The notes under the pieces were generated by a model, which was given only the letters and a program-made list of their open reading frames with translations, had not been told where the DNA came from and searched no databases. From Komagataeibacter nataicola (GTDB taxonomy: Bacteria; Pseudomonadota; Alphaproteobacteria; Acetobacterales; Acetobacteraceae), in contig NZ_NIRT01000005.1 in NCBI RefSeq assembly GCF_003207795.1, forward strand, positions 1 to 64,000: 64,000 nucleotides of DNA, written 5' to 3'. The translations under genes were made by a program, and so were the position numbers. Of the stretch, positions 1 to 64,000 are shown piece after piece. The stretch's first letter is position 1, and the number at the start of each line of letters is the position of its first letter.

Positions 1-1
1 C

Positions 2-82
2 TGCCATGCCTGGAACCAGCTCGTCGATCAACCATGGCGCATCATGTCAATCGGACTGCGCAATTGGGCTCATAGGTTATAG
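2..82 (+). pseudogene. C-terminal end of an IS630-type transposase (cut by window edge)
   Basis: The window opens inside a reading frame of 26 codons that ends in TAG at 80-82. It reads CHAWNQLVDQPWRIMSIGLR and then NWAHRL. This resembles the tail of IS630-family transposases, which end in an AWN..I..PWRI.SIG.R.WA pattern. Only the last residues are visible, so whether the full gene to the left is intact cannot be judged. I could not define the terminal inverted repeat after the stop. The element probably marks the left edge of the catabolic island that follows. Confidence 0.6.
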
Positions 83-202
83 CAATCAACGGTTGGTATG
101 ACATACCCATAAAGAATTATGATGAAATATTAAAAAAATACAGCGGCGACATACTGTCCTGATTTGCGATAATTTTTTTCATCATAATCGACAGGAACCG
201 GT

Positions 203-1483
203 ATGCAGCATACAGACTTGCGGAATTCCTCCCTTTTCAGGCAGGCGGGGTGGCGTATTATTCCACTCCTTATCGTCTGTTACATGTTTTCATATCTTGA
301 CCGTATCAATATCAGTTTTGCACGGTTGCAGATGGAAACGGATCTCGGGTTTTCGGATGCCACATTCGGCCTTGGGGCCGGTCTGTTCTTTGTTGGTTAT
401 ATTGTATTTCAGGTTCCTGCATCCATTGTGCTGAAACGGCTGGGCGCGCGGCGCACCATTGCTGGCATCATGATCGCATGGGGCGTTATTTCGTTCATGT
501 TTGCCTTCGTCAACCGGGCGGGAGTGTTCTGCGCGCTGCGTGTATTGCTCGGTATAGCGGAAGCAGGTTTTTTCCCTTCCGTTCTTTTTTATCTGGGCAT
601 CTGGTTTCCACAGCGGATGCTGGGGCGGGTGACCTCGTGGTTTCTGGTCGCCATCCCGTTTTCCGGGGCGATTGGCGGCCCCATATCCGCCCTGATACTG
701 GAGCGGATGAGCCATTCCACCTATATGGCTGGCTGGAAGTGGATGTTTCTTATCGAAGCGCTTCCCCCCATTTTATTCGGCGTGATCGTGCTTGCGCGGC
801 TTGATGATGGCCCGCAAACGGCCAGGTGGCTGACCCCCGCGCAGCGCGATGAGATCGTCTCGGCGCTGCGTCCGTCAAATACGGGCTCAATGCCTGCCGA
901 TAACGGGATTTTCTCGGTATTACGGCAACGTGTGGTCAGGATCATGATCGTGATCTGTTTCTGCCAGGCAGTCTGTAATTATGGGATTGTTTTCTGGATT
1001 CCGACACTTGTCGCCCAGGTTGTGCACACAACACCGGCAACAATCGGCTTTTACACGGCAATACCCTTTCTTGCATCCATTGCGGTCATGACCCTCAATG
1101 CGTGGAGTTCGGACCGGCATGCGGAGCGCAGGTGGCATCTGGCCATTCCCCTCGCTACGGTGGCGGCAAGCCTTGTGGCGGGTTTTTTCCTGCAGTCCTA
1201 TGGCCTGGTGGCCCTGTGTCTGCTTTCGGTCGCGCTTGCGGCAACCCTATGCGTAACATCCATGATCTTTACGCTTCCCGGCCTGTTCCTGCGTGAAAGC
1301 GAACTGGGGAGTGGCCTTGCATGGATCAATTCACTGGGCGCGCTGGGCGGGCTGCTGGGGCCATACGGGATCGGATGGATGCGTGACCATCTGGCCAATC
1401 CCATGGCCGGGCTGCTGCTGGTCGCCGCCTGCGCGCTGATGGGGGCGGCGGTGACGCTGCTTCTGCCGGTTCATCGTAACTGA
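203..1483 (+). CDS. MFS transporter, anion:cation symporter (ACS) family
   Basis: This 426-residue polytopic inner-membrane protein probably imports an organic anion with protons. The N-terminal pattern YMFSYLDRINISFA followed by a GAGLFFVGY helix and the RLGARRT loop is typical of the ACS family (tartrate, phthalate, hexuronate and 4-hydroxyphenylacetate carriers). The length fits the family and about 12 hydrophobic segments are visible. It starts at an ATG preceded by GGAACCGG. It is followed after 56 bases by a second, unrelated MFS gene, so both may serve the catabolic genes downstream. The substrate cannot be read from the sequence. Confidence 0.85.
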   Translation: MQHTDLRNSSLFRQAGWRIIPLLIVCYMFSYLDRINISFARLQMETDLGFSDATFGLGAGLFFVGYIVFQVPASIVLKRLGARRTIAGIMIAWGVISFMFAFVNRAGVFCALRVLLGIAEAGFFPSVLFYLGIWFPQRMLGRVTSWFLVAIPFSGAIGGPISALILERMSHSTYMAGWKWMFLIEALPPILFGVIVLARLDDGPQTARWLTPAQRDEIVSALRPSNTGSMPADNGIFSVLRQRVVRIMIVICFCQAVCNYGIVFWIPTLVAQVVHTTPATIGFYTAIPFLASIAVMTLNAWSSDRHAERRWHLAIPLATVAASLVAGFFLQSYGLVALCLLSVALAATLCVTSMIFTLPGLFLRESELGSGLAWINSLGALGGLLGPYGIGWMRDHLANPMAGLLLVAACALMGAAVTLLLPVHRN

Positions 1484-1539
1484 GGATGTATCCTTACATA
1501 ACATCGTGCATCCGCGTTCCTGAAAGCTGGTGAACTGTC

Positions 1540-2841
1540 ATGTCTTCATTGCCCCCAGCACCTCCCGTCGCTGCTCACTCCATGTCCCGTATCGCCCTGG
1601 CCAGCATGGTTGGCACGACGCTGGAGTGGTACGATTTCATGATCTACAATACCATGTCGGCGCTGGTGTTCAGCCAGCTGTTCTTTCCTGGTGCGCTGCC
1701 AATGGTCGGAACGCTGCTGGCATTTTCCACCTATGCGGTGGGCTATATATCGCGCCCGCTGGGTGGGGTGGTGTTCGGGCGGCTGGGCGACAGGCTGGGG
1801 CGGGGCAGGGTGCTTACGCTCACGGTAGTCTGCATGGGGGTCTGTACCGGGCTGATCGCCATTCTGCCCACCTATCATGCCGTGGGCATTGTCAGTCCGC
1901 TTATCCTTGTCATGCTGCGGCTGGTGCAGGGCATAGCCCTCGGCGGCGAATGGGCGGGGGCGGTGCTGCTCGGGGTGGAGCATGGCCATGCCAGTCGGCG
2001 CGGACTGCACGCGGCATGGGCCCAGATGGGGCCGGGGGCAGGCACGTTGATGTCTACCGCTGTCATTGCATGCATTGCGGGCATGGTCAGCAATGCGCAG
2101 TTCATGGCGTGGGGATGGCGCATTCCCTTTGCATTGAGCGGCCTGCTTGCCCTGGTCGGACTGTGGTTGCGACATGGCATAACCGAGCCCGGCAGTTTTG
2201 AAAAACTGCGCAGGACAGGGGGCATTGCCAGATCGCCTGTCATTCATCTGCTGCGTCATCATATGCGGGCGGTATGCATTGCCGCCAGCTCGCGTATCGG
2301 GCCGGATGTGCTGTATGCGCTGCTTGTCGTGTTCAGCCTGACCTACATAACCCAGGTCAGGGGGCTGCCGCGTTCGGTCATCCTGTGTGGCATGCTGTCC
2401 GGTTCTGCCCTGAGCCTGCCTGCAACCGTCGGTTTTGGTATGCTGGCGGACCGCGTGGGCGTAAAAAAGCTTTTCCTCGCGGCCATCTGCTGCGCCCTGC
2501 CGTTTGTATGCGTGTTCTTTCCCCTGATGAATACGGGCACGAGCACGATCATCATTGTAACCGTTACTGTTGGCCTGATCGTCCATGCGGCGATGTACGC
2601 GGTTCAGGGGGCTTTCATTACGGCATGCTTTCCGGCCGTGATCCGGTATAGCGGCTCGTCCGTTTCCTATACGTTTGGAAGCCTTGCGGGCGGAGGCGCC
2701 TTTGCGCCCCTTATCATGACCGCCCTGTTCCGGACATCGCACCCCATAGGCGCCATTGTTCTTTACGTTGTGGCAGCTTTTGCCGCTACGGCATGCGGGC
2801 TGCTGTTTTGCAATAATATTGATGGAATGGAGCATGAATGA
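1540..2841 (+). CDS. MFS transporter, metabolite:H+ symporter (MHS) family
   Basis: This 433-residue protein belongs to the MHS group (ProP, ShiA, KgtP-like). The signature is ASMVGTTLEWYDFMIYN near residue 21 and RPLGGVVFGRLGDRLGR near residue 72. It is an inner-membrane, proton-coupled importer of a zwitterion or organic acid. The stop overlaps the start of the next gene (ATGA arrangement), which implies translational coupling with the DUF2848 gene. A long antisense reading frame across the gene is a codon-composition shadow. Confidence 0.85.
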   Translation: MSSLPPAPPVAAHSMSRIALASMVGTTLEWYDFMIYNTMSALVFSQLFFPGALPMVGTLLAFSTYAVGYISRPLGGVVFGRLGDRLGRGRVLTLTVVCMGVCTGLIAILPTYHAVGIVSPLILVMLRLVQGIALGGEWAGAVLLGVEHGHASRRGLHAAWAQMGPGAGTLMSTAVIACIAGMVSNAQFMAWGWRIPFALSGLLALVGLWLRHGITEPGSFEKLRRTGGIARSPVIHLLRHHMRAVCIAASSRIGPDVLYALLVVFSLTYITQVRGLPRSVILCGMLSGSALSLPATVGFGMLADRVGVKKLFLAAICCALPFVCVFFPLMNTGTSTIIIVTVTVGLIVHAAMYAVQGAFITACFPAVIRYSGSSVSYTFGSLAGGGAFAPLIMTALFRTSHPIGAIVLYVVAAFAATACGLLFCNNIDGMEHE

Positions 2842-3410
2842 TGCAAATGGATATTGGTGAAGTCAGGGATGTGATCGTTGCAGGATGGGCCGGGCGCAAC
2901 CCGGCCGATGTCCAGCATCATATCGCGGAGCTGGAAATGCTGGGCGTAGCCCCGCCTAGCACCGTGCCCCTGTTCTATCGCGTTTCAGCCGATATCCTGA
3001 CACAGGCTGAGAATATTGTGGTTGTGGGTGAACAGACATCGGGTGAAGCCGAACCCGTGCTGCTGCGAACCGCTACGGGGCTGTATGTGGGCATTGGTTC
3101 CGATCATACCGACCGGTTCTGTGAGAATTTCAGCGTCGCGCTGTCCAAGCAGGTCTGTCCGAAGGTCGTTGGCACATGTTTCTGGCGTTATGAGGATGTG
3201 ATCGGACACTGGGACGAACTGCGCCTGCGCTCCTACAGGCACGAAGGGGCGCAGCGGATCCTGGTTGGGGCCGGACTGGTAGTAATTGAAGTTGGCATCC
3301 ACGTGTCGGCGCTTGCCGTTGACAAGCATCAGCGTCTGGTCGGCGCCAAGGTTGCGCAACTGCATGGTCTTGTTAAACCCGTTACTGCCCATGCCACCAA
3401 AGGGCGATGA
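2838..3410 (+). pseudogene. DUF2848 family protein, 3' end lost and replaced by antisense receptor sequence
   Basis: Residues 1 to about 140 match the DUF2848 pattern, including VVVGEQTSGEAEPVLL, YVGIGSDHTDR and HWDELRLRSY. DUF2848 proteins are uncharacterised and often sit in operons for amide or amino acid breakdown. From about base 3262 onward the frame is simply the antisense of a truncated TonB-dependent receptor on the other strand, so the last roughly 45-50 residues are foreign and the native C-terminus (normally about 220 residues in total) is missing. The gene starts in the stop codon of the preceding MFS gene. I infer a deletion that joined two convergent genes. The product is probably non-functional. 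Confidence 0.7.
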
Positions 3411-3764
3411 GGTGACAGCGGCGGAAAGCTGTGACAGGGCAGCGAGAATATTGGTCTGCCCCGTTTCCTTCAGTTGCGAGGAATCATAACGGAAGACCTG
3501 CACAGTGCTGTGTTCGCGCGTGGAGGGGGAAAAGACGCTGTTTCCCGGCCGGGTCGCGCCTGTAACGTGAATGGCTTCAGGCGCTGCCGTAGCCGCAACC
3601 GTAGCGGCCTGCGGGTTATTTGCATTGTGTTTGGTGGGGAGCTTCTTTTTGGGGGTTGTGTCTGCCACGCCCGTGCGTGCAAACGAAATATCGGAAAGCG
3701 CGGTTGTAAACAGGGCAACAGCGCTGAGGGCAATGCAACATTGAATGTATTTCTGCCTGAACAT
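3262..3764 (-). pseudogene. TonB-dependent receptor, 5' fragment only (signal peptide and start of plug)
   Basis: Reading from the ATG at 3764 (AAGGAG five bases upstream), the frame gives a signal peptide (MFRQKYIQCCIALSAVALF), a low-complexity linker and the first half of a plug domain with LRNLGADQTLMLVNGKRRHV. After about GPNQDP the homology stops and the frame runs antisense into the DUF2848 gene; it closes at 2985. The whole beta-barrel of about 600 residues is absent. The upstream promoter region and ribosome site look intact, so a short secreted peptide could still be made. The exact breakpoint, near a GGATCC at 3258-3263, is an estimate. Confidence 0.75.
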
Positions 3765-3794
3765 AGCTTCTCCTTGTGGAACTAGAACCGACAC

Positions 3795-4281
3795 TGAACC
3801 GGGGCGCCCGGAAGTTGTTCCGGGATAAAAAAACGGTTTGGGAAGAGAGGCGTAATAGTGTGGAGCGCCGTGTCTTCTTCCTCATTTGCGGGCTGACCGT
3901 AGCCTGCTTTGCCTTTATATGGAGGCTAGCTGAATCAATAACGAAATCGCAATGATAATTCAGTTATGACTTATGATAAAAAATATTTATATAAAATAGA
4001 AACTTGATATGATTGAAGATATTCAAGGAACATGCCGTCATGAGCAGGGTTCTGGCGGCAGGGGCGTCCCATGTCCCAAAAACGGTTTCTTTTTAGTAAT
4101 GTGTTGAAACTGTTTGCTTTTGACCATTTTTTTCATGTAATTATGCAGCAGCCTGATGGCCGTGTGCCCTTGCCGTCAGGCTTATTAAAAATATTTATTC
4201 AAAAAAATAAAAACATAATATTTGACAGTTTAGAAAAATATTTTGAATGATGATTTTAGTTTATTTTTGAAAGGTCGCCTC
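3795..4281. other. 487-base AT-rich intergenic region, no gene
   Basis: The region separates the receptor fragment (minus) from the dehydratase gene (plus), so it should hold two divergent promoters. It is far richer in A and T than its surroundings. It contains one strong hairpin (4150-4182) and no convincing reading frame. An ATGATAAT near 3952 resembles half of a Fur box, but the flanks do not match. Confidence 0.6.
4150..4182. terminator. Hairpin, terminator-like, in the dehydratase leader
   Basis: AGCCTGATGGC (4150-4160) pairs with GCCGTCAGGCT (4172-4182), 11 pairs with one G-U, around an 11-base loop. The following bases are TATTAAAAATATTT rather than a clean T run. It lies about 100 bases before the dehydratase start. 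It may be a leftover terminator, a leader attenuator, or the end of an unseen small transcript. Confidence 0.4.
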
Positions 4282-5274
4282 GTGACTGAAGGAACATTAC
4301 AGAATATCCTGAAAATATCAGATATATTCTTGTCGCAGACGCGGATAAATAAATATATAAATAGAACGCCTCTGCTTGAAAGCCCCGTTCTCAATAAAAA
4401 AGTGGGCGGCAGGGTCCTTATCAAGCCGGAAATGTTGCAGGTTACGGGGTCTTTCAAGTTCCGCGGGGCATGTAATCGCATATTGCAGCTTACGGAACAA
4501 CAACGCCATGGCGGTGTTGTCGCCTGGTCATCGGGCAATCATGCGCTGGCCATTTCGGCCGTGTGCGCCATGCTCAAGGTGCCTGCCTATATCATCATGC
4601 CTGAAACCGCACCCAGAATGAAAATCGAGGGCGCGCGGGGTTATGGTGCAAAGGTAAGGCTGTATGACCGCGCGACCGAGAACCGCGAACAGATCGGCAA
4701 GACCATTGCCGAGGAAATCGGCGGCGTGATCGTGCCGCCCTATGATGACTGGCAGGTCATGGCCGGGCAGGGCACGGTCGGGCTGGAGATCATGGAACAG
4801 TGCCGTGAGCTCGGCATCGTGCCTGACAGCGTGCTGGCCAGCGCGAGCGGAGGTGGGCTGGTTGCGGGGATTGCAACGGCAGTGCGCACGCTTGCGCCGG
4901 ATACGGATGTCTACTGCGTCGAGCCTGCCGGGTTTGATGATCTCTCGCGCTCGATGGTCGAGAAATCCCGTGTCACCAACCAGGGGAATGTTGCCACCCT
5001 GTGTGATTCCCTGATGGTGCCTACTCCCGGTGCCCTTACGTTCGAGGTAAACCGCAGGCTCCTCAAGGATGGTCTGGTCGTGGATGATGCAGAAGTGGGC
5101 TACGCCATGGCCCGCTGTTTCGAGTATTTCAAGCTTGTGGCTGAACCGGGCGGCGCGGCACCGCTTGCCGCCATCATGGCCGGCAGGATCGATGTCTGCG
5201 GCAAAACGGTGGTTGCCGTGCTCAGTGGCGGGAATGTTGACCCCGCCGTGTTTGCCCAGCAGATCGTACGATAG
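4282..5274 (+). CDS. Threonine dehydratase / serine racemase-like PLP enzyme
   Basis: This is a fold-type II PLP enzyme that removes ammonia from a hydroxy-amino acid (threonine or serine), or a related lyase or racemase. The PLP lysine lies in SFKFRG at about residue 58, the glycine-rich phosphate loop is ASGGGLVAG at about 187, and LSGGNVD lies near the C-terminus. There is no C-terminal ACT domain, so it is the short catabolic type (330 residues). I prefer the GTG start at 4282, with GAAAGG seven bases upstream, over a TTG 39 bases earlier that has no such site. It opens an operon with a DUF4392 protein and RidA. RidA is known to clear the enamine/imine products of such dehydratases, which supports an ammonia-lyase role. 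True substrate unknown. Confidence 0.8.
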   Translation: MTEGTLQNILKISDIFLSQTRINKYINRTPLLESPVLNKKVGGRVLIKPEMLQVTGSFKFRGACNRILQLTEQQRHGGVVAWSSGNHALAISAVCAMLKVPAYIIMPETAPRMKIEGARGYGAKVRLYDRATENREQIGKTIAEEIGGVIVPPYDDWQVMAGQGTVGLEIMEQCRELGIVPDSVLASASGGGLVAGIATAVRTLAPDTDVYCVEPAGFDDLSRSMVEKSRVTNQGNVATLCDSLMVPTPGALTFEVNRRLLKDGLVVDDAEVGYAMARCFEYFKLVAEPGGAAPLAAIMAGRIDVCGKTVVAVLSGGNVDPAVFAQQIVR

Positions 5275-5285
5275 GAGGAATGGCC

Positions 5286-6356
5286 ATGATTTCTTCTGGA
5301 TCGAATCTGTATAATAAACTTTCAAACGTAATTGATGACTTCATGGTCCTTGATTACACCGGGGTGGGTAATATTGGCCCCATCTACGATGCCCTGCAGA
5401 AAAAACAGCAGGGGCCGATGTGCATGAAAGCAGCCGAAGCCGTGATTGCGCAGGTGGGCGAACGCGCCGGGCCTGTTGTGATCGTAACGGGCTTTCCCGA
5501 AGGTGGCGGCGTGCCCGAGACCGACGGCCCGGTCGGGGCGGCATTTATCGCGCGCGCGATTTTCCTCGGGCTGCAACGCGAGAGCGTTATCGTTGTGGAT
5601 GAAGACTGGCGCGACATGATGTACGCCACGTGTCGCGGCGCGGGCCTGACGCCATTGCCCCTGCCTGAATCTGGCATCATTACGCCCATTCCTTACCTGC
5701 GCCCGGTCTATGTCGCGACCGTGCCCAAGGATGACGCAGGCTGCGCGAAAGTGTGCGATTTCCTGCTTGATACGGTGGACCCGTCGCTCCTGATCGCAAT
5801 CGAGCGGCCCGGTTGCAATGATCGCGGGCTGTATCACGGGCTGGGTGGTCGCCCGCTTGATGGGCTGGTGGCCGATATGGACAGTTTCTTCCACAAGGGG
5901 CGGCGCAAGGGGCTGGTTTCCATTGGCATAGGCGATGGAGGCAATGAACTGGGCATGGGGATGATTGCCGATGAACTCAGGCAGCTTTTTCCCAAGGCGC
6001 GGGATACTGGCGTGCCGGCGCGGGGCGGGGTCGCGGCCCAGACGGCAACGGATATCCTGATTGTCGCCAATGTTTCCAACTGGGGCGCAACCGGGCTGGT
6101 GGCCGCCCTGTCCTGCCTGCTCGAAAACCAGGCCGTCTTCCACGAAGCCGAGCTTGAAGTACGGTGCATTGAGGCCTGTGTTGCCAATGGGGGCGTGGAT
6201 GGCATGTTCATGGGGCCGGAACCCGCAACCGATGGGATCGCCGCGGAGGAATGGCGTGGCCTGCTCCATACCTTCCGCATGACCATCCAGCGCTGCCTTG
6301 GCTTTACGGTCGGCTGGCAGGGAACGATGGGTGACTGGAGGCAGAGCCGTGCATGA
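5286..6356 (+). CDS. D-glutamate cyclase-like protein (DUF4392)
   Basis: This 356-residue protein matches the DUF4392 / D-glutamate cyclase C-terminal family. Conserved stretches include VVIVTGFPEGGGVPETDGP, IAIERPGCNDRGLYHGLGG and SIGIGDGGNELGMG. The founding vertebrate enzyme interconverts D-glutamate and 5-oxo-D-proline. It stands next to 5-oxoprolinase genes, which makes 5-oxoproline chemistry plausible here. AGGAGG at 5273-5278 is correctly spaced for the ATG at 5286 and too close for the in-frame ATG at 5280, so I chose 5286. Its end overlaps the start of the ridA gene. Function is inferred from family and neighbours. Confidence 0.8.
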   Translation: MISSGSNLYNKLSNVIDDFMVLDYTGVGNIGPIYDALQKKQQGPMCMKAAEAVIAQVGERAGPVVIVTGFPEGGGVPETDGPVGAAFIARAIFLGLQRESVIVVDEDWRDMMYATCRGAGLTPLPLPESGIITPIPYLRPVYVATVPKDDAGCAKVCDFLLDTVDPSLLIAIERPGCNDRGLYHGLGGRPLDGLVADMDSFFHKGRRKGLVSIGIGDGGNELGMGMIADELRQLFPKARDTGVPARGGVAAQTATDILIVANVSNWGATGLVAALSCLLENQAVFHEAELEVRCIEACVANGGVDGMFMGPEPATDGIAAEEWRGLLHTFRMTIQRCLGFTVGWQGTMGDWRQSRA

Positions 6357-6807
6357 TGTGATGCAGGCCATCAAGGCAGTCTCCCTGCCGCCGGTCAGTA
6401 CCCCGCGTGGCAGTTACACACCCATTTTACGCAGTGGGGAATTCGTATTCGTTTCAGGGCAGGGGCCGCGATGGGGAGACGAACTGCGCTACAAGGGAAA
6501 GGTCGATTGTGACCTGACGGTGGAGCAGGGACAGGAGGCGGCACGGCTGTGTGCCCTGAACATCATCGCACAGCTCAACGGGTTTCTGAATCATGACCTG
6601 CGGCGCGTGCAGCAGGTGGTCCGGGTGGCGGGCGTCGTACGCTGCGCCGATATTTTTGAAAAACAGGCCCTGGTAATGAACGGTGCGTCTGATCTCTTTT
6701 TGGAGATATTTGGTGAGCGCGGGCGGCATGTAAGGATTGCAACGGGCACGTCGGCTCTCCCTTCGGGAATGGCCGTGGAGGTGGAAGCCATGTTTCGCGT
6801 TATCTGA
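6349..6807 (+). CDS. RidA family (YjgF/YER057c/UK114) enamine/imine deaminase
   Basis: This 152-residue protein has the RidA layout: SYTPILRSGEFVFVSGQGP near the N-terminus, then EQGQEAARLCALNIIAQL and VVRVAGVVRCADIF. RidA proteins hydrolyse reactive 2-aminoacrylate or related imines in the cytoplasm. The GTG start at 6349 lies seven bases after CTGGAGG and overlaps the end of the cyclase gene by eight bases, giving the expected family length; longer frames upstream only shadow the cyclase gene. Placement with a PLP dehydratase fits a detoxifying role, but this clade may act on another imine. Confidence 0.85.
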   Translation: MHDVMQAIKAVSLPPVSTPRGSYTPILRSGEFVFVSGQGPRWGDELRYKGKVDCDLTVEQGQEAARLCALNIIAQLNGFLNHDLRRVQQVVRVAGVVRCADIFEKQALVMNGASDLFLEIFGERGRHVRIATGTSALPSGMAVEVEAMFRVI

Positions 6808-6984
6808 ATCCTGCGCGCTTTTCCGCTACGGCTCTGCATTGTTCATGCCGCCTGAGCGGGATTACGTCATGGCGCGGGCAATTTTCACGCGGTTTTTGAT
6901 GTTACGGTCTGTATTGTAAGAGATGTTCCATGCGGCAGTAGAGCATGGTTACGCAGGCAGTAAAGTGCAGCAGGGAACCAGAAC

Positions 6985-7638
6985 TTGAAAATAAGCATGG
7001 CAGGTACAGGCGGCTGGCTGCTCGATATGGCTGAAGGCGCCTTTGATGAATCCGTGCAGGCGCGGATATGGGCCATGGCCCGCGCGCTTGATGCAACCGG
7101 GTGGTGCATGCAGGCCGTGCCAGGCGTGAACAACCTGCTTGTCACCTTTGATCCACTTGTTACAGATGGGGAATGGGCCAGCCAGGCGCTGCGCGAGCAG
7201 TGGGCCGGCACGGTGGCCAACGAGGTTCCGCCTTCCGTTATTGATGTGCGTGTGGATTACGGGGGCACGTTTGGCGAGGATCTGTCCGAGATCGCCTCCT
7301 GGGCCGGACTGACGGAAGAAGACGTCATTGCCATCCATGCCGGTGGCACCTATCGCGTCGCCGCCATCGGGGCCATGCCCGGTTTTGTCTACTTGACCGG
7401 GCTGGACAGCCGCCTTGCCATCTCGCGCCGGAGTTCACCCCGGCTCCGGGTTGAAAAGGGGGCGGTCATCATTGGCGGGGGCCATGCGGGGGTCATGCCC
7501 TGTTCCGCGCCATCGGGGTGGCATATTCTGGGGCGTACGGAACTGGATATGTTTTCTCCGTGCAGGCAGGACCCGCTTCTGTTTCATCTGGGCGATATCG
7601 TTCGTTTTCATGACAGCCGCAAGGATTGCTCTGAATGA
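6985..7638 (+). CDS. pxpB: 5-oxoprolinase subunit B / KipI (AHS1) carboxyltransferase-type subunit
   Basis: This 217-residue protein belongs to the PxpB/KipI family. It shows GAMPGFVYLTGLDSRLAISR (about residues 128-148) and SGWHILGRTELDMF. PxpB joins PxpC and PxpA in ATP-dependent opening of 5-oxoproline to glutamate. The same fold forms half of the carboxyltransferase domain of urea amidolyase. TTG at 6985, with AGGGA nine bases upstream, gives the usual short N-terminus; the ATG at 6997 is the alternative. It is coupled to pxpC by an ATGA overlap. A 177-base gap with a small CCATGC/GCATGG inverted repeat (6928-6948) precedes it, so it may have its own promoter. Confidence 0.88.
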   Translation: MKISMAGTGGWLLDMAEGAFDESVQARIWAMARALDATGWCMQAVPGVNNLLVTFDPLVTDGEWASQALREQWAGTVANEVPPSVIDVRVDYGGTFGEDLSEIASWAGLTEEDVIAIHAGGTYRVAAIGAMPGFVYLTGLDSRLAISRRSSPRLRVEKGAVIIGGGHAGVMPCSAPSGWHILGRTELDMFSPCRQDPLLFHLGDIVRFHDSRKDCSE

Positions 7639-8600
7639 TCGAGGTACTGACCAGTGCGCAGCTCAATACCATTCAGGATGCGGGCCGTACGCATGCCCTT
7701 ACACTAGGGGTATCGATTGGCGGGGCCATGGATGGCCTGGCTCTGGCCGCAGGCAACATACTGGTGGGCAATGCACGCAATGCCGCGGGGATCGAGGTGG
7801 TGTTCTACCCCTTTCGAATCCGTTTTGAGGCAGATACGATCTGTGCCGTAACCGGCGCCGACTGTAGCGCGATGCTTGATGGCAGGGCCATTCCACCATG
7901 GTGGGCGGTGCGTGTCAGGGCCGGGCAGGTGCTGGCGCTGAGCGCGCCACGCAGCGGGTGCCGGGCCTATGTAAGCGTGGCAGGCGGACTGGATGTGCCG
8001 GACGTTCTGGGCGCGCGGGCAACCGATATGAAAGGTGGTTTTGGCGGCCTTGGCGGGCACGGGCTGCAGCGCGGTAACAGGATTGCGGTCTGTCCTGCGG
8101 CGCGGGCGGGCTGCGCGTTGCCCGATGATGGCATCGGGGTCAACCCGGAATGCGCGCTGCTGCCGCGGGAGGGCAATGTGACGGTCCGCTTCCTGCCCGC
8201 TGCGGAGTATGAGGAATTCCTGCCCCGGTCCCGTGAACGGTTCATGACCGAAAACTGGACCCTCTCCAGCAGCGCCAACCGCATGGGCTACCGGCTGGAG
8301 GGCGCTGAACTGGGCATGCGGCGGCCCCTGAGCCTGTTTTCACACGGTATCGTGCCGGGCACCATACAGGTGCCCCCCAGCGGCCAGCCGATCGTGCAGA
8401 TGCTCGATGCCAATACCTGTGGCGGCTACCCCAAGATTGGCACGGTAATCGAGGCGGACCTGCACCTGCTGGCACAGCTCCCCATTCAGGGGCATGTCCG
8501 GTTTGAAGAGGTGCGGCGTGACACGGCAATTGCCGCCCTGCGGCGGCAGCATGCGATGCTGGACCGGCTGGAGCAAGAGGTCGCGGCTTTTTACGCATAA
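7635..8600 (+). CDS. pxpC: 5-oxoprolinase subunit C / KipA (AHS2) carboxyltransferase-type subunit
   Basis: This 321-residue protein belongs to the PxpC/KipA family (biotin-dependent carboxylase domain AHS2). It shows TIQDAGRTHALTLGVSIGG near the N-terminus, VSVAGGLDVPDVLGARATD in the middle, and SSSANRMGYRLEG with GTIQVPPSGQPIVQMLD toward the end. It should pair with PxpB. Its start overlaps the pxpB stop. It precedes pxpA by 10 bases. In urea amidolyase and related carboxylases this domain accepts the carboxyl group from biotin, which matters because biotin carboxylase genes follow in this operon. Confidence 0.88.
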   Translation: MIEVLTSAQLNTIQDAGRTHALTLGVSIGGAMDGLALAAGNILVGNARNAAGIEVVFYPFRIRFEADTICAVTGADCSAMLDGRAIPPWWAVRVRAGQVLALSAPRSGCRAYVSVAGGLDVPDVLGARATDMKGGFGGLGGHGLQRGNRIAVCPAARAGCALPDDGIGVNPECALLPREGNVTVRFLPAAEYEEFLPRSRERFMTENWTLSSSANRMGYRLEGAELGMRRPLSLFSHGIVPGTIQVPPSGQPIVQMLDANTCGGYPKIGTVIEADLHLLAQLPIQGHVRFEEVRRDTAIAALRRQHAMLDRLEQEVAAFYA

Positions 8601-8610
8601 GGAAACCGGA

Positions 8611-9378
8611 ATGAACAGGTTCATAGATATTAATGCGGACCTTGGCGAAAGCTGGGGCCATTACCGGATCGGGGATGACGATGCGATGCTTTCCATCGTA
8701 TCCTCGGCCAATGTCGCCTGCGGCTTTCATGGCGGTGACTTCAATATCATGGCCTACACATTTGCCGAGGCCCGGCGCAAGGGCGTCACCATTGGCGCGC
8801 ATCCCGGCTTTCCGGATCTATGGGGCTTCGGGCGGCGGGTCATACCGTTTTCCATGCATGAGATCGAACGGATCGTGGCCTATCAGGTCGGGGCCGCACG
8901 CAGCATGGCGGCCTATGCCGGGCACGAGCTGGCCTATGTCAAGGTGCATGGCGCCCTTGGCAACCTGACGGAAAAGGATCCCGCGGTTGCCCATGCCATT
9001 CTGAACGCGCTGAAGGCGGTCGCACCTGACCTGCCGGTCATGGCCATCGCGCTGAGCCATCTGGAAACCATAGGACGTGATCGGGGCATGACGGTTCTGT
9101 CCGAAATTTTTGCCGATCGTGCCTATACGGAGGACGGACACCTCGTTGCGCGCAAGGAAGAAGGCGCGGTCCTGCATGATGCCGACTTTGCGGCCATGCG
9201 TGCGGTCAGGATGATACAGGCTGGCGCGATCGAAACGGTTTCCGGCCATATGCTGCCGACCCGTATCGATAGCATCTGTGTGCATGGTGACAATGCGCAG
9301 TCAGTCGAAATCGCGCACAAGGTCCGCGTGCAACTGGAACAGGCCGGTTTTACGATCCGTCACGGCACGGGTGCGTAG
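8611..9378 (+). CDS. pxpA: 5-oxoprolinase subunit A (LamB/YcsF family)
   Basis: This 255-residue cytoplasmic protein has the LamB/YcsF hallmarks: DINADLGESWGHY at residues 5-17, SANVACGFHGGD at about 32, and IGAHPGFPDLWGFGRR at about 60. PxpA supplies the ring-opening amidase-like active site of the prokaryotic 5-oxoprolinase. The ATG at 8611 with GGAAACCGGA just upstream gives the usual family length; a longer in-frame extension overlaps pxpC and is not supported. In operons with biotin carboxylase subunits it may act on a carboxylated rather than phosphorylated lactam; that is inference. Confidence 0.9.
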   Translation: MNRFIDINADLGESWGHYRIGDDDAMLSIVSSANVACGFHGGDFNIMAYTFAEARRKGVTIGAHPGFPDLWGFGRRVIPFSMHEIERIVAYQVGAARSMAAYAGHELAYVKVHGALGNLTEKDPAVAHAILNALKAVAPDLPVMAIALSHLETIGRDRGMTVLSEIFADRAYTEDGHLVARKEEGAVLHDADFAAMRAVRMIQAGAIETVSGHMLPTRIDSICVHGDNAQSVEIAHKVRVQLEQAGFTIRHGTGA

Positions 9379-9412
9379 GGATAGCCCTGGCACCATATGC
9401 AAGGATAGACAT

Positions 9413-9880
9413 GTGAATACCGCATTGATTGAATCCCTGATGGCGCGCATGTGCGCTGAACGCGTGATTGAACTGGATTATAGCTGCAACGGCGCGCGTA
9501 TCCGCCTGGTGCGCGAAAGCGGGCAGGATGATGCGCGGCACCGGGAAGCGGTGCCCGCCGTGGCCGCTCCCGTGGTGGTTCAGGACAGACCACCCGCTGA
9601 TGATGACGCGGGCGCGCAGTCGCTGCCACAAATTATTGAGATTACGGCGCAGATGGCAGGGCAGTTCTATATCACGCCCGCCCCCGGAGAACCGCCTTTT
9701 GTAACCGCAGGCGATGAAGTCGCGGAGGGAGCGCCGCTGTACATCATGGAAGTGATGAAGATGCTGAACCGGATGGAGGCAGAATTCGCATGCCGGATTA
9801 TTGCGGTCCTGTGCGAAAACGGGGCAGGTGTCGAGATCGGCACCCCCCTGTTCCGGGTGGAGCGGACGGACCATGCGTAA
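9413..9880 (+). CDS. Biotin carboxyl carrier protein (AccB-type), operon-specific copy
   Basis: This 155-residue protein has an AccB-like N-terminal helix region, an acidic and proline-rich linker (about residues 45-70) and a C-terminal biotinyl domain. The biotin acceptor motif EVMKM is intact, with the lysine at about residue 116. A GTG start at 9413 with AAGGA seven bases upstream is chosen. It overlaps the biotin carboxylase start by eight bases. The position inside a pxp operon, with no accA or accD, indicates a dedicated carrier and not the fatty acid synthesis one. Confidence 0.85.
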   Translation: MNTALIESLMARMCAERVIELDYSCNGARIRLVRESGQDDARHREAVPAVAAPVVVQDRPPADDDAGAQSLPQIIEITAQMAGQFYITPAPGEPPFVTAGDEVAEGAPLYIMEVMKMLNRMEAEFACRIIAVLCENGAGVEIGTPLFRVERTDHA

Positions 9881-11252
9881 GGTTGAAACGGTCCTGATCG
9901 CCAATCGGGGCGAGATCGCCCTGCGCGTGCTGCGTGCCTGCCGCGAACTCGGGCTGCGGACGGTGGGCATATATTCTGAAGCCGATGCCAGTTTACGCCA
10001 TCTGTCCTTATGTGATCGCACGATCTGTATTGGTCCGGCACCAGCGGCAAAAAGCTATCTGGATACGGAACTGGTGCTGCGGGCTGCCCGGCTTACACAG
10101 GCCGATGCCATCCATCCCGGTTATGGTTTCCTGTCGGAAAATCCGACCTTCGCCCGCGCGGTGGAAGAGGCGGGCCTGGTTCTGATCGGGCCATCCTCCA
10201 CCATCATGCGGCGCATGGGCGACAAGATCGAGGCCAAGCGCATGATGCTGGCCGCGGGCATGCCCTGCCTGCCGGGCTCTGATGGCCCGCTGCCCGAGGA
10301 TATGGATCAGGCCAGCGCACTGGGCGCGCGTATCGGCTATCCGCTTATTGTCAAGGCCGCGGGCGGCGGGGGCGGACGGGGCATGCGGATCGTGCACACG
10401 CCCGCTGACCTGCGGCAGGCGGTCCAGACCGCGCGGGAAGAAGCCATTCGCGCTTTTGGCAACGGCACGCTGTATGGTGAACGTTTTCTGACCCACCCAC
10501 GCCATGTGGAAATACAGGTCATGGCCGACCAGCATGGTCATGCCGTCTGGCTGGGAGATCGTGACTGTTCCGTGCAGCGCCGCCACCAGAAGGTCATTGA
10601 GGAAGCGCCCGCCTATGGCATCGGGCGCGATGAAATTGCGCGTCTTGGCGCGCTCTGCGCGGCAACCTGCCTGAAGATCGGGTATGTCGGGGCAGGGACG
10701 TTCGAGTTCCTGTATGAAGACGGCGCGTTTTATTTCATTGAGATGAACACGCGTATTCAGGTCGAGCATCCAGTGACCGAAATGGTGACCGGCATCGACA
10801 TCGTGCGTGAACAGATCCGCGTTGCGATGGGGGAGCCCCTGTCCCTTACGCAGGCTGACGTGCGGTGCGATGGTCATGCCATTGAATGTCGCATCAACGC
10901 GGAAAATCCTGATACGTTCATGCCTGGCCCCGGCAAGGTCACGCGCTGGCTCGCGCCGGGCGGTGAGGGCGTGCGCACCGATACCCATCTGTATGATGGC
11001 TATGTCGTGCCAACGCACTATGATTCCCTCGTTGCCAAGCTGATCGTGCGCGGGCGTTCGCGCAATGAGGCGATCAGCAAGATGCGTGCGGCCCTGGAGG
11101 AGACGGAAGTGGACGGTATTCCCACGACCATTCCCCTCCATCTCCACCTGATGGAAGACGAGCGTTTCCGGGCGGGGGATATATCGGTTCACTATCTGGA
11201 AGAACGCGACTTCAGCCGCAATAAAAAGGACAGCACTCATGGCGCGGGGTGA
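9873..11252 (+). CDS. Biotin carboxylase subunit (AccC-type), operon-specific copy
   Basis: This 459-residue ATP-grasp enzyme carboxylates biotin on its carrier using ATP and bicarbonate. Visible hallmarks are VLIANRGEIALRVLRACREL at the N-terminus, GYGFLSENPTFA, the ATP loop AAGGGGGRGM at about residue 160, and FIEMNTRIQVEHPVTEMVTG near 290. Length matches the family. The start ATG at 9873 lies inside the end of the carrier gene. No acetyl-CoA carboxyltransferase genes accompany it; the only carboxyltransferase-like genes nearby are pxpB and pxpC. Confidence 0.9.
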   Translation: MRKVETVLIANRGEIALRVLRACRELGLRTVGIYSEADASLRHLSLCDRTICIGPAPAAKSYLDTELVLRAARLTQADAIHPGYGFLSENPTFARAVEEAGLVLIGPSSTIMRRMGDKIEAKRMMLAAGMPCLPGSDGPLPEDMDQASALGARIGYPLIVKAAGGGGGRGMRIVHTPADLRQAVQTAREEAIRAFGNGTLYGERFLTHPRHVEIQVMADQHGHAVWLGDRDCSVQRRHQKVIEEAPAYGIGRDEIARLGALCAATCLKIGYVGAGTFEFLYEDGAFYFIEMNTRIQVEHPVTEMVTGIDIVREQIRVAMGEPLSLTQADVRCDGHAIECRINAENPDTFMPGPGKVTRWLAPGGEGVRTDTHLYDGYVVPTHYDSLVAKLIVRGRSRNEAISKMRAALEETEVDGIPTTIPLHLHLMEDERFRAGDISVHYLEERDFSRNKKDSTHGAG

Positions 11253-11673
11253 GGATATGCCCACGGATATCGTATGGGATATGGTCGCGTGCATGCGTCG
11301 CTATGGCATGCGCGAACTCGATGTGCATGACGGTGCAATGACATTGCGCCTGCTTCTTGAGGGCGCAGTGGCGCAGACCGGGGCGGAGGAGAGATTATCG
11401 GGCGATAACGGCGCGGCGACAGTCTCCACGCCATCTGCCGGCACGGTGGTTTACAGCCCCGTTATGGGGGGCGTGCTGCTGACCCACCCGTTGCGCCATG
11501 CCCCGGAGGTCGAGCCCGGGCAGGAGGTGGCGGAAGGGGATATCATCGCCTTCATCGCCGTCGATCATATCCTGCAGCCCGTTGTGGCCCCGTGTGCCGG
11601 GCATATAGACACGATTGAGGTCAAGCATGATGAGGTGGTGGGGTATCACCAGCCGCTTATGGTCATCCTGTGA
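11239..11673 (+). CDS. Biotinyl-domain protein lacking the biotin-accepting lysine
   Basis: This 144-residue protein resembles AccB: an N-terminal helix (IVWDMVACMRRYGMRELDVH), a short linker and a lipoyl/biotinyl-like beta fold (VYSPVMGGVLL, then VAPCAGHIDTIEVKHDEVVGY). Where biotin carriers have E-V/A-M-K-M, this protein has A-V-D-H-I, so histidine (about residue 110) replaces the acceptor lysine. It therefore should not be biotinylated. It overlaps the end of the biotin carboxylase gene; AAAGGA eight bases upstream supports the ATG at 11239, with the ATG at 11257 as an alternative. It may be a structural subunit or a regulator of the carboxylase complex. Confidence 0.8.
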   Translation: MARGEDMPTDIVWDMVACMRRYGMRELDVHDGAMTLRLLLEGAVAQTGAEERLSGDNGAATVSTPSAGTVVYSPVMGGVLLTHPLRHAPEVEPGQEVAEGDIIAFIAVDHILQPVVAPCAGHIDTIEVKHDEVVGYHQPLMVIL

Positions 11674-11681
11674 CCGATCCG

Positions 11682-11697
11682 GCCTGAACGGTCAGGC
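11682..11697. terminator. Short hairpin between convergent genes
   Basis: GCCTGA (11682-11687) pairs with TCAGGC (11692-11697) around ACGG. It overlaps the stop codon of the permease gene and lies nine bases after the last gene of the pxp operon. There is no T run, so termination is only a possibility. Confidence 0.3.
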
Positions 11698-13218
11698 GCG
11701 GGGCACGGGAAATGCCGCCTCATCGTCAGTCGCAACAGGGGGGTGGTTGATGGCAGGGCCTGATTTCATCAGGGCTAGGTAACATAACCCTCCCGTCAGG
11801 CATCCGATGAACCATGCAAATTCCGACAGGGCCGATAACGCAGGTACGAACACGCTAGCGCTCCCTGCCACCACCGCAATCAGCAGGGCAAGGACGGCCG
11901 CCGGGTTGACCCCGTTGCGGTACCAGTAACGGCCCTGCGCACTGGTGGTATAAAGAGCAGCGACATCAACCTGCCTGCGGCGTACGATATAGTAGTCACA
12001 TACAAGAATACCGAATAACGGGCCGATGAACGTCGCCAGCACATCGAGCGTCAGGTGCATGACCTGCGGGTTGCCATACAGTTTCCATGGCATGATGACG
12101 ATGGAGCCGGCAGCCGCAATCATGCCGCCACCGCGCAGGCTGATATGCCGGGGCGAGAGGTTGGAAAAATCGAACGAGGCCGAGACAAAATTGGCCACGA
12201 TATTGATGCCTGCCGTCGCAATGATGAATGTCAGCATGCCAAATATGACCGCTGTCAGGCTGTCAATATGCGCCACGGTTTCCACCGGATCGATCATGAC
12301 ATGGCCAAAAGCGGGCGCGGTCAGGGCAATGGTGCAGATTGTCAGTGCTGAAAACCCGATGAAATTGAACGGCAACCCCCAGAAATTGCCGCGTCTTATA
12401 TCCGCTGCACTGCGCCCGTAGCGGGCAAAATCACCAAAATTGAGCATGGGGCCGGAAAAATAGGACACCACAAGCGCTACGGCATTCACGCTGGCCCACA
12501 CAAGTGCGCCGCCATGCAACGGGGTGCTGGCACCGGTAATCTGCAAGGAAAAATGACGCCAACCCACATGCTGGAGCAGATACAGGTCCAGCGCGATCAT
12601 GATGGCGTATACGGCAGGCCCCGCCAGTTCTATAAACCGGCGGACTGTCTCGATGCCCCGCCAGAAAATGGCGGCCTGCACCAGCCATAACAGGCCAAAT
12701 GCGGCCCACCCCACGGCTGAAAGCCCCAGCATGCCATGCAGCCTGACCTCTGCCCATGGTGTCAGGCCAGGGGCAAGCCGCAGGGTCAGCACCACCAGCG
12801 CGTTCGATGCCAGCCATGTCTGTATGCCGTACCAGCATACGGCGATCACGCCGCGTATCAGCGCGGGAATATTGGCCCCCAGCACGCCAAAGGACATGCG
12901 GCATATAACCGGGAACGGCGTGCCCGTGCGCTGGCTGGGCACCGCCACAAGGTTGCACAGGGCGTTTACGATCAGTACGCCTGCCAGCAGGGCGGCAAAA
13001 ACCAGTCCCGAAGGCAGGCCGAGTGTAAAGAGGTTGCCTGCCGTGACATAGCCGCCAACGCTATGCACATCCGACATCCAGAAAGACAGGTAGTCGTACC
13101 AGTTCCAGTCCTGCTTTTCCGCAGGGAGCAGATCGCGGTTGCGCAGCCTGTCATCCTGCGCGCCGTGCTGCGTGGCTGAAGAAGATGGAACCGTTTCCGG
13201 TCGTACCTGCATGTTCAT
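11692..13218 (-). CDS. NCS1 family permease (allantoin / hydantoin / nucleobase type)
   Basis: This 508-residue polytopic inner-membrane protein belongs to the NCS1 symporters, which import hydantoins, allantoin, uracil, cytosine or thiamine precursors with sodium or protons. The family pattern is clear in NRDLLPAEKQDWNWYDYLSFW and then ALCNLVAVPSQRTGTPFPVI. The ATG at 13218 has GGGGGAG six bases upstream and is preferred over one 15 bases earlier. It follows the TonB-dependent receptor by 88 bases on the same strand and converges on the pxp operon. With the racemase further up, this suggests a cyclic amide or hydantoin as substrate. Confidence 0.85.
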   Translation of the reverse strand: MNMQVRPETVPSSSATQHGAQDDRLRNRDLLPAEKQDWNWYDYLSFWMSDVHSVGGYVTAGNLFTLGLPSGLVFAALLAGVLIVNALCNLVAVPSQRTGTPFPVICRMSFGVLGANIPALIRGVIAVCWYGIQTWLASNALVVLTLRLAPGLTPWAEVRLHGMLGLSAVGWAAFGLLWLVQAAIFWRGIETVRRFIELAGPAVYAIMIALDLYLLQHVGWRHFSLQITGASTPLHGGALVWASVNAVALVVSYFSGPMLNFGDFARYGRSAADIRRGNFWGLPFNFIGFSALTICTIALTAPAFGHVMIDPVETVAHIDSLTAVIFGMLTFIIATAGINIVANFVSASFDFSNLSPRHISLRGGGMIAAAGSIVIMPWKLYGNPQVMHLTLDVLATFIGPLFGILVCDYYIVRRRQVDVAALYTTSAQGRYWYRNGVNPAAVLALLIAVVAGSASVFVPALSALSEFAWFIGCLTGGLCYLALMKSGPAINHPPVATDDEAAFPVPRA

Positions 13219-13306
13219 ACACAGCTCCCCCACGGGCCATTATGCCCGGCTGTGGCGGCGGTGTGAAGGTCATGCCCGCTCATGTATCCCATTGCATGAT
13301 GCCCGT

Positions 13307-15790
13307 TCAGAAACCGGCCCGGAAAGTCACGACCGCCGAGAAACGCCCCAGCGTATTATAGGTGGGTGCGGTGCCCTGTATCTTGCCGATGGTGGTATTG
13401 GTCAGGCTGACGCTGTTGATGGCGGAGTAGGCATGGGTATCGATCATGTTGTTGACCCACAGCATGACTTCCGGGCTTTTGAGAAAGCTCAGCCCGCGCC
13501 CGACCAGGCTGTTGCGCGGCAGGCGCGCGCCTACTGTCGCATTCATGGTGTAAAGCGACGGAAGCGCTTCCTGGTTCATGAAGGTTGAATACTGTTTTGA
13601 GAAGTAATTCAGCCCATAATTCCAGAAGAAGATGCCGTTATCCCAATCCACCCCCAGCGAGGCCGCCCATGTGGGCGTATCGACGGCCATCTTGCCCTTG
13701 GTGGGCAGGCCCTGGATATTGTTGTCGATGGTTGAATGCAGATACTGCATGGACGCATAGGGGCGGAAATGGTGGATGGGGCGCGTGCCGATTTCCGCGT
13801 CAAACCCGTTGGTTGTCTGGTTGCCCGCATCGATGACCTGCCCGATGGCCTCGTTGCCGAGGAACATGGAGGTGGAAACCTGATGATGCGACAGGTTGTA
13901 ATGGAAATATGTAAATGACCCGATGATGTATTTACCGGTGTAGCGCATGCCCACTTCTTCGGTAATATTATATTCATCATGGATATGGGTCTGGCCCTGA
14001 TTGGCGATCTGCCCGGTATTGGGGTTGATGGTGGTGATCATGGCGCTGTCAGGCGGCGCCTTGGCGCCGGTCGAAACCCCGCCGAATATCTGCACATACT
14101 TGTTTAGCTGAAAGTGGCCGCCAAGCGTGGGCAGCGGCATGAACTCGTTGGCGCTGACCTTGCGCTGCAGGCCGGGAATGTTGTCGGTGCCGTCACGATG
14201 GATCATGGTCACGCGCATGCCGCCATCAAGCACCAGCCGCCCGTTGAGCAGCGTGACCGTATCGCCAGCATAAATGCCATTGACGGTAGAAATATCGCTG
14301 TAGTTCTGGGAATAGAAAACCTGCCCGTTGCCCAGCCGCAGTGAATCGCGCGCCCGCCCCCATGACGTGGCCGGGTTGCCCCCGCTGCTGACCCCGGTAT
14401 AGCCGACAAGGTTGGTGGAATTGTCGTAATCGAACCAGTAACCCAGGTAGATATGGTGGTGGCCCACCTTGTAGCTCAGCTTGGCGTTCACGCCGCCGCG
14501 CATTTCGTTCAGGCTGCTGTACTGCTCGGCCACGCCATAGGACTGACCGGCCTGCTGGCCGGGAATGACAATGGATTGCGGGCTGCTGCCATAGCCATTG
14601 TACACCTGGTCGTTAAGCTCGAAGCCGGAGCCGTAAACCTTCTGGTTGGCGGCCACGTAGGGGGTGACATCCAGCCCGATCCGCCCGAAATTGAAGTGCG
14701 AGGGGGCGGCGATGTTGAAGGTCTTGGAATGAAGCCAGTTCAGCTTCCAGTAATCGGTGCCGCCAGCGGCATTATTGGGGTCGTAGGAACCGGCCAGTTC
14801 GTTCTTCAGCCCCTTCTGCTTCCAGCTGGCCATGGTCATGTCCCAGTAAGGCTCGTTACCGATCACGCCGCGCGTGAAGCCACCGACCAGCGACACGCGG
14901 TTGCCGTCTCCCCATTCCTTGAGGATCTTGAAGTCGATATGCTTGAAGTCTTCCTGGCCGGGACCATGATAGAACGTGTCATGCTGGTTGGAGAACGAGA
15001 TGTAGGAACGGATGCCCGTCTTGCCCCATTCGCCCGTGTCCACGCGCAGGAACTGGCGGGTATAGTCGCGGTTGCCCACGCCGACATCCCCCAGGCCGCC
15101 GAATTTCTTTGAGGGGTCACGGGTCTTGAACTCGAACATGCCGCCCGAGCCGTTGATGGCGGGCGTATCGAGATTGGATGAGCCGGGCTGCACGGAAACG
15201 CTGCCGATATTCTCGCTATCCGTAACCCATGCCACGTCAAGGTTATAGCCGCCGATACTGCTCAGCGGCATGCCTTCCCATACATTGGCAATCTGGTCCT
15301 GTGTCAGGCCACGCATGCTCAGGGCGGATTTTTCGTGACCGGCAGGATCGGTATTGGCGACCACGATGCCCGGCAGCAGCTTGACGGCGTTATAGGCGTT
15401 CTGCGCGGGCGACTGCTTCATGATGTAATCGGGCGTGACGGTGCTGCGTGCCTTGGGCGCGGTCTGTTTCTGGATCAGGCCGCCACCGGGCGCGCGCCCG
15501 GTCACGCCATCGGCTGAATGGACAACGCTGGCCCCCACCCGGATCTGCTCGGCCCCGCCTGTCGCCTTTACACCCTGTGGCTGTACGGTTGCCGGATGGG
15601 CGTCATGAGCGTGCGTGTTATGGGCCGATACCGTGCGGGCCAGGGCCATGCCGCGTGGCGCACCGAGCACCAGCGCTGTTGTCAGCGCCAGAAAAAACCG
15701 ATGACCAGGAGCCTGAACGGAAAAGCGGAGCAGCGGCACGGTCTGCCTGGAGGAATACGATCCGGTCGGGCTTTTTCCGTCAAGGTACAT
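13307..15790 (-). CDS. TonB-dependent outer membrane receptor
   Basis: This full-length receptor of 827 residues has a long N-terminal leader with a hydrophobic stretch (FFLALTTALVLGAPRGMALA), a histidine-rich linker, a plug domain (about residues 105-250, with ALSMRGLTQDQIANVWEGMP) and a beta-barrel ending in FSAVVTFRAGF with terminal phenylalanine. It imports a substrate across the outer membrane with energy from TonB. The ATG at 15790 has AAGGA nine bases upstream. A GntR-type motif (15916-15927) lies in its promoter region. Neighbouring NCS1 permease and racemase suggest the cargo is an amide-ring compound and not a siderophore, but that is inference. Confidence 0.88.
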   Translation of the reverse strand: MYLDGKSPTGSYSSRQTVPLLRFSVQAPGHRFFLALTTALVLGAPRGMALARTVSAHNTHAHDAHPATVQPQGVKATGGAEQIRVGASVVHSADGVTGRAPGGGLIQKQTAPKARSTVTPDYIMKQSPAQNAYNAVKLLPGIVVANTDPAGHEKSALSMRGLTQDQIANVWEGMPLSSIGGYNLDVAWVTDSENIGSVSVQPGSSNLDTPAINGSGGMFEFKTRDPSKKFGGLGDVGVGNRDYTRQFLRVDTGEWGKTGIRSYISFSNQHDTFYHGPGQEDFKHIDFKILKEWGDGNRVSLVGGFTRGVIGNEPYWDMTMASWKQKGLKNELAGSYDPNNAAGGTDYWKLNWLHSKTFNIAAPSHFNFGRIGLDVTPYVAANQKVYGSGFELNDQVYNGYGSSPQSIVIPGQQAGQSYGVAEQYSSLNEMRGGVNAKLSYKVGHHHIYLGYWFDYDNSTNLVGYTGVSSGGNPATSWGRARDSLRLGNGQVFYSQNYSDISTVNGIYAGDTVTLLNGRLVLDGGMRVTMIHRDGTDNIPGLQRKVSANEFMPLPTLGGHFQLNKYVQIFGGVSTGAKAPPDSAMITTINPNTGQIANQGQTHIHDEYNITEEVGMRYTGKYIIGSFTYFHYNLSHHQVSTSMFLGNEAIGQVIDAGNQTTNGFDAEIGTRPIHHFRPYASMQYLHSTIDNNIQGLPTKGKMAVDTPTWAASLGVDWDNGIFFWNYGLNYFSKQYSTFMNQEALPSLYTMNATVGARLPRNSLVGRGLSFLKSPEVMLWVNNMIDTHAYSAINSVSLTNTTIGKIQGTAPTYNTLGRFSAVVTFRAGF

Positions 15791-15915
15791 TGCCGGTGTC
15801 CTTATTCTTTATCCCGCTTGGCAGGCCGGGATCGCGACATGGAATGATACTTGAGAGAAATGTTCTCTCATTACGGATATAGGATAATATCGGTTTAAAA
15901 TATGTGTCAACGCAT

Positions 15916-15927
15916 ATTGTTTACAAA
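15916..15927. promoter_or_regulatory. Candidate GntR/FCD operator upstream of the receptor gene
   Basis: ATTGTTTACAAA is part of a 20-base stretch TCAACGCATATTGTTTACAA (15907-15926), which agrees at 17 of 20 positions with a stretch before the racemase/gntR pair. TTGT-NN-ACAA is a usual half-site layout for FCD-type GntR regulators. Confidence 0.55.
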
Positions 15928-15935
15928 AATGGATT

Positions 15936-16709
15936 TCAATCCTGGCAGGCGCGGACAGGCGCGCCAGATGCCAGATAACGGTGCAGTTCGGGGGAAAGGC
16001 CTATCGTTTCCATGCAGGCCCGAGGGCGCATGGGCGGTATGGGGCGCGCCAGCAGGTCAAGGACTTCGTGCAGGCTTTCGTGCAGGGAGCACATGACCGG
16101 GGCGGTTACATCCGGCGCAATCCGTGCGGCCAGACCCGCAAGGCCTGCGCCCCCCAGCACCACGCGGGCGGCGCCATCCTTATGCACCGCTTCATTGCAG
16201 GCGCGCGCAATCTCGCGGCAGGCGGCGGCCCCGCCCTGCGCCAGAACGTTACCCGCGGCGGGCAGGATGCGGATGGACGCCAGTCGCGCGCTCAATCCCA
16301 TGGCCTGCACCAGATCCACAAGCATGGGTTTCCATTCCGGGCCGCCGGTCACGATGGAAAAGCGTCCCGGCAACCGTGCCGCCCGTATGAGGGAAGCCTG
16401 CGCCATGCCTGCAACCGGCACCGGGCAGAGACTGGCCAGCGCCTCGCGCCCCGGGTCGCCAAAGCAGGCCACCAGTACTGCGTCAAACGGTCCGTGCGCA
16501 CAGGCCAGCGCATCGAGCACCGCATGGCCCGCAATCGTGACGGAAACGCGGTCGGTCAGGTAGCGTGCCCCGAACCGGGCGGTGACTGCCTCAATCGCCA
16601 CGGCCCCGGCAAACCGGTCCTGCGCATAGGCCACCATGCGTTGCGTCATATCCGTATCGGTATTGGGATTGATAAGCAGCAGGCGCGACACGGGCAGGCA
16701 TCCAATCAT
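15936..16709 (-). CDS. Asp/Glu/hydantoin racemase-like protein with one catalytic cysteine missing
   Basis: This 257-residue protein belongs to the Asp/Glu racemase superfamily, closest in pattern to hydantoin or allantoin racemases (LLLINPNTDTDMTQRMV at the N-terminus, LVACFGDPG at about residue 80). These enzymes use two cysteines. The first is present in ACFGDPG. The second, normally in an LGCAGM motif near residue 183, is glycine here (VVLGGAGLAG), one base away from TGC. The protein may be inactive as a racemase or may have changed chemistry, as arylmalonate decarboxylase (also one cysteine) shows. No good ribosome site precedes the ATG at 16709; a GTG at 16691 (SRLLLINPNTD) after GGATG is a strong alternative. 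Confidence 0.8.
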   Translation of the reverse strand: MIGCLPVSRLLLINPNTDTDMTQRMVAYAQDRFAGAVAIEAVTARFGARYLTDRVSVTIAGHAVLDALACAHGPFDAVLVACFGDPGREALASLCPVPVAGMAQASLIRAARLPGRFSIVTGGPEWKPMLVDLVQAMGLSARLASIRILPAAGNVLAQGGAAACREIARACNEAVHKDGAARVVLGGAGLAGLAARIAPDVTAPVMCSLHESLHEVLDLLARPIPPMRPRACMETIGLSPELHRYLASGAPVRACQD

Positions 16710-16778
16710 GATTAAGGTGGGCCATATCAGTGACCTCTGTCAGTCAGTATGATTTGGAAACGTATTTCGTCAACCATT

Positions 16779-16790
16779 ATTGTTTACAAT
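16779..16790. promoter_or_regulatory. Candidate GntR/FCD operator in the racemase-gntR divergent promoter
   Basis: ATTGTTTACAAT is a perfect inverted repeat (ATTGT-TT-ACAAT). It sits between the divergent racemase and gntR genes, 77 bases before the chosen regulator start. It matches the site before the TonB-dependent receptor, as expected for an autoregulated local regulator. Confidence 0.6.
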
Positions 16791-16866
16791 ATCAAGGCCC
16801 TTGACGGAAGCGCCAGACTGTCCCAACAGAATGCGTTTCAGCAAAAGGGGAGGGGAGGCAAGAGCC

Positions 16867-17553
16867 ATGGGATCATCTGCCAAGGAAGAAGCGCGCATTG
16901 CTGATGCCTTGTGCAAGGCGGTCCTGGAGCGCAAGCTGGCGCCGGGCAGCAAGCTGCCCGAGGAAGAGCTTGCCCAGATCTTTCGCTCCAACCGCGCCAA
17001 GATCCGCCGGGTGCTGCTGCTGCTGTCGCGCTCCCACATCGTCACGCTGGAGCCGGGGCGCGGGGCCTTTGTCAGCCGCCCCTCCCCGCAAGAAGCGCGT
17101 GACGTGCTGGCCAGCCGCCGTCTGATCGAAGTCAGCCTGCTCGCGCACCCCTACCGCAAGCTATCCGCGCAGGGTGCGGCGCGACTGCGCCAGATCATGT
17201 CGCACGAAGCCCAGGCGCATGCGGCGCATGACGCAATTGCCATGATCTACCTCTCGGGCCAGTTTCACCTGACGTTGATCGAGGAACTCGGCAATAAGGT
17301 GCTGAAAAGCATTACTGGAGAACTGATCCTGCGCATGTCGCTCATCATTACCATGTATGAGCGGCAGAACACGACCTGTTGTCTGTCTTCCGACCATCAT
17401 GATCTGCTGGAGCTGCTGCTGGCGCATGATTATGCTGAAGCCTCCGCCCTTATGGCGCGGCATCTGGAAGGGATTGAAAGCTGCCTTGATTTCCAGCGTG
17501 AGCCGGCCACCACGACCATACTGAGCCAGATCCTCCAGCCCCTGAAGGACTGA
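16867..17553 (+). CDS. GntR family transcriptional regulator (FCD domain)
   Basis: This 228-residue DNA-binding regulator has an N-terminal winged helix (IADALCKAVLERKLAPGSKL, then EEELAQIFRSNRAKIRRVLLLLS) and an all-helical FCD ligand domain (about residues 80-215) with FH, HH and late RH residues typical of the metal/ligand site. It should sense a small carboxylated metabolite and control the adjoining catabolic genes. GGGGAGG upstream supports the ATG at 16867; earlier in-frame starts would place the putative operator inside the gene. It is divergent from the racemase gene. Confidence 0.85.
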   Translation: MGSSAKEEARIADALCKAVLERKLAPGSKLPEEELAQIFRSNRAKIRRVLLLLSRSHIVTLEPGRGAFVSRPSPQEARDVLASRRLIEVSLLAHPYRKLSAQGAARLRQIMSHEAQAHAAHDAIAMIYLSGQFHLTLIEELGNKVLKSITGELILRMSLIITMYERQNTTCCLSSDHHDLLELLLAHDYAEASALMARHLEGIESCLDFQREPATTTILSQILQPLKD

Positions 17554-17735
17554 GGGCTACAATCGCACAGCAATCAGGGACGCTGGCAGCCACGCCTTCC
17601 TGATCTCCTGACCCATGTCAGCCCTTATGTTGCAGATGGCATGAAACATCATGCAGTGGCGCGTTCAGGGGCGGGCAGAGGTGATGAAGTATATGCCCGG
17701 GCCGTTCCCTGCCGATGGTCCCGTCATGTCTGTTT

Positions 17736-19418
17736 TCAGGTCATGGATGTGTAAAGGGGGCGCGGCGCATGCGTGTTCACGACATGCCGTGTCGCGGCCA
17801 TGGCCGTATGCAACTGCGCATGAATGTTTTCCGCCCCGATAACCGGTGTGATGCGATGGCGGTCCATGTCGGCGCGGAGATAGGGCGTGACCCGCCCGAA
17901 TATGATCCTCACCCCCTGTTGTCTGAGGTCGGTAAACAGGTCGCGCAGATCACTTGCAGCGGAAAAGTCGATATCGGTGATCGCGCTGGCATCGATCACG
18001 ATATAGTCAGGCTGCGCGCGTGCGGGGGCTACGAGGGAGCGGATGTCGCTGACAAAGCGCATCGAGTTGGCATAGAACAGATCCGCGCAGAACCGGTAGA
18101 GCACGACGCCGGGGGCCGTCTGCACCCCTGTCGAGACGGGCTGGGGCTCGAGCAGCCCGGACTGCATGTCGTAACACAGCAGCATGGTGTGCGGCTCGTA
18201 ACTGTGCCGCACATGGCGGAACAGCGAGAGCGCAATGGCGAGGAATATGCCCTGTTCCACGCCGATGCTGACAACAGCGGCAGCCGTGGCGAGGGCCAGC
18301 CCGCACTCGCCCGGACTTTCACGGTAGATGGCCAGCATCGCGCGGATATTGATCATGCCAATGGCGACCGTAAAGACAATCGAGGCCAGAACGCAGCGCG
18401 GCAGGTACTGCAGCGGGCCGGTCAGGAACAGCAGCACGATCATGGTAACGCCAGCAAAGGTCAGTTGCGCCAGTTGCGTGCGCGCTCCGGCCTGCACGGC
18501 CATGGCGGTCTGGGTCGGGCTGCCATTGACGCTGAAGGTGCCACTCAGCCCGGCGGCGGCATTGGCTGCGGCAAGGCCAAGGATATCGGCATTGTCATTG
18601 ACCGGGTCATGAAAGCGCTGGGCAAAGGCGCGGGACGTGGCGGCACTCTGCGCAATGATGACAAAGACGCACGATGTGGTGACCGGCAGCAGGGCCAGCA
18701 TTTCATTCCATGAAACATCGGGCAGGCGCAGGCGTGGCAGGCCGCTTTCAATCGGGCCGATAATGGCAATGCCACGGCCCGCCAGATCGCACAGCATGCT
18801 GGCGATTATCGACCCCACCACCGTGACCAGTGGCAGCGGCAGGCGCGGCGCCAGCCGCTCGCCCACCATGATGACCGCCACGATGGCCGCCGACAGGAGC
18901 AGCGTCAGCCCGTTGAGTTGCGGCAGGCGTGTCACGGTCTGGAACAGTTGCAACAGGGTGTTATGGGCGGTGACGTCTATGCCCAGCATGTCGCGTGTCA
19001 TGGCGAGTGCGACCTGCACGCCTACACCAGCCATGAACCCCACCAGCACGGTGCGGGAGAGAAAATCGGCCAGAAAGCCAAGGCGGAACAGCCGCGCGAC
19101 CAGCAGGAACCCCGCGCTGAGCAGGGCAACCGTGCTGACCAGCGCCATGTAATGCGCGCTGCCCGGCACGGCCATGCGCCCGAGCGCGCTGGAGAAAATC
19201 GCCGCCGTGGCGGAATCCGCCGCCACCACCAGATGGCGTGAGGCCCCGAACCCCGCAAAGGCTATGAGGGGCAGCAGCACCGTGTACAGGCCGGTCACTG
19301 CGGGCATCTGGGCAATGCGGGTATAGCCCAGCACCTGCGGAATGTTCATTGATGCCAGCGACAGCCCGGCAATCACATCGCGCAGCCGCCCCCGCATGGT
19401 CCTGTCCGCTCCCGTCAC
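17736..19418 (-). CDS. SulP family inorganic anion transporter with STAS domain
   Basis: This 560-residue inner-membrane protein has the SulP signature (LRDVIAGLSLASMNIPQVLGYTRIAQMPAVTGLYT at residues 11-45, a known family start) and many membrane helices, followed by a C-terminal STAS domain (about 440-545) with DYIVIDASAITDID. It transports sulfate, bicarbonate or another anion. Codon use is like its neighbours. It is not obviously co-transcribed with anything: the PiuC operon ends 332 bases upstream on the same strand. Substrate not assignable. Confidence 0.85.
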   Translation of the reverse strand: MTGADRTMRGRLRDVIAGLSLASMNIPQVLGYTRIAQMPAVTGLYTVLLPLIAFAGFGASRHLVVAADSATAAIFSSALGRMAVPGSAHYMALVSTVALLSAGFLLVARLFRLGFLADFLSRTVLVGFMAGVGVQVALAMTRDMLGIDVTAHNTLLQLFQTVTRLPQLNGLTLLLSAAIVAVIMVGERLAPRLPLPLVTVVGSIIASMLCDLAGRGIAIIGPIESGLPRLRLPDVSWNEMLALLPVTTSCVFVIIAQSAATSRAFAQRFHDPVNDNADILGLAAANAAAGLSGTFSVNGSPTQTAMAVQAGARTQLAQLTFAGVTMIVLLFLTGPLQYLPRCVLASIVFTVAIGMINIRAMLAIYRESPGECGLALATAAAVVSIGVEQGIFLAIALSLFRHVRHSYEPHTMLLCYDMQSGLLEPQPVSTGVQTAPGVVLYRFCADLFYANSMRFVSDIRSLVAPARAQPDYIVIDASAITDIDFSAASDLRDLFTDLRQQGVRIIFGRVTPYLRADMDRHRITPVIGAENIHAQLHTAMAATRHVVNTHAPRPLYTSMT

Positions 19419-19750
19419 TTCAGCGCCTCGTGGTGGAAGGGGCGTTTTTCATGTTCATTGGTTATGGTGCCTCCCTGCATTCCGGCCTGTGTTTATAATG
19501 AATGCTGTGGCGTATCCAGCCATGCGGCATGTGCGTGCCGCGGGTGTAGGTCGGCCCCTGAAGCCTGTGGAGACTGTAAGGTTTCAGGTTAAGGCATATG
19601 GCCCGAAGATGGCGCCTGCCTGACATTCTGGCAGATGAATGAATGACGTATCTGCCCCGGCAGGTTTCTGGACACGACAGTTTCGCCGTGTCGTGTCCAT
19701 CGCGTGTGGACCCACCGGCATGCTGGCCGTGTATGCCGGCGGGATGGCAG
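19419..19750. other. 332-base intergenic region with one strong inverted repeat
   Basis: The region lies between the piuC end and the sulP start, both minus strand, so it should hold the sulP promoter. No supported gene was found. The notable element is the inverted repeat at 19670-19698. Confidence 0.6.
19670..19698. repeat. 10-bp perfect inverted repeat, hairpin or operator
   Basis: GGACACGACA (19670-19679) and TGTCGTGTCC (19689-19698) are exact reverse complements separated by nine bases. It lies 53 bases beyond the piuC stop. No T run follows on the minus strand, so it is either an imperfect terminator for the iron operon or a binding site linked to sulP. Confidence 0.6.
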
Positions 19751-20434
19751 TTACAGTTCGGCCCACTGGCGCAGCAGGTTATGGTAGGTGGCCGTCAGGC
19801 CCAGCACGGCGGGGTGGCTGTCGGGCAGGGAGCGGCGCGTTTCGATGATCGACTGGTCAAACTGGTAGAGCAGGGTGCGCTGCACATCATTGCGCACCAT
19901 GGATTGTGACCAGAAAAACGACGCCCAGCGGCTCCCGCGCGTAACGGGGCTGACGCTGTGCAGGCTGGTGGCGGGGTAAAGCACCATGTCGCCGGCGGGG
20001 AAGCGTACCTTCTGCGTGCCATAGGTGTCCTGTATCACCAGTTCGCCGCCGTCATATTCATCAAGCTCGCTCAGGAACAGCGTGGAGGACACATCGGTGC
20101 GCAGCCGGTGGCCGGTGCCGGGCAGGGGGCGGATGGCGTTGTCGATATGGGTGTGAAAGCACATGCCCGCATCATACCGGTTGAACAGGGGCGGAAACAC
20201 GCGCAGCGGCAGGGCCGCGCTATTGAAGGTGGCGTTGCACCCCAGGCGTTGCAGCACCAGATCGGCCAGGTCGCGGCCTTCGGTGCTGTCATGCGGGATC
20301 TGGAGGTTGAACTTGGCCTTGGCTGACTGCTCGCCCGCCGTAACGCGCCCGTCGACCCATTGCGAGCGGCCCAGCACCGTGCGGCAATGGACCACATCAT
20401 TGCGGCTGAGCACGCCGGGAATATGGATCAGCAT
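19751..20434 (-). CDS. piuC: PiuC/YbiX-type Fe(II)/2-oxoglutarate dioxygenase
   Basis: This 227-residue PKHD-type hydroxylase carries the metal triad in FHTHIDNAIR (H and D at about 97-99) and LHSVSPVTRGSRWASFFW (H near 160, then the 2-oxoglutarate arginine). PiuC proteins are associated with iron-responsive siderophore receptors; their target is unknown. The ATG at 20434 (MLIHIPGVLSRNDV) gives the usual family length; in-frame extension upstream overlaps the DUF4405 gene. It is the last gene of the minus-strand iron operon. Confidence 0.88.
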   Translation of the reverse strand: MLIHIPGVLSRNDVVHCRTVLGRSQWVDGRVTAGEQSAKAKFNLQIPHDSTEGRDLADLVLQRLGCNATFNSAALPLRVFPPLFNRYDAGMCFHTHIDNAIRPLPGTGHRLRTDVSSTLFLSELDEYDGGELVIQDTYGTQKVRFPAGDMVLYPATSLHSVSPVTRGSRWASFFWSQSMVRNDVQRTLLYQFDQSIIETRRSLPDSHPAVLGLTATYHNLLRQWAEL

Positions 20435-20465
20435 AAGGACTGCCCGGTGGGCTGGCTCATCGCGC

Positions 20466-20981
20466 TCAATGTCTGTGCTCCTCATGATCTCCATGACGGG
20501 GCAGGAGGCGCAGCAGGAGGTCGTTTGATTTCTGGCCGCAATCAGTTGCGATCTGTTCCAGCGTCTCGTCGGTGGCGTGGACCGTGCAGCCCTCATGGCT
20601 CAGGCGTTCGGCCAGCGCATCAGGCGCCGTGTGCAGCACGGGGGCCAGCGTGCTGAGTGGGGCATGTGTCAGGAGCGGAAAAAGCTGGCGCGCCGGGTTG
20701 CCGCCTGCATGCCCGGTGGTGATTACGAAGGCAATGGCCGCCACCAGCGACAGGCCGCAGGCCACCAGCATGGAAGGCGTGCGGAAATACAGCATGAACT
20801 GCGACCAGTTGCGCCACATATGCAGCACGAAAGGCAGCAGCAGAACCATGCTCAGCCAGACATGCATGGAATGGAACATGCCCGGCATCCAGTGAAAGAA
20901 CAGGGCCGTGCCGGAAATGGCCGAGACCAGGAACAGGCCGGTAATAAGCGGCGTGGCGTATTTCTTTATCATCAGTTTCAT
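20466..20981 (-). CDS. DUF4405 cytochrome b-like membrane protein
   Basis: This 171-residue protein has about three membrane helices (residues 8-30, 38-58 and 70-90) with histidines suited to heme ligation (FHWMPGMFHSMHVW and LPFVLHMWRNW), then a soluble, histidine-rich tail (RLLPRHGDHEEHRH). DUF4405 proteins resemble cytochrome b561/YedZ-type domains. It lies between a siderophore receptor operon start and piuC, so it may serve as a ferric reductase or electron donor for iron release; that is inference. The C-terminal histidines could bind metal. Confidence 0.75.
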   Translation of the reverse strand: MKLMIKKYATPLITGLFLVSAISGTALFFHWMPGMFHSMHVWLSMVLLLPFVLHMWRNWSQFMLYFRTPSMLVACGLSLVAAIAFVITTGHAGGNPARQLFPLLTHAPLSTLAPVLHTAPDALAERLSHEGCTVHATDETLEQIATDCGQKSNDLLLRLLPRHGDHEEHRH

Positions 20982-21133
20982 CTGTCATGCGATCTTGTTA
21001 TGGCTGAAAGCCGGTCGAGAAAATATTTGGCAGTTACGGGTTAAGGCCCGGAGCAGGGAGCGCCAGTTTTTCAAAAAAGGGTATGCTCCGGATCTTTTAT
21101 TTCTTTAAAGTAATTAAATGTTTCGGGTCTTCT

Positions 21134-21826
21134 CTAAAGGGCGTTGCATGGGGGCATCATCCGTCTTGTGGCCTCACGCGCCAGAGGGCGCAGCCGGGGA
21201 TCGGGCCGTGTGGCCAGAAGAGAGGCTATGGCCGCAAAGACATCCCCAAAGCCGTGATCCAGCGCCTTGCGCAGCCAGGGGATGGCCTGCGCCGTCTGGT
21301 TTGCTGCCAGATGCAGGCGTGCAAGATTGACGCAGCCCCAGCAGTCGCCTCCCGTGGCGGCTGCATGAAAGAACACGGGCGCACTGGCAGGCCTGGCAGC
21401 CGGCACCATGCGCTGTTCCGCCATGACGCCCAGCATGTTCAGGGCCTTGGCCACCCCCGCCCGGGCGGCGGCGACATACAGCACATGGGCACGGTAAGGA
21501 TCGGCCGGCACGCCCTGGCCTGCCAGATACAGGTCAGCAAGGTTGAACAGCGCCCAGCCATACCCGTCATCCGCCGCGTGGGTGTAGTACAGCGCGGCGG
21601 TGGCCGGGTTACGCGCGGTGCCCCAGCCGCGCTCATGGGCGCGGCCGAGCATGTTCACCGCACGCGGGTCGCCACTGCGCGCGGCTGCCTCGAACATGAG
21701 GAAGGCTTCATCCATATGGCCCTGATCAAGATGGATCTGCCCCAGCATCAACTGCGTCTCCACCACACCTGGCCGGGGTGTGGAGAGGGGGCTGCTGTTG
21801 GGAGTGCCCTGTCCGCATTCATTCAT
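21134..21826 (-). CDS. SEL1/TPR-repeat protein of the siderophore operon
   Basis: This 230-residue protein has no signal peptide or membrane segment. It is built of SEL1-like repeats of about 36 residues (AVNMLGRAHERGWGTARNP, then WALFNLADLYLAGQGVPAD, then ALNMLGVMAE...). Such solenoids mediate protein contacts. Comparable repeat proteins accompany TonB-dependent receptors and piuC in other proteobacteria. It starts 61 bases after the receptor stop and is probably co-transcribed. Role unknown. Confidence 0.75.
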   Translation of the reverse strand: MNECGQGTPNSSPLSTPRPGVVETQLMLGQIHLDQGHMDEAFLMFEAAARSGDPRAVNMLGRAHERGWGTARNPATAALYYTHAADDGYGWALFNLADLYLAGQGVPADPYRAHVLYVAAARAGVAKALNMLGVMAEQRMVPAARPASAPVFFHAAATGGDCWGCVNLARLHLAANQTAQAIPWLRKALDHGFGDVFAAIASLLATRPDPRLRPLAREATRRMMPPCNAL

Positions 21827-21887
21827 TTCAGCACGGTATTCTCTTGTTCGGAGCAGTGTATGTCATCCATTCTGGAATACAGAAGTA

Positions 21888-24191
21888 TCAAAATGATACG
21901 CCAATGCTGCCAAGGAAGTAACGACCCGGAGAAGGCACCGCCCGCGAACCGGAGAACGAGGAGGCGTAGTTGAGCCGGTTGGTGATGTTGTTGGCGTTAA
22001 ACGAGACATGGTAGTGCCTGTAATCCCACGAAACCATGCCGTTGAGGTTGAAGGTATAGGGCATGCGTGCGGTATTGGTCGTGTCCGGTCCAGCCCAATA
22101 GCCCGATGAATACTGTGCGCCACCGCCAATCTTGAGGTCACCCCACTGCGGGCGCAGCAGCAGGCGCGAGAGGTCATACGAACTCCAGACCGACATGTTG
22201 TTGTGCGGCACCTGCGGCGCGGTCTTGCCGTTATCGCCGGTGTTGCTGTGGGTCACGCGCCCGTCCATGTAGGAATAGGAGGCGAAGACCTGCCAGTCGC
22301 GCGTGATCTTGCCATTGGCGCTCAGTTCCACGCCGCGGATGCGGCGGCCACTGCCGGAATCGGCAAAGCCGGTTTCCATATCGCCATTCACGTCATAATA
22401 GCGCGAATTGTTCTCGCTGATCTGGAAGAACGCGACCGTGGTGCCCAGCCGCTTGTGAAAAAAGTCGGACTTGTTGCCAAACTCGAACAGGTCGCTGCGC
22501 TGGGGGGCGAGGTTGACGCCTTTCTGCGCCACGTCGCCCGCCTGTGGCTTGACCGTGACCAGTGATGAGACATCCGTGCCCACAGGCTTGTACGAGCGCG
22601 CGAAGGTGAAGTAGAACGATGTATCCTTGAGCGGCGAATACATGATGCTGCCCGAGGGGCTCCAGCGGTCGGATTTCTGCTCGGCGCGGCCCTGGCTTGC
22701 GGTTGATGATTTGTAATACGTGCTGCTGAACGAATCCCACCGCGCCGTGCCGAACAGCGAAAGCTGTTTCGTCAGCTGTATGCGGTCGGCCAGGAACAGC
22801 CCGAGGTCACGCGCATTGGCATTGCCGTAGCCCGATGAAGGAAAACTGAGCGACGTGCCCGGATACGAATATTGCGGGTTGCGGATGGTCTGGTTGTTGG
22901 TGCGGTTGGTGAAGCTGCCCGGCCATCGTGAATCGCTGGCGTAATTGATGTCCACCCCCGCCTTGAGGTCATGATGGACAAAGCCGGTGTCAAAGCGCGC
23001 GCGCCCCATGATGACATTCTGCACCCCCCAGCCCTGCTGCCGGTAGGCCGCACCACCACCCGCGCCATAGGGCAGGGCATAATTGCCACCCGAGAGGATG
23101 GCGGCGGCACACGCCCCCGAGCACGCGGCAGGGGTGGTGGCGGTGTAATCACGCTCGTACAGGCTCAGCCGCGTATCATTGGTGAGCGTGAACCAGCGCG
23201 TAATGTCTGATTTGAGGGCTGAGGTGAGGGTATGGATGTTGGAGCGGTCAAAGTCGAAATTGCGGGTGTAGCTGGTGTTGCGGGCCACGCCATAATCGGT
23301 AATGGGGCGATAGATGCCACCCACGTTGATCATGCTCACGCCGTAATCGGGCTTGCTGTTACTGTTCAGCCACTGCCATGTCAGGTGCCACGAGGTTCTG
23401 CTGCGCAGGCCCACGCCAAAATCGACCGCAGCGCCGTAGCGGTTTGATGTCACGTTGTCGCGGTCAACCACATCCTGTTTGTTGAACATGCCATTGATGC
23501 GAATGGCCATGTCTTCATTGATCTGGTAGTTGATGTCGCCCACGCCACGAAAGAGCGGCCCGCTGCCAAAAGTCTGGTCATAGCTGTAGCTGTTGCCCGC
23601 ATGGGCATGCTTCTGGCTCTGGTTGATGACACCGCCCACATTGCCCGCGCCGAAATATTCGCCCGACGGGCCTTTTATGACCTCGACACTCTCGGTGTTG
23701 AATGTATCACGCGTATAGGTGCCAAAATCACGCAGGCCGTCAGTATAGATATCCTGACGCGCCTGCAGCCCGCGAATGCGGAACTGGTCGCCATTCAGCC
23801 CGCCCGCGCCCTCGCCGGTGGAAAGGGTAATGCCCGGCACGTTGGCTAACGCCTGGTCGAGCGTGAAGGCGCGCTGCTGCTTTATCAGCTCCTGCGGCAC
23901 GACGGTAATGGTCTGCGGCGTGTCGCGCACGCTGGCGGGCATGCGGGCGATATGCAGGGTCTCGCTATTGGTATTGCCCGATTCAATGCCGGCATCTTCC
24001 GTGTGGGCCTGCCCGCCCACGCGCACGGCAGAGAGTTTGATGGTGCTGTCGGCGGTATCAGTTGGTTCGGGCGGGGCTTCGGCATGGGCTTCATCCGCGC
24101 CCGCGCCAAGGCCGACCGACATGCCCAGCGCCACGGCAACGCGAAGCCCGTGCCCTTGTGGTCTGGTGGGGGACAGTTCTGGCTGGCTCAA
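21888..24191 (-). CDS. TonB-dependent siderophore receptor (catecholate-type, Fiu/FhuE-like)
   Basis: This 767-residue outer-membrane receptor has a signal segment (VAVALGMSVGLGAGADEAHA), a plug (about 85-230, with PQTITVVPQELIKQQRAFTL and QFRIRGLQARQDIYTDGLRD, the siderophore-receptor pattern) and a barrel ending in RYFLGSIGVSF. I chose a TTG start at 24191: AGGAG lies seven bases upstream, and the longer frame from 24314 would put the Fur box inside the coding sequence and add a cysteine-rich non-signal leader. It heads the receptor, SEL1, DUF4405, piuC operon. Confidence 0.88.
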   Translation of the reverse strand: MSQPELSPTRPQGHGLRVAVALGMSVGLGAGADEAHAEAPPEPTDTADSTIKLSAVRVGGQAHTEDAGIESGNTNSETLHIARMPASVRDTPQTITVVPQELIKQQRAFTLDQALANVPGITLSTGEGAGGLNGDQFRIRGLQARQDIYTDGLRDFGTYTRDTFNTESVEVIKGPSGEYFGAGNVGGVINQSQKHAHAGNSYSYDQTFGSGPLFRGVGDINYQINEDMAIRINGMFNKQDVVDRDNVTSNRYGAAVDFGVGLRSRTSWHLTWQWLNSNSKPDYGVSMINVGGIYRPITDYGVARNTSYTRNFDFDRSNIHTLTSALKSDITRWFTLTNDTRLSLYERDYTATTPAACSGACAAAILSGGNYALPYGAGGGAAYRQQGWGVQNVIMGRARFDTGFVHHDLKAGVDINYASDSRWPGSFTNRTNNQTIRNPQYSYPGTSLSFPSSGYGNANARDLGLFLADRIQLTKQLSLFGTARWDSFSSTYYKSSTASQGRAEQKSDRWSPSGSIMYSPLKDTSFYFTFARSYKPVGTDVSSLVTVKPQAGDVAQKGVNLAPQRSDLFEFGNKSDFFHKRLGTTVAFFQISENNSRYYDVNGDMETGFADSGSGRRIRGVELSANGKITRDWQVFASYSYMDGRVTHSNTGDNGKTAPQVPHNNMSVWSSYDLSRLLLRPQWGDLKIGGGAQYSSGYWAGPDTTNTARMPYTFNLNGMVSWDYRHYHVSFNANNITNRLNYASSFSGSRAVPSPGRYFLGSIGVSF

Positions 24192-24281
24192 TTCACCACT
24201 CCTGCTGCACCCTGATGGCGGGTGCGTTGTTTGATTATCATGATGGAAACAGGGTGTTGATAATCGCTCGCAACACATAAC

Positions 24282-24300
24282 GCAAATGATTATCATTATT
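24282..24300. promoter_or_regulatory. Fur box, receptor operon side
   Basis: GCAAATGATTATCATTATT contains the core AATGATTATCATT, which reads AATGATAATCATT on the other strand, the centre of the classical 19-base Fur consensus. It lies about 90 bases before the receptor start. Iron repression of the receptor operon is expected. Confidence 0.75.
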
Positions 24301-24494
24301 ATAACAAAGAACAAAACCGGGTGTTGCTTGGAGGCAACATGTGATTCTCAAGAATAAATATGAAAAAACATGAAATAATATGTAATCATATGGCTGCTCA
24401 GGCAGTGTGCAGCGCAAAGCGACCAGTCTTATCAATGGGGTGTGGCGAGCGTAGCTGCGGCGGGACGGAGGACGGGCCTCTGTTACACCATTTT

Positions 24495-24513
24495 GATAGT
24501 GATTATCACTTGC
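24495..24513. promoter_or_regulatory. Fur box, exbB operon side
   Basis: GATAGTGATTATCACTTGC matches the Fur consensus GATAATGATAATCATTATC at 13-14 of 19 positions and contains the perfect palindrome AGTGATTATCACT apart from its centre. It lies about 150 bases before exbB. Confidence 0.65.
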
Positions 24514-24663
24514 ATAAATCGTTGAAATTTGCCATCTGCTGGTGCGGCATGCCCATGCGGGCACAGGTGCCGCATGCTGTCGTGTCGGGAATGATCATGA
24601 CGCCTGAACAGCAAAAGCACATGCCGTTATTGTATTCACAGAGTAAAAATCCAGGATTCATTC

Positions 24664-25404
24664 ATGCCACCAGTCCTTTCTTCGCCCATGTCATTCTCCG
24701 CGTGGGAGATGTTCGTGAATGCGGGTCCCGTGGTGCGCGGTGTCATGCTCGTACTGGTGGCGTGCAGTCTCGTGACATGGACCATCCTGATTGCCAAAAC
24801 CATCGAACTTCTGCTGGCCCGCAGGCAGTTGCACGGTGCCGCCGCCACGCTGGAGGCATGTACATCGGTGATGGAGGCCGCCGATGGCGCGCCCGTATGC
24901 CGCATTGCCCGCACCCTGCTCATGGCCGTGCTGTCCGAGCGCGATCATTCGCACGATATCGCGGGGGATGCGGAAGGGGTGAAAGAACGCACCGTGCTGC
25001 ATCTTGAACGGCTGGAGGCCGCCGAAGGGCGGCGGTTCATGCGCGGCACCGGCCTGTTGGCCACCATTGGCGCCACGGCCCCCTTTATCGGGCTGTTTGG
25101 CACGGTATGGGGCATCATGACCGCGTTTACCGGCATTGCGGCCAGCAGGGCCACGAGCCTTGCCGTGGTGGCCCCCGGCATTGCCGAGGCCCTGCTGGCA
25201 ACCGCCCTTGGCCTGGTGGCCGCCATACCGGCAGTGGTGATCTATAACCACATCATGCGCCAGTCGGCGGGGTGCCGGGCGCAGGTGGCGGATCTTACCG
25301 CGCTGGTCATGCGCCTTGTCTCGCGCGATCTGGGGCGCGCGGCGCAGGGCGGGCGGGTACTGGGTGGCTACACCGTGCATGATGCCCGCGCGGCGGCGGA
25401 ATAG
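24664..25404 (+). CDS. exbB: ExbB/TolQ family proton channel subunit
   Basis: This 246-residue inner-membrane protein powers TonB with the proton gradient. It has the three-helix ExbB plan: first helix about 19-48, then a cytoplasmic region with RTLLMAVLSERDH, and two C-terminal helices (about 128-155, GLLATIGATAPFIGLFGTVW, and 165-195, AEALLATALGLVAAIPAVV). It heads an exbB-exbD-tonB operon under a Fur-box-like site, facing the siderophore receptor operon. Confidence 0.92.
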   Translation: MPPVLSSPMSFSAWEMFVNAGPVVRGVMLVLVACSLVTWTILIAKTIELLLARRQLHGAAATLEACTSVMEAADGAPVCRIARTLLMAVLSERDHSHDIAGDAEGVKERTVLHLERLEAAEGRRFMRGTGLLATIGATAPFIGLFGTVWGIMTAFTGIAASRATSLAVVAPGIAEALLATALGLVAAIPAVVIYNHIMRQSAGCRAQVADLTALVMRLVSRDLGRAAQGGRVLGGYTVHDARAAAE

Positions 25405-25412
25405 GGGTACGG

Positions 25413-25856
25413 ATGATGGCAATGCATCGTATCCGCCACGGTGATGAAAGCGCGAACGAAGCGCATGAAATCAATGTCACGCCTTTTATTGACGTAATGC
25501 TGGTGCTGCTCGTGATCTTCATGGTCACGGCGCCGCTTACCACCGTCAACGTGCCCGTTGATCTGCCGTCTTCCACTGAAAAGCCCTTGCCCCGCCCCGA
25601 TGCTCCGGTGTTTCTCACCGTAAAGGCCGATCACGGGCTGGCGCTGGGCGAGGATGACGTAACAGCCGACAGCCTGCCCGCCGCCCTTGCCACCGCAACG
25701 CAGGGCAACCGTGACGAGCGTATTTTCCTGCGCGCGGATAAAACGGTAGATTACGGCACGCTGATGGGAGTGATGGACCGGCTGCGCACGGCGGGTTATC
25801 TGAAGGTCGCCCTGGTCAACCTGCAAAATGCGGCTGAGGGGAGCGTGGCGCCCTGA
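25413..25856 (+). CDS. exbD: ExbD/TolR family biopolymer transport protein
   Basis: This 147-residue protein has one N-terminal membrane helix (about 25-42) that carries the essential aspartate, D27, in the motif NVTPFIDVMLVLLVIFMVT, followed by a periplasmic domain. It forms the proton channel with ExbB. Its TGA overlaps the ATG of tonB, so the two are translationally coupled. Confidence 0.92.
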   Translation: MMAMHRIRHGDESANEAHEINVTPFIDVMLVLLVIFMVTAPLTTVNVPVDLPSSTEKPLPRPDAPVFLTVKADHGLALGEDDVTADSLPAALATATQGNRDERIFLRADKTVDYGTLMGVMDRLRTAGYLKVALVNLQNAAEGSVAP

Positions 25857-26704
25857 TGCCCTCCGTTTTCTCACGCCATGCTGCGGTCAGTTCCTTTACG
25901 CTATGGCACGCCGCCAGCCTGCGGCGTGCTGACCGGCGCGATGGGCTGCTATGGGGCGCGTCATTGCTGGTGGTTGTGGGCGGGCTGGCGGGTGCGGCAT
26001 GGTGGGTGATGCGCCAGCCGCCGCCGGTCATGCCCGTGCCGGAAGCCCCGCCCGCAGCCATTGCCATCGATCTGGCACCCGAACCGGTAGCCACCCCCGC
26101 GCCCCCGACTGATGCGCCACCCGGCCCCATGCAGGTACTCTCGCAGCCTGACCCCACGCCGCAGCCTCCCCCCGAAATCACCGCTCCGCCGTCGCCCGCG
26201 CCCAACCCGCCCGTTGCGGTGCCACGGGAGGAAGACCGCAAAACCCCGCCGAAAAAGAAGCGGCCCCTGCCGCCCGTCAAGGACGCGCCACCTGACCGCA
26301 AGCCCCCTGCCGCGGCAACAACGGCACCGCCAGGCCTTGTCGCACCCCCTGCCGCCACGCAGGCCGCCCCCATGCCGGAGGGTGATCCGGCTCACGCCAC
26401 GCATGCCATGCCCAGCTGGCAGGCAGCACTGCTCGCACGGCTGGAACATTACAAGCGCTACCCCGCGCAGGCGCAGGCCGGGCGGCAGGAAGGCGTTGCG
26501 TTGCTGCATTTTGCAATGGACCGGCAGGGGCATGTCCTTTCGGCCCGCATCGGGCATAGCGCAGGCCATGCGCTGCTCGATGAGGAAACGCTTGCCCTGC
26601 TCAGGCGGGCGGACCCCCTGCCGGTTCCCCCGCCCGAGGTCAGGGGAGATCCGGTCGTGCTGAGCGTGCCGGTGGAATTCCATCTGGATGAGGAACGGCG
26701 CTAG
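25856..26704 (+). CDS. tonB: TonB energy transducer
   Basis: This 282-residue protein has a single N-terminal membrane anchor (about 30-52, preceded by RRADRRDG), a long proline-rich periplasmic spacer (about 54-165, with many PxP steps and a basic patch PPKKKRPLPP) and a C-terminal TonB domain (about 185-282) with LEHYKRYPAQAQAGRQEGVALLHF split by the usual spacing. It transmits force to the TonB-dependent receptors seen in this window. Confidence 0.9.
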   Translation: MPSVFSRHAAVSSFTLWHAASLRRADRRDGLLWGASLLVVVGGLAGAAWWVMRQPPPVMPVPEAPPAAIAIDLAPEPVATPAPPTDAPPGPMQVLSQPDPTPQPPPEITAPPSPAPNPPVAVPREEDRKTPPKKKRPLPPVKDAPPDRKPPAAATTAPPGLVAPPAATQAAPMPEGDPAHATHAMPSWQAALLARLEHYKRYPAQAQAGRQEGVALLHFAMDRQGHVLSARIGHSAGHALLDEETLALLRRADPLPVPPPEVRGDPVVLSVPVEFHLDEERR

Positions 26705-26892
26705 ACAGGGATGGGCCAGCCCGCCCGCATTGAAGCCGGGCAGGCCGCGCATGTCTGCCGCCAGCGCCCGGCCCGGTCCGTTGCGACAGGGTGGGAGGAG
26801 GAAGGTGTCGCCATCCGTCATTGTCGGGCCGCGCTGTTGTGTTATGTCTCTCTGGCCACGAAACTGAACCTTCCCATCAGGAGTAGCGCTGT

Positions 26893-27120
26893 TTGTGGCA
26901 TGCAGCACCCGCGCCGCGGGGAAGGGGGGATAAACTGGCTTACTGCGCCATCTGTCAGGCACCGTTCGGGTGCGATCCGCACGGTGATTGCTGGTGCATG
27001 AAGCTCCCGGCAGTGCACCCCGTGCCCACGCAGGCCGGGGCGGCCTGCGTGTGTCCGTCCTGCCTGGAAAAACATGCGGGCGACCCGCCACAGTCCGTTC
27101 CGCGCCCTGATCCTGACTGA
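26893..27120 (+). CDS. Small cysteine-rich CWC family protein
   Basis: The frame encodes [19 protein letters not shown] and, about 20 residues later, [11 protein letters not shown]. Paired CxxC motifs around a G-x-CWC core are typical of the Cys_rich_CWC family, whose function is unknown and which probably binds zinc. The start is uncertain. No ATG precedes the motif; TTG at 26893 gives 75 residues, while GGGAAGGGGGG at about 26918-26928 would suit a CTG at 26935. It lies between tonB and msrP. Functional relation to msrP (thiol redox) is possible but not shown. Confidence 0.6.
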
Positions 27121-27230
27121 CTGAAGGCTGTAGGCCCGCCATGTCTTGTGGCCCGCCTTGTGCACGGGCGGGATACCGCGCAGGGTGCGATGCGTTGAGG
27201 TGTTGCACAGGCACAAGGGGAGAGGTCTTC

Positions 27231-28175
27231 ATGGCCCGATGGTCCTATCCACGTCCTTTGGCGGGCGAGATTACGCCGCACGGCCTCTGGCTGTCGCGGC
27301 GCAGGCTGCTGGCGGGCGCAACGCTGGGCATGGCGGTGGGGTCCGGGCCACGCGCCTTTGCTGCAGCGCTGCACACCCGGCCCGGCCCCTTTCAGGCGCC
27401 GGAAAAACCGACCCCGCTGCAAGATGTAACTCACTATAACAACTTCTATGAATTCGGGCTGGACAAGACCGATCCTTCCACCCGCTCCGGCCGGTTTCAT
27501 GTGCGGCCGTGGACTGTGTCGGTCGAAGGGCTGGTGGCTCACCCGCGCGTGTGGGACATTGATGCGCTGATCGCCGCCATGCCTGTCGAGGAGCGGCTTT
27601 ACCGCATGCGCTGTGTCGAGGCGTGGTCGATGGTCATCCCGTGGGATGGTTTTCCGCTGGCCAGCCTGCTCGCTTTGGCCGAGCCTTTGGGCAGCGCGCG
27701 CTACGTGGCGTTTGAATCGGTCGTGCGCCCCGCCGAGATGCCGGGCCAGACGGGTGGGCTCGACAGTCTGGCCTGGCCGTATGTTGAGGGGCTGCGGCTT
27801 GATGAAGCCATGCACCCGCTCACCCTGCTGGCCGTGGGCCTGTATGGCGAGACCCTGCCCAACCAGAACGGCGCGCCGGTCAGGCTGGTCGTGCCGTGGA
27901 AGTATGGCTTCAAGGGCATCAAGTCCATTACCCGCATCCGGCTGGTGGAAAAGATGCCACCTACGACATGGAACCAGATGAACCCCGCCGAGTATGGCTT
28001 CTTCGCCAACGTCAACCCCGATGTGGACCACCCGCGCTGGAGCCAGGCCTCGGAACGGGTGATCGGTGCGGGTGGTTTTTTTGGTGGCGGGCGTAAGAAA
28101 ACCCTCATGTTCAATGGCTATGGCGAGCAGGTGGCCGGGCTGTATGGCAACATGAACCTGCGCCGTTTTTACTGA
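27231..28175 (+). CDS. msrP: Periplasmic methionine sulfoxide reductase, molybdopterin subunit MsrP (YedY)
   Basis: This 314-residue enzyme reduces methionine sulfoxide in periplasmic proteins. The Tat signal ([19 protein letters not shown]) is clear at about residues 20-40. The molybdenum-ligating cysteine lies in [10 protein letters not shown] at about residue 127. [12 protein letters not shown] and [10 protein letters not shown] are also family marks. ATG 27231 follows GGGGAGAGG. It is coupled to msrQ two bases after its stop. Confidence 0.92.
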
Positions 28176-28177
28176 GC

Positions 28178-28810
28178 ATGCCACGCCTGACCGGAGCGGG
28201 GCGCACCCGCACGCTGCTGCCGTGGCGCGGCGAGAGAATGGCGCTGATGGCGGTGGGGCTGCTGCCGGCGGCCCTCTATTTCTGGTATGGCGCGCAGGAC
28301 AGGCTGGGGCCGGACCCGGTCAATGTGTTCGAGCGGTGGCTGGGGTTGTGGGCGGTGCGCTTCCTGCTTGCGGCCCTGCTCGTCACGCCGCTGCGGGTCG
28401 TGAGTGGCGTCAGCCTGCTGCGCTACCGCCGCGTGCTGGGGCTGCTGGCTTTCTGGTATGCCCTGATGCATGTGAGCGTTTATGTCGCGCTCGACCAGCA
28501 GGGCAATCTGGCTGTGCTGTGGCATGACATCACGCGCAGGCCCTTCCTCATGCTGGGGTTTGCTGCTTTCATGCTGCTGCTGCCCCTTGCCCTCACATCA
28601 AATGACTGGTCCATCCGCAGGCTGGGGCGGCGGTGGGGCAGGCTGCACCAACTGGTCTATGGTGTGGCCGTGCTGGTGGCTGTGCATTTCCTGCTGGCGT
28701 TCAAGACCTATAACGCCACCAGCGTCAGCTACGCGGCGGCTTTGATGGCCATGGTGCTGTGGCGGGCTGTATTCCTGGCCCGTGCCCGCATGAGGCGTGC
28801 TGTGCCATAA
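28178..28810 (+). CDS. msrQ: MsrQ heme-binding membrane subunit (YedZ)
   Basis: This 210-residue inner-membrane cytochrome delivers electrons from the quinone pool to MsrP. It shows about six membrane helices with family features VTPLRVVSG near residue 68, RRVLGLLAFWYALMHVSVY with a heme histidine near 98, and RLHQLVYGVAVLVAVHFLL with two more. Length matches the family. It ends the msrPQ operon. Confidence 0.9.
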   Translation: MPRLTGAGRTRTLLPWRGERMALMAVGLLPAALYFWYGAQDRLGPDPVNVFERWLGLWAVRFLLAALLVTPLRVVSGVSLLRYRRVLGLLAFWYALMHVSVYVALDQQGNLAVLWHDITRRPFLMLGFAAFMLLLPLALTSNDWSIRRLGRRWGRLHQLVYGVAVLVAVHFLLAFKTYNATSVSYAAALMAMVLWRAVFLARARMRRAVP

Positions 28811-28911
28811 CCACCATCTGAACATGCGGCGCGCGGTGCAACACCCTGCGCGAAAGCGGGCCACGGGCGGCGCCAAGTCCAGCGCGTGCGAGCACGCAGG
28901 CTGAAGGCCGG

Positions 28912-29886
28912 TCAGGGCCGCATGGCCGCCTGAGCGCCATCCAGGGCCCGCAGCTTGCGGTGCAGGGTCGAGCGGCTGATGCCCAGCATCCTTGCCGCCA
29001 CCGCCACCTTGCCGCCCGCGCTGGCCAGCGCGGTGCGGATGGCCATGGCCTGGGCCTCACGCAGCGGGGAGCGGGGGGCGGTCTCCTCCATCAGGCACAG
29101 GCTTACGTCGCATGCAGGCGGCAGGCCCATCTGCGCGCGCGCGGCATGGGTGGCACCCACCACATGGCGCTCGCGGTTGAGCGCCATCATGGGCACGGAA
29201 GCCGATGCCCCCTGCGCCGGGCCCAGCAGCATGATGGTATGGCCACGATACAGATCCATGAAAAAAGCCTGCTCGATCTGGCGCGCGGCCTGCAGGAGGC
29301 TTGAGGCGATGAGCGCGCCAAGGCTGCCATCGGGCGAGGGGCGGTAGGAACTGGCATTGAGCGCGCCCGCCATGCGCCCCGTTGCATCATAGACCGGCGT
29401 TGCAATGCCGGTCAGCCCGTGCAGGAAGCTGCGCCAGTGTTCATTGCGATGCACGCTGATGCTGCGCTGCTCGGCAAGGCAGGTGCCAATGCCGTTGGTG
29501 CCCGCATGGCGCTCGTGCCACACGGCGCCGGGCCACAGGTTCCACCGGCGGCAGCCACGCTGCAACGCGCCCGCCACATTATGCGCCAGCACCACGCCTG
29601 CGGTATCGGCCAGCAGGGCGGTGTAGCCCACAGGTTCAAGCGCATGGTGCAGGCGCGTCATTTCCGGTCCGGCAAAATACAGCATGCGGCCCGCGTGCTG
29701 GCAGGCATGGCGCAGTTCCGTGCCTGACAGCACATCGGGCAGCGCAGGCGTGCTGGGGTCGAGCGCGTAGTCATGCCGGCAGCGCCGCCATGAGGCTTCA
29801 AGCCCCGTCTCGATCACGGAGGGGGCAGGCCGGGCAGGGAAGGCAGGCGGAAAACCGGAACCGTGCGGCATGCTGTGTCTTTGCAA
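28912..29886 (-). CDS. AcoR-like acetoin regulator without the sigma-54 AAA+ domain
   Basis: This 324-residue protein has the AcoR-type sensor N-terminus (SWRRCRHDYALDP, a GAF region at about 55-200 with ERHAGTNGIGTCLAEQRSISVHRNEHW) and a C-terminal Fis-type helix-turn-helix (VAVAARMLGISRSTLHRKLRAL at about 290-312). The central AAA+ ATPase of classical AcoR, which is over 200 residues with Walker motifs, is absent, so it cannot activate sigma-54 polymerase in the usual way. It is divergent from acoABC. I infer it is a simple DNA-binding regulator of that operon. Confidence 0.8.
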   Translation of the reverse strand: MQRHSMPHGSGFPPAFPARPAPSVIETGLEASWRRCRHDYALDPSTPALPDVLSGTELRHACQHAGRMLYFAGPEMTRLHHALEPVGYTALLADTAGVVLAHNVAGALQRGCRRWNLWPGAVWHERHAGTNGIGTCLAEQRSISVHRNEHWRSFLHGLTGIATPVYDATGRMAGALNASSYRPSPDGSLGALIASSLLQAARQIEQAFFMDLYRGHTIMLLGPAQGASASVPMMALNRERHVVGATHAARAQMGLPPACDVSLCLMEETAPRSPLREAQAMAIRTALASAGGKVAVAARMLGISRSTLHRKLRALDGAQAAMRP

Positions 29887-30085
29887 GGTTGGGAGGGGTG
29901 GCGGCTAAACACGCGGCCACGTGGCGCGGTTTCGCGACACTTCGTACCACCGCCGTCACATGGGCGTGAAGCATTGGGGCCGTATGCTTGCACCCACGCA
30001 GGGCTTGCGTGTGTGCTGCCCACAGCCCGGTTGCGTGCCGCGTGGCATGCGTGACGGGACCAGGGAAGAAACAGGGAAAAGACCC
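29887..30085. promoter_or_regulatory. Divergent acoR-like / acoA promoter region with palindromes
   Basis: This 199-base region holds a perfect palindrome GCCACGTGGC (29916-29925) and an inverted repeat AAGCAT / ATGCTT (29969-29974 and 29984-29989). Either could bind the divergent Fis-type regulator. I found no sigma-54 promoter with correct GG/GC spacing, which agrees with the missing AAA+ domain. Confidence 0.4.
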
Positions 30086-31051
30086 ATGCAAATAGCGCGT
30101 GAAACGCTGCTGCGCTCCTATCGGGCAATGCGCACCATCCGGATGTTTGAAGAGCGTCTGCATGTCGAATTTGCAACCGGTGAGATACCCGGCTTCGTGC
30201 ATCTGTATTGCGGCGAGGAAGCCTCGGCCGTGGGCGTGTGCGCCAACCTGACCGATAACGACACCATTGCCAGCACCCATCGCGGCCACGGCCACTGCAT
30301 TGCCAAGGGCGTGGAAGTCGCGGGCATGATGGCCGAGATCTATGGCCGCAGCACCGGCGTGTGCCGGGGCAAGGGCGGCTCGATGCACATTGCCGACCTG
30401 GCCTGCGGCATGCTGGGCGCAAACGGCATTGTTGGCGGCGGCCCGCCACTGATCTGTGGGGCCGCACTCTCGCACAAGACCCTGCGTGACGGGGGCGTGG
30501 CCGTGGCGTTCTATGGCGATGGCGCCTCGAATGAAGGCACCACGCTCGAGAGCCTCAATCTCGCCTCCGTCTGGCAGCTTCCCGCCGTGTTCGTGGTGGA
30601 AGACAACGGCTATGGCGAGGCCACGGGGGCATCCTTTGCCTGTGCCGGCACCCAGAAGGCGCGGGCGGCGGGTTTTGGCATGCCGTATATCGAATGTGAT
30701 GGCTCGGATTACTTTGCCGTGCACGAGGCGGCGGGCGAGGCCATAGCCCATGCGCGCGCGGGCAAGGGGCCGGTCATGCTGCATGTGCACCTGCAGCGCT
30801 GGTATGGCCATTTTGAAGGCGATGCGATGACTTATCGCGCCCCCAACGAAGTGGCCGAGGCCCGGCGCGACCATGACTGTCTCAGGCTGTTCCGTGAGCG
30901 CGTGACGCAGGCGGGCCTGTTTGAGGACAGCGTGCTTGATGAGGTCGATGCCGCCGTAACCGACGAGATCGAGGCCGCCGTGCTGCAGGCCAAGGATGAC
31001 CCGCTGCCCCAGTCGGCCGACCTGCTGGCCGATGTGTATGTGCGTTACTGA
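30086..31051 (+). CDS. acoA: Acetoin dehydrogenase E1 component, alpha subunit
   Basis: This 321-residue thiamine-diphosphate enzyme subunit starts the oxidative cleavage of acetoin to acetaldehyde and acetyl-CoA. Family marks are RTIRMFEERLHVEFATGEIP, ASTHRGHGHCIAKG, CRGKGGSMHIAD and the ThDP motif GDGASNEG at about residue 144 ending in EDNGYG. It starts at ATG 30086 after AGGGAAAAG. acoB follows after 30 bases. Confidence 0.9.
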   Translation: MQIARETLLRSYRAMRTIRMFEERLHVEFATGEIPGFVHLYCGEEASAVGVCANLTDNDTIASTHRGHGHCIAKGVEVAGMMAEIYGRSTGVCRGKGGSMHIADLACGMLGANGIVGGGPPLICGAALSHKTLRDGGVAVAFYGDGASNEGTTLESLNLASVWQLPAVFVVEDNGYGEATGASFACAGTQKARAAGFGMPYIECDGSDYFAVHEAAGEAIAHARAGKGPVMLHVHLQRWYGHFEGDAMTYRAPNEVAEARRDHDCLRLFRERVTQAGLFEDSVLDEVDAAVTDEIEAAVLQAKDDPLPQSADLLADVYVRY

Positions 31052-31081
31052 CCCCGCCCCACGGCACAAAGGAGACAACCA

Positions 31082-32110
31082 ATGAGCAAGAAAAGCTTCC
31101 GGCAGGCGATCAATGAGGCCCTGCGGCAGGAAATGCGCCGTGACCCCACCGTCATCCTGATGGGCGAGGACGTGGCGGGCGGCCGTGGTGGCTCGGCTGG
31201 CACGGCCGATGCCTGGGGCGGCGTGCTGGGTGTGACCAAGGGGCTGTACGAGGAGTTTGGCGAGACCCGCGTGCTCGACACGCCCATTACCGAGGCCTCC
31301 TATATCGGCGCTGCCGCAGGGGCCGCCGTAACCGGCCTGCGCCCGGTGGCGGAACTGATGTTTGTCGATTTCGTGGGCTGCTGCCTTGACCAGATCATGA
31401 ACCAGGCGGCCAAGTTCCGCTACATGTTTGGTGGCAAGGCGCGTACGCCGCTGGTCATCCGGGCCATGTATGGTGCGGGCTTCAACGCCGCAGCCCAGCA
31501 CAGCCAGGCGCTGTATCCGCTGTTCACCCATATTCCGGGGCTGAAGGTGGTTATTCCGTCATCCCCCTACGAGGCCAAGGGCCTGCTCATTTCGGCCATA
31601 CGCGATGATGATCCGGTCATCTTCCTTGAAAACAAGGTGATGTATGACGTGGAGGAGGAAGTGCCCGATGAGCCCTACGCCATTCCGTTTGGCGAGGCCA
31701 ACCTGACGCGTGAAGGCGATGACGTGACCATCGTGGCCTTTGGCCGCATGGTGGGCATGGCCAACGAGGCCGCCGACCGGCTGGCCAAAAAGGGCATAGG
31801 CTGCACGGTCATCGACCCGCGCACCACATCGCCGCTGGATGGCGAAACCATACTGGAATGCGTGGCCGACACCGGCAGGCTGGTTATTGTTGATGAATCA
31901 AGCCCGCGCTGCAACATGGCCACCGATATCGCGGCCCTGGTGGCGGAGGAGGCGTTTGATACCCTGCGCGCGCCCATCCGCCGGGTGGTGCCCCCGCACA
32001 CGCCGGTGCCCTTCGCTACCGTGCTCGAAACGCTTTACATGCCCAGCGTTGAAAAGATCGAAGCCGCGGTCACCGCCACCATGAACCACCGCGTAACGGA
32101 GAAAGTGTGA
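31082..32110 (+). CDS. acoB: Acetoin dehydrogenase E1 component, beta subunit
   Basis: This 342-residue protein is the transketolase-like beta half of E1. It shows MGEDVAGGRGGSAGTADAWG, DTPITEASYIGAAAGAAVTG and VVIPSSPYEAKGLL. A strong AAGGAG precedes the ATG. The length and context (acoA before, acoC after with one base between) are as in known aco operons. Confidence 0.92.
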   Translation: MSKKSFRQAINEALRQEMRRDPTVILMGEDVAGGRGGSAGTADAWGGVLGVTKGLYEEFGETRVLDTPITEASYIGAAAGAAVTGLRPVAELMFVDFVGCCLDQIMNQAAKFRYMFGGKARTPLVIRAMYGAGFNAAAQHSQALYPLFTHIPGLKVVIPSSPYEAKGLLISAIRDDDPVIFLENKVMYDVEEEVPDEPYAIPFGEANLTREGDDVTIVAFGRMVGMANEAADRLAKKGIGCTVIDPRTTSPLDGETILECVADTGRLVIVDESSPRCNMATDIAALVAEEAFDTLRAPIRRVVPPHTPVPFATVLETLYMPSVEKIEAAVTATMNHRVTEKV

Positions 32111-32111
32111 C

Positions 32112-33254
32112 ATGACCCCTGACATCACTCCCATCACCATGCCCAAATTCGGCCTTGCCATGACGGAGGGCAAGATTGCGGGCTGGCTGGTCGAGCCAGG
32201 CACGCAGGTCACGACCGGCGAGGAACTTGTCGATATCGAGACCAGCAAGATTACCAACACTTTTGAAAGCCCGGTGGCCGGCCTGCTGCGCCGCCATGTC
32301 GCGGCCAATGGCGAGATGCTGCCCGTGGGCGCGCTGATCGGCATCGTGGCGGATGCGGCGGTGTCTGATGCGGATATCGATGCGTTCGTCACCCGCTTCC
32401 AGGCTGATTTTGCCGCCGCCTCCGATGCGCCTGAAGGGGCGGAGGCCGCCGATGAGCCGGTGATGATGCAGGTGGGCGATTACAGCCTGCGCGTGCATGA
32501 CCGCGGCGTGGGCGACGGCACGCCGCTTGTGCTCATTCACGGTTTTGGCGGTGACCTCAAGAACTGGATGCTCAATCACGCCACCCTGGCGCACGGGCGG
32601 CGCGTCATCGCGTTCGACCTGCCGGGGCATGGCGGTTCGTCAAAGGATGTGGGGCCGGGCACGCTGGCGTTCTTTGCCGATGTCACGGCGCAGCTTCTGG
32701 CGCATCTTGATCTCGCGCGCGTGCATGTGATGGGCCATTCGCTCGGCGGTGGCATTGCGCTGACACTGGCGCGCACCCAGCCTGCGCGGGTGGCGTCGCT
32801 CACCCTCATTGCCCCCGCCGGGCTGGGGCCGCAGATCAACATGGATTTCATCAACGGCTTTATCGAGGCTGACCGGGTGCGCGGCGTGCAGGACGTGCTG
32901 AAATACCTCGTGCATGACAAATCGCTCATCGGGCGGCGCATGGCCGATGACGTGCTGCGCTACAAGCGGCTTGATGGAGCGGAAGCGGCACTCCGCAAGG
33001 TGGCCCAGGCGTGTTTCCCGGATGGAAAGCAGGGCGATGACCTGCGCCCCGTGCTCGCGGAAGCCGACATGCCCGTGACCCTGATATGGGGGCAGGCGGA
33101 TGAAATCCTGCCGGTAGCGCAGGCTGAGGGCCTGCCGGGCACCGTAACCCGCCACATCCTGCCCGCCATCGGGCACATGCCGCAGCTTGAAAGTGCGCCT
33201 GCCGTCAATGAAGTTGTGGAAGCCTTCATCAGGCATGAGGTGGCGACCGCGTAA
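32112..33254 (+). CDS. acoC: Acetoin dehydrogenase E2: lipoyl domain fused to alpha/beta-hydrolase
   Basis: This 380-residue protein has an N-terminal lipoyl domain (about 1-80) with the lipoylated lysine K46 in DIETSKITN, an acidic linker and an alpha/beta-hydrolase-type domain (about 120-375) with IHGFGGDLKNW and nucleophile motif GHSLGGG at about residue 212; HILPAIGHMPQLE carries the late histidine. This two-domain form is known for AcoC. No E3 (dihydrolipoyl dehydrogenase) gene follows, so E3 must come from elsewhere. Confidence 0.9.
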   Translation: MTPDITPITMPKFGLAMTEGKIAGWLVEPGTQVTTGEELVDIETSKITNTFESPVAGLLRRHVAANGEMLPVGALIGIVADAAVSDADIDAFVTRFQADFAAASDAPEGAEAADEPVMMQVGDYSLRVHDRGVGDGTPLVLIHGFGGDLKNWMLNHATLAHGRRVIAFDLPGHGGSSKDVGPGTLAFFADVTAQLLAHLDLARVHVMGHSLGGGIALTLARTQPARVASLTLIAPAGLGPQINMDFINGFIEADRVRGVQDVLKYLVHDKSLIGRRMADDVLRYKRLDGAEAALRKVAQACFPDGKQGDDLRPVLAEADMPVTLIWGQADEILPVAQAEGLPGTVTRHILPAIGHMPQLESAPAVNEVVEAFIRHEVATA

Positions 33255-33276
33255 AGCCTGTATCGGCAACCCGAAC

Positions 33277-33301
33277 GCCGCCTTTTGGGAAAAAAGGCGG
33301 C
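33277..33301 (+). terminator. Terminator hairpin after acoC
   Basis: GCCGCCTTTT (33277-33286) pairs perfectly with AAAAGGCGGC (33292-33301) across a five-base loop. The following ACCTGAAAACTTTTATTTT is T-rich but displaced. Confidence 0.65.
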
Positions 33302-33351
33302 ACCTGAAAACTTTTATTTTATCCATGAAGTGTTTGTGAAAAAGTTTTGGT

Positions 33352-33373
33352 GAAGCTTTTTTCAAAAGGCTTC
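33352..33373. repeat. GAAGCTTTT...AAAAGGCTTC hairpin, part of a dispersed intergenic element
   Basis: GAAGCTTTTT pairs with AAAAGGCTTC with one G-U pair across a two-base loop. Fragments of the same word (CGAAGCTTTT at 37782, GCGAAGCTTCTGTC at 51645) recur in other intergenic spaces next to AAAGGCGRC-type hairpins. Confidence 0.45.
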
Positions 33374-33564
33374 GTAAAACATCCGTCCCAGCAGTTTCAT
33401 TTCCAGTAGCGCTCTTTTTTATGTCCTGCCGCGTTCCGGTCACCATAAGGTGTCCATCCGGTGCTTGCCACAAGGCGGTTGGTATGTCTTGAGTATAGTC
33501 CTGAACAAGCAAAAAACAGCAATGCCGCGACTGCAATACCAGTTACGGCACGGGAATAACAATA

Positions 33565-35034
33565 ATGTTTGTCGGACTGGATCTGGGTACATCATCCCTC
33601 AAGGCCGTGCTGGTCGATGACCGGCAGCAGGTTGTTGCAAGTCACGCCCACCCCCTGCGCGTGACATCCCCCCAGCCGGGCTGGAGCGAGCAGGCCCCGC
33701 AGGACTGGTGGGAGGCGCTGCTGCTCACCATGGATGCGCTGGTGGCGGCAAGGCCGCGCGAGATGGCGCAGGTTGTAGGCATTGGCCTGTCGGGCCAGCA
33801 GCATGGCGCGGTGCTGCTTGACGCCGATGGAGGCGTGCTGCGGCCGTGCATTTTGTGGAATGACCTGCGCAGTGTTGCGCAATGCGCTGAATTCGAGCGT
33901 CGCTTTCCCGACAGCCGGCAGGTATGCGGCAATATCGCCATGCCCGGCTTTACCGCGCCCAAGCTGATCTGGGTGGCGGAACACGAGCCGGAGGTGTTTG
34001 CCGCCACCCGGCATGTGCTGCTGCCCAAGGCCTGGCTACGCTACCGTATGACCGGCGAGATGATTGATGACATGTCGGATGCCGCCGGTTCGCTCTGGCT
34101 CGATGTAGGCGGGCGCTGCTGGTCGGATGCGGCGCTGGCGGCTACCGGCCTGGGGCGGGATGCCATGCCCGCAGTGGTTGAGGGCACGGCGCGGGCGGGT
34201 CTGCTCCATGCCGATCTGGCCCGCCGGTGGGGCATGAAGGGCCGCCCCGTGCTGGCAGGCGGCGCGGGTGACAATGCCGCCGGTGCCGTGGGGCTGGGGG
34301 CGGTGCAGGCGGGGTCATCCTTCCTGTCGCTGGGCACATCGGGCGTGCTTTGGGTCACGACTGACCGTTTTCGCCCGCATCCACAAGGGGGCATCCATGC
34401 CTTCTGCCATGCCGTACCCGATACGTGGCACCAGATGGGGGTGACACTCTCGGCCGCGTCATCCCTGGCGTGGTGGGCGCGCATCACGGGCATGACGGAA
34501 AACGCCCTGCTGGCCGAACTGCCGCCCGAAATTACGCGGCCTTCGCCCGTCATGTTCCTGCCCTATCTGTCGGGCGAGCGCACGCCCCATAATGACGGGC
34601 AGATCCGTGGAGGCTTTGCCGGGCTGTCAGATAGCACCACGCGGGCGGACATGACGCAGGCCGTGCTTGAAGGCGTTGCCTTCTCGTTTCGTGATGTGGT
34701 CGATGCGCTGGCCGATGCCGGGTCTGTCCTGAATGGCGCGGACGTGATCGGCGGTGGCTCGCACAGCCGCCTGTGGGTCTCGATTATCGCCAATGTCACG
34801 GGTCTTGCGCTGCACCGCCTGGCGCATGGAGCGCAGGGCGGGGCCTTTGGCGCGGCGCGACTTGCACGAATTGCTGTAACGGAGGAGGCGGTGGGGGCAG
34901 TGTGCCTGCCGCAACAGCGTGAGGAGACGCTTGTGCCCGATGCGGGTCTGGCCGCAGCCTACGCAGCACCACTGGCCCGCTACCGCGCGCTCTATCCCGC
35001 CCTGCGCGGGGCGATGGCGACCCTCCCGGCCTGA
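33565..35034 (+). CDS. xylB: Xylulokinase (FGGY carbohydrate kinase)
   Basis: This 489-residue kinase phosphorylates D-xylulose (or a close ketose) to feed the pentose phosphate pathway. It shows the N-terminal FGGY ATP motif LDLGTSSLKAVLVD, GLSGQQHGAVLLD, AGGAGDNAAGAVGLG at about 230, LSGERTPHNDGQIRG and IGGGSHSRLW. Length fits XylB. A secreted propeller protein and a sugar porter follow in the same direction, which suggests a pentose or polyol use cluster. Confidence 0.88.
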   Translation: MFVGLDLGTSSLKAVLVDDRQQVVASHAHPLRVTSPQPGWSEQAPQDWWEALLLTMDALVAARPREMAQVVGIGLSGQQHGAVLLDADGGVLRPCILWNDLRSVAQCAEFERRFPDSRQVCGNIAMPGFTAPKLIWVAEHEPEVFAATRHVLLPKAWLRYRMTGEMIDDMSDAAGSLWLDVGGRCWSDAALAATGLGRDAMPAVVEGTARAGLLHADLARRWGMKGRPVLAGGAGDNAAGAVGLGAVQAGSSFLSLGTSGVLWVTTDRFRPHPQGGIHAFCHAVPDTWHQMGVTLSAASSLAWWARITGMTENALLAELPPEITRPSPVMFLPYLSGERTPHNDGQIRGGFAGLSDSTTRADMTQAVLEGVAFSFRDVVDALADAGSVLNGADVIGGGSHSRLWVSIIANVTGLALHRLAHGAQGGAFGAARLARIAVTEEAVGAVCLPQQREETLVPDAGLAAAYAAPLARYRALYPALRGAMATLPA

Positions 35035-35131
35035 AGGCGCTGATGGGCCAGGGTGTGGAAAAATACGGTTATGGGCGTATGGCGATCATGTTACGCATGT
35101 CGGGCAAGAATAAGGAAATGGATATAATCTT

Positions 35132-36268
35132 ATGAAAACACGCCTGTTCTCCCGCCTTTTCCATCATTATGCCTGCGGGGCGGCGCTGCTGGCCCTGCTT
35201 GCGCCGCTTGGCGCCCATGCGAGGGATAGCGTGGACCATGGCGCGGCGCCGAGCGGCAATGTAACCGTGGTTGCCCGTTTTGCCGACATGCAGCCCTCCG
35301 GCATCGCGGCCTTGCCCGATGGGCGGCTGGTCATCGCTTTTCCCCGGAGTGCCGCCGACCACAAGGGGCCGCGCCTTGGCCAACTGGTCAAGGGCAAGGC
35401 CATCCCGTTCCCTGATGAGGCGACGCAGGCGCGTTTCATTTCTCCCCTCGGCATGACAGTGGATACATCGGGCCATCTGTGGATCGTGGATGAAGGTACC
35501 GTGGCCGGGCAGGCGGCGCCCGCCACCCCGGCGCTGATCGGGCTGGATCCCGGGACCGGACAGATCATCGCCACCATTGCGCTCGGCCCTGATACGGGTG
35601 CCACGCGCGCGGACAGCCACGTCAATGACGTGCGTGTGGACTTGACGCATGGCGAGAAGGGCACCGCCTTTATCAGCGATACCTCGCAGATGGATCATCC
35701 GGCCATCATCGTGGTTGATATTGCGACCGGGCACGCCCGCCGCGTGCTTGAAAACGCGCCCTCCGTCCGTGCCGAGGCAGGCTTTGCCATGGAACTCGAC
35801 GGCAAAATGCTGCGTTATGACATGGCGCATCCGGCCATGGGGCAGGGCGGTATTGATGGCGTGGCGCTAAGCACGGATTCCAGCACGCTGTACTGGCAGC
35901 CCCTGTCCAGCCGCAGGCTGTACAGCGCGCCGACCGCATTGCTGGCCAACCCCGCGACCAGGCCCGCGCAGCTTGAACATGCCGTGCGCGATGAAGGAGA
36001 GGACGCCGTGGTGGACGGCATGGCCACGGGGCCGGACAATTCCCTTTACCTGACCGATATCGAACGCCACGCCGTACTGCGCCGCCAGCCTGATGGGCAA
36101 CTGTCTGTCGTGGCGCATGATCCGCGCCTGATCGCGCCCGATGGGCTGGCCATCAAGAATGATGCCCTGTGGCTGACCGTGGGCCAGTGGGGGCGGCTGC
36201 CCGTGTTCCATGATGGACACGACATGGAAGAACGCCCCTGGCTGGTGGTGAAGATACCGCTGAAATAA
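35132..36268 (+). CDS. Secreted beta-propeller protein (major royal jelly / SMP-30-like)
   Basis: This 378-residue protein has a signal peptide (about 1-30, with GAALLALLAPLGAHA) and repeating propeller blades (GMTVDTSGHLWIVDEG, HVNDVRVDLTHGEKGTAFISD, DGVALSTDSSTLYWQPL, DGMATGPDNSLYLTDIE). The pattern is that of MRJP/L-dopachrome-tautomerase-related proteins, neighbours of the SMP-30 lactonases. It probably works in the periplasm. A lactonase-like role in sugar oxidation would suit an acetic acid bacterium but is not proven. It is placed between xylB and a sugar porter. Confidence 0.75.
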   Translation: MKTRLFSRLFHHYACGAALLALLAPLGAHARDSVDHGAAPSGNVTVVARFADMQPSGIAALPDGRLVIAFPRSAADHKGPRLGQLVKGKAIPFPDEATQARFISPLGMTVDTSGHLWIVDEGTVAGQAAPATPALIGLDPGTGQIIATIALGPDTGATRADSHVNDVRVDLTHGEKGTAFISDTSQMDHPAIIVVDIATGHARRVLENAPSVRAEAGFAMELDGKMLRYDMAHPAMGQGGIDGVALSTDSSTLYWQPLSSRRLYSAPTALLANPATRPAQLEHAVRDEGEDAVVDGMATGPDNSLYLTDIERHAVLRRQPDGQLSVVAHDPRLIAPDGLAIKNDALWLTVGQWGRLPVFHDGHDMEERPWLVVKIPLK

Positions 36269-36323
36269 CCCCGGGCGGCGGGCGCCCCGTCCTGCCCCGG
36301 CAAAGCTGAAAGAACGCATAATA

Positions 36324-37691
36324 ATGGCGCAACACAGTCAAACGGTTACCGGCTCCGGCATTGTCAACCTGATCGCAGGCGTGGCCGCGACCGGCGGCCT
36401 TCTGTTCGGGTATGACACGGGCATCATTTCAGCCGCCCTGCTGCAGATCACCCCGGACTTTTCACTGGGCACGCTGGGGCAGCAGGTGGTGACCTCGGCC
36501 ATCGTGGCCGGGGCGCTGGCGGGGTGCCTGATGGCGGCCCCGCTGTCGGACCGGCTGGGGCGGCGCTACATGATCATGTTTGCGGCCCTTGTCTTTATCG
36601 TGGGCACGCTGGTGGCGTCGTTTGCGCCGGGGGTGGAGGTGCTGGTCGCGGCGCGTTTCATCCTGGGGCTGGCCGTGGGCATGTGCTCGCAGATCGTGCC
36701 GGTCTATATCGCGGAAATTGCCCCGCGTGAAAAACGTGGCCAGATGGTGGTGCTGTTCCAGCTGGCTGTTGTTACCGGCATTCTTGTCTCCTTCATCGTG
36801 GGGTATCTGTGCCGCGCGCAGTCGTGGCGGCTCATGTTCGGACTGGGGATCATTCCGGCGGTCATCCTGTTTGGCGGCATGTCTCTCCTGCCGCGCAGCC
36901 CGCGCTGGCTGGCGATGAAGGGCAAGCTTGAAAGCGCGTTTGACGTATTGCAGCGCCTGCGGCGCGACCCGGTGGCCGCGCGCGCGGAACTCGATGCCAT
37001 CGTGGCCATGCATGACGAGCAGGCCCCGTGGTCGGCCCTGCTGCAACCCTGGGTGCGGCCTGCGGTGGTGGCATCGGTGGGGGTGGCGCTGTTCTGCCAG
37101 ATTACCGGCATCAATGCGGTGCTGTATTATGCGCCCACCATTTTCGCAGGCGTGGGGTTTGGCGAGGGTTCGGCGTTGCTGACCTCGATCGCCATTGGCG
37201 TGGCCATGGTCATCTCCACCGCTTTTGGCAGCTGGGCGGTTGATGCGTGGGGGCGGCGCAGGCTGCTGCTGCGGCTGGTGCCGGGGGCTGCGGTATCGCT
37301 CATGGTGCTGGCGGCAATGTTTGCCCAGGGGGCGACGCATGGCATCAATACATGGATCACGGCGGCGGCGGTGGTCTGTTACGCCATATTCAACGTGGGC
37401 AGCCTGTCGGTGGCGATCTGGCTGGTTGGTGCCGAGGTCTATCCGCTCTCGTGCCGCAGCAAGGGCATGAGCCTTGTGGCCGCGACCCACTGGACGGCGG
37501 ATCTGCTGATCTCGCTCACCACGCTCTCGCTGGTGCAGGCGCTCGGGGCGGCGGGCACGTTCTGCATGTATGCGGGGCTGAACGTGCTGGCGTTCGTGTT
37601 CATATGGCGTTACGTGCCCGAAACCTGGGGGCGCTCGCTGGAGGAAATCGAGACCGCCCTCAAGGCAGGTACCTTCGACCGGTTGCGCTGA
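36324..37691 (+). CDS. Sugar porter family MFS transporter
   Basis: This 455-residue inner-membrane sugar:proton symporter resembles GalP/XylE/AraE. Signatures: GLLFGYDTGIISAAL at about 27, SDRLGRRYMI, the sugar-binding ITGINAVLYYAPTIF at about 258, and VPETWGRSLEEIE at the end (the PETKG-type motif). It follows the propeller gene by 55 bases and is followed by a clean terminator. Likely serves pentose or hexose uptake with xylB. Confidence 0.9.
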   Translation: MAQHSQTVTGSGIVNLIAGVAATGGLLFGYDTGIISAALLQITPDFSLGTLGQQVVTSAIVAGALAGCLMAAPLSDRLGRRYMIMFAALVFIVGTLVASFAPGVEVLVAARFILGLAVGMCSQIVPVYIAEIAPREKRGQMVVLFQLAVVTGILVSFIVGYLCRAQSWRLMFGLGIIPAVILFGGMSLLPRSPRWLAMKGKLESAFDVLQRLRRDPVAARAELDAIVAMHDEQAPWSALLQPWVRPAVVASVGVALFCQITGINAVLYYAPTIFAGVGFGEGSALLTSIAIGVAMVISTAFGSWAVDAWGRRRLLLRLVPGAAVSLMVLAAMFAQGATHGINTWITAAAVVCYAIFNVGSLSVAIWLVGAEVYPLSCRSKGMSLVAATHWTADLLISLTTLSLVQALGAAGTFCMYAGLNVLAFVFIWRYVPETWGRSLEEIETALKAGTFDRLR

Positions 37692-37749
37692 ACCGGCGGC
37701 TTTCAGTTTGAAAATGGATCATTGATAAAAAATCAGGAAAGTTTCCGGG

Positions 37750-37781
37750 CGTCGCCTTTCTGAAAGAAAGGCGACGTTTTT
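37750..37781 (+). terminator. Rho-independent terminator after the sugar porter gene
   Basis: CGTCGCCTTTC (37750-37760) and GAAAGGCGACG (37766-37776) form a perfect 11-base-pair stem with a five-base loop and are followed directly by TTTTT. Confidence 0.85.
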
Positions 37782-37814
37782 CGAAGCTTTTATGATTTCA
37801 GGGTTTCGGCGCAT

Positions 37815-37836
37815 CTGCCTTCTGGGAAAAAGGCGG
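37815..37836 (-). terminator. Weaker hairpin at the end of the FAD oxidoreductase operon
   Basis: CTGCCTT and AAGGCGG can form a short stem around TCTGGGAAAA. The sequence is clearly related to the hairpin after acoC. It lies just past the stop of the minus-strand oxidoreductase gene. Confidence 0.35.
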
Positions 37837-37856
37837 CGTTTGAAAGATGTGTGTTT

Positions 37857-39239
37857 TTAAAGATGCACATGCCCGCGCGCGAGGTCAAACGGGCGTGCTG
37901 GCACGGGCGAGGAACGGACGCGGGCCGCAGGTGGCAGGATATGCTCCAGTATCCTTTCCCCAATGGCGTTCTGCCATAACCACAGGCTGTTGACCTGCCC
38001 ACGGAAGCTGGCTTCCCCCCCCATGGCCCCCGATGGCCTGAAGCCCGAGGCCAGGCCAATGCCGAACAGGCCCGGAATTTCGTGCCCCGCCTGATCGAGA
38101 ATGCCACAATGCGCTCCCGTCAGGGCGCCCTGCGGCTGGTCTGCCGCCAGGGCAATGGGCTGGCCGTTGGTGGCCTGCACGCGCACGCGCCGGGGGCTAT
38201 AGCCCAGGCAGGCGATGATGGCATCGGAGTGATCCAGCAGGTCCTGTATCCGCGCTGTATTATCCGGTGTCATGCGCAGCGCGTGCAGGCGCGGCTCGGG
38301 TGGGGCGCCTGCAATGCCGAGCAGGCGCATGGCCAGGTTGCGCGAGTCATAACGCAGGCCGCCAAAGCGATGCACGAACTGGCTGACCGGGCAGATGTCG
38401 TTTGCGCTGAAATCGGCATACCCGTCCGCCTGCGCTTCCTCCGCAGTGCGGTAGAACAGTTTGAGCCGGGACTGGTGCAGAAGCGTCAGGTGCCCTGGCG
38501 CGATCTGCTCGCCCATATCGCGCAGGATGACATTGGCTGATGACAGGGCGCTGCTCGCGCCGCCAATAATGGTGATCCTTGGGTTTTCGCACCCCGCCAG
38601 CATGGCGCGCAGTGTGTGCACCCCCTCGGGGGCCAGCAGCGCATCGGATTGCACGATGCGCCCCTCGTAGCGCGGCAGCAGGGGGCGACTGGCCACGTTC
38701 TCGGTATAAAGGCGCGCCTGGGGCTGGCAGGCGCCAAGGGCCAGCACCACCTTGCCCGCAACGACCTGCTGCCGGTGCGCCCCGCGGGTTGCGGCAAGAT
38801 CGGCCAGCCAGTGGCCATCGGCCTGCTGGCGCAGGGTTTCAAGGCGCCAGCCGGTGAGCAGGCGCGAGGCGGGATGGGCGGCGATGATCTCGGTCAGCAC
38901 TTGGCCCACCACATCAAGAAAATCCGCCACGATGCGCAGCGGCAGGGGCTGTCTGCCATGGCTGCGGATCATTTCCACCAACGGGTGGTGGGTCAGGCGG
39001 GCAAGCTCCGGCACGGGGTTGGCTGTAATGGCATCGACAAAGGTTTCGGCCGCGCTGTCGGAATTGATGACATAGCGCCCCAGCATGCCAGAGCCGATCG
39101 TGCCGCCCTGTTCAACCAGGGTTACCCCTGCATCAAGAAGTTGGGGCAACTGGCCGATGCGGGAGGCGGCGAGCAGGATGGCGATGCCCGCGGGGCCACC
39201 GCCAGCAATGAGGATGGGCGTTGTCACGTGGGTGGACAT
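37857..39239 (-). CDS. FAD/NAD(P)-binding oxidoreductase, N-hydroxylase-like
   Basis: This 460-residue flavoprotein has an FAD-binding ILIAGGGPAGIAILLAASRI at residues 9-28 and a second nucleotide-binding motif ITIIGGASSALSSANVIL near 225. The double Rossmann plan and the late IACLGYSPRRV resemble flavin monooxygenases of the ornithine/lysine N-hydroxylase type. The ATG at 39239 (MSTHVTTP) gives a normal N-terminus; a longer frame would overlap the aminotransferase end. It lies 43 bases after the aminotransferase gene, so an operon is likely. The substrate is unknown; an aminated sugar or amino acid is a guess. Confidence 0.75.
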   Translation of the reverse strand: MSTHVTTPILIAGGGPAGIAILLAASRIGQLPQLLDAGVTLVEQGGTIGSGMLGRYVINSDSAAETFVDAITANPVPELARLTHHPLVEMIRSHGRQPLPLRIVADFLDVVGQVLTEIIAAHPASRLLTGWRLETLRQQADGHWLADLAATRGAHRQQVVAGKVVLALGACQPQARLYTENVASRPLLPRYEGRIVQSDALLAPEGVHTLRAMLAGCENPRITIIGGASSALSSANVILRDMGEQIAPGHLTLLHQSRLKLFYRTAEEAQADGYADFSANDICPVSQFVHRFGGLRYDSRNLAMRLLGIAGAPPEPRLHALRMTPDNTARIQDLLDHSDAIIACLGYSPRRVRVQATNGQPIALAADQPQGALTGAHCGILDQAGHEIPGLFGIGLASGFRPSGAMGGEASFRGQVNSLWLWQNAIGERILEHILPPAARVRSSPVPARPFDLARGHVHL

Positions 39240-39282
39240 GGGGCATGGGTCCGTTTTCCGTGGTTGGGGGAACGACGGGGGC

Positions 39283-40440
39283 TCAGGCTGTCTGGGCATG
39301 GCAGGCAGCCCTGAATTCACGGCACACGTAATGCACCATTTCAGGGGTCATTTCATGCCATAGCGGCAGCGACACGATGGATGAGGCGAGGGCTTCCGTC
39401 GCACTCAGGTCGCCCGCCACGCTATTGGCGGCGAAATAACTCTGTTCATGCAGATGAGGCGAGAAATAGGTGGAGGTGCCAATGCGCTTTTGCTTCATGC
39501 GTTCCAGTATCGCGCGGCGGTGCGGCGCGTAGCGCGCGGGCAGGCGCACGGGCAGGAACTGATAGGCCGTGCGCGTGCCGTGCTGGCGCTGGAACGTGAA
39601 TTCGGGCAGCAGGTCGTAATACAGTCGTTCTATGCTGCATTTTTTCTCGACCACGGCATCAAGCTTATCCAGCCCCGACAGGGCCAGCAGCGCCCCGATT
39701 TCAGGCAGCTTGGAATTGAGGCCCGGCATGGTGGCATGGCGCACCTGGCCAAAACCGAAATTGCCCATGGCCCGCAGGGCTTCGATCATCTCGGGGTTGT
39801 TGGCGTAAATGAAACCGCCTTCGCCAATCCCCATTGTTTTTGTTGCGTGCAGTGAACAGATAATGGCATGCCGCGAACCCTGACCAAAGCCGTTGCCCTG
39901 TCCATCGCGCGCGCCAAGTGAGGCTGCGGCATCAACCACCACGGGAATGCCGGTGCGCTGTTCAAGGTCCGTATAATAGGCCATGTCGGCTGCATTGCCG
40001 AAGGTGGCGTAGGGAAAGATTGCCGCAACCTGATTTTTGTACTGTTGTAATAGTGCCTGTTCCGCATCATGCGATGCCATCCAGTCCTGTGGGTCGATAT
40101 CGCACAGCAGCGGTATGAATCCGGCCCAAAGCACGGCATGCGCCGCCGCGGCAAATGTAAAGGACGGCATGATGATATAGCGCTGTCGCTCGGGGTTGGT
40201 ATGGCGCGTGACATATTTGAGCGCCATCATGAGGCCAATGGTGGCGTTGCACACCGTCACGCACTGGCCTTCGCCGCCAAACATCTGCTCAACGAGGCGT
40301 TTTTCAAACTTCTGGTTGATCGGGCCGTAATTGGTATAGATGCCCGAGTTTTCCATTGCGATGACGCTCTCGGATAACTGGCTGATCTTCGGAATGTTGG
40401 AACGGATGAACGATATTTCCGGGAGCGACATTTCTGTCAT
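39283..40440 (-). CDS. DegT/DnrJ/EryC1/StrS family PLP aminotransferase
   Basis: This 385-residue enzyme matches sugar (nucleotide) aminotransferases: VCNATIGLMMAL, PSFTFAAAAHAVLWAG, VDAAASLGA and the PLP lysine in LHATKTMGIGEGGFI at about residue 201. Such enzymes transaminate keto-sugars on nucleotide carriers in polysaccharide or natural product routes. It heads a two-gene operon with the FAD oxidoreductase. No matching sugar dehydratase is visible nearby, so the substrate supply is unclear. Confidence 0.85.
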   Translation of the reverse strand: MTEMSLPEISFIRSNIPKISQLSESVIAMENSGIYTNYGPINQKFEKRLVEQMFGGEGQCVTVCNATIGLMMALKYVTRHTNPERQRYIIMPSFTFAAAAHAVLWAGFIPLLCDIDPQDWMASHDAEQALLQQYKNQVAAIFPYATFGNAADMAYYTDLEQRTGIPVVVDAAASLGARDGQGNGFGQGSRHAIICSLHATKTMGIGEGGFIYANNPEMIEALRAMGNFGFGQVRHATMPGLNSKLPEIGALLALSGLDKLDAVVEKKCSIERLYYDLLPEFTFQRQHGTRTAYQFLPVRLPARYAPHRRAILERMKQKRIGTSTYFSPHLHEQSYFAANSVAGDLSATEALASSIVSLPLWHEMTPEMVHYVCREFRAACHAQTA

Positions 40441-40773
40441 TTTTCACATTCCGATTCACTGAATTCGGTGAGTGGTACAAGTCAAGTATAGTTCTGATTG
40501 CAGCGCTTTATGCATCTGCCGTCGGGGTGTCTGGAAAATTACATACCATGTACATTTTTAACGCGCACAGTGGCATATCGTTTACCACACGTTTAAGTGA
40601 TCGCATGTATGGGGTAAGTATACGATAAATGAAAAAGAAAATAAAAATTCATGCATCGAAAAAAAATGGTCCGTGTTTTATTTTATAGGACATATTCATA
40701 AAAAACGGGAAAACCGAAATATCCTCCGGTTAATTTAGGTCATAATGCAAATGAATCAGGGAACGTGACTGAC
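40441..40773. other. 333-base AT-rich divergent promoter region
   Basis: The region separates the aminotransferase operon (minus) from the orphan glycosyltransferase-like gene (plus). It is AT-rich, with an imperfect palindrome CACTGAATTCGGTG near 40455. No gene was found. The base composition contrast may mark transferred DNA. Confidence 0.5.
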
Positions 40774-41685
40774 ATGAATGCTGCACGAACATGCGCTATT
40801 GTACTGAAAACCTATGCGTGGGACAGTTTCGTGCAGCGCCAGCTGCAGCGCCTGCAGGCTACTTTCCCTGATACGGATATTTTCATTTCCATTGATGAGA
40901 CAGGCGGCTTTGCGGGCAATATTCCGCACCCCAACGTGCTGCGCACCTGCAATGCCGATATGGTGGAGGCAGGGTTTGCCAATCGTTTTGAAAAGGGCAG
41001 CCTGCTGTGGTGGAATGCCGATTACACCCATTATCAGGTGCAGGCCTGTATTCCCGATTATGCGTATTATCTGTTTGTTGAATATGACGCCTGCATTGGT
41101 GGCAACGGCACGCGCCTGCTCGCTGACATGATCGCCGATGGGGCCGATTTCGTGGCTCATCCCATTGTGGCTGACCTGTCATGGTACTGGACGGCGTTTC
41201 ATGCCGGGATCTATCCCGATGAGCAGTTACGGGCGTCCCTTAACTGCATTTCCTTTTTTTCCAGCAGGGCGCTCCTGCATCTTGCAGCGCAGCGGCGCGC
41301 CATGTCGGCGCCGGGGGCGGGAATCAAGTTCTGGCCGCTTGGTGAGGCCTTCGTGGCATCGGAGATAGAAAAGGCCGGATTTAATTTCGTGCCGCTTGGC
41401 CGGTATGGGGATGTCACGCGTTATACGTGGTTTCCACCCATCCTTGAGGCTGATCTGGTGCTGCCTGCGGGCGGGCATACATTCGTGCATCCGGTTCTGG
41501 ACCAGAAGCGCTATATTGCCAGTCTGCTGCGGCAGACGCATTTCGTGCGGCATTATTTCATGCCCGGCAGCCATCTGCGGCGCGAACTCAGGCGCTTTCC
41601 CGGTGCGGTATCACGCGGGCGGCTTTACCGCGCGGCCCTTGCGCGCGCGGCCCAAAGGCTGCACCTGGCCCGCGGTGGGCTATAG
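40774..41685 (+). CDS. Uncharacterised glycosyltransferase-like protein
   Basis: This protein of 303 residues has no signal peptide or membrane segment. The N-terminus (TCAIVLKTYAWDSFVQRQL and DTDIFISIDETGG) looks like a GT-A fold, YYLFVEYDACIGG (about 105-117) could supply an acidic metal-binding motif, and the C-terminus is arginine-rich and basic. I do not recognise a defined family with certainty. I chose the ATG at 40774; an in-frame GTG lies nine bases earlier, too near AGGGA. It converges on rfbD. It may decorate the exopolysaccharide or another glycan. Confidence 0.6.
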   Translation: MNAARTCAIVLKTYAWDSFVQRQLQRLQATFPDTDIFISIDETGGFAGNIPHPNVLRTCNADMVEAGFANRFEKGSLLWWNADYTHYQVQACIPDYAYYLFVEYDACIGGNGTRLLADMIADGADFVAHPIVADLSWYWTAFHAGIYPDEQLRASLNCISFFSSRALLHLAAQRRAMSAPGAGIKFWPLGEAFVASEIEKAGFNFVPLGRYGDVTRYTWFPPILEADLVLPAGGHTFVHPVLDQKRYIASLLRQTHFVRHYFMPGSHLRRELRRFPGAVSRGRLYRAALARAAQRLHLARGGL

Positions 41686-41704
41686 CATCGGCTCAAGGGA
41701 CAAG

Positions 41705-41756
41705 ACGTTTCCGGGTGTCACCTTCTTGCCTGAAAAAAGGCGACACCCGGAAACGT
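41705..41756. terminator. Long bidirectional hairpin between convergent genes
   Basis: CGTTTCCGGGTGTC (41706-41719) pairs perfectly with GACACCCGGAAACG (41742-41755), with CCTT/AAGG extending the stem inside after one mismatch. It separates the orphan glycosyltransferase gene and rfbD. It shares TTTCCGGGYGTCRCCTT with the element at 37741-37760. Confidence 0.75.
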
Positions 41757-42644
41757 TTACCCCTGTTGTTCCTGTTTCATGATTTCGCCCACAACCCGCT
41801 CCACCTCGGGCGTCCAGGGGCCGGGGGCACAGCCAAAGACCTGTTTGAGGCGCGTGCAGTCCAGCCGGGCATCGGGCGGCCTGCGGGCGGGTGTGGGCCA
41901 GTCCGCCGTGGTGATCGGCTCGATCTCGGGCAACGGGTTGCCCAGCCTTGCAGCGGCGGCGATGGCGGTGCGGGCCAGTTCGTACCAGCTTGTCGCCCCT
42001 TCGCCCACGGCGTGGAAAATGCCGGCATATTCCGCTTTCCAGCCGTTTTCCTCAATGCGGGCGATGATCCTGAAAATGACATCAGCCAACTGGTCGGCAC
42101 TGGTGGGGTTGCCGATCTGGTCGCTTACCACGCGCAAGAGCGGGCGCTGTGCGGCAGCATTGACCATGGTGCGCACAAAATTGCGGTTATAGGGCGAATA
42201 GACCCACGCCGTGCGCAGGATGATGCTGTCAGGATGGGCCGCGAGTACGGCCTGCTCACCTTCCGCCTTGGTGCGGCCATAGACCGAGCGCGGATCGACC
42301 GGGTCGGTCTCGACATAGGGGCTGCCCTTGTCGCCGCTGAACACATAATCGGTGGAGATGTGGATGAAGGGGATGCCCCGTTCATGGCACAGGGCGGCCA
42401 GATGGGCGGGGCCGGTATTATTGGCGCGCTCGGCTTCCGCTTCATGGGTTTCAGCGGCGTCAACGGCGGTCCACGCGGCGGCATTGACGACAATGGAGGG
42501 CACTGCCGCGCGGAAAGCGGCGTCAATCGTGTCAGGCCGTTCAAAATCAAAACCGGGGCGGCCAGCCCGTTTAACATTGCCTTGGGCGGCAAGGGCGCTG
42601 GCAAGCTGGCCGCTACCACCGGTGACCAGGATCGATTTCTGCAT
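41757..42644 (-). CDS. rfbD: dTDP-4-dehydrorhamnose reductase
   Basis: This 295-residue short-chain reductase makes dTDP-L-rhamnose, the donor for the rhamnose of acetan-type polymers. It shows the Rossmann motif LVTGGSGQLASAL at residues 6-18, HISTDYVFSGDKGSPY and the catalytic YGRTKAEGE. It lies 49 bases after rfbC on the same strand. rfbA and rfbB, needed for the earlier steps, are not in this window. Confidence 0.9.
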   Translation of the reverse strand: MQKSILVTGGSGQLASALAAQGNVKRAGRPGFDFERPDTIDAAFRAAVPSIVVNAAAWTAVDAAETHEAEAERANNTGPAHLAALCHERGIPFIHISTDYVFSGDKGSPYVETDPVDPRSVYGRTKAEGEQAVLAAHPDSIILRTAWVYSPYNRNFVRTMVNAAAQRPLLRVVSDQIGNPTSADQLADVIFRIIARIEENGWKAEYAGIFHAVGEGATSWYELARTAIAAAARLGNPLPEIEPITTADWPTPARRPPDARLDCTRLKQVFGCAPGPWTPEVERVVGEIMKQEQQG

Positions 42645-42693
42645 CGTGAGCGTTTTCTCTTAACGAAAAAGGGAAGGGCAGGGAGCGGGCGTT

Positions 42694-43251
42694 CTAGATG
42701 TGAAACCAGTCATTGACGTTGGAGAACGCTTCCGCCGCCGCATCCTTGGCAGACAGGATGGCGGCACCTGGCGCCACCGGCCATTCAATGTTGAGCAGGG
42801 GGTCATCCCAGCGCACGGAGCGTTCGCATTCACGGTTCCACAGATCGGTGCATTTGTACTGTACTTCGGCGTTTTCGCTCAGCGTACAGAACCCGTGCAG
42901 GAAGCCGGGCGGAATCCAGAGCTGTGAACCATTTTCCTCCGACAGGGTCACACCGACCCACTGGCCAAAGGTGGGCGAGCCGGTGCGGATATCCACCCCC
43001 ACATCCCATATGCTGCCACGCGTGCAGCGCACCAGCTTGCCCTGTGCGTGTGGCGGAAGCTGGCAGTGCAGCCCGCGCACCACGCCGCGCTGGCGCGACA
43101 GGCTGTGATTGTCCTGCACGAAGGCGTCGGTAATGCCGGCCTCCTTCATGCGCGCGGCATTGAATGTTTCAGAAAAATAACCGCGTTCGTCGCCAAAGCG
43201 TGGCGGGGTAATCAGCATCATGCCCGCTATGTTGAAGGTTTTTATGTTCAT
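42694..43251 (-). CDS. rfbC: dTDP-4-dehydrorhamnose 3,5-epimerase
   Basis: This 185-residue cupin epimerase shows RGYFSETFN, DNHSLSRQRGVVRGLHCQ (catalytic histidine), KLVRCTRGSIWDVGVDIR and IPPGFLHGFCTLSE. Length and motifs fit RmlC. It forms a gene pair with rfbD in the polysaccharide locus and is 47 bases after the GH5 gene, so the whole set from the acyltransferase to rfbD may be one long minus-strand operon. Confidence 0.92.
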   Translation of the reverse strand: MNIKTFNIAGMMLITPPRFGDERGYFSETFNAARMKEAGITDAFVQDNHSLSRQRGVVRGLHCQLPPHAQGKLVRCTRGSIWDVGVDIRTGSPTFGQWVGVTLSEENGSQLWIPPGFLHGFCTLSENAEVQYKCTDLWNRECERSVRWDDPLLNIEWPVAPGAAILSAKDAAAEAFSNVNDWFHI

Positions 43252-43298
43252 GTCAGACGGCTCCAGAAATCCCGTTTATGTCGTCATGCGTCAAATGG

Positions 43299-44327
43299 TC
43301 AGTGCGTGCCGCCTGCAAGAAAGGGCCTGATGGCCGTCATCTGCGGGCGGTCGGCCCCATGGTCGGGCTCAAGGGTAAACATATAGTTGCCCCACAGCGG
43401 GCCAGCCGCCCAATATGTCCATCCGGCCCATACATCGGCGTTGTCGCGCAGGTGCGACAGGACGGGATCAAGCAGCTTCACGCATTCAGGCTGGCGGCTG
43501 ACCCCGAACTCCCCCAGAAAGCCGCGGGCATGGTTGGCGTGCAGCCAGTCCGTAAATCCACGCAGGCGGTCAACCGCCCTGTCAGGGGCGATGCAGTCCG
43601 GTTTCGTGCCCGAGGCATCGGTATCAAAATACTCATGCACTTCATAAAGCAGCTTGTTATCGGGGTCATGGAGCTGGCTCAGGGCCGGGCCGTTGAGTTT
43701 GGTAAAGCTGTGTGCGCCATCCCAGCCGATGCCGGGTACCAGAATCAGGTTGTGGCCACCTGCCTTGCGTATGGCGTCAATCGCGGCCTGCACGGCGTTT
43801 TTCCAGGCATCGGCCGCATGCTGCTGCGGCTCGTTCATCAGGCCGAACAGCACATGCGTGTTGTTGCCAAAAGCCTGCGCCAGCCGTGCCCACAGATCGG
43901 CGAAGGCGGCATCAGGTACGTCGGACGAGCCCACTTCCTGCCCCCGGTAACGCCCGTAATTATGGATGTCGAGCACGGTTGAGGCATTGTGCGCCTGCGC
44001 GTAGGCAATGAACTGGCTCACGCGCTGGAGTTCCTTTTCATCAAGCGGGCCGTTGAGCGTGGGTTGCAGCCGCTCCCACAGCACCGACAGGCGGAAGGTG
44101 TTCATGCCTGCCTGCGTGAAGTAATCCACCTCCGCCGGTTTGGGGTAGAGATAGTCGTAACCGTAGCGCCCCGGCAGCTTGTTGGAGGAATAGGCCGCCC
44201 CTGCAAGGTTCACGCCCCGATAGGTCTGGGCGGCAGCCATGGTCGGGGCGGCCAGTGCCAGCCCGGCCCCCGCGATGCAGCCCGTTACCCATGCAGGCCA
44301 GCGGAAGGAGAAGGGGAAAGCTGTCAT
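43299..44327 (-). CDS. Secreted glycoside hydrolase family 5 (cellulase-like)
   Basis: This 342-residue protein has a signal peptide (VTGCIAGAGLALAAPTMAAAQ, cleavage at about 34) and a GH5 catalytic domain: GMNTFRLSVLWERLQP, VLDIHNYGRY, the acid/base glutamate in LFGLMNEPQ at about residue 165 and the nucleophile in GFLGEFGVS at about 274. It should cut a beta-1,4-glucan-like backbone, perhaps the nascent exopolysaccharide or cellulose. ATG 44327 overlaps the stop of the polymerase gene (ATGA), implying coupled expression. A longer frame upstream lies inside the polymerase gene and is not supported. Confidence 0.88.
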   Translation of the reverse strand: MTAFPFSFRWPAWVTGCIAGAGLALAAPTMAAAQTYRGVNLAGAAYSSNKLPGRYGYDYLYPKPAEVDYFTQAGMNTFRLSVLWERLQPTLNGPLDEKELQRVSQFIAYAQAHNASTVLDIHNYGRYRGQEVGSSDVPDAAFADLWARLAQAFGNNTHVLFGLMNEPQQHAADAWKNAVQAAIDAIRKAGGHNLILVPGIGWDGAHSFTKLNGPALSQLHDPDNKLLYEVHEYFDTDASGTKPDCIAPDRAVDRLRGFTDWLHANHARGFLGEFGVSRQPECVKLLDPVLSHLRDNADVWAGWTYWAAGPLWGNYMFTLEPDHGADRPQMTAIRPFLAGGTH

Positions 44328-45688
44328 GTTACATGCTCCGCTGAAGGGGAGAAGCGGTTGAAGCGAAAGGATTTCAGGCGTTCGGGCATCTGGCGCACGG
44401 TCTCGGCCACCGGGGCCACGCTGTTGGTCGTGCCATACAGGAACCACAGCAGCGCTGCCGTCTTGATGGTGAAAACCGAGGCCCCGATGCACAGTGAGGT
44501 CGAGAAATAGAGCGAGATCATCGCTTTCATCGACACGGCGGCTTCGGTGCGGGCAGGGTGCATGGTGAACAGCGCCAGCAGGAACAGCGTCAGCGGCAGG
44601 CCAAGGTTGTTGACGATGTAGGCATAGCCCGTATCCGCCGTATAGACCTGCGAGGGAGCGAGCGCGAACCATTGCGGCAGGTTCCAGTAATCAAGCAGCC
44701 GGCCTGAAAACAGCAGGCGGCCCGAGAAGTTGTCGCCGATGATGGAGGGCAGGATGCCCGGCATCTCGTGGTTGGCGCCCTGGATCATCAGGCCAAGCAT
44801 TACCGCCACCGGCATGGCGAACACCACGAAGCGCGAGCGGTAAAGGGGTGTCAGCCGCAGCAGCACCATCGCCACCGTGCAGCCCGAGGCGAAGCGCGAA
44901 TCCGCCAGCACGAAGCACAGCGCCGAAAGGAAGAACAGGCACGCATGGCGCAGCCGCGAGCCGAGATGGGTGCTCAGGCACCACGCGAACCCGATGGCCG
45001 AGAAATTGCCCAGTGAATCCGGCTCAAGGAAGATGGAGGACACGCGGTGCGAGCCGAATATGGACTGGAAGAACGTGCGCGATGCCGCCGCCCCGCGATT
45101 ACCGCTGATGAACAGGTTGGTGTTGCTGTAATTGACCGTAGTGCTGGCGATGACGCCCTTGTTCACGTAATAGGTCCAGACATCGAACACCATGCCGAAC
45201 AGGTTGGTGAACATCAGCTCGAAAAACCCGATGAACAGGATGATCGCCATCATCACCCAGATCGTCCGCTCGCCCGCGCGCAGGGTGGAGCGCGTGCCAA
45301 GCTGATAGAAGACATAGGCGATGGCCAGATCGTGCAGGATCTTCATGTCCAGCGCAGGATTGATGAGTTTCGCCCCGACCTCGAAACACACCATCACCCC
45401 GGTTATGCGCACCACGGCAGGCGAGATGGTGTTGCGGACTTCAAGGAAGGCGAGAAAAATGATGAACAGTTCGCACAGCACGATTTCCGAATTATGGACG
45501 GTAATGACATGCCGGGTGTTGATGAAGCACAGCACCAGGTTGAACACTGCTCCCGCCACCACCAGCCACGATATGCCATCGGCCCGCGACAGGGCGGGCG
45601 CAAGTGCACTGACCTGGGGTTGGGGTGCGGCCCGGAATGAAGGCGCGCTTGCAGGCAGGAAGGAGAATGTATCAGATCCGTGAGGCAT
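44324..45688 (-). CDS. Polysaccharide polymerase-like membrane protein (GumE/Wzy type)
   Basis: This protein of about 454 residues has ten or more membrane helices and periplasmic loops, with no enzyme motif other than this layout (for example SSIFLEPDSLGNFSAIGFAWCL and LADSRFASGC). Placement between an acyltransferase and a GH5 gene, inside a locus with lipid-linked assembly genes and a flippase, points to the polymerase that joins repeat units in the periplasm, as GumE does for xanthan. The ATG at 45688 (MPHGSDTF) is chosen; another lies four codons upstream. It overlaps the acyltransferase end. Confidence 0.72.
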   Translation of the reverse strand: MPHGSDTFSFLPASAPSFRAAPQPQVSALAPALSRADGISWLVVAGAVFNLVLCFINTRHVITVHNSEIVLCELFIIFLAFLEVRNTISPAVVRITGVMVCFEVGAKLINPALDMKILHDLAIAYVFYQLGTRSTLRAGERTIWVMMAIILFIGFFELMFTNLFGMVFDVWTYYVNKGVIASTTVNYSNTNLFISGNRGAAASRTFFQSIFGSHRVSSIFLEPDSLGNFSAIGFAWCLSTHLGSRLRHACLFFLSALCFVLADSRFASGCTVAMVLLRLTPLYRSRFVVFAMPVAVMLGLMIQGANHEMPGILPSIIGDNFSGRLLFSGRLLDYWNLPQWFALAPSQVYTADTGYAYIVNNLGLPLTLFLLALFTMHPARTEAAVSMKAMISLYFSTSLCIGASVFTIKTAALLWFLYGTTNSVAPVAETVRQMPERLKSFRFNRFSPSAEHVT

Positions 45689-46847
45689 GGGTATCCGCAT
45701 CCTGCGTGGGGGAGAGGGGGCGGGGGGGCGCCACATCGAGAATGGTCCGGCCCAGCCTGCGCCCGATATTGTGCAGCGGCAGTTCAAGCACGCGGTAGGT
45801 CAGCCCCGCCAGCGCCGTGGTCAGCACCGCCGTCACTACGCCAAGCGTAAACTGTGTCATTGAAGGATGGGCCAGCAGCGTGGCCGTGCCCATGCGGTGG
45901 CCCGCAATGGTGAACACGATCAGCATGATGGGCAGGTGCATGAGGTAGATGCCATAGGACAGTTCCCCCACCATAATGACCGGCCTGCTGAGCAGGATGC
46001 GGTATTGCCGCCCCGATGCATACAGGTCGCGGATCACGACAAAGGCGGCCACGGTTTCGATCATGTCGGCAATGCGCTCGGGCAGATGCAGGCCCGCCAG
46101 CGCATAACGGTCATATAGCAGCACGACGAGTGCAAGCAGCGCGTACAGTCCATGATACCTGCCCAGCGTGCCCGGCAGCAGCGGAATCAGCGCGCCAAGG
46201 CCAAAGGAGAGGGCAAACACCGTGCCTACCTCATGTGGCACCGGCAGCAGGGCGATGACCGCGAGTGCGAGCAGCGTCACCACCCGCGCCGCGCGCCCGC
46301 GCATCAGCACGAACAGCAGCGGAAACACGACCGAGTACATAAGCTCGACCCGCAGCGACCACATCGGGCCGTTATAGCGGGTGAACACGCCCGCAAGCGA
46401 GGCGATGGTGTTGCGGATCGAGACCGGCGTGTGCAGGTTGCGTGACAGCCAGCCCACGAACACCCCGTCAGGCACCAGCCCGCGCGCCACCACCATGCTC
46501 AGCACGGCAAGCCCGATGGAAAACCACAGCAGCGGATAGATGCGGAAAATGCGTTTGATGTAAAAGCTGCCCACGATGCGCGCATTCATATGCGCGTATT
46601 TGCGCAGGGACAGCGAGAGCACGCACCCGCTGAGCACGAAAAACAGCACCACCGCCGCCTCTGCATTGAAGGCGTAGGTGATGAGATCATGCACGCCCCC
46701 CTGCACGGGCGTGCGCTGCGGGTTGTGGTACCGGAAAACCTGTATGGCATGGCCAAACAGCACCACAAGGCACGCAACACCACGCAGGGAGGTGAGCTGG
46801 TGCAGGTAATGTCGTTCCGTTCCCGATGTTTCTGTCACAGACGACAT
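45672..46847 (-). CDS. Membrane acyltransferase (acyltransferase family 3)
   Basis: This 391-residue protein has about ten membrane helices and the family motif LTSLRGVACLVVLFGHA at residues 18-34, with MWSLRVELMYSVVFPLLF near 165. These enzymes O-acetylate polysaccharide repeat units; acetan is acetylated on mannose and backbone glucose. It is the first gene of the probable minus-strand polymerase, GH5, rfbC, rfbD run and is divergent from the GumK-like gene. Confidence 0.88.
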   Translation of the reverse strand: MSSVTETSGTERHYLHQLTSLRGVACLVVLFGHAIQVFRYHNPQRTPVQGGVHDLITYAFNAEAAVVLFFVLSGCVLSLSLRKYAHMNARIVGSFYIKRIFRIYPLLWFSIGLAVLSMVVARGLVPDGVFVGWLSRNLHTPVSIRNTIASLAGVFTRYNGPMWSLRVELMYSVVFPLLFVLMRGRAARVVTLLALAVIALLPVPHEVGTVFALSFGLGALIPLLPGTLGRYHGLYALLALVVLLYDRYALAGLHLPERIADMIETVAAFVVIRDLYASGRQYRILLSRPVIMVGELSYGIYLMHLPIMLIVFTIAGHRMGTATLLAHPSMTQFTLGVVTAVLTTALAGLTYRVLELPLHNIGRRLGRTILDVAPPRPLSPTQDADTHASRI

Positions 46848-47166
46848 TGTCGGCTCCCCCGGTGCATGCGCGGTATGGTGTCATCAAGGCAATACAGTGA
46901 TTCTGCTATGGCGGGCACAGCGTATCAGACTATAAATGTAGAAAACACAATAAATATCCCTACACAATTCTTTGTCCATACGCCTTTTTCAGAGCACGAT
47001 CATGTCATGATCCTGCCGCAATATGCAGGTGGATTTGGCGCCTGCGTGACAGGAGCCGCCGGTGCTCTCGCATATGTTCACGCAACCGGAATGAACCGGC
47101 GGATGCGCCTGTCGTTGCGCGTGCAGGAGCATGAAGAATGGTTGCAAGGCAGGAGTACACCCTTCC
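46848..47166. promoter_or_regulatory. 319-base divergent promoter region of the polysaccharide locus
   Basis: The region separates the minus-strand acyltransferase operon and the plus-strand glycosyltransferase operon. It has an AT-rich centre (ACTATAAATGTAG near 46930) and a perfect palindrome at 46998-47012. No supported gene was found. Confidence 0.5.
46998..47012. promoter_or_regulatory. Perfect palindrome, candidate operator
   Basis: GATCATG-T-CATGATC is a perfect 7+1+7 palindrome in the divergent promoter region, about 155 bases before the GumK-like gene. It could bind a dimeric regulator of both halves of the polysaccharide locus. No regulator gene is next to it. Confidence 0.4.
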
Positions 47167-48276
47167 ATGACACGGTCGCTGTTCATTTCCGTTCATGATT
47201 TTCGTAGTCTGCGTAAGGCAAGTATTCATTTCATCGCAGCGGAAATGGCGCGTCGCGGGCCAACGGCCTTCCTGTCCATCGGGTTGAGCGACCTGTCGCT
47301 GCGGCGCGGTGATACGCGCGCCAACCTCGCCGCCCGCGCCAACAGGGTGGAAACGGTCGATGGTGTGGAATGCTACCTGTGGCGCATGAAATGGCACCCC
47401 TTCAACATGCGCAGAAAGGCGCTCGCACCCCTTGAGCGCGGTCTGTTCTGGCTTTACCGGCAGATGCTGCCCGCCATTGCGCGCAGATGGATACGCCGCG
47501 CCGATACGGTCTTTATTGAATCGGGCATGGCGCCAATATTTATCCGCGATGTCAGGAAACTTAATCCCACCGCGCGCATTATCTACCTGATGTCCGATGA
47601 CCTTGAGGTCGTGGGCTGTGCGGATACCATCAAGAATGATTTCGTGCGTAATTTTGATATGATCGACACCGTGCGCATGCCCTCGCGCTATCTGCTCGAG
47701 CGCCTGCCCCATGCGCGCACGGCGGTGTTTGCACCGCATGGCATTGATCGCAGCATTGCCGATAAAACCTATCCCGATCCTTATACGCCCGGCCGCATAA
47801 GCTGCGTTTCGATTGGCTCGATGCTGTTCGACAAGACATTTTTCCAGATTGCGGCCAGGCTGCGGCCCGATATCGATTTTCACATCATCGGCGCAGGGCG
47901 CGCGACCGAAGGGCTCGATGCGCCTAACATCATCATTCACCCCGAGATGGCGTTCGAGCGCACGCTATCCTATCTGCAGCACGCGAATTTTGGCATAGCG
48001 CCCTACCGTGACGCCAACACGCCGCGCTACCTTCTCGATACATCGCTCAAGCTGCGGCAGTTCGCGCTGTTTGGCATCCCTGCCGTATGCCCCGATTTCG
48101 CGCTTAATGACACGCCCGGCCGGTATGGCTACCGACCGGGCGATTCACATTCGATCGGCCAGGCCATCGCCGATGCCCTCCGCTCATCGGATGTGATCGA
48201 ACTCGAGGCCCATGGCTGGCCCGAGATCGTGCAGCGCATCCTTACACCCGAAGCATATCCCGACACACATGTCTGA
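47167..48276 (+). CDS. GumK-like glucuronosyltransferase (GT70)
   Basis: This 369-residue GT-B enzyme starts with LFISVHDFRSLRKASIHFIA, very like the GumK beginning, and shows IIYLMSDDLEVVG and MPSRYLLERLPHA. GumK adds glucuronic acid from UDP-GlcA to the lipid-linked mannosyl-cellobiose, an inverting reaction at the inner membrane. Acetan has the same GlcA-Man-Glc-Glc core. A ugd gene for UDP-GlcA lies 3.4 kb further on. ATG 47167 fits the family; AGGAG lies 11 bases upstream. Confidence 0.85.
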   Translation: MTRSLFISVHDFRSLRKASIHFIAAEMARRGPTAFLSIGLSDLSLRRGDTRANLAARANRVETVDGVECYLWRMKWHPFNMRRKALAPLERGLFWLYRQMLPAIARRWIRRADTVFIESGMAPIFIRDVRKLNPTARIIYLMSDDLEVVGCADTIKNDFVRNFDMIDTVRMPSRYLLERLPHARTAVFAPHGIDRSIADKTYPDPYTPGRISCVSIGSMLFDKTFFQIAARLRPDIDFHIIGAGRATEGLDAPNIIIHPEMAFERTLSYLQHANFGIAPYRDANTPRYLLDTSLKLRQFALFGIPAVCPDFALNDTPGRYGYRPGDSHSIGQAIADALRSSDVIELEAHGWPEIVQRILTPEAYPDTHV

Positions 48277-48318
48277 GCGCAGGCTGAGCCCTGCAAAAGC
48301 ACAGGAAAGAGCGAGAAC

Positions 48319-49461
48319 ATGAGTGAGGCAGGTGATCCCGGTCCCCGTATTTCCATTGTCATGGCCACCTATAATGGTGCGACCCATATCCGCGAACAGC
48401 TCGACAGCCTGGCAGCGCAGACCTGCCTGCCTGCCGAACTGATCGTGACCGATGATGGCTCAACCGATGCGACGCTCGACATCGTGGCCGATTTTGCCCG
48501 TAACGCGCCGTTTCCCGTGCAGGTGCACCGCAATGCCACGCGGCTGGGCTACAAGGGCAATTTCATGCACGCGGTCACCCTGAGCACGGGCGACCTGATC
48601 TCGTTCTGCGATCAGGATGATTACTGGAAGCCCGACAACCTCGCGCGCGTGCGCGAGGTTTTTCTCAACGACCCCGATGTGATGATGGTCTATCACAACG
48701 CGCGGCTCGTTGATGAAAACCGCAGGTCCATCTCCACCTTCTATGCCACACCCCCCATGCCGCCCGTGGCCCGGCCGCTGACCCTGCAGCCATGGAGCTT
48801 TTCCTACGGGTACATGCAGACCTTCCGCGCCGAACTCAAGCCTGCGGGCGCCCTGTGGCCGCGCATGCGAGATCATTACAACCCCGGAAAGGAAATGGGC
48901 CATGACCTGTTCTACTTCCTCGTGGCGTCCGGCGTTGGCTCGATTGCCTATATTGACGAGGAACTGACCGAATACCGCCTGCACGGCGGTAATACGGTCG
49001 GCTCGGGCAAGCGCACGCGGCCCACTTTTTTCGACCGCTGGCGCTACCGGCTGGAAGACCGGGCCGATACCTACCGCTACCTTGCACGCATGACAGTGCA
49101 GGACAGCAACCTGTTCGCCGATCTGGCCCTGACCCCTTCATGGCCCGAGGCCCTGCGCGCGCGTGCGCGGGCAGCGGCAAAGGCGTGGGGGGCGCTTGAG
49201 CCGCTTTACGCCACGCGCGCCGAAGTGTGTTCCGCCAGCCTGCCGCGTCGCATTGCCGCCTTCGTGCGGCTGGTGCGCTCGGGCGGCTATAGCGAGCGCT
49301 CGTTCTGGACCTTCGGCCCGCGGGCCATGCAGAAGGATGCGGTGCTCGGCGTGCTGCTCGCCCCGCTCGTGCGTCGTTTTGGCCATGAATCCTCCCGCAC
49401 GGACCGCGCCTGCCATCGCGGCCAGGCCTGTCCCGCCCCCGGCGAGGCCGTGGCGGCATGA
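48319..49461 (+). CDS. GT2 glycosyltransferase, rhamnosyltransferase-like
   Basis: This 380-residue inverting GT-A enzyme has ISIVMATYNGATHIREQLDS, VTDDGSTDATLDI and CDQDDYWKPDNL (the DxD-type metal site) in the first 110 residues, then YRLHGGNTVGSG. The pattern is that of RfbN/RgpB-type rhamnosyltransferases. Rhamnose genes rfbC/rfbD lie in the same locus. It would fit the terminal alpha-L-rhamnose of acetan, which is made by inversion from dTDP-beta-L-rhamnose. It overlaps the next gene by ATGA. The C-terminal 15 residues are low-complexity. Confidence 0.75.
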   Translation: MSEAGDPGPRISIVMATYNGATHIREQLDSLAAQTCLPAELIVTDDGSTDATLDIVADFARNAPFPVQVHRNATRLGYKGNFMHAVTLSTGDLISFCDQDDYWKPDNLARVREVFLNDPDVMMVYHNARLVDENRRSISTFYATPPMPPVARPLTLQPWSFSYGYMQTFRAELKPAGALWPRMRDHYNPGKEMGHDLFYFLVASGVGSIAYIDEELTEYRLHGGNTVGSGKRTRPTFFDRWRYRLEDRADTYRYLARMTVQDSNLFADLALTPSWPEALRARARAAAKAWGALEPLYATRAEVCSASLPRRIAAFVRLVRSGGYSERSFWTFGPRAMQKDAVLGVLLAPLVRRFGHESSRTDRACHRGQACPAPGEAVAA

Positions 49462-50663
49462 CCGGCACGCCCCAGCCTGCTGCGGGGTCGGTTATGGCGG
49501 ATGCAACCGCGCCTACGGTTGCGATCTACCGCACCCAGATCCTGCCCCTGTCCGAGACATTCGTGCGCGATCAGGCGCGTGGCCTGCGGCGCTGGCGGCC
49601 CGTGCTGCTTGGCGAGCGCACCATAGGCCAGTTGCCGCTTGATGGCATGGACGTGCGCGCGCTGCATGACGGGCCGCCTACGTTTTTGCAGCGCCTGACC
49701 GGCATGGCGGCGCGCATGCTCGAGCGCCCGGTGCCGGGCATGCTCAACCTGGCGCGCGGCTTCGCGCCCCGGCTGGTGCATGCCCATTTCGGCTTTGACG
49801 GGGTGGAGGCCTGGCCTCTGGCGCATGCGCTGGGCGTGCCGTTGCTGGTCACCCTGCACGGCTCTGACATTACAACGCGCATGGAATGGTTTGCGGCAGG
49901 TGGCGGCGGGCAGCGCTGGCGGGCCTATCCGCGCAGGCTCAGGCACCTGGCCGGTATTCCGCAGGTCAATTACGTTGCGGTGTCGCACAGCATCCGCGAA
50001 GCGGCAATCCGCGCGGGCCTGCCGGAGCAGCGCATCCATGTCTGCCCCATAGGCATTGACCTTACGCGCTTTCATCCCGCCGGGCCGCCTGTGGCCGGGC
50101 GCCCGCCAGTGATCCTGTTCGCTGGCCGGCTGGTGGAGAAAAAGGGCTGCCGCTATCTCATCGAGGCCTTTCGCAGCGTGCGCGCGCAGGTGCCCGATGC
50201 CCGCCTGCTCATTGCAGGCGACGGGCCGGAGCGCGACATGCTGGCAGGTCTTGCGGCTGATATCGGGGGCATTACGTTCAATGGCCGCTATTCCGCCGCC
50301 CAGATGCAGCCGCTGCTGGAGCAGGCGCGGGTGTTCTGCCTGCCCAGCGTCACGGCGGCCAATGGTGATGCCGAGGGCATGGGCCTTGTCCTGCTCGAGG
50401 CCCAGGCCTGTGGCGTGCCGGTGGTGACATCCGCCCGTGGGGGAGCCACCGAGGGCATAGAGCATGGCAAGACCGGCTTCGCCTTTGCCGAGGGTGATGT
50501 GGCGGCGCTGAGCGCCTATCTGATCCGGCTGCTGCGTGATGATGCGCTGGCAGCCCGCATGTCAGAAGCTGGCCCCGTTTTCGTGGCGAAGCATCATGAC
50601 CTGTCCTACTGGGCAGGCATGCTTGAGAAGATTTACGATAGCATGACAGGACGCACCTCATGA
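49458..50663 (+). CDS. GT4 glycosyltransferase (retaining)
   Basis: This 401-residue GT-B enzyme shows YRTQILPLSETFVRDQARGL, LVHAHFGFDGVEAWPLA, VTLHGSDITTR, the phosphate-binding ILFAGRLVEKKGCRYLIEA and the E-x7-E motif EGMGLVLLEAQACGVP at about 314. GT4 enzymes retain configuration, so among the acetan side-chain linkages it best fits the alpha-glucose next to glucuronic acid. It overlaps both neighbours by four bases, in a tight three-gene run. Confidence 0.82.
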   Translation: MTGTPQPAAGSVMADATAPTVAIYRTQILPLSETFVRDQARGLRRWRPVLLGERTIGQLPLDGMDVRALHDGPPTFLQRLTGMAARMLERPVPGMLNLARGFAPRLVHAHFGFDGVEAWPLAHALGVPLLVTLHGSDITTRMEWFAAGGGGQRWRAYPRRLRHLAGIPQVNYVAVSHSIREAAIRAGLPEQRIHVCPIGIDLTRFHPAGPPVAGRPPVILFAGRLVEKKGCRYLIEAFRSVRAQVPDARLLIAGDGPERDMLAGLAADIGGITFNGRYSAAQMQPLLEQARVFCLPSVTAANGDAEGMGLVLLEAQACGVPVVTSARGGATEGIEHGKTGFAFAEGDVAALSAYLIRLLRDDALAARMSEAGPVFVAKHHDLSYWAGMLEKIYDSMTGRTS

Positions 50664-51625
50664 CCGCTCCCATGTCCGTCACCCTGATCATTACGGCGTA
50701 TAACGCGCAGGATTTCATCATGCGGGCCGTCAGTTCGGCGCTGGAGCAGACGCACAAGCCGCTTGAAATCGTGGTGGTGGATGACTGCTCCACCGATAAC
50801 ACGCCCGACCTGCTGCGCCGGGTGGCGCGCGCGCATGGCTCCATCCGTGTCGTGTCCACCGTTGCCAATGGCGGGCCATCGCTTGCGCGCAATACCGGCC
50901 TGGCCGTGGCGAGAGGGGACTGGGTCGCCTTTCTTGATGGTGATGACGCCTTTGCGCCCAACCGGCTTGAAGTGCTCATGGCGCGCGCGGCGCATGATGA
51001 CTGCGACGCCGTGGCCGATGATCTGGGCTATTACGACGCCATGGCAGGCCAGGTGACGGGGCGGGCGATGGGGGCAGGGCAGGTGCCGCTCCAGCCCGTA
51101 AGCCTGCATGATTACGTGCGCCATAACCGTTCAGGCGGCAGTGGTTTTGACTGGGGCCTGCTCAAGCCGATGTTCCGGCGCTCATTCCTTGCCGCCCATG
51201 CCCTGCAGTATGATCCGCTGGTGCGGCATGGGGAGGATTTCCTGCTGGTGGTCTCGTTCCTGCTGGCGGGGGGGCGGCTGTGCCTGATTGACCAGCCCAC
51301 CTATCTCTACACCCAGCGCCAGGGCAGCGTGAGTGGCCGGGCCTCTGGCATGTCGCGCACCGTCATCGCCTATCGCGACATGCGTGACATGGCGCTGGCG
51401 CTGGCGCGTGACCCGCGCATCAGCAACGACCCCGTGCTGGTCGATCTGCTGCACCAGCGGGCGGAAGGGCTGCAGCGGCTGGATGATTCCCACTTCGTAT
51501 CGGTTTCCCTGCGCGCTGGCGCTGTGGGGGCGATCATACGGCGCGCCATGGACCGCCCGGCCTTCCTGCCCGCCATGATCCGCCAGGTTGGTGCGGCCCT
51601 GCGGCGTCGCCTCTGCCATTCCTGA
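50660..51625 (+). CDS. GT2 glycosyltransferase (inverting)
   Basis: This 321-residue GT-A enzyme has VTLIITAYNAQDFIMRAVSS, VVVDDCSTDNTPDLL and VAFLDGDDAFAPNRLE (metal site at about 94). It resembles succinoglycan and amylovoran side-chain glucosyltransferases. As an inverting enzyme it would fit the beta-1,6-glucose of the acetan side chain. It ends the operon that starts with the GumK-like gene; a hairpin lies between it and the convergent ugd gene. Confidence 0.8.
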   Translation: MTAPMSVTLIITAYNAQDFIMRAVSSALEQTHKPLEIVVVDDCSTDNTPDLLRRVARAHGSIRVVSTVANGGPSLARNTGLAVARGDWVAFLDGDDAFAPNRLEVLMARAAHDDCDAVADDLGYYDAMAGQVTGRAMGAGQVPLQPVSLHDYVRHNRSGGSGFDWGLLKPMFRRSFLAAHALQYDPLVRHGEDFLLVVSFLLAGGRLCLIDQPTYLYTQRQGSVSGRASGMSRTVIAYRDMRDMALALARDPRISNDPVLVDLLHQRAEGLQRLDDSHFVSVSLRAGAVGAIIRRAMDRPAFLPAMIRQVGAALRRRLCHS

Positions 51626-51669
51626 AACAATAAGGAAGATTCTGGCGAAGCTTCTGTCTTTTACCTGAT

Positions 51670-51699
51670 CCGGGCCATGCAGGATGATGCATGGCCCGG
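51670..51699. terminator. 12-bp hairpin between convergent genes
   Basis: CCGGGCCATGCA (51670-51681) pairs perfectly with TGCATGGCCCGG (51688-51699) around a six-base loop. No T run follows on either strand, but the position between convergent genes suggests termination. Confidence 0.6.
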
Positions 51700-51713
51700 A
51701 GTGCGTTCAGGCG

Positions 51714-53057
51714 TCAGGCGGTGTGCACCATGTCCGGCCGGCCAAGCGAGATGTAATCGAAGCCCGCTTCCTTCAGGCTTTCGGGGTTCCAGATGTTGCG
51801 CAGGTCAGCAATCTTGCGGCCTGTCATGCGGGCCTGGAGTTTCTCGGGGGCAAGCGAGCGGAATTCATTCCACTCTGTCAGCACCACGAGAATATCCGCC
51901 CCCGTGGCGGCATCAAGGGCGTCCTTGCAGTAGGTCACGCCTTCGGGCAGCACGGGGCGCGCGGTTTCCATGCCTGCGGGGTCGAACGCGCGGATCTTGG
52001 CGCCCGCCCTGTCGAGCTGGTCAAGCACGACAATCGAGGCCGCCTCGCGCATGTCATCGGTCTCGGGCTTGAAGGTCAGGCCGAGCACGCCAATCGTCAG
52101 GCCCTTCACATCGCCGCCCGCCAGCGCGATCACGCGCTCGCCCATGGCTTTCATGCGCTGTTCGTTGACGGCAACCGTCGTCTCGATCAGTCGCATGGGG
52201 GAGCCCGCGTTGCGCCCGATGGCGGTCAGCGCGCGCGTATCCTTGGGGAAGCACGAACCACCAAAGCCGGGGCTTGGGTGGAGGAACTTCCGGCCGATGC
52301 GCCCGTCAAGCCCGATGGAGCGGGCGACATCATTCACATCCGCGCCGACCTTCTCGCACAGGTCGGAAATCTCGTTGATGAAGGTGATCTTCATGGCCAG
52401 AAAGGAGTTGGCGGCGTATTTGATCAGCTCCGCCGTTTCCAGGCCAGTAAAGACAATGGGGCGCTCAAGCAGGTAGAGCGGGCGGTAGAGCTTGCGCAGG
52501 ATATCCTGTGCGCGCTGCGTGCCACCCGGTTTTGACTGGTCGGTGCCGACGATGACCCGGTCGGGCTTCATGAAATCGACAATGGCGTTGCCTTCGCGCA
52601 GGAACTCGGGATTCGATGCAACATCGAAATCAAGGTCCGGCCGCGTCGCGCGCACGATCTTGGCAATCTCGCGCCCGGTGCCCACCGGCACGGTGGATTT
52701 GGTCACGATCAGTATATAACCCTCGGCCACGCGCGCCGCCTGCTCGACCGCGGCATAGACGTAACTCGTATCGGCCTGTCCGTCGCCGCGGCGCGAGGGT
52801 GTGCCCACGGCCACGAACACGGCATCGGCACCCTTTACGGCAGCGGCGATGTCATCGCCAAACGTCAGGCGCCCCGCCTCCACGTTTTCCGCCACCAGGC
52901 GGTCGAGGCCGGGTTCGTAAATCGGGATCCGCCCTTCACGCAAGGCGGCCAGACGGTCGGGGTTGGTTTCAACAATGGCAACATCCGTGCCGAACTCCGC
53001 AAAACATGTACCGGAGACCAACCCCACGTAGCCTCCACCGATCATAGCAATTCGCAC
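51714..53057 (-). CDS. ugd: UDP-glucose 6-dehydrogenase
   Basis: This 447-residue enzyme oxidises UDP-glucose to UDP-glucuronic acid, the donor for the GumK-like enzyme. It shows the NAD fold MIGGGYVGLVSGTCFAEFG at the N-terminus, KSTVPVGTG, ETAELIKYAANSFLAMKI and the catalytic cysteine in GFGGSCFPKD at about 264. A GTG start at 53057 follows GGGAGG by five bases. It is divergent from manC. Confidence 0.93.
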   Translation of the reverse strand: MRIAMIGGGYVGLVSGTCFAEFGTDVAIVETNPDRLAALREGRIPIYEPGLDRLVAENVEAGRLTFGDDIAAAVKGADAVFVAVGTPSRRGDGQADTSYVYAAVEQAARVAEGYILIVTKSTVPVGTGREIAKIVRATRPDLDFDVASNPEFLREGNAIVDFMKPDRVIVGTDQSKPGGTQRAQDILRKLYRPLYLLERPIVFTGLETAELIKYAANSFLAMKITFINEISDLCEKVGADVNDVARSIGLDGRIGRKFLHPSPGFGGSCFPKDTRALTAIGRNAGSPMRLIETTVAVNEQRMKAMGERVIALAGGDVKGLTIGVLGLTFKPETDDMREAASIVVLDQLDRAGAKIRAFDPAGMETARPVLPEGVTYCKDALDAATGADILVVLTEWNEFRSLAPEKLQARMTGRKIADLRNIWNPESLKEAGFDYISLGRPDMVHTA

Positions 53058-53362
53058 CTGGACCTCCCTGGTCTGTCTGTGAGCCTGCTTTCATTCGCAG
53101 GCCTGCGCGTAGCATTTTTTCAAATCGACTTGAAACAATGAAAAAGTAATAAGGCATGTCGGTTCCGTTGCACCGAATATTTCATGCTGGTGACACACAA
53201 AGGCATGAACACGACAAAAATATGTTTGCCCACCACATTCTTGACAAAAAAATTCTGGCTTAGTGCGTTCACCACATGAATGTCCGCGCCTTGCCGCTGC
53301 CACCCGCCACCGGGGGCAGCGTGCAGACGTGACATGAAACCCGCAGGACGGAGACACGATCC
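53058..53362. other. 305-base divergent promoter region between ugd and manC
   Basis: A TTGACA at 53241-53246 could be a -35 element toward manC, but no good -10 follows at 16-18 bases. A CACCACATTC / TTCACCACATGAATG direct repetition of CACCACAT lies near 53231 and 53270. No gene was found. Confidence 0.4.
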
Positions 53363-54841
53363 ATGACGTTTATGACAGCGACGGATGTAACCGTACCCAA
53401 GCCTGAAACCGCCTTGCCTCCGATTACGCCCATCGTGCTCTCCGGTGGCACGGGCACACGGCTGTGGCCTGTCTCGCGCGCCAGCCACCCCAAGCAGTTC
53501 TGGGCGCTGGCCTCGAATCAGACCATGATAGGCGAAACCCTGCAGCGCGCCACGGGCGAGGCCTTTGCGCCCCCCATCGTAGTGTGCAACCAGGCGCATC
53601 GCTTTCTCGTGGCCGAACAGCTGCGCGAGAACGGGTGCGAGAACGGCCGCATCATCCTTGAGCCTGCCGTGCGCAACACGGCCGCCGCCATTGCCGCCGC
53701 CGCCCTCGTGGCAGCGCAGGACAACCCCGAAACCCTGTTGTGGATCATGGCTGCCGATGCGGCCTTCCGCTACCCCGAGCGCCTGCCTGCCGTGCTGGAA
53801 AAGGCGGCGAAAGTGGCGCGTGAAGGCTATATCGTCACCTTTGGCATGAAGCCCGATGTGGCCGAGACGGGCTATGGTTACATCCGCACGGGCGCGCCGC
53901 TGCACCCCGACCAGCCCGATGAGGGCGTGTACCGCGTGACGCGGTTTATTGAAAAGCCGGACCATCTGCGCGCGACCGAAATGCTGCGCGAAGGGGGGTA
54001 TCTGTGGAATTCGGGCATGTTCGTGGCGCCGGCCTCGGTCATGCTGGCCGAACTGGCCCGGCATGAACCCGAGGTGCTTGAAAATGTGCGCACCGCCCTG
54101 GCCAACAGCCAGCATGACCTGACCTTCCGCCGGCTTGATGCGGAGTCCTTCCTGCGCTGCCCGAGCGTGAGCATCGATTACGCCGTGATGGAACGCACCG
54201 ACCGCGCACTGGTCATTCCCGCCGATCTTGGCTGGTCGGATGTCGGTAACTGGAATGCGCTGTGGGAACTGGGCGACAAGGATGCGGGCGGCAACGTGGT
54301 CGTGGGCGACGTGGTGCTCGAGCAGTCCCATAACTGTTACGTGCGCAGCGAGGGCATGCTGACGGCGGTGGCGGGGCTGACCGATATCGTACTGGTTGTT
54401 ACGACGGATGCGGTGCTCGCCATCCACCGTGATTACGCGCAGGATGTCTCGGCCCTTGTGGCGCAGCTGAAAAAGGCCAGCCGGACGGAAGCCGAAATTC
54501 ACAATCGCTGCTACCGGCCCTGGGGTTTTTACGAGGGGCTGATTCAGGGCGAGCGGTTTCAGGTCAAGCGCATCGTGGTCTATCCGGGGCAGAAACTCTC
54601 GCTGCAGAAGCATTTCCACCGCGCCGAGCACTGGGTTGTGGTCAGCGGCACGGCCCTGGTCACGCGTGATGAGGAAAATCTGCTGCTGCAGGAAAACGAA
54701 AGTGTTTATCTGCCGTTAGGCTGTATGCACCGCCTGGAAAATCCCGGTCGCATTCCGCTGACCCTCATTGAAGTGCAGTCCGGGCCATATCTTGGGGAAG
54801 ACGACATCGTCCGCTTCGAGGATACATACGGACGGCAGTAA
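53363..54841 (+). CDS. manC: Mannose-1-phosphate guanylyltransferase / mannose-6-phosphate isomerase
   Basis: This 492-residue bifunctional enzyme makes GDP-mannose for the mannosyltransferase. The N-terminal transferase has VLSGGTGTRLWPVSRASHPK at about 29-48 and RFIEKPD near 195. The C-terminal cupin has RPWGFYEGL, KRIVVYPGQKLSLQKHFHRA and EHWVVVSGTALV. ATG 53363 follows GGAGACACG. It stands alone between ugd and aceA, with 305 and 355 bases on either side. Confidence 0.93.
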   Translation: MTFMTATDVTVPKPETALPPITPIVLSGGTGTRLWPVSRASHPKQFWALASNQTMIGETLQRATGEAFAPPIVVCNQAHRFLVAEQLRENGCENGRIILEPAVRNTAAAIAAAALVAAQDNPETLLWIMAADAAFRYPERLPAVLEKAAKVAREGYIVTFGMKPDVAETGYGYIRTGAPLHPDQPDEGVYRVTRFIEKPDHLRATEMLREGGYLWNSGMFVAPASVMLAELARHEPEVLENVRTALANSQHDLTFRRLDAESFLRCPSVSIDYAVMERTDRALVIPADLGWSDVGNWNALWELGDKDAGGNVVVGDVVLEQSHNCYVRSEGMLTAVAGLTDIVLVVTTDAVLAIHRDYAQDVSALVAQLKKASRTEAEIHNRCYRPWGFYEGLIQGERFQVKRIVVYPGQKLSLQKHFHRAEHWVVVSGTALVTRDEENLLLQENESVYLPLGCMHRLENPGRIPLTLIEVQSGPYLGEDDIVRFEDTYGRQ

Positions 54842-55196
54842 CATGCAGTCACGGGAGGTATTCAGGGGCATCCGCCCGTGAATGCCCCCACGAAAAAAAG
54901 GGCCGGGGTCGGGATGCAGGATATTTGTTTCGGTATAATAACGGTTCCATCGAAATGTTAATTTTTTAATAAATAAGATGTGACGGGCAAATCATGTTTC
55001 CATATTGCGGCAATGACATATTTTGGCCCTAAAATACCCAGAATAATGCCGCTACGGGAACTGATGTTCTGAAAGTCGTAAAAACAATAAAAAAATAAAG
55101 AGTGTTTGGTGCCCGTGTTGCGTAATGCGGGGGAATGACAAGGGAAGCTGTATCCGGTGGCAGGCTGCGGCCCGCGTTGACAGGAGATGTTTCAAA
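54842..55196. other. 355-base region upstream of aceA
   Basis: This AT-rich stretch should hold the promoter of the aceA operon. A TATAAT occurs at 54934-54939 but without a matching -35. Several A/T runs follow (54960-54975, 55080-55100). No gene was found. Confidence 0.45.
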
Positions 55197-56696
55197 ATGA
55201 GCGAGGCACTCAGGCATTTGGAAAATGGTGAACCCGACCTGTCGCCATCAACTGGGGTCGATGACATCTCTTCGCGGTGGCGCCTGATGCACCGGGCAGG
55301 TGAAAGCAGCTTTTCCTATCGTCATCCCGTCGTGTCGCAGGTGGTCGTGCTGTCGGATGCGATGTGCGTGTGCCTTGCCGTCGTGGCCTGCATCGCCTGG
55401 CAGCGCATTTATGACACGCCCGAACTCTCCGGCGCTCTCCTGCTGGCCAATGTCATGGCAGGCGGAGCGTTCTTCCTGTTCCCCAAAAATGTGCCCCTGC
55501 TCGACATTCCCGATATCACCAGGCTTTCTTTCCAGCTCCGTTATCTCGCCCCCCCCGTTGTGTTTGGCCTGGTCGTGTTCTGCGCCATTCTGGTCATGCT
55601 GTCCTGGCCGGTGGGTGTTGCGGTGCGGATGGGCGGCGAATGGCTGGTCTTTGTTGTTGTGGCGCTGGCGGCTGAACGGATCATCGGTACTTATATACTG
55701 CAAACGGAGGCGATGGCCCATCGCCTGACGCGCAAGGTGGCGATTATCGGTTCAGGCGCGGAAGCAACCCAGATGGCCGCACGCATCAACACCCGCATGC
55801 AGCGCATGTTCCGCCTTGTTGGCATATTTGATGATCAGGGCAGCAATGTTGACGGCACGATTGATGAGCTCGTGCTGCGCGGGCGCGAGGATGGCATTGA
55901 TGCCGTCATCATGAGTTTTCCGCCTGCCGAGGGCGGCCAGCAACATGTGATGGATGTGCTGTGGCGGCTGCGCGGCGTGCTGGCCGATGTTTATGTCGTG
56001 CCCACGCTGATGACGGAGGACTGCCACTTCTGGCCGGTCGAGCGCTTCGGGCCATTTTCGCTCACGGTATTGCAGCGCCGCCCCTTAAGCGAGTGGGACA
56101 TGCTGGAAAAACGCGCGTTCGACCTGAGCGCCAGCGTGCTGATCCTGATTGCGATTTCCCCCATCCTTGCCCTCGTGGCGCTGGCCATCAAGCTGGATTC
56201 CCGCGGGCCGGTGCTGTTCTGCCAGCCACGCCAGGGCTTCAACAACCGCTATTTCAACGTGTTCAAGTTCCGCTCCATGTATACCGACATGGCCGATAGC
56301 GGCGCTGCCCGCCAGACCTCGCGCACCGACCCCCGCGTAACGCGCGTGGGGCGGGTGATCCGGCGGCTGAGCATTGATGAACTGCCCCAGCTTTTCAATG
56401 TGCTGCGTGGCGAGATGTCGCTTGTTGGCCCCCGCCCGCATGCGCCCCAGACACGCGCGGGCGGCCAGCTCCTGCACGAGGCGATGGAAGAATACGTGGC
56501 CCGCCACCGCGTGCAGCCCGGCATTACCGGCTGGGCGCAGATCAACGGCTCGCGTGGCGAACTCGTGACGCGTGAGGACCTGCGCCGCCGCGTGGTGCTG
56601 GACCTGGAATACATACGCGCCTGGTCGATCTGGCTGGATATGAAGATCATCTTCCTGACCATCAAGCGCGAAATTTTCTCACGGAATGCGTTCTGA
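55197..56696 (+). CDS. aceA: Undecaprenyl-phosphate glucose-1-phosphate transferase (AceA/GumD)
   Basis: This 499-residue membrane enzyme starts the acetan-type repeat by moving glucose-1-phosphate from UDP-glucose to undecaprenyl phosphate. It has four N-terminal helices (about 50-165), a Rossmann-like CoA-binding-like domain with VAIIGSGAEATQMAARI, a fifth helix (FDLSASVLILIAISPILALVA) and the catalytic domain: FNVFKFRSMYTDM, RLSIDELPQLFNVLRGEMSL (split), GPRPHA and RHRVQPGITGWAQINGSRG. AGGAG lies 10 bases before the ATG. It heads the aceA, aceB, co-polymerase, aceC, flippase run. Confidence 0.93.
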   Translation: MSEALRHLENGEPDLSPSTGVDDISSRWRLMHRAGESSFSYRHPVVSQVVVLSDAMCVCLAVVACIAWQRIYDTPELSGALLLANVMAGGAFFLFPKNVPLLDIPDITRLSFQLRYLAPPVVFGLVVFCAILVMLSWPVGVAVRMGGEWLVFVVVALAAERIIGTYILQTEAMAHRLTRKVAIIGSGAEATQMAARINTRMQRMFRLVGIFDDQGSNVDGTIDELVLRGREDGIDAVIMSFPPAEGGQQHVMDVLWRLRGVLADVYVVPTLMTEDCHFWPVERFGPFSLTVLQRRPLSEWDMLEKRAFDLSASVLILIAISPILALVALAIKLDSRGPVLFCQPRQGFNNRYFNVFKFRSMYTDMADSGAARQTSRTDPRVTRVGRVIRRLSIDELPQLFNVLRGEMSLVGPRPHAPQTRAGGQLLHEAMEEYVARHRVQPGITGWAQINGSRGELVTREDLRRRVVLDLEYIRAWSIWLDMKIIFLTIKREIFSRNAF

Positions 56697-56713
56697 ATTC
56701 CTGAACTGCAATA

Positions 56714-57550
56714 ATGATGAACGGTGTATTCAAAATGAACGCGAATACGGACATAAAACTGGATGATGCGATTGTCGATGTCATGGGCCTGCCCCTGCAT
56801 GACATCACGCGCGCGGAAATCGTCACGCGCGTGATTGATGCCGTAAAGGGCGGGCGGAAAATGGCCATCGTCAACGCCAATGCCCATATGGCCGTCGAAT
56901 CACAAAAACATCCGTGGCTGCGCGGCCTGTTCCGCCGGGCGGATATCGCGTTCTGCGATGGCGCGGGCGTGCAGCTTGCCGCTCGCGTGCTGACCGGCCG
57001 TTCGCTGCCCCGCACCACGCCGCCGGAATGGATCGGCCCGGTGCTCGAGCGCCTTGGCCCCGAGGCTTCGGTGTTCTGGATCGGGGGGAAGCCGGGCGTG
57101 GTCGATGCGGCGGCGCAGACTTTCTCCGCACGCTATGGCGTGCGGACGGTGGGCACGCAGCATGGTTTTTTTGATCTCACACCCGGCTCGCGTGAGTCCA
57201 CGCAGCTACTCGAGCGCCTGCTGGTGACAAAGCCCGACATCATCCTGCTGACCATGGGCATGCCCCGGCAGGAAATCTGGCTGCGTGACAATATCGACCA
57301 CCTGCCCTCCGGCGTGTTCATTACGGCGGGCGCGCTGGTTGACCATGCGGCGGGCCGGGTGCGCCGGCCGCCGCGATGGGTGGCCAATATGGGGCTGGAA
57401 TGGCTGGTGCGCCTGATGCGTGAGCCGCGCAGGCTGTGGCGGCGCTACGTGCTGGGGCTGCCGGTGTTCGGCTTCTATGTCCTTGTCTATCTGCAGCGCA
57501 GGCTCCGCCTGCGGGCAGCCTCCCCCCTCTCACGGAAACTCGCCGGGTAA
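56714..57550 (+). CDS. aceB: Beta-1,4-glucosyltransferase, WecG/TagA family (AceB/GumM)
   Basis: This GT26 enzyme of about 271-278 residues adds the second glucose of the cellobiose backbone. Family marks: IVNANAHMAVESQ, ADIAFCDGAGVQLAARVLTG, GTQHGFF and TMGMPRQEIWL. The C-terminus is strongly basic (RRLWRRYVLG), as needed for membrane association. ATG 56714 and the ATG at 56735 (MNANTDIKLD) are both possible starts. It lies directly after aceA. Confidence 0.9.
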   Translation: MMNGVFKMNANTDIKLDDAIVDVMGLPLHDITRAEIVTRVIDAVKGGRKMAIVNANAHMAVESQKHPWLRGLFRRADIAFCDGAGVQLAARVLTGRSLPRTTPPEWIGPVLERLGPEASVFWIGGKPGVVDAAAQTFSARYGVRTVGTQHGFFDLTPGSRESTQLLERLLVTKPDIILLTMGMPRQEIWLRDNIDHLPSGVFITAGALVDHAAGRVRRPPRWVANMGLEWLVRLMREPRRLWRRYVLGLPVFGFYVLVYLQRRLRLRAASPLSRKLAG

Positions 57551-57555
57551 ACAGC

Positions 57556-59766
57556 ATGAATTATGTTTCCATCCAGGGACGGAACCCTTCAATGTCATGG
57601 ACCGCACAGGATGTCGGCCTCGTCATTCGCCAGACATGCCGCGCCTTCCTGCGGCACCGGATGCTGTTTGCCCTGACCGTGCTCGGCGTGGTGGGGGTAG
57701 GGGGCGCGGTCACGCTCTCGCTCAAGCCGCGCTACACGGCCACGGCCACGGTCGTGGTGGCGGGCCATGCGCAGCAGGATCCGCTCGCCCCCAACGGCCA
57801 GCAGCAGAACCAGGCGCCGCCAGATGATGAACTGGTCTCGACCGAGGCGGCGATGATCCATTCACGCGATGTGGCCACCGCCGTGCTGGCGCAACTGCCG
57901 CCGCCAGCCCAGCCTGCCCATGTCGGCCTGCGTGACCGGCTGTGCCATATGGGGCTGGGTTTTCTGTGCCATGCGGCAAAACCGGTGGACCCGCAGGTGC
58001 AGCGCATGCATGAGGAGGATGCCTTCCTCAACAGCCTGACCATAACACCCGAGCCGCGCACCCAGATCCTTGACATCAGCGTGGTCGATGGTGACCCGGT
58101 GCGGGCGGCGGCGCTGGCCGATGCGGTGGTGACGAATTACCAGCGCATTGCCCTTGCACGCCAGACAGCGGACATCAACCGCGTGGCGGCATGGCTCGAC
58201 AGCCGCACCGCCGCCCTGCGCCAGCGCTGGCTCGATGCGGTGCAGAAGGCCAACGCCTTTGATAACGCCCACGGCCTGACCAACACGAACGAGGGCAGCA
58301 CCTCCAGCCCGCTGATCGAGCGCCAGATTGCCGATACGGCCTCCAACCTCAGCCAGGCGCAGGGTCGCCTTGCCGCGGCCCAGGCCCGTGCCGATGCCCT
58401 GAAGGATGCGGCGGCGCGGGGCGATGCGCGCGCAGCCGTCGCCCTGTCGCAGGAGCCGATCCTGGTGGCGACCGCCAATTCGCTCATGCAGCTTGAAAGC
58501 ACCCGTCAGGAGGAAGCCGCGACCTACGGCCCCCAGCACCCCCGCCTGCGCGCGCTTGATCAGCAGATTGCAACGACAAAGGCAAGCCTTGCCGCCGAGA
58601 CGCAGGCCGCGCTGAACACCATCCGCGAGGACCAGATCTCCGCCCGCGCCGAGGTGGACCGCCTGAACGAAAACCTTGACCTGCTGCGCCAGAAGGCAGG
58701 CGGCCAGAGCGGCCCGCAGGCGGAATACCGCACCCTCGACCAGGAGGCGCAGAGCGCGCGCACGGTGTATGAAACCTTCCTCGAGCACGCCAAGGAAGTG
58801 GTGGACCGTGCCGCCCTGCTGCAGCCGCCCATCGCCATGGTGTCGCATGCCTCGGCGCCTGACGTGCCCAGCTTCCCCAACCGCAAGAAGCTTGGCATCG
58901 GGCTGTTTGCCGTAGCCCTTGCCGCCGGTGCGGGCGCGGTGCTGCTGCGGGACTATTTCACGGCGGGCTTTACCGAGATCGAGCGCCTGCGTGCCGCCAT
59001 TCCGCTGCCGCTGCTGGCCGTGGTGCCCAAAGTGGGCGGCCGCAGCGAGCAGACCGTGCGCCGCCATGTGCTTGACCACCCCTATTCCCGCGCGACCGAG
59101 GCGGTGCGCAGCCTTGTCATGCAGCTTTCCATGCGGGTGCATGAAGGTGGCCAGCCGCTCTGCCTGGCCATTACCTCGGCCGGGCCGGAGGAAGGCAAGA
59201 GCACACTGGCGCTGTGGATGGCCGCCGTGGCCCGGCGTGGCGGGCAGAAAGTGCTGGTGATCGACGCCGACCACCGGCGCGGCATGCTCGACCATTACCT
59301 GACCGATGGCACCACGGGCCGCCCCTCGCTGGGCATGAGCGACCTGGTGACGAGTGGCGCGCGGGTGGCGGACGTGATCCGCACCGACCCCGAGGCCGGG
59401 TTTGATTATATTCCGGCGGGCCGGACCATCGAGCACGCCTTCAGCCCCGTCGAGATCCGCCGCCTGCGCGCGATGCTCGTTGAACTCAAGCATTCCTATG
59501 AACTCATCATCATCGACTGCCCGCCGCTGCTGGGGCTGAGCGATGCGCTGGTGCACGCGAACATGGCCGATCAGGTGATTTTCGTATGCCGGTGGAAGAG
59601 CACGGCCCAGCGTGCCGTCATGACCTGCCTGGAGCGGCTTGAGGCCTGTGGCGCGCACCTCGCCGGCGTGGTCGCCACCATGGTGGAGGATAACGCGATG
59701 GACGTGATGGGTTACAGTTACGGCAACAGGGATATCAGGATCCTGAGCCGTTTTGACGAACAGTAA
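57556..59766 (+). CDS. Polysaccharide co-polymerase with BY-kinase-type domain (GumC/Wzc-like)
   Basis: This 736-residue inner-membrane protein controls chain length and export. It has a first helix (about 36-57), a long periplasmic coiled-coil part (about 190-430), a second helix (about 445-467) and a cytoplasmic P-loop ATPase domain with Walker A SAGPEEGKST at about 540, VLVIDADHRRG and IIIDCPPLLGLSDA. The usual C-terminal tyrosine cluster of BY-kinases is nearly absent; only two tyrosines occur in MGYSYGNRD. ATG 57556 is five bases after the aceB stop. Confidence 0.87.
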   Translation: MNYVSIQGRNPSMSWTAQDVGLVIRQTCRAFLRHRMLFALTVLGVVGVGGAVTLSLKPRYTATATVVVAGHAQQDPLAPNGQQQNQAPPDDELVSTEAAMIHSRDVATAVLAQLPPPAQPAHVGLRDRLCHMGLGFLCHAAKPVDPQVQRMHEEDAFLNSLTITPEPRTQILDISVVDGDPVRAAALADAVVTNYQRIALARQTADINRVAAWLDSRTAALRQRWLDAVQKANAFDNAHGLTNTNEGSTSSPLIERQIADTASNLSQAQGRLAAAQARADALKDAAARGDARAAVALSQEPILVATANSLMQLESTRQEEAATYGPQHPRLRALDQQIATTKASLAAETQAALNTIREDQISARAEVDRLNENLDLLRQKAGGQSGPQAEYRTLDQEAQSARTVYETFLEHAKEVVDRAALLQPPIAMVSHASAPDVPSFPNRKKLGIGLFAVALAAGAGAVLLRDYFTAGFTEIERLRAAIPLPLLAVVPKVGGRSEQTVRRHVLDHPYSRATEAVRSLVMQLSMRVHEGGQPLCLAITSAGPEEGKSTLALWMAAVARRGGQKVLVIDADHRRGMLDHYLTDGTTGRPSLGMSDLVTSGARVADVIRTDPEAGFDYIPAGRTIEHAFSPVEIRRLRAMLVELKHSYELIIIDCPPLLGLSDALVHANMADQVIFVCRWKSTAQRAVMTCLERLEACGAHLAGVVATMVEDNAMDVMGYSYGNRDIRILSRFDEQ

Positions 59767-59785
59767 GAAACGGGGGGATGAAACA

Positions 59786-60937
59786 TTGAAAGTCCTGCAT
59801 ATCTGCCGCCAGTTCAGCCCTTCGGTCGGTGGGCTGGAAGACTCCCTGCTCAACCTTGCCCGCAGCCAGCGCCAGAGGTTGGGCATCGACGCCGAGGTGC
59901 TGACGCTCGATACCGTGTTCGGCCGCCCCGGCAAGCTGCCGCACAGGGATGTGGTCGATGGCATACCCGTTACCCGGCTGGCGTGGCGGGGTTCGACCAA
60001 ATACCCGCTGGCGCCGCAGGTGCTGCGGCATATCGGCGGGTTTGACCTCCTGCATGTGCATGCGATCGACTTCTTCTTCGATTTCCTGGCCTGGACATGG
60101 CCGCTGCACCGCAAGACCATGATCGCCTCGACCCATGGCGGTTTCTTTCATACCGGCGCGCTGAGGCGGCTCAAGGAGGTCTGGTTCCGCACCATCACCC
60201 CCATCTCGGTGCGGGCATACAGGAAGATCGTGGCGTGCAGCTACAGCGATGCCGACCTGTTTCGCAATGTGGCGGCGGGCCGCCTGCTCACCATCGAGAA
60301 CGGCATCAACCAGACCCGCTTCCGTGATGCGGCGTCGCGCACGCCCAACCGCACCATTCTCGCTTTTGGCCGCTTTGCGGTGCACAAGCGCCTCAAGCTC
60401 CTGTTCCAGCTTGTGGCCCTGCTGCGCGCCTATAACCCGGGCTGGAAGGTGATCGTGGCGGGGCAGGATTCCAACCTCACGGCTGATGACCTGCGCCAGC
60501 AGGCCCGCGCCTGCGGCATAGAGGACAGCCTGCGCATCGTGCCCGGCCCGTCGGATGCCGAACTGCGCGACCTGATGGGGGAGGCCAGCTTCTTTGGCTG
60601 CCTGTCCGCGCATGAAGGCTTTGGCCTTGCGGCGGTGGAGGCGATGTCGGCGGGGCTTGTGCCCATCCTGAGCAACATCACCCCCTTTGCCCGGCTCATG
60701 CAGCAGGGCGCGGCGGGTGTCATGGTGGACCCTGACAACCTTGCCCCCGGCGCGCGAGAGACCGAGGACATGGCCGCCGCCCTGCCAGAGACGGCGGATG
60801 CCCTGCGGGCGCGCAACATGGATGTGGCCAGCCGTTATGACTGGCACAGCGTGGCGCATGAATATGCGCGGCTGTACCAGCAGGTGCTGGGCCGGGCGCG
60901 GCCGGAAGCCAACATGGCCACGGCAGGGGCGGAGTGA
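59786..60937 (+). CDS. aceC: GDP-mannose:cellobiosyl-lipid alpha-mannosyltransferase (AceC/GumH)
   Basis: This 383-residue GT4 enzyme shows KVLHICRQFSPSVGGLEDSL at the N-terminus, DLLHVHAIDFFFDFLAW, ASTHGGFFHTGALR, ENGINQTRF and E-x7-E in HEGFGLAAVEAMSAG at about 280. In the acetan and xanthan routes the homologous enzyme adds alpha-mannose to the lipid-linked cellobiose. A TTG start at 59786, eight bases after GGGGGG, gives the canonical N-terminus. Its stop overlaps the flippase ATG. Confidence 0.87.
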   Translation: MKVLHICRQFSPSVGGLEDSLLNLARSQRQRLGIDAEVLTLDTVFGRPGKLPHRDVVDGIPVTRLAWRGSTKYPLAPQVLRHIGGFDLLHVHAIDFFFDFLAWTWPLHRKTMIASTHGGFFHTGALRRLKEVWFRTITPISVRAYRKIVACSYSDADLFRNVAAGRLLTIENGINQTRFRDAASRTPNRTILAFGRFAVHKRLKLLFQLVALLRAYNPGWKVIVAGQDSNLTADDLRQQARACGIEDSLRIVPGPSDAELRDLMGEASFFGCLSAHEGFGLAAVEAMSAGLVPILSNITPFARLMQQGAAGVMVDPDNLAPGARETEDMAAALPETADALRARNMDVASRYDWHSVAHEYARLYQQVLGRARPEANMATAGAE

Positions 60938-62415
60938 TGGCCAGGAGCAAGTTTTCCACCAATTTCCTGTTCAATGTCTTTGGCTCCATCTTCCCCATTA
61001 TCGTCTCGCTGGGCACGGTGCCGTTCTACCTGCACCTGATCGGTACGGACCGGTACGGCATTGTCGCCATTTCATGGATTCTGCTGGGGTATCTGGGGTT
61101 TCTTGATTTCGGGCTGTCGCGCGCCTCGGCCAATGCGCTGGCGCAGCTGGGGCATGCCACCTCACGCGAGCGCTCGCCCGTGCTCATGACCGCGTTTTAC
61201 AGCAACCTTGGCCTCGGTGCGCTGGGCGGGCTGATCCTGTACCCCATTGGCGATATGGTGCTGCTGCATTTCGTGCGCATACCGCCCGACCTGATGGCCG
61301 AGACAAGGCATGCCTATCCGTGGATGGCGGTGATGCTGCCGCTGGGCATGATCAATGGCGTGGCCACGGGGGCGATGGAATCACGCGAGCGCTTCCTGCT
61401 GTCCAACATGCTCAATTCCTCCACCACCATGGCGGGGCAGATCATCCCGCTGATCTGCATCCATATATGGGGGCCACAGCTTACGGTTGTGCTGCCTTCC
61501 ATCGTGTTGTCACGGCTGGGCATGATCATGCTGTCCTACTGCGTGGTGATGGCGCTGGAATGGCCCATCCGCCCGCTTGACTTTGACGTGACATGGCTCA
61601 AGCGCCTGCTGGGCTATGGTTCGTGGGTCAGCATATCCAGCCTGATCAATCCGCTGCTTGATACCTCCAACCAGCTCATCATCGGTGCGACGCTGGGTGT
61701 TACATCGGTGGGGCAGTATACCGTGCCGATGAACCTGGCCATGCGCTCGCAGGTTGTGGCCACGGCGCTGGCCCGCACGCTGTTCCCGCGCCTGTCACGC
61801 GCCGAGCGGGGCGAGGCGGTGGATCTGACGCGGCGGGCCACGTCGTCGCTGACCTATGGCTTCGGCATGATCTGCGCGCCGGGAATCGTGTTTTCGGGTG
61901 CGTTCCTGCATATGTGGGTGGGCGGCAACTTTGCCGATGTTTCGCGCCCGGTGGCCGAGATCCTGATGTTCGGCGCCTGGACCAACGGTATCGCCTTCCT
62001 GCCATACGGGCTTTTGCAGGGGCAGGGGCGGCCGCATATCACGGCCAAGGTGTCGATGGTGGAGATCCTGCCGTTCTTTTGCGTGCTGTGGCTGTTCATC
62101 AAATGGTGGGGGCTGCCAGGGGCTGCGGCGGCGTGGACCCTTCGGGTCACGATTAATTTAATTGCACTTTACCTGCTGTCGGATTGCCTGTCACGGCAGA
62201 CTTGGCGCCTTGTGCCAGGTATGATGATTATGACAGGGGCATTGATTGTGAGTCTGCTTGTTCCCATGACCTTGCTGGTCTCGGCGGGTGCTGCCGCCGT
62301 GGTGGGGCTGGCAATGGCCTTTGCCGCCTACCGGCTGGACCCGGGGCTGCATGACATGGTGCACCGGTTGGTCCCACGCGCGGAGGAAAAACCCCGCGTT
62401 ACGATTACAGGTTAG
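60937..62415 (+). CDS. Lipid-linked oligosaccharide flippase (Wzx/GumJ-like)
   Basis: This 492-residue polytopic protein belongs to the MOP superfamily (about 12-14 helices; FNVFGSIFPIIVSLGTVPFY and GIVAISWILLGYLGFLDFGL at the N-terminus). It should move the finished repeat unit across the inner membrane. Its ATG overlaps the aceC stop, and a barrel gene follows after 13 bases. The assignment rests on fold and position. Confidence 0.87.
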   Translation: MARSKFSTNFLFNVFGSIFPIIVSLGTVPFYLHLIGTDRYGIVAISWILLGYLGFLDFGLSRASANALAQLGHATSRERSPVLMTAFYSNLGLGALGGLILYPIGDMVLLHFVRIPPDLMAETRHAYPWMAVMLPLGMINGVATGAMESRERFLLSNMLNSSTTMAGQIIPLICIHIWGPQLTVVLPSIVLSRLGMIMLSYCVVMALEWPIRPLDFDVTWLKRLLGYGSWVSISSLINPLLDTSNQLIIGATLGVTSVGQYTVPMNLAMRSQVVATALARTLFPRLSRAERGEAVDLTRRATSSLTYGFGMICAPGIVFSGAFLHMWVGGNFADVSRPVAEILMFGAWTNGIAFLPYGLLQGQGRPHITAKVSMVEILPFFCVLWLFIKWWGLPGAAAAWTLRVTINLIALYLLSDCLSRQTWRLVPGMMIMTGALIVSLLVPMTLLVSAGAAAVVGLAMAFAAYRLDPGLHDMVHRLVPRAEEKPRVTITG

Positions 62416-62428
62416 GTTAGGGCAGGGT

Positions 62429-63805
62429 ATGAAGGTAGTGTGGTTGCGTGGTCGCGGCGGGGTGCGGCGTGGCCTGCGGTATGGGTCGGTGGGGAGCATG
62501 GTGGCGCTGGGGGTGGGGCTGCATGCGCAGGCGGCCCATGCCCAACTGATCCAGCAGCTTTTTCCCTCTGATGTGCCGGGTTATTCCACCGACCTGACCG
62601 GCTCGGTCGTGACCCACCAGATGATGGGCCAGCAGAGTGACGGAATCGGCATGGGAAGCTGGCTGCTCAGGCCGAGTGCATCAGAAAACGTGGGTTACAA
62701 CACCAATACGCTGGGCATTCCCGGCTCGGGCAGCCCGGCGGTGCAGACATCGGCCAATGTCAGCGCGAGTTCACGCTGGCGGCGCCATGCGCTCGGAGCC
62801 TCGGTGGGGATGGATGACCACCGCTATCCCACCCAGTCCATCGCCAGCTACACCAACTGGCATGGCAGCATTGGCGGCTCGCTCAACCTTGGCCGTGACA
62901 CGCTTAGCGCTGCCTTCTCGCACTATCAGTACCACCTTTCGGCCACCAATCTGGGCGTGTACGGGGTGGTCTATCCGGTGCCTTACCAGGTCAATGACGG
63001 GCGGCTGAGCTATACCAAGGTGTTCGGGCGCTTCAGCCTGATCCCGGCTTTTGACTATCAGGATTTCTCGTTCGGCACGGCGCCTGGGCCGATTTCGATT
63101 GATTATGATTCGATCAGCCACAAGGTCGAGACCGGATCACTGACCTCGCGCTACGAGTTCTCGCGCGGGGATGCGCTTGTTGCCGTGCTGCGCGGATCGG
63201 CCGCGCAGTTCGACCAGGCGGTTCAGGCATCGACCAACAACTACGCCGATGGGGCGGGGTTTGTCGGGGTCGATTTCCGGCGTGGGCAGGTGTGGCAGTA
63301 CCGGCTGCTTGTCGGTGGCGAGACGCGCAGCTTCAAGAATGGGTACAGCCCCTCGGTCAGCACGCCCACGTTCGAGGCCAATGTGGCGTGGATGCCGCGC
63401 CGGATCGATACCGTGACCCTGACCGCAGCACGGCATATCAGCGACCCGGAAACCCCCTTTGCCCGCAACCAGGTCATTACCGACGTGCGGCTGCAATGGG
63501 ATCATGAACTGCGGCATAATGTGTTCGTGCGCGCCTATGGCGAGTTCGGCGAAAGCAGTTCGCAGTCCGGCCAGCAGGCGCAGGGCACGGCCGTGACGAG
63601 CCTTGAGGGTAGCCGGCTGCAAAAACAGATTCATTTTGGCGGAACGGTGTTCTGGAACATCGACCGCCATGTGCGTGCCTCACTTACCTATAACTATGTC
63701 AATAACGCCACATCAGGCGGAAACGTGAATTACCTGAACATCCCGGGGCGTCTTTCGACGTTTACGAGCAATACGGTACTATTGGGTTTTTCCATCTCCG
63801 GCTAA
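62429..63805 (+). CDS. Outer-membrane beta-barrel protein (BBP2-type) of the export system
   Basis: This 458-residue protein has a signal peptide (about 1-34, ending LHAQAAHA) and a barrel of alternating aromatic strands (GGSLNLGRDTLSAAFSHYQY, RYEFSRGDALVAVLRG, ending VLLGFSISG). It matches the pattern of putative outer-membrane beta-barrel proteins in exopolysaccharide clusters. It lies between the flippase and a Wza/GumB-like lipoprotein gene. It could be a second outer-membrane channel or a polymer guide; the function is not established. ATG 62429 is chosen because the signal peptide starts there. Confidence 0.8.
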   Translation: MKVVWLRGRGGVRRGLRYGSVGSMVALGVGLHAQAAHAQLIQQLFPSDVPGYSTDLTGSVVTHQMMGQQSDGIGMGSWLLRPSASENVGYNTNTLGIPGSGSPAVQTSANVSASSRWRRHALGASVGMDDHRYPTQSIASYTNWHGSIGGSLNLGRDTLSAAFSHYQYHLSATNLGVYGVVYPVPYQVNDGRLSYTKVFGRFSLIPAFDYQDFSFGTAPGPISIDYDSISHKVETGSLTSRYEFSRGDALVAVLRGSAAQFDQAVQASTNNYADGAGFVGVDFRRGQVWQYRLLVGGETRSFKNGYSPSVSTPTFEANVAWMPRRIDTVTLTAARHISDPETPFARNQVITDVRLQWDHELRHNVFVRAYGEFGESSSQSGQQAQGTAVTSLEGSRLQKQIHFGGTVFWNIDRHVRASLTYNYVNNATSGGNVNYLNIPGRLSTFTSNTVLLGFSISG

Positions 63806-63867
63806 GGGGCCACATGGCCCCACCCCCGGAAAGAAGAAAAACAGCATTGAATGATTTGGGAGTGGCC

Positions 63868-64000
63868 ATGTTTGCAATGATACGGAAAACGTGTCGGCCT
63901 GGAATACTGCACGCAATCGGTGCCACGGCTCTGCTGGCGCTGGGCTCATGCGCATCAGGGCGGGAACAGTCCTTTGCCCCGGTGGATGGCCGGGCCTATC
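63868..64000 (+). CDS. Polysaccharide export lipoprotein, Wza/GumB-like (partial, window edge)
   Basis: The first 44 codons encode a lipoprotein signal: MFAMIRKTCRPGILH, then ATALLALGSCASG with the lipobox cysteine at about residue 28, and REQSFAPVDGRAY. Position directly after the barrel gene in a GumB-GumC-type export locus suggests the Wza/GumB outer-membrane exporter. GGGAG lies upstream of the ATG at 63868. The rest lies outside the window, so the family is inferred from position and lipobox. Confidence 0.65.
   Translation, partial: MFAMIRKTCRPGILHAIGATALLALGSCASGREQSFAPVDGRAY

Follow-up and report, generated by a model that had tools for sequence, protein, structure and literature searches.

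The pxpB, pxpC and pxpA genes of Komagataeibacter nataicola stand together with genes for a biotin carrier (carrier 1), a biotin carboxylase (BC) and a second carrier-like protein (carrier 2), an arrangement that suggests a biotin-dependent route to cyclic amide opening. Based on gene content and phylogeny, we think it probable that the products of all six genes make up a single lactam-opening enzyme, a PxpABC variant that depends on biotin, which would operate most simply by an N-carboxylate route and in which carrier 2 would serve as an adaptor. The window, the whole 64,000-nucleotide stretch analyzed, carries these genes in the order pxpB-pxpC-pxpA-carrier 1-BC-carrier 2, and the Pfam and NCBIfam profile matches confirm the gene set of the original prediction. 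The features of the operon and its surroundings are as follows:

2838-3410: DUF2848
4243..5274, + strand: PLP-dependent ammonia-lyase-like protein (PALP; PF00291), upstream of the module and in the same direction
5280..6356, + strand: D-glutamate cyclase-like protein (GLUCM-like_C; PF14336, E 1e-67)
6353..6807 (start approximate), + strand: RidA/YjgF-type protein (PF14588, 79 bits)
6985..7638, + strand: PxpB-like subunit, CT_C_D half of the carboxyltransferase (CT) (PF02682, E 1.9e-58; TIGR00370, 157 bits, cut-off 145.6)
7635..8600, + strand: PxpC-like subunit, CT_A_B half of the carboxyltransferase (PF02626, E 3.1e-86; NF045499 PxpC_5OPro, 295 bits, cut-off 500)
8611..9378, + strand: PxpA, LamB/YcsF family, lactam-opening (PF03746, E 4e-90; alignment with 11 relatives)
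9413..9880, + strand: carrier 1, AccB-like biotin carrier with the attachment motif EVMKM (PF00364; TIGR00531, 90 bits, below the cut-off of 115)
9873..11252, + strand: BC, AccC-like (TIGR00514, 642 bits, cut-off 626.5)
11239..11673, + strand: carrier 2, Biotin_lipoyl, AccB paralogue without the biotinyl lysine (PF00364, 35 bits)
11692..13233, - strand: NCS1-type permease, convergent with the module (PF02133, E 6.5e-84)
13307-15790, - strand: TonB receptor, a gene missing from the original prediction
15936..16709, - strand: Asp/Glu/hydantoin racemase family protein (PF01177, E 1.2e-39)
16780..17553, + strand: GntR/FCD regulator (PF07729, PF00392)

The starts at 8611, 9413 (a GTG), 9873 and 11239 were taken directly from the sequence. 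The DUF2848 gene looks cut short, since its match spans only positions 1-131 of the 194 in the profile. For the PALP protein the best NCBIfam match, threo-3-hydroxy-L-aspartate ammonia-lyase, scores 291 bits, below the cut-off of 452.

The BC appears to be dedicated to the pxp cluster and to lie outside fatty acid synthesis, as judged from the genome inventory and the BC tree. The K. nataicola genome encodes three BCs, two of which sit in its two pxp clusters; the third (contig C30) adjoins another AccB, with which it makes up a separate accB-accC pair (L019). No accA or accD occurs in the cluster, as had been noted at first: the only Carboxyl_trans matches in the genome are two partial, single ones on contigs C35 and C84, which, given the half of the profile that each covers, look like accA in one case and accD in the other. 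Contigs C74 and C62 carry no Carboxyl_trans match, and hence no AccA/AccD that would make up a heteromeric acetyl-CoA carboxylase in the same set. In a 55-row BC tree, the BCs of loci of this six-gene type (six-type loci) form one clade with support of 100/99, and the housekeeping AccC proteins form another, also at 100/99; the latter group comprises 14 rows from genomes with a single BC, the C30 BC of K. nataicola itself, which joins them at 100/99, and, from a genome that has four BCs, a single row picked by size. The six-type BCs are likewise separate from the BCs of the two urea carboxylases included. All five BC motifs searched for are present in the clustered BC.

The number of BC genes also tracks that of PxpB. 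The genome survey envisaged with the original prediction gave a BC count equal to one plus the PxpB count in 19 of 19 genomes of the same genus, a tally in which one second PxpB (G012) belongs to a fused urea carboxylase, whose CT part it forms, and another (G009) is of a second, urea-carboxylase-like kind. Across 60 genomes, a BC lies within 10 kb of 30 of the 35 PxpB matches, and these 30 include two fused urea carboxylases and four of the second kind; all 35 PxpB places were typed, and the BC places cover the genomes with PxpB plus a few others. Of the 13 six-type loci with a BC that were available for a distance test, 11 were used (L048 and L049 were excluded because they are near copies); in these, BC distances follow the distances of PxpB, of PxpC and of each carrier, with r of 0.76-0.82, and 0 of 5000 permutations reached values as high. 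A weak BC match in L059 (94 bits, 1070 aa) was left out of the BC tally.

Gene fusions link the same parts in other lineages. Of 15 PxpB::PxpC fusions, 13 occur with a BC::BCCP fusion, and one PxpC::BCCP fusion was found, in Faecalispora. By eye, the Firmicutes operon that contains this PxpC::BCCP fusion encodes in addition an NRAMP/YcsG-like transporter and a DUF1445-like protein, which we take to be companions of 5-oxoproline use. PDB entry 9yx5, presumably from a Mycobacterium, lists an acyl-CoA carboxylase subunit, alpha3 (BC), and two chains that resemble PxpC (chain V) and PxpB (chain W); these homologues are nearest to the fused clade, not to the six-gene clade, and a literature search for a paper on this entry found none. 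Inventory, copy-number link, separate clades, fusions and the partners in 9yx5 together support the earlier proposal that BC and carriers belong with PxpABC.

The module is retained among 26 six-type loci although its gene order is shuffled: PxpA is present in 25, BC in 22, carrier 1 in 23 and carrier 2 in 26, where six loci (L171-L176) were selected through carrier 2 itself, and L178 and L179 were chosen from PxpC matches, yet their records are also among the carrier 2 matches. Plasmids were sampled through 5 of the 735 records with a PxpC match. Counting against the biotin-dependent reading, 64 of 80 named PxpA loci have no BC in the flank examined, which in some cases ended at a contig end.

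The two carriers differ in their attachment site. The biotin lysine is conserved in carrier 1 at all 23 six-type loci that have this carrier; the second carrier-like protein of the original prediction is indeed there, but the biotinyl lysine is absent from it in all 26, and its alignment shows a C-terminal VGYH/VGYG signature. Because carrier 2 is always present, has lost the lysine and resembles AccB in length, we propose that it is a structural adaptor joining carrier 1/BC to PxpBC. The carrier 2 profile matched 375 of 398 Pseudomonadota genomes, a tally that does not give the distribution of carrier 2 because the profile also matches ordinary AccB. Among the 20 carrier 2 profile loci listed, seven score better as carrier 2 than as carrier 1, all without the lysine; they comprise the one in K. 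nataicola and six in other genomes, four of which adjoin BC and pxp genes.

PxpC follows the same division. In a 97-row PxpC tree, the six-type sequences form one clade (100/100) apart from BC-less PxpC and separate from the CT of the two urea carboxylases included; carrier 2 lies beside all 15 six-type rows and beside no locus outside that clade. The low NCBIfam score of the window's PxpC (295 bits) against the 5-oxoprolinase equivalog was considered as proof of a new function and rejected as weak, because the five other PxpCs tested, among them a BC-less one, score 177-310 bits and miss the 500-bit cut-off as well. BC-linked and BC-less PxpB and PxpC were compared by conserved columns only; near residues 255-260, six-type PxpC has Q, A and N, unlike BC-less PxpC, which has L, R and Q.

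It is unlikely, in our estimate, that PxpABC here is the canonical ATP-dependent 5-oxoprolinase, in which PxpBC phosphorylates and PxpA opens the ring, with BC and the carriers in a different or auxiliary role. This reading gains from the column of Lys1605 of the urea amidolyase KlUA, a Lys that has been proposed to act as general base in the urea carboxylase CT (PMC5770610): the alignment places Arg there in all 15 six-type PxpBs, as in 62 of 62 BC-less, 13 of 13 fused and 2 of 2 Firmicutes sequences, and Lys only in urea carboxylase (2 of 2) and the second kind (4 of 4). The same replacement of a catalytic Lys counts against urea-carboxylase chemistry in six-type PxpB. The canonical reading also fits L171 and L172, which are nested in the six-type clade (in a PxpC comparison that used 21 of the 61 BC-less PxpCs) and retain PxpABC and carrier 2 with no BC or carrier 1 in the 18 kb examined, and it accords with the description of PxpABC without biotin in the introduction of PMC13274462. 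Against it stand the copy-number link in 19 of 19 genomes, the clades that six-type BC and six-type PxpC each form, the PxpC::BCCP fusion and the BC::BCCP fusions beside PxpB::PxpC, and the listing of an alpha3 BC subunit with PxpB/C homologues in 9yx5. The L171 and L172 genomes each encode one AccC-size BC in addition to BC frames of 1201-1226 aa. Locus L051 also tells against the biotin-dependent reading: its 20.7 kb encode both carriers without a BC, and the only AccC-size BC of its genome adjoins another AccB. These three loci may recruit the housekeeping AccC via carrier 2, and L171 and L172 may recruit AccB as well.

We give still less credence to a second alternative, in which BC, carrier 1 and PxpBC would carboxylate a non-lactam acceptor (urea, guanidine, a ureide or a keto compound) and PxpA would act on the carboxylated product, with lactam opening beside the point. 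The CT is homologous to urea carboxylase (PxpC scores 152 bits against TIGR02712), and the recurring neighbors of six-type loci, namely an aspartate-transaminase-like protein (18 of 26), a YdfG-like SDR (18 of 26), a Nac-like LysR (15 of 26) and an RraA-type protein (7 of 26), are not obviously lactam-specific. Against this stand PxpA, of a family named for lactam use, in 25 of 26 loci, and the putative 5-oxoproline companions seen in the Firmicutes PxpC::BCCP operon. The hydantoin racemase, D-glutamate cyclase, RidA, PALP, NCS1 and DUF2848 genes had originally been taken to hint at a cyclic amide or D-amino acid derivative as substrate; they are all present, but the hint is weak, since they accompany the module in only 1 of 26 six-type loci, the window itself, in a scan for which we set the score thresholds ourselves, in which the flanks differed in length and which had GntR outside it. 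They appear to be local to the window and carry little weight, and the substrate guess drawn from them was set aside.

That the BC and carriers are extra acetyl-CoA carboxylase parts for fatty acid synthesis, the outcome that would have told against the original prediction, is highly improbable: NCBIfam does name the BC accC, above its cut-off, and the S. aureus copies are so read by the authors of PMC11315280, but the genome inventory and BC tree contradict this role: there is a separate accB-accC pair, its BC falls among the AccC proteins from genomes with a single BC, and the clustered BCs are a clade apart whose copy number changes in step with that of PxpB.

If the six genes encode one biotin-dependent enzyme, as we favor, BC would use ATP and bicarbonate to form carboxylated biotin on carrier 1, a step expected from its family and from the preserved motifs. 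The PxpB-PxpC pair, homologous to the CT domain of urea carboxylase and made of two chains, would accept the carboxyl group and activate a lactam or a cyclic amide of similar kind, with the N-carboxylate as the simplest activated form, and PxpA, judging from its family, would open the activated ring. Carrier 2, unable to bear biotin at the usual place, would hold carrier 1/BC and PxpBC together. A fuller version, in which carboxybiotin acts via an Arg-bearing PxpB-PxpC, PxpA opens the ring, carrier 2 is a permanent coupling subunit and some relatives recruit the housekeeping AccC, is one we advance tentatively, as possible rather than probable.

PxpABC is common in prokaryotes. How PxpBC, a biotin carboxyltransferase homologue, activates the lactam is unsettled, and phosphorylation is assumed (PMC13274462); lineages that couple PxpBC to a dedicated BC make this question directly testable. 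Carboxylation of an amide before hydrolysis would, if true, be a second use of urea carboxylase logic. In carrier 2 the attachment site has been lost, yet the protein is kept in every locus of the clade examined. These lineages also suggest that the annotation of such operon genes as subunits of acetyl-CoA carboxylase is mistaken.

Among known systems, the PxpABC 5-oxoprolinase shares with this operon the PxpA, PxpB and PxpC families side by side; the operon adds a dedicated BC, a biotin carrier and a lysine-less carrier, and its PxpC falls in a clade of its own. Three PxpABC proteins are said to suffice for the prokaryotic 5-oxoprolinase, as Niehaus et al. reportedly found in 2017. PMC13274462 describes the canonical enzyme as ATP-dependent and gives phosphorylation as an assumed step. 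The CapAB caprolactamase/hydantoinase likewise opens lactams at the expense of ATP, with carboxyphosphate considered as mediator; its protein families differ, and the mechanisms described in the accessible part of PMC8453981 do without a biotin carrier. A fungal lamA/lamB parallel was sought, and the accessible literature held nothing usable. In S. aureus, a six-gene operon has pxpB pxpC pxpA accB accC, thus likewise BC and BCCP genes with pxpABC, and its authors assign accBC to fatty acid synthesis; the acc-pxp operon link itself is, accordingly, already published for that species (PMC11315280). PDB 9yx5 also brings together, in one solved entry, a BC-bearing protein and PxpB/PxpC homologues, which are listed there as allophanate hydrolase subunits 1 and 2. 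Urea carboxylase/urea amidolyase (KlUA; PDB 5i8i, 3va7) shares the BC, two-part CT and biotin carrier: the operon PxpC matches the first part of the KlUA CT, and a bacterial urea carboxylase matching KlUA carries PxpC, PxpB and carrier domains. Unlike KlUA, the K. nataicola system has split chains, PxpA in place of allophanate hydrolase, Arg for Lys1605 and an extra, lysine-less carrier.

The original prediction placed pxpB, pxpC and pxpA in one operon with biotin enzymes, and profile matches in the window bear out its gene list and add a TonB receptor, in the following order:

Plus strand: PALP enzyme
Plus strand: D-glutamate cyclase-like protein
Plus strand: RidA-type protein
Plus strand: PxpB
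Plus strand: PxpC
Plus strand: PxpA
Plus strand: carrier 1, an AccB-like carrier
Plus strand: BC, an AccC-like biotin carboxylase
Plus strand: carrier 2, a second Biotin_lipoyl protein
Minus strand, downstream of the module: NCS1 permease, TonB receptor, Asp/Glu/hydantoin racemase family protein
Plus strand, beyond the racemase family gene: GntR regulator

From PxpB onward, adjacent genes overlap or are separated by at most a few dozen bases. Two TonB-dependent-receptor-like ORFs lie around the cluster, one at 13307-15790, with the NCS1 permease on one side and the racemase on the other, and one at 21888-24314 (recognized by eye). At 2838-3794, the DUF2848 gene matches positions 1-131 only of its 194-position profile, and an overlapping opposite-strand ORF resembles by eye the beginning of a TonB receptor like that at 17204-19657 of locus L018; this overlap looks like a rearrangement junction.

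The 3.67-Mb genome that contains the window encodes three BCs: one adjoining an AccB (contig C30), one on C62, and that of the window's contig, C74. PxpB and PxpA each occur twice, on C62 and C74, and the C62 cluster also encodes all six proteins, arranged divergently. The only two Carboxyl_trans matches (C35 and C84) are read as accA-like and accD-like. BC number equals PxpB number plus one in all 19 same-genus genomes, including one with no PxpB and one BC and four with two PxpBs and three BCs; two of these four owe their second PxpB to the CT part of a fused urea carboxylase (G012) or to a second BC-linked kind (G009). In a BC tree (n = 55), 13 BCs from six-type clusters (those with pxpB, pxpC, pxpA, both carriers and BC, or of their clade) form one clade (100/99), and 16 BCs taken as housekeeping AccC, the C30 protein included, form another (100/99). 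The window BC deviates at 12 of 116 columns invariant across the housekeeping set and matches all five BC motif patterns searched. The clustered BC is distinct from the housekeeping enzyme. Among 60 relatives, a BC lies within 10 kb of 30 of 35 PxpB matches (including 2 fused urea carboxylases and 4 of the second BC-linked kind). In a PxpA survey that covered the best 80 loci among 592 confirmed candidates, 16 have a BC within the flank examined.

The six-type partners are inherited together. In a PxpC tree (n = 97), the 15 six-type PxpCs group in a single clade (100/100) and a fused kind in a separate one (100/100); carrier 2 adjoins all 15 PxpCs of the six-type clade and is absent from every surveyed locus outside it. 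Across 11 six-type loci, BC distances correlate with the distances of PxpC, of PxpB and of each carrier (r = 0.76-0.82; no permutation of 5000 reached these values), and PxpC distances track carrier 2 (r = 0.75; 2 of 5000) and carrier 1 (r = 0.62; 0 of 5000) less closely. All these correlations include host relatedness, although gene order differs among modules and whole modules are plasmid-borne in Mesorhizobium ciceri, Bradyrhizobium guangxiense, Burkholderia cenocepacia, B. pyrrocinia and Sinorhizobium numidicum, the five plasmids examined out of 735 plasmid records that match PxpC.

The two carriers differ at the biotinyl lysine, which carrier 1 keeps in all 23 of the 26 six-type loci that encode this carrier, whereas in carrier 2 the residue is P, S, H, A, E, V, L or T in 26 of 26. 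Judged by sequence, carrier 2 is AccB-like along its length: a profile built from 15 carrier 2 sequences retrieves ordinary AccBs, many across nearly the whole model. Eighteen of the 26 loci were picked regardless of carrier 2 (the window, 14 via PxpB or PxpA, L177, L180 and L181), and all 18 carry it. On the five plasmids it is annotated as a biotin/lipoyl-containing protein, a biotin attachment protein, a BCCP subunit (two) or a hypothetical protein.

The following observations weigh against the predicted urea-carboxylase-like, biotin-dependent carboxylation of the substrate amide. Lys1605 is proposed as the general base of urea carboxylase (PMC5770610). Its column, located by counting in the alignment, holds Arg in every six-type (15/15), fused-kind (13/13), Firmicutes (2/2) and BC-less PxpB (62/62) aligned, and Lys in both urea carboxylases (2/2) and in all members of the second kind (4/4); the six-type enzyme is therefore not a simple urea carboxylase. 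In addition, L171 and L172, nested in the six-type clade, keep pxpABC and the lysine-less AccB paralogue (8778-9245 and 8745-9212, respectively) beside aminotransferase, LysR, SDR and, by eye, amino-acid-ABC-like genes, with neither BC nor carrier 1 within 18 kb; each genome has one AccC-size BC. L051 has both carriers and no BC across its 20.7 kb; the genome search reached this locus, since its carrier 1 was recovered there, and found a single AccC-size BC, sharing a contig with another AccB. Either the housekeeping BC serves these three loci or biotin is dispensable there. In L088, too, BC and carrier 1 are missing, but the locus lies at a contig end.

Biotin enzymes also accompany pxp genes in other arrangements. 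Thirteen of the best 80 of 592 PxpA loci carry, all in one direction, first pxpA, then a PxpB::PxpC fusion and last a BC::BCCP fusion, some with space for one more gene behind pxpA; no BC lies beside two further PxpB::PxpC fusions, L094 (2.9 kb downstream covered) and L129. Faecalispora L123 (13741-15105) encodes a natural PxpC::BCCP fusion of 455 aa with the motif ESMKIMN, adjoining a BC that, by its coordinates, is the sole one recovered from the genome and may thus also serve acetyl-CoA carboxylase. Atopococcus L121 has a pxp-linked BC and another adjoining a Carboxyl_trans match containing one stop. The second BC-linked kind (L043, 7935-11447; L044; L045; L050) comprises BC, PxpB and PxpC, without carrier 2; three of its loci extend far enough to show pxpA and a short BCCP as well (L044 begins at BC). 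Its PxpC (3 sequences) groups with the urea carboxylase CT (98/91), and a urea-carboxylase-like enzyme split into separate chains may here be paired with PxpA.

The hydantoin racemase, D-glutamate cyclase, RidA, PALP, NCS1 and DUF2848 genes, once taken as pointers to a cyclic amide or D-amino acid derivative, carry little weight, as each was found at 1 of 26 six-type loci, outside the recurring module. By our own thresholds, the recurring neighbors are an aspartate-transaminase-like protein and a YdfG-like SDR (18/26 each, both below NCBIfam cut-offs), a Nac-like LysR (15/26) and an RraA-type protein (7/26). As a guess, they would fit a route in which a ring, for example that of a hydroxylated 5-oxoproline, is opened and the product then undergoes transamination and aldol cleavage.

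A Staphylococcus aureus operon with pxpBCA and accBC has been published, its accBC interpreted as fatty acid genes (PMC11315280); the Lactiplantibacillus pentosus features in the accessible part of PMC12427679 include an extra BCCP/BC pair and also pxpB/pxpC, and that part draws no link between them. The literature searched, with few subscription papers within reach, yielded no paper testing biotin dependence of PxpABC or describing a lysine-less carrier, and none on PDB entry 9yx5. The chain listing of 9yx5, whose source we take to be a Mycobacterium, names an acyl-CoA carboxylase alpha3 subunit with PxpC-like and PxpB-like chains, and segments of the latter two score best, among 98 PxpBs and 97 PxpCs compared, against the 13 fused-kind proteins.
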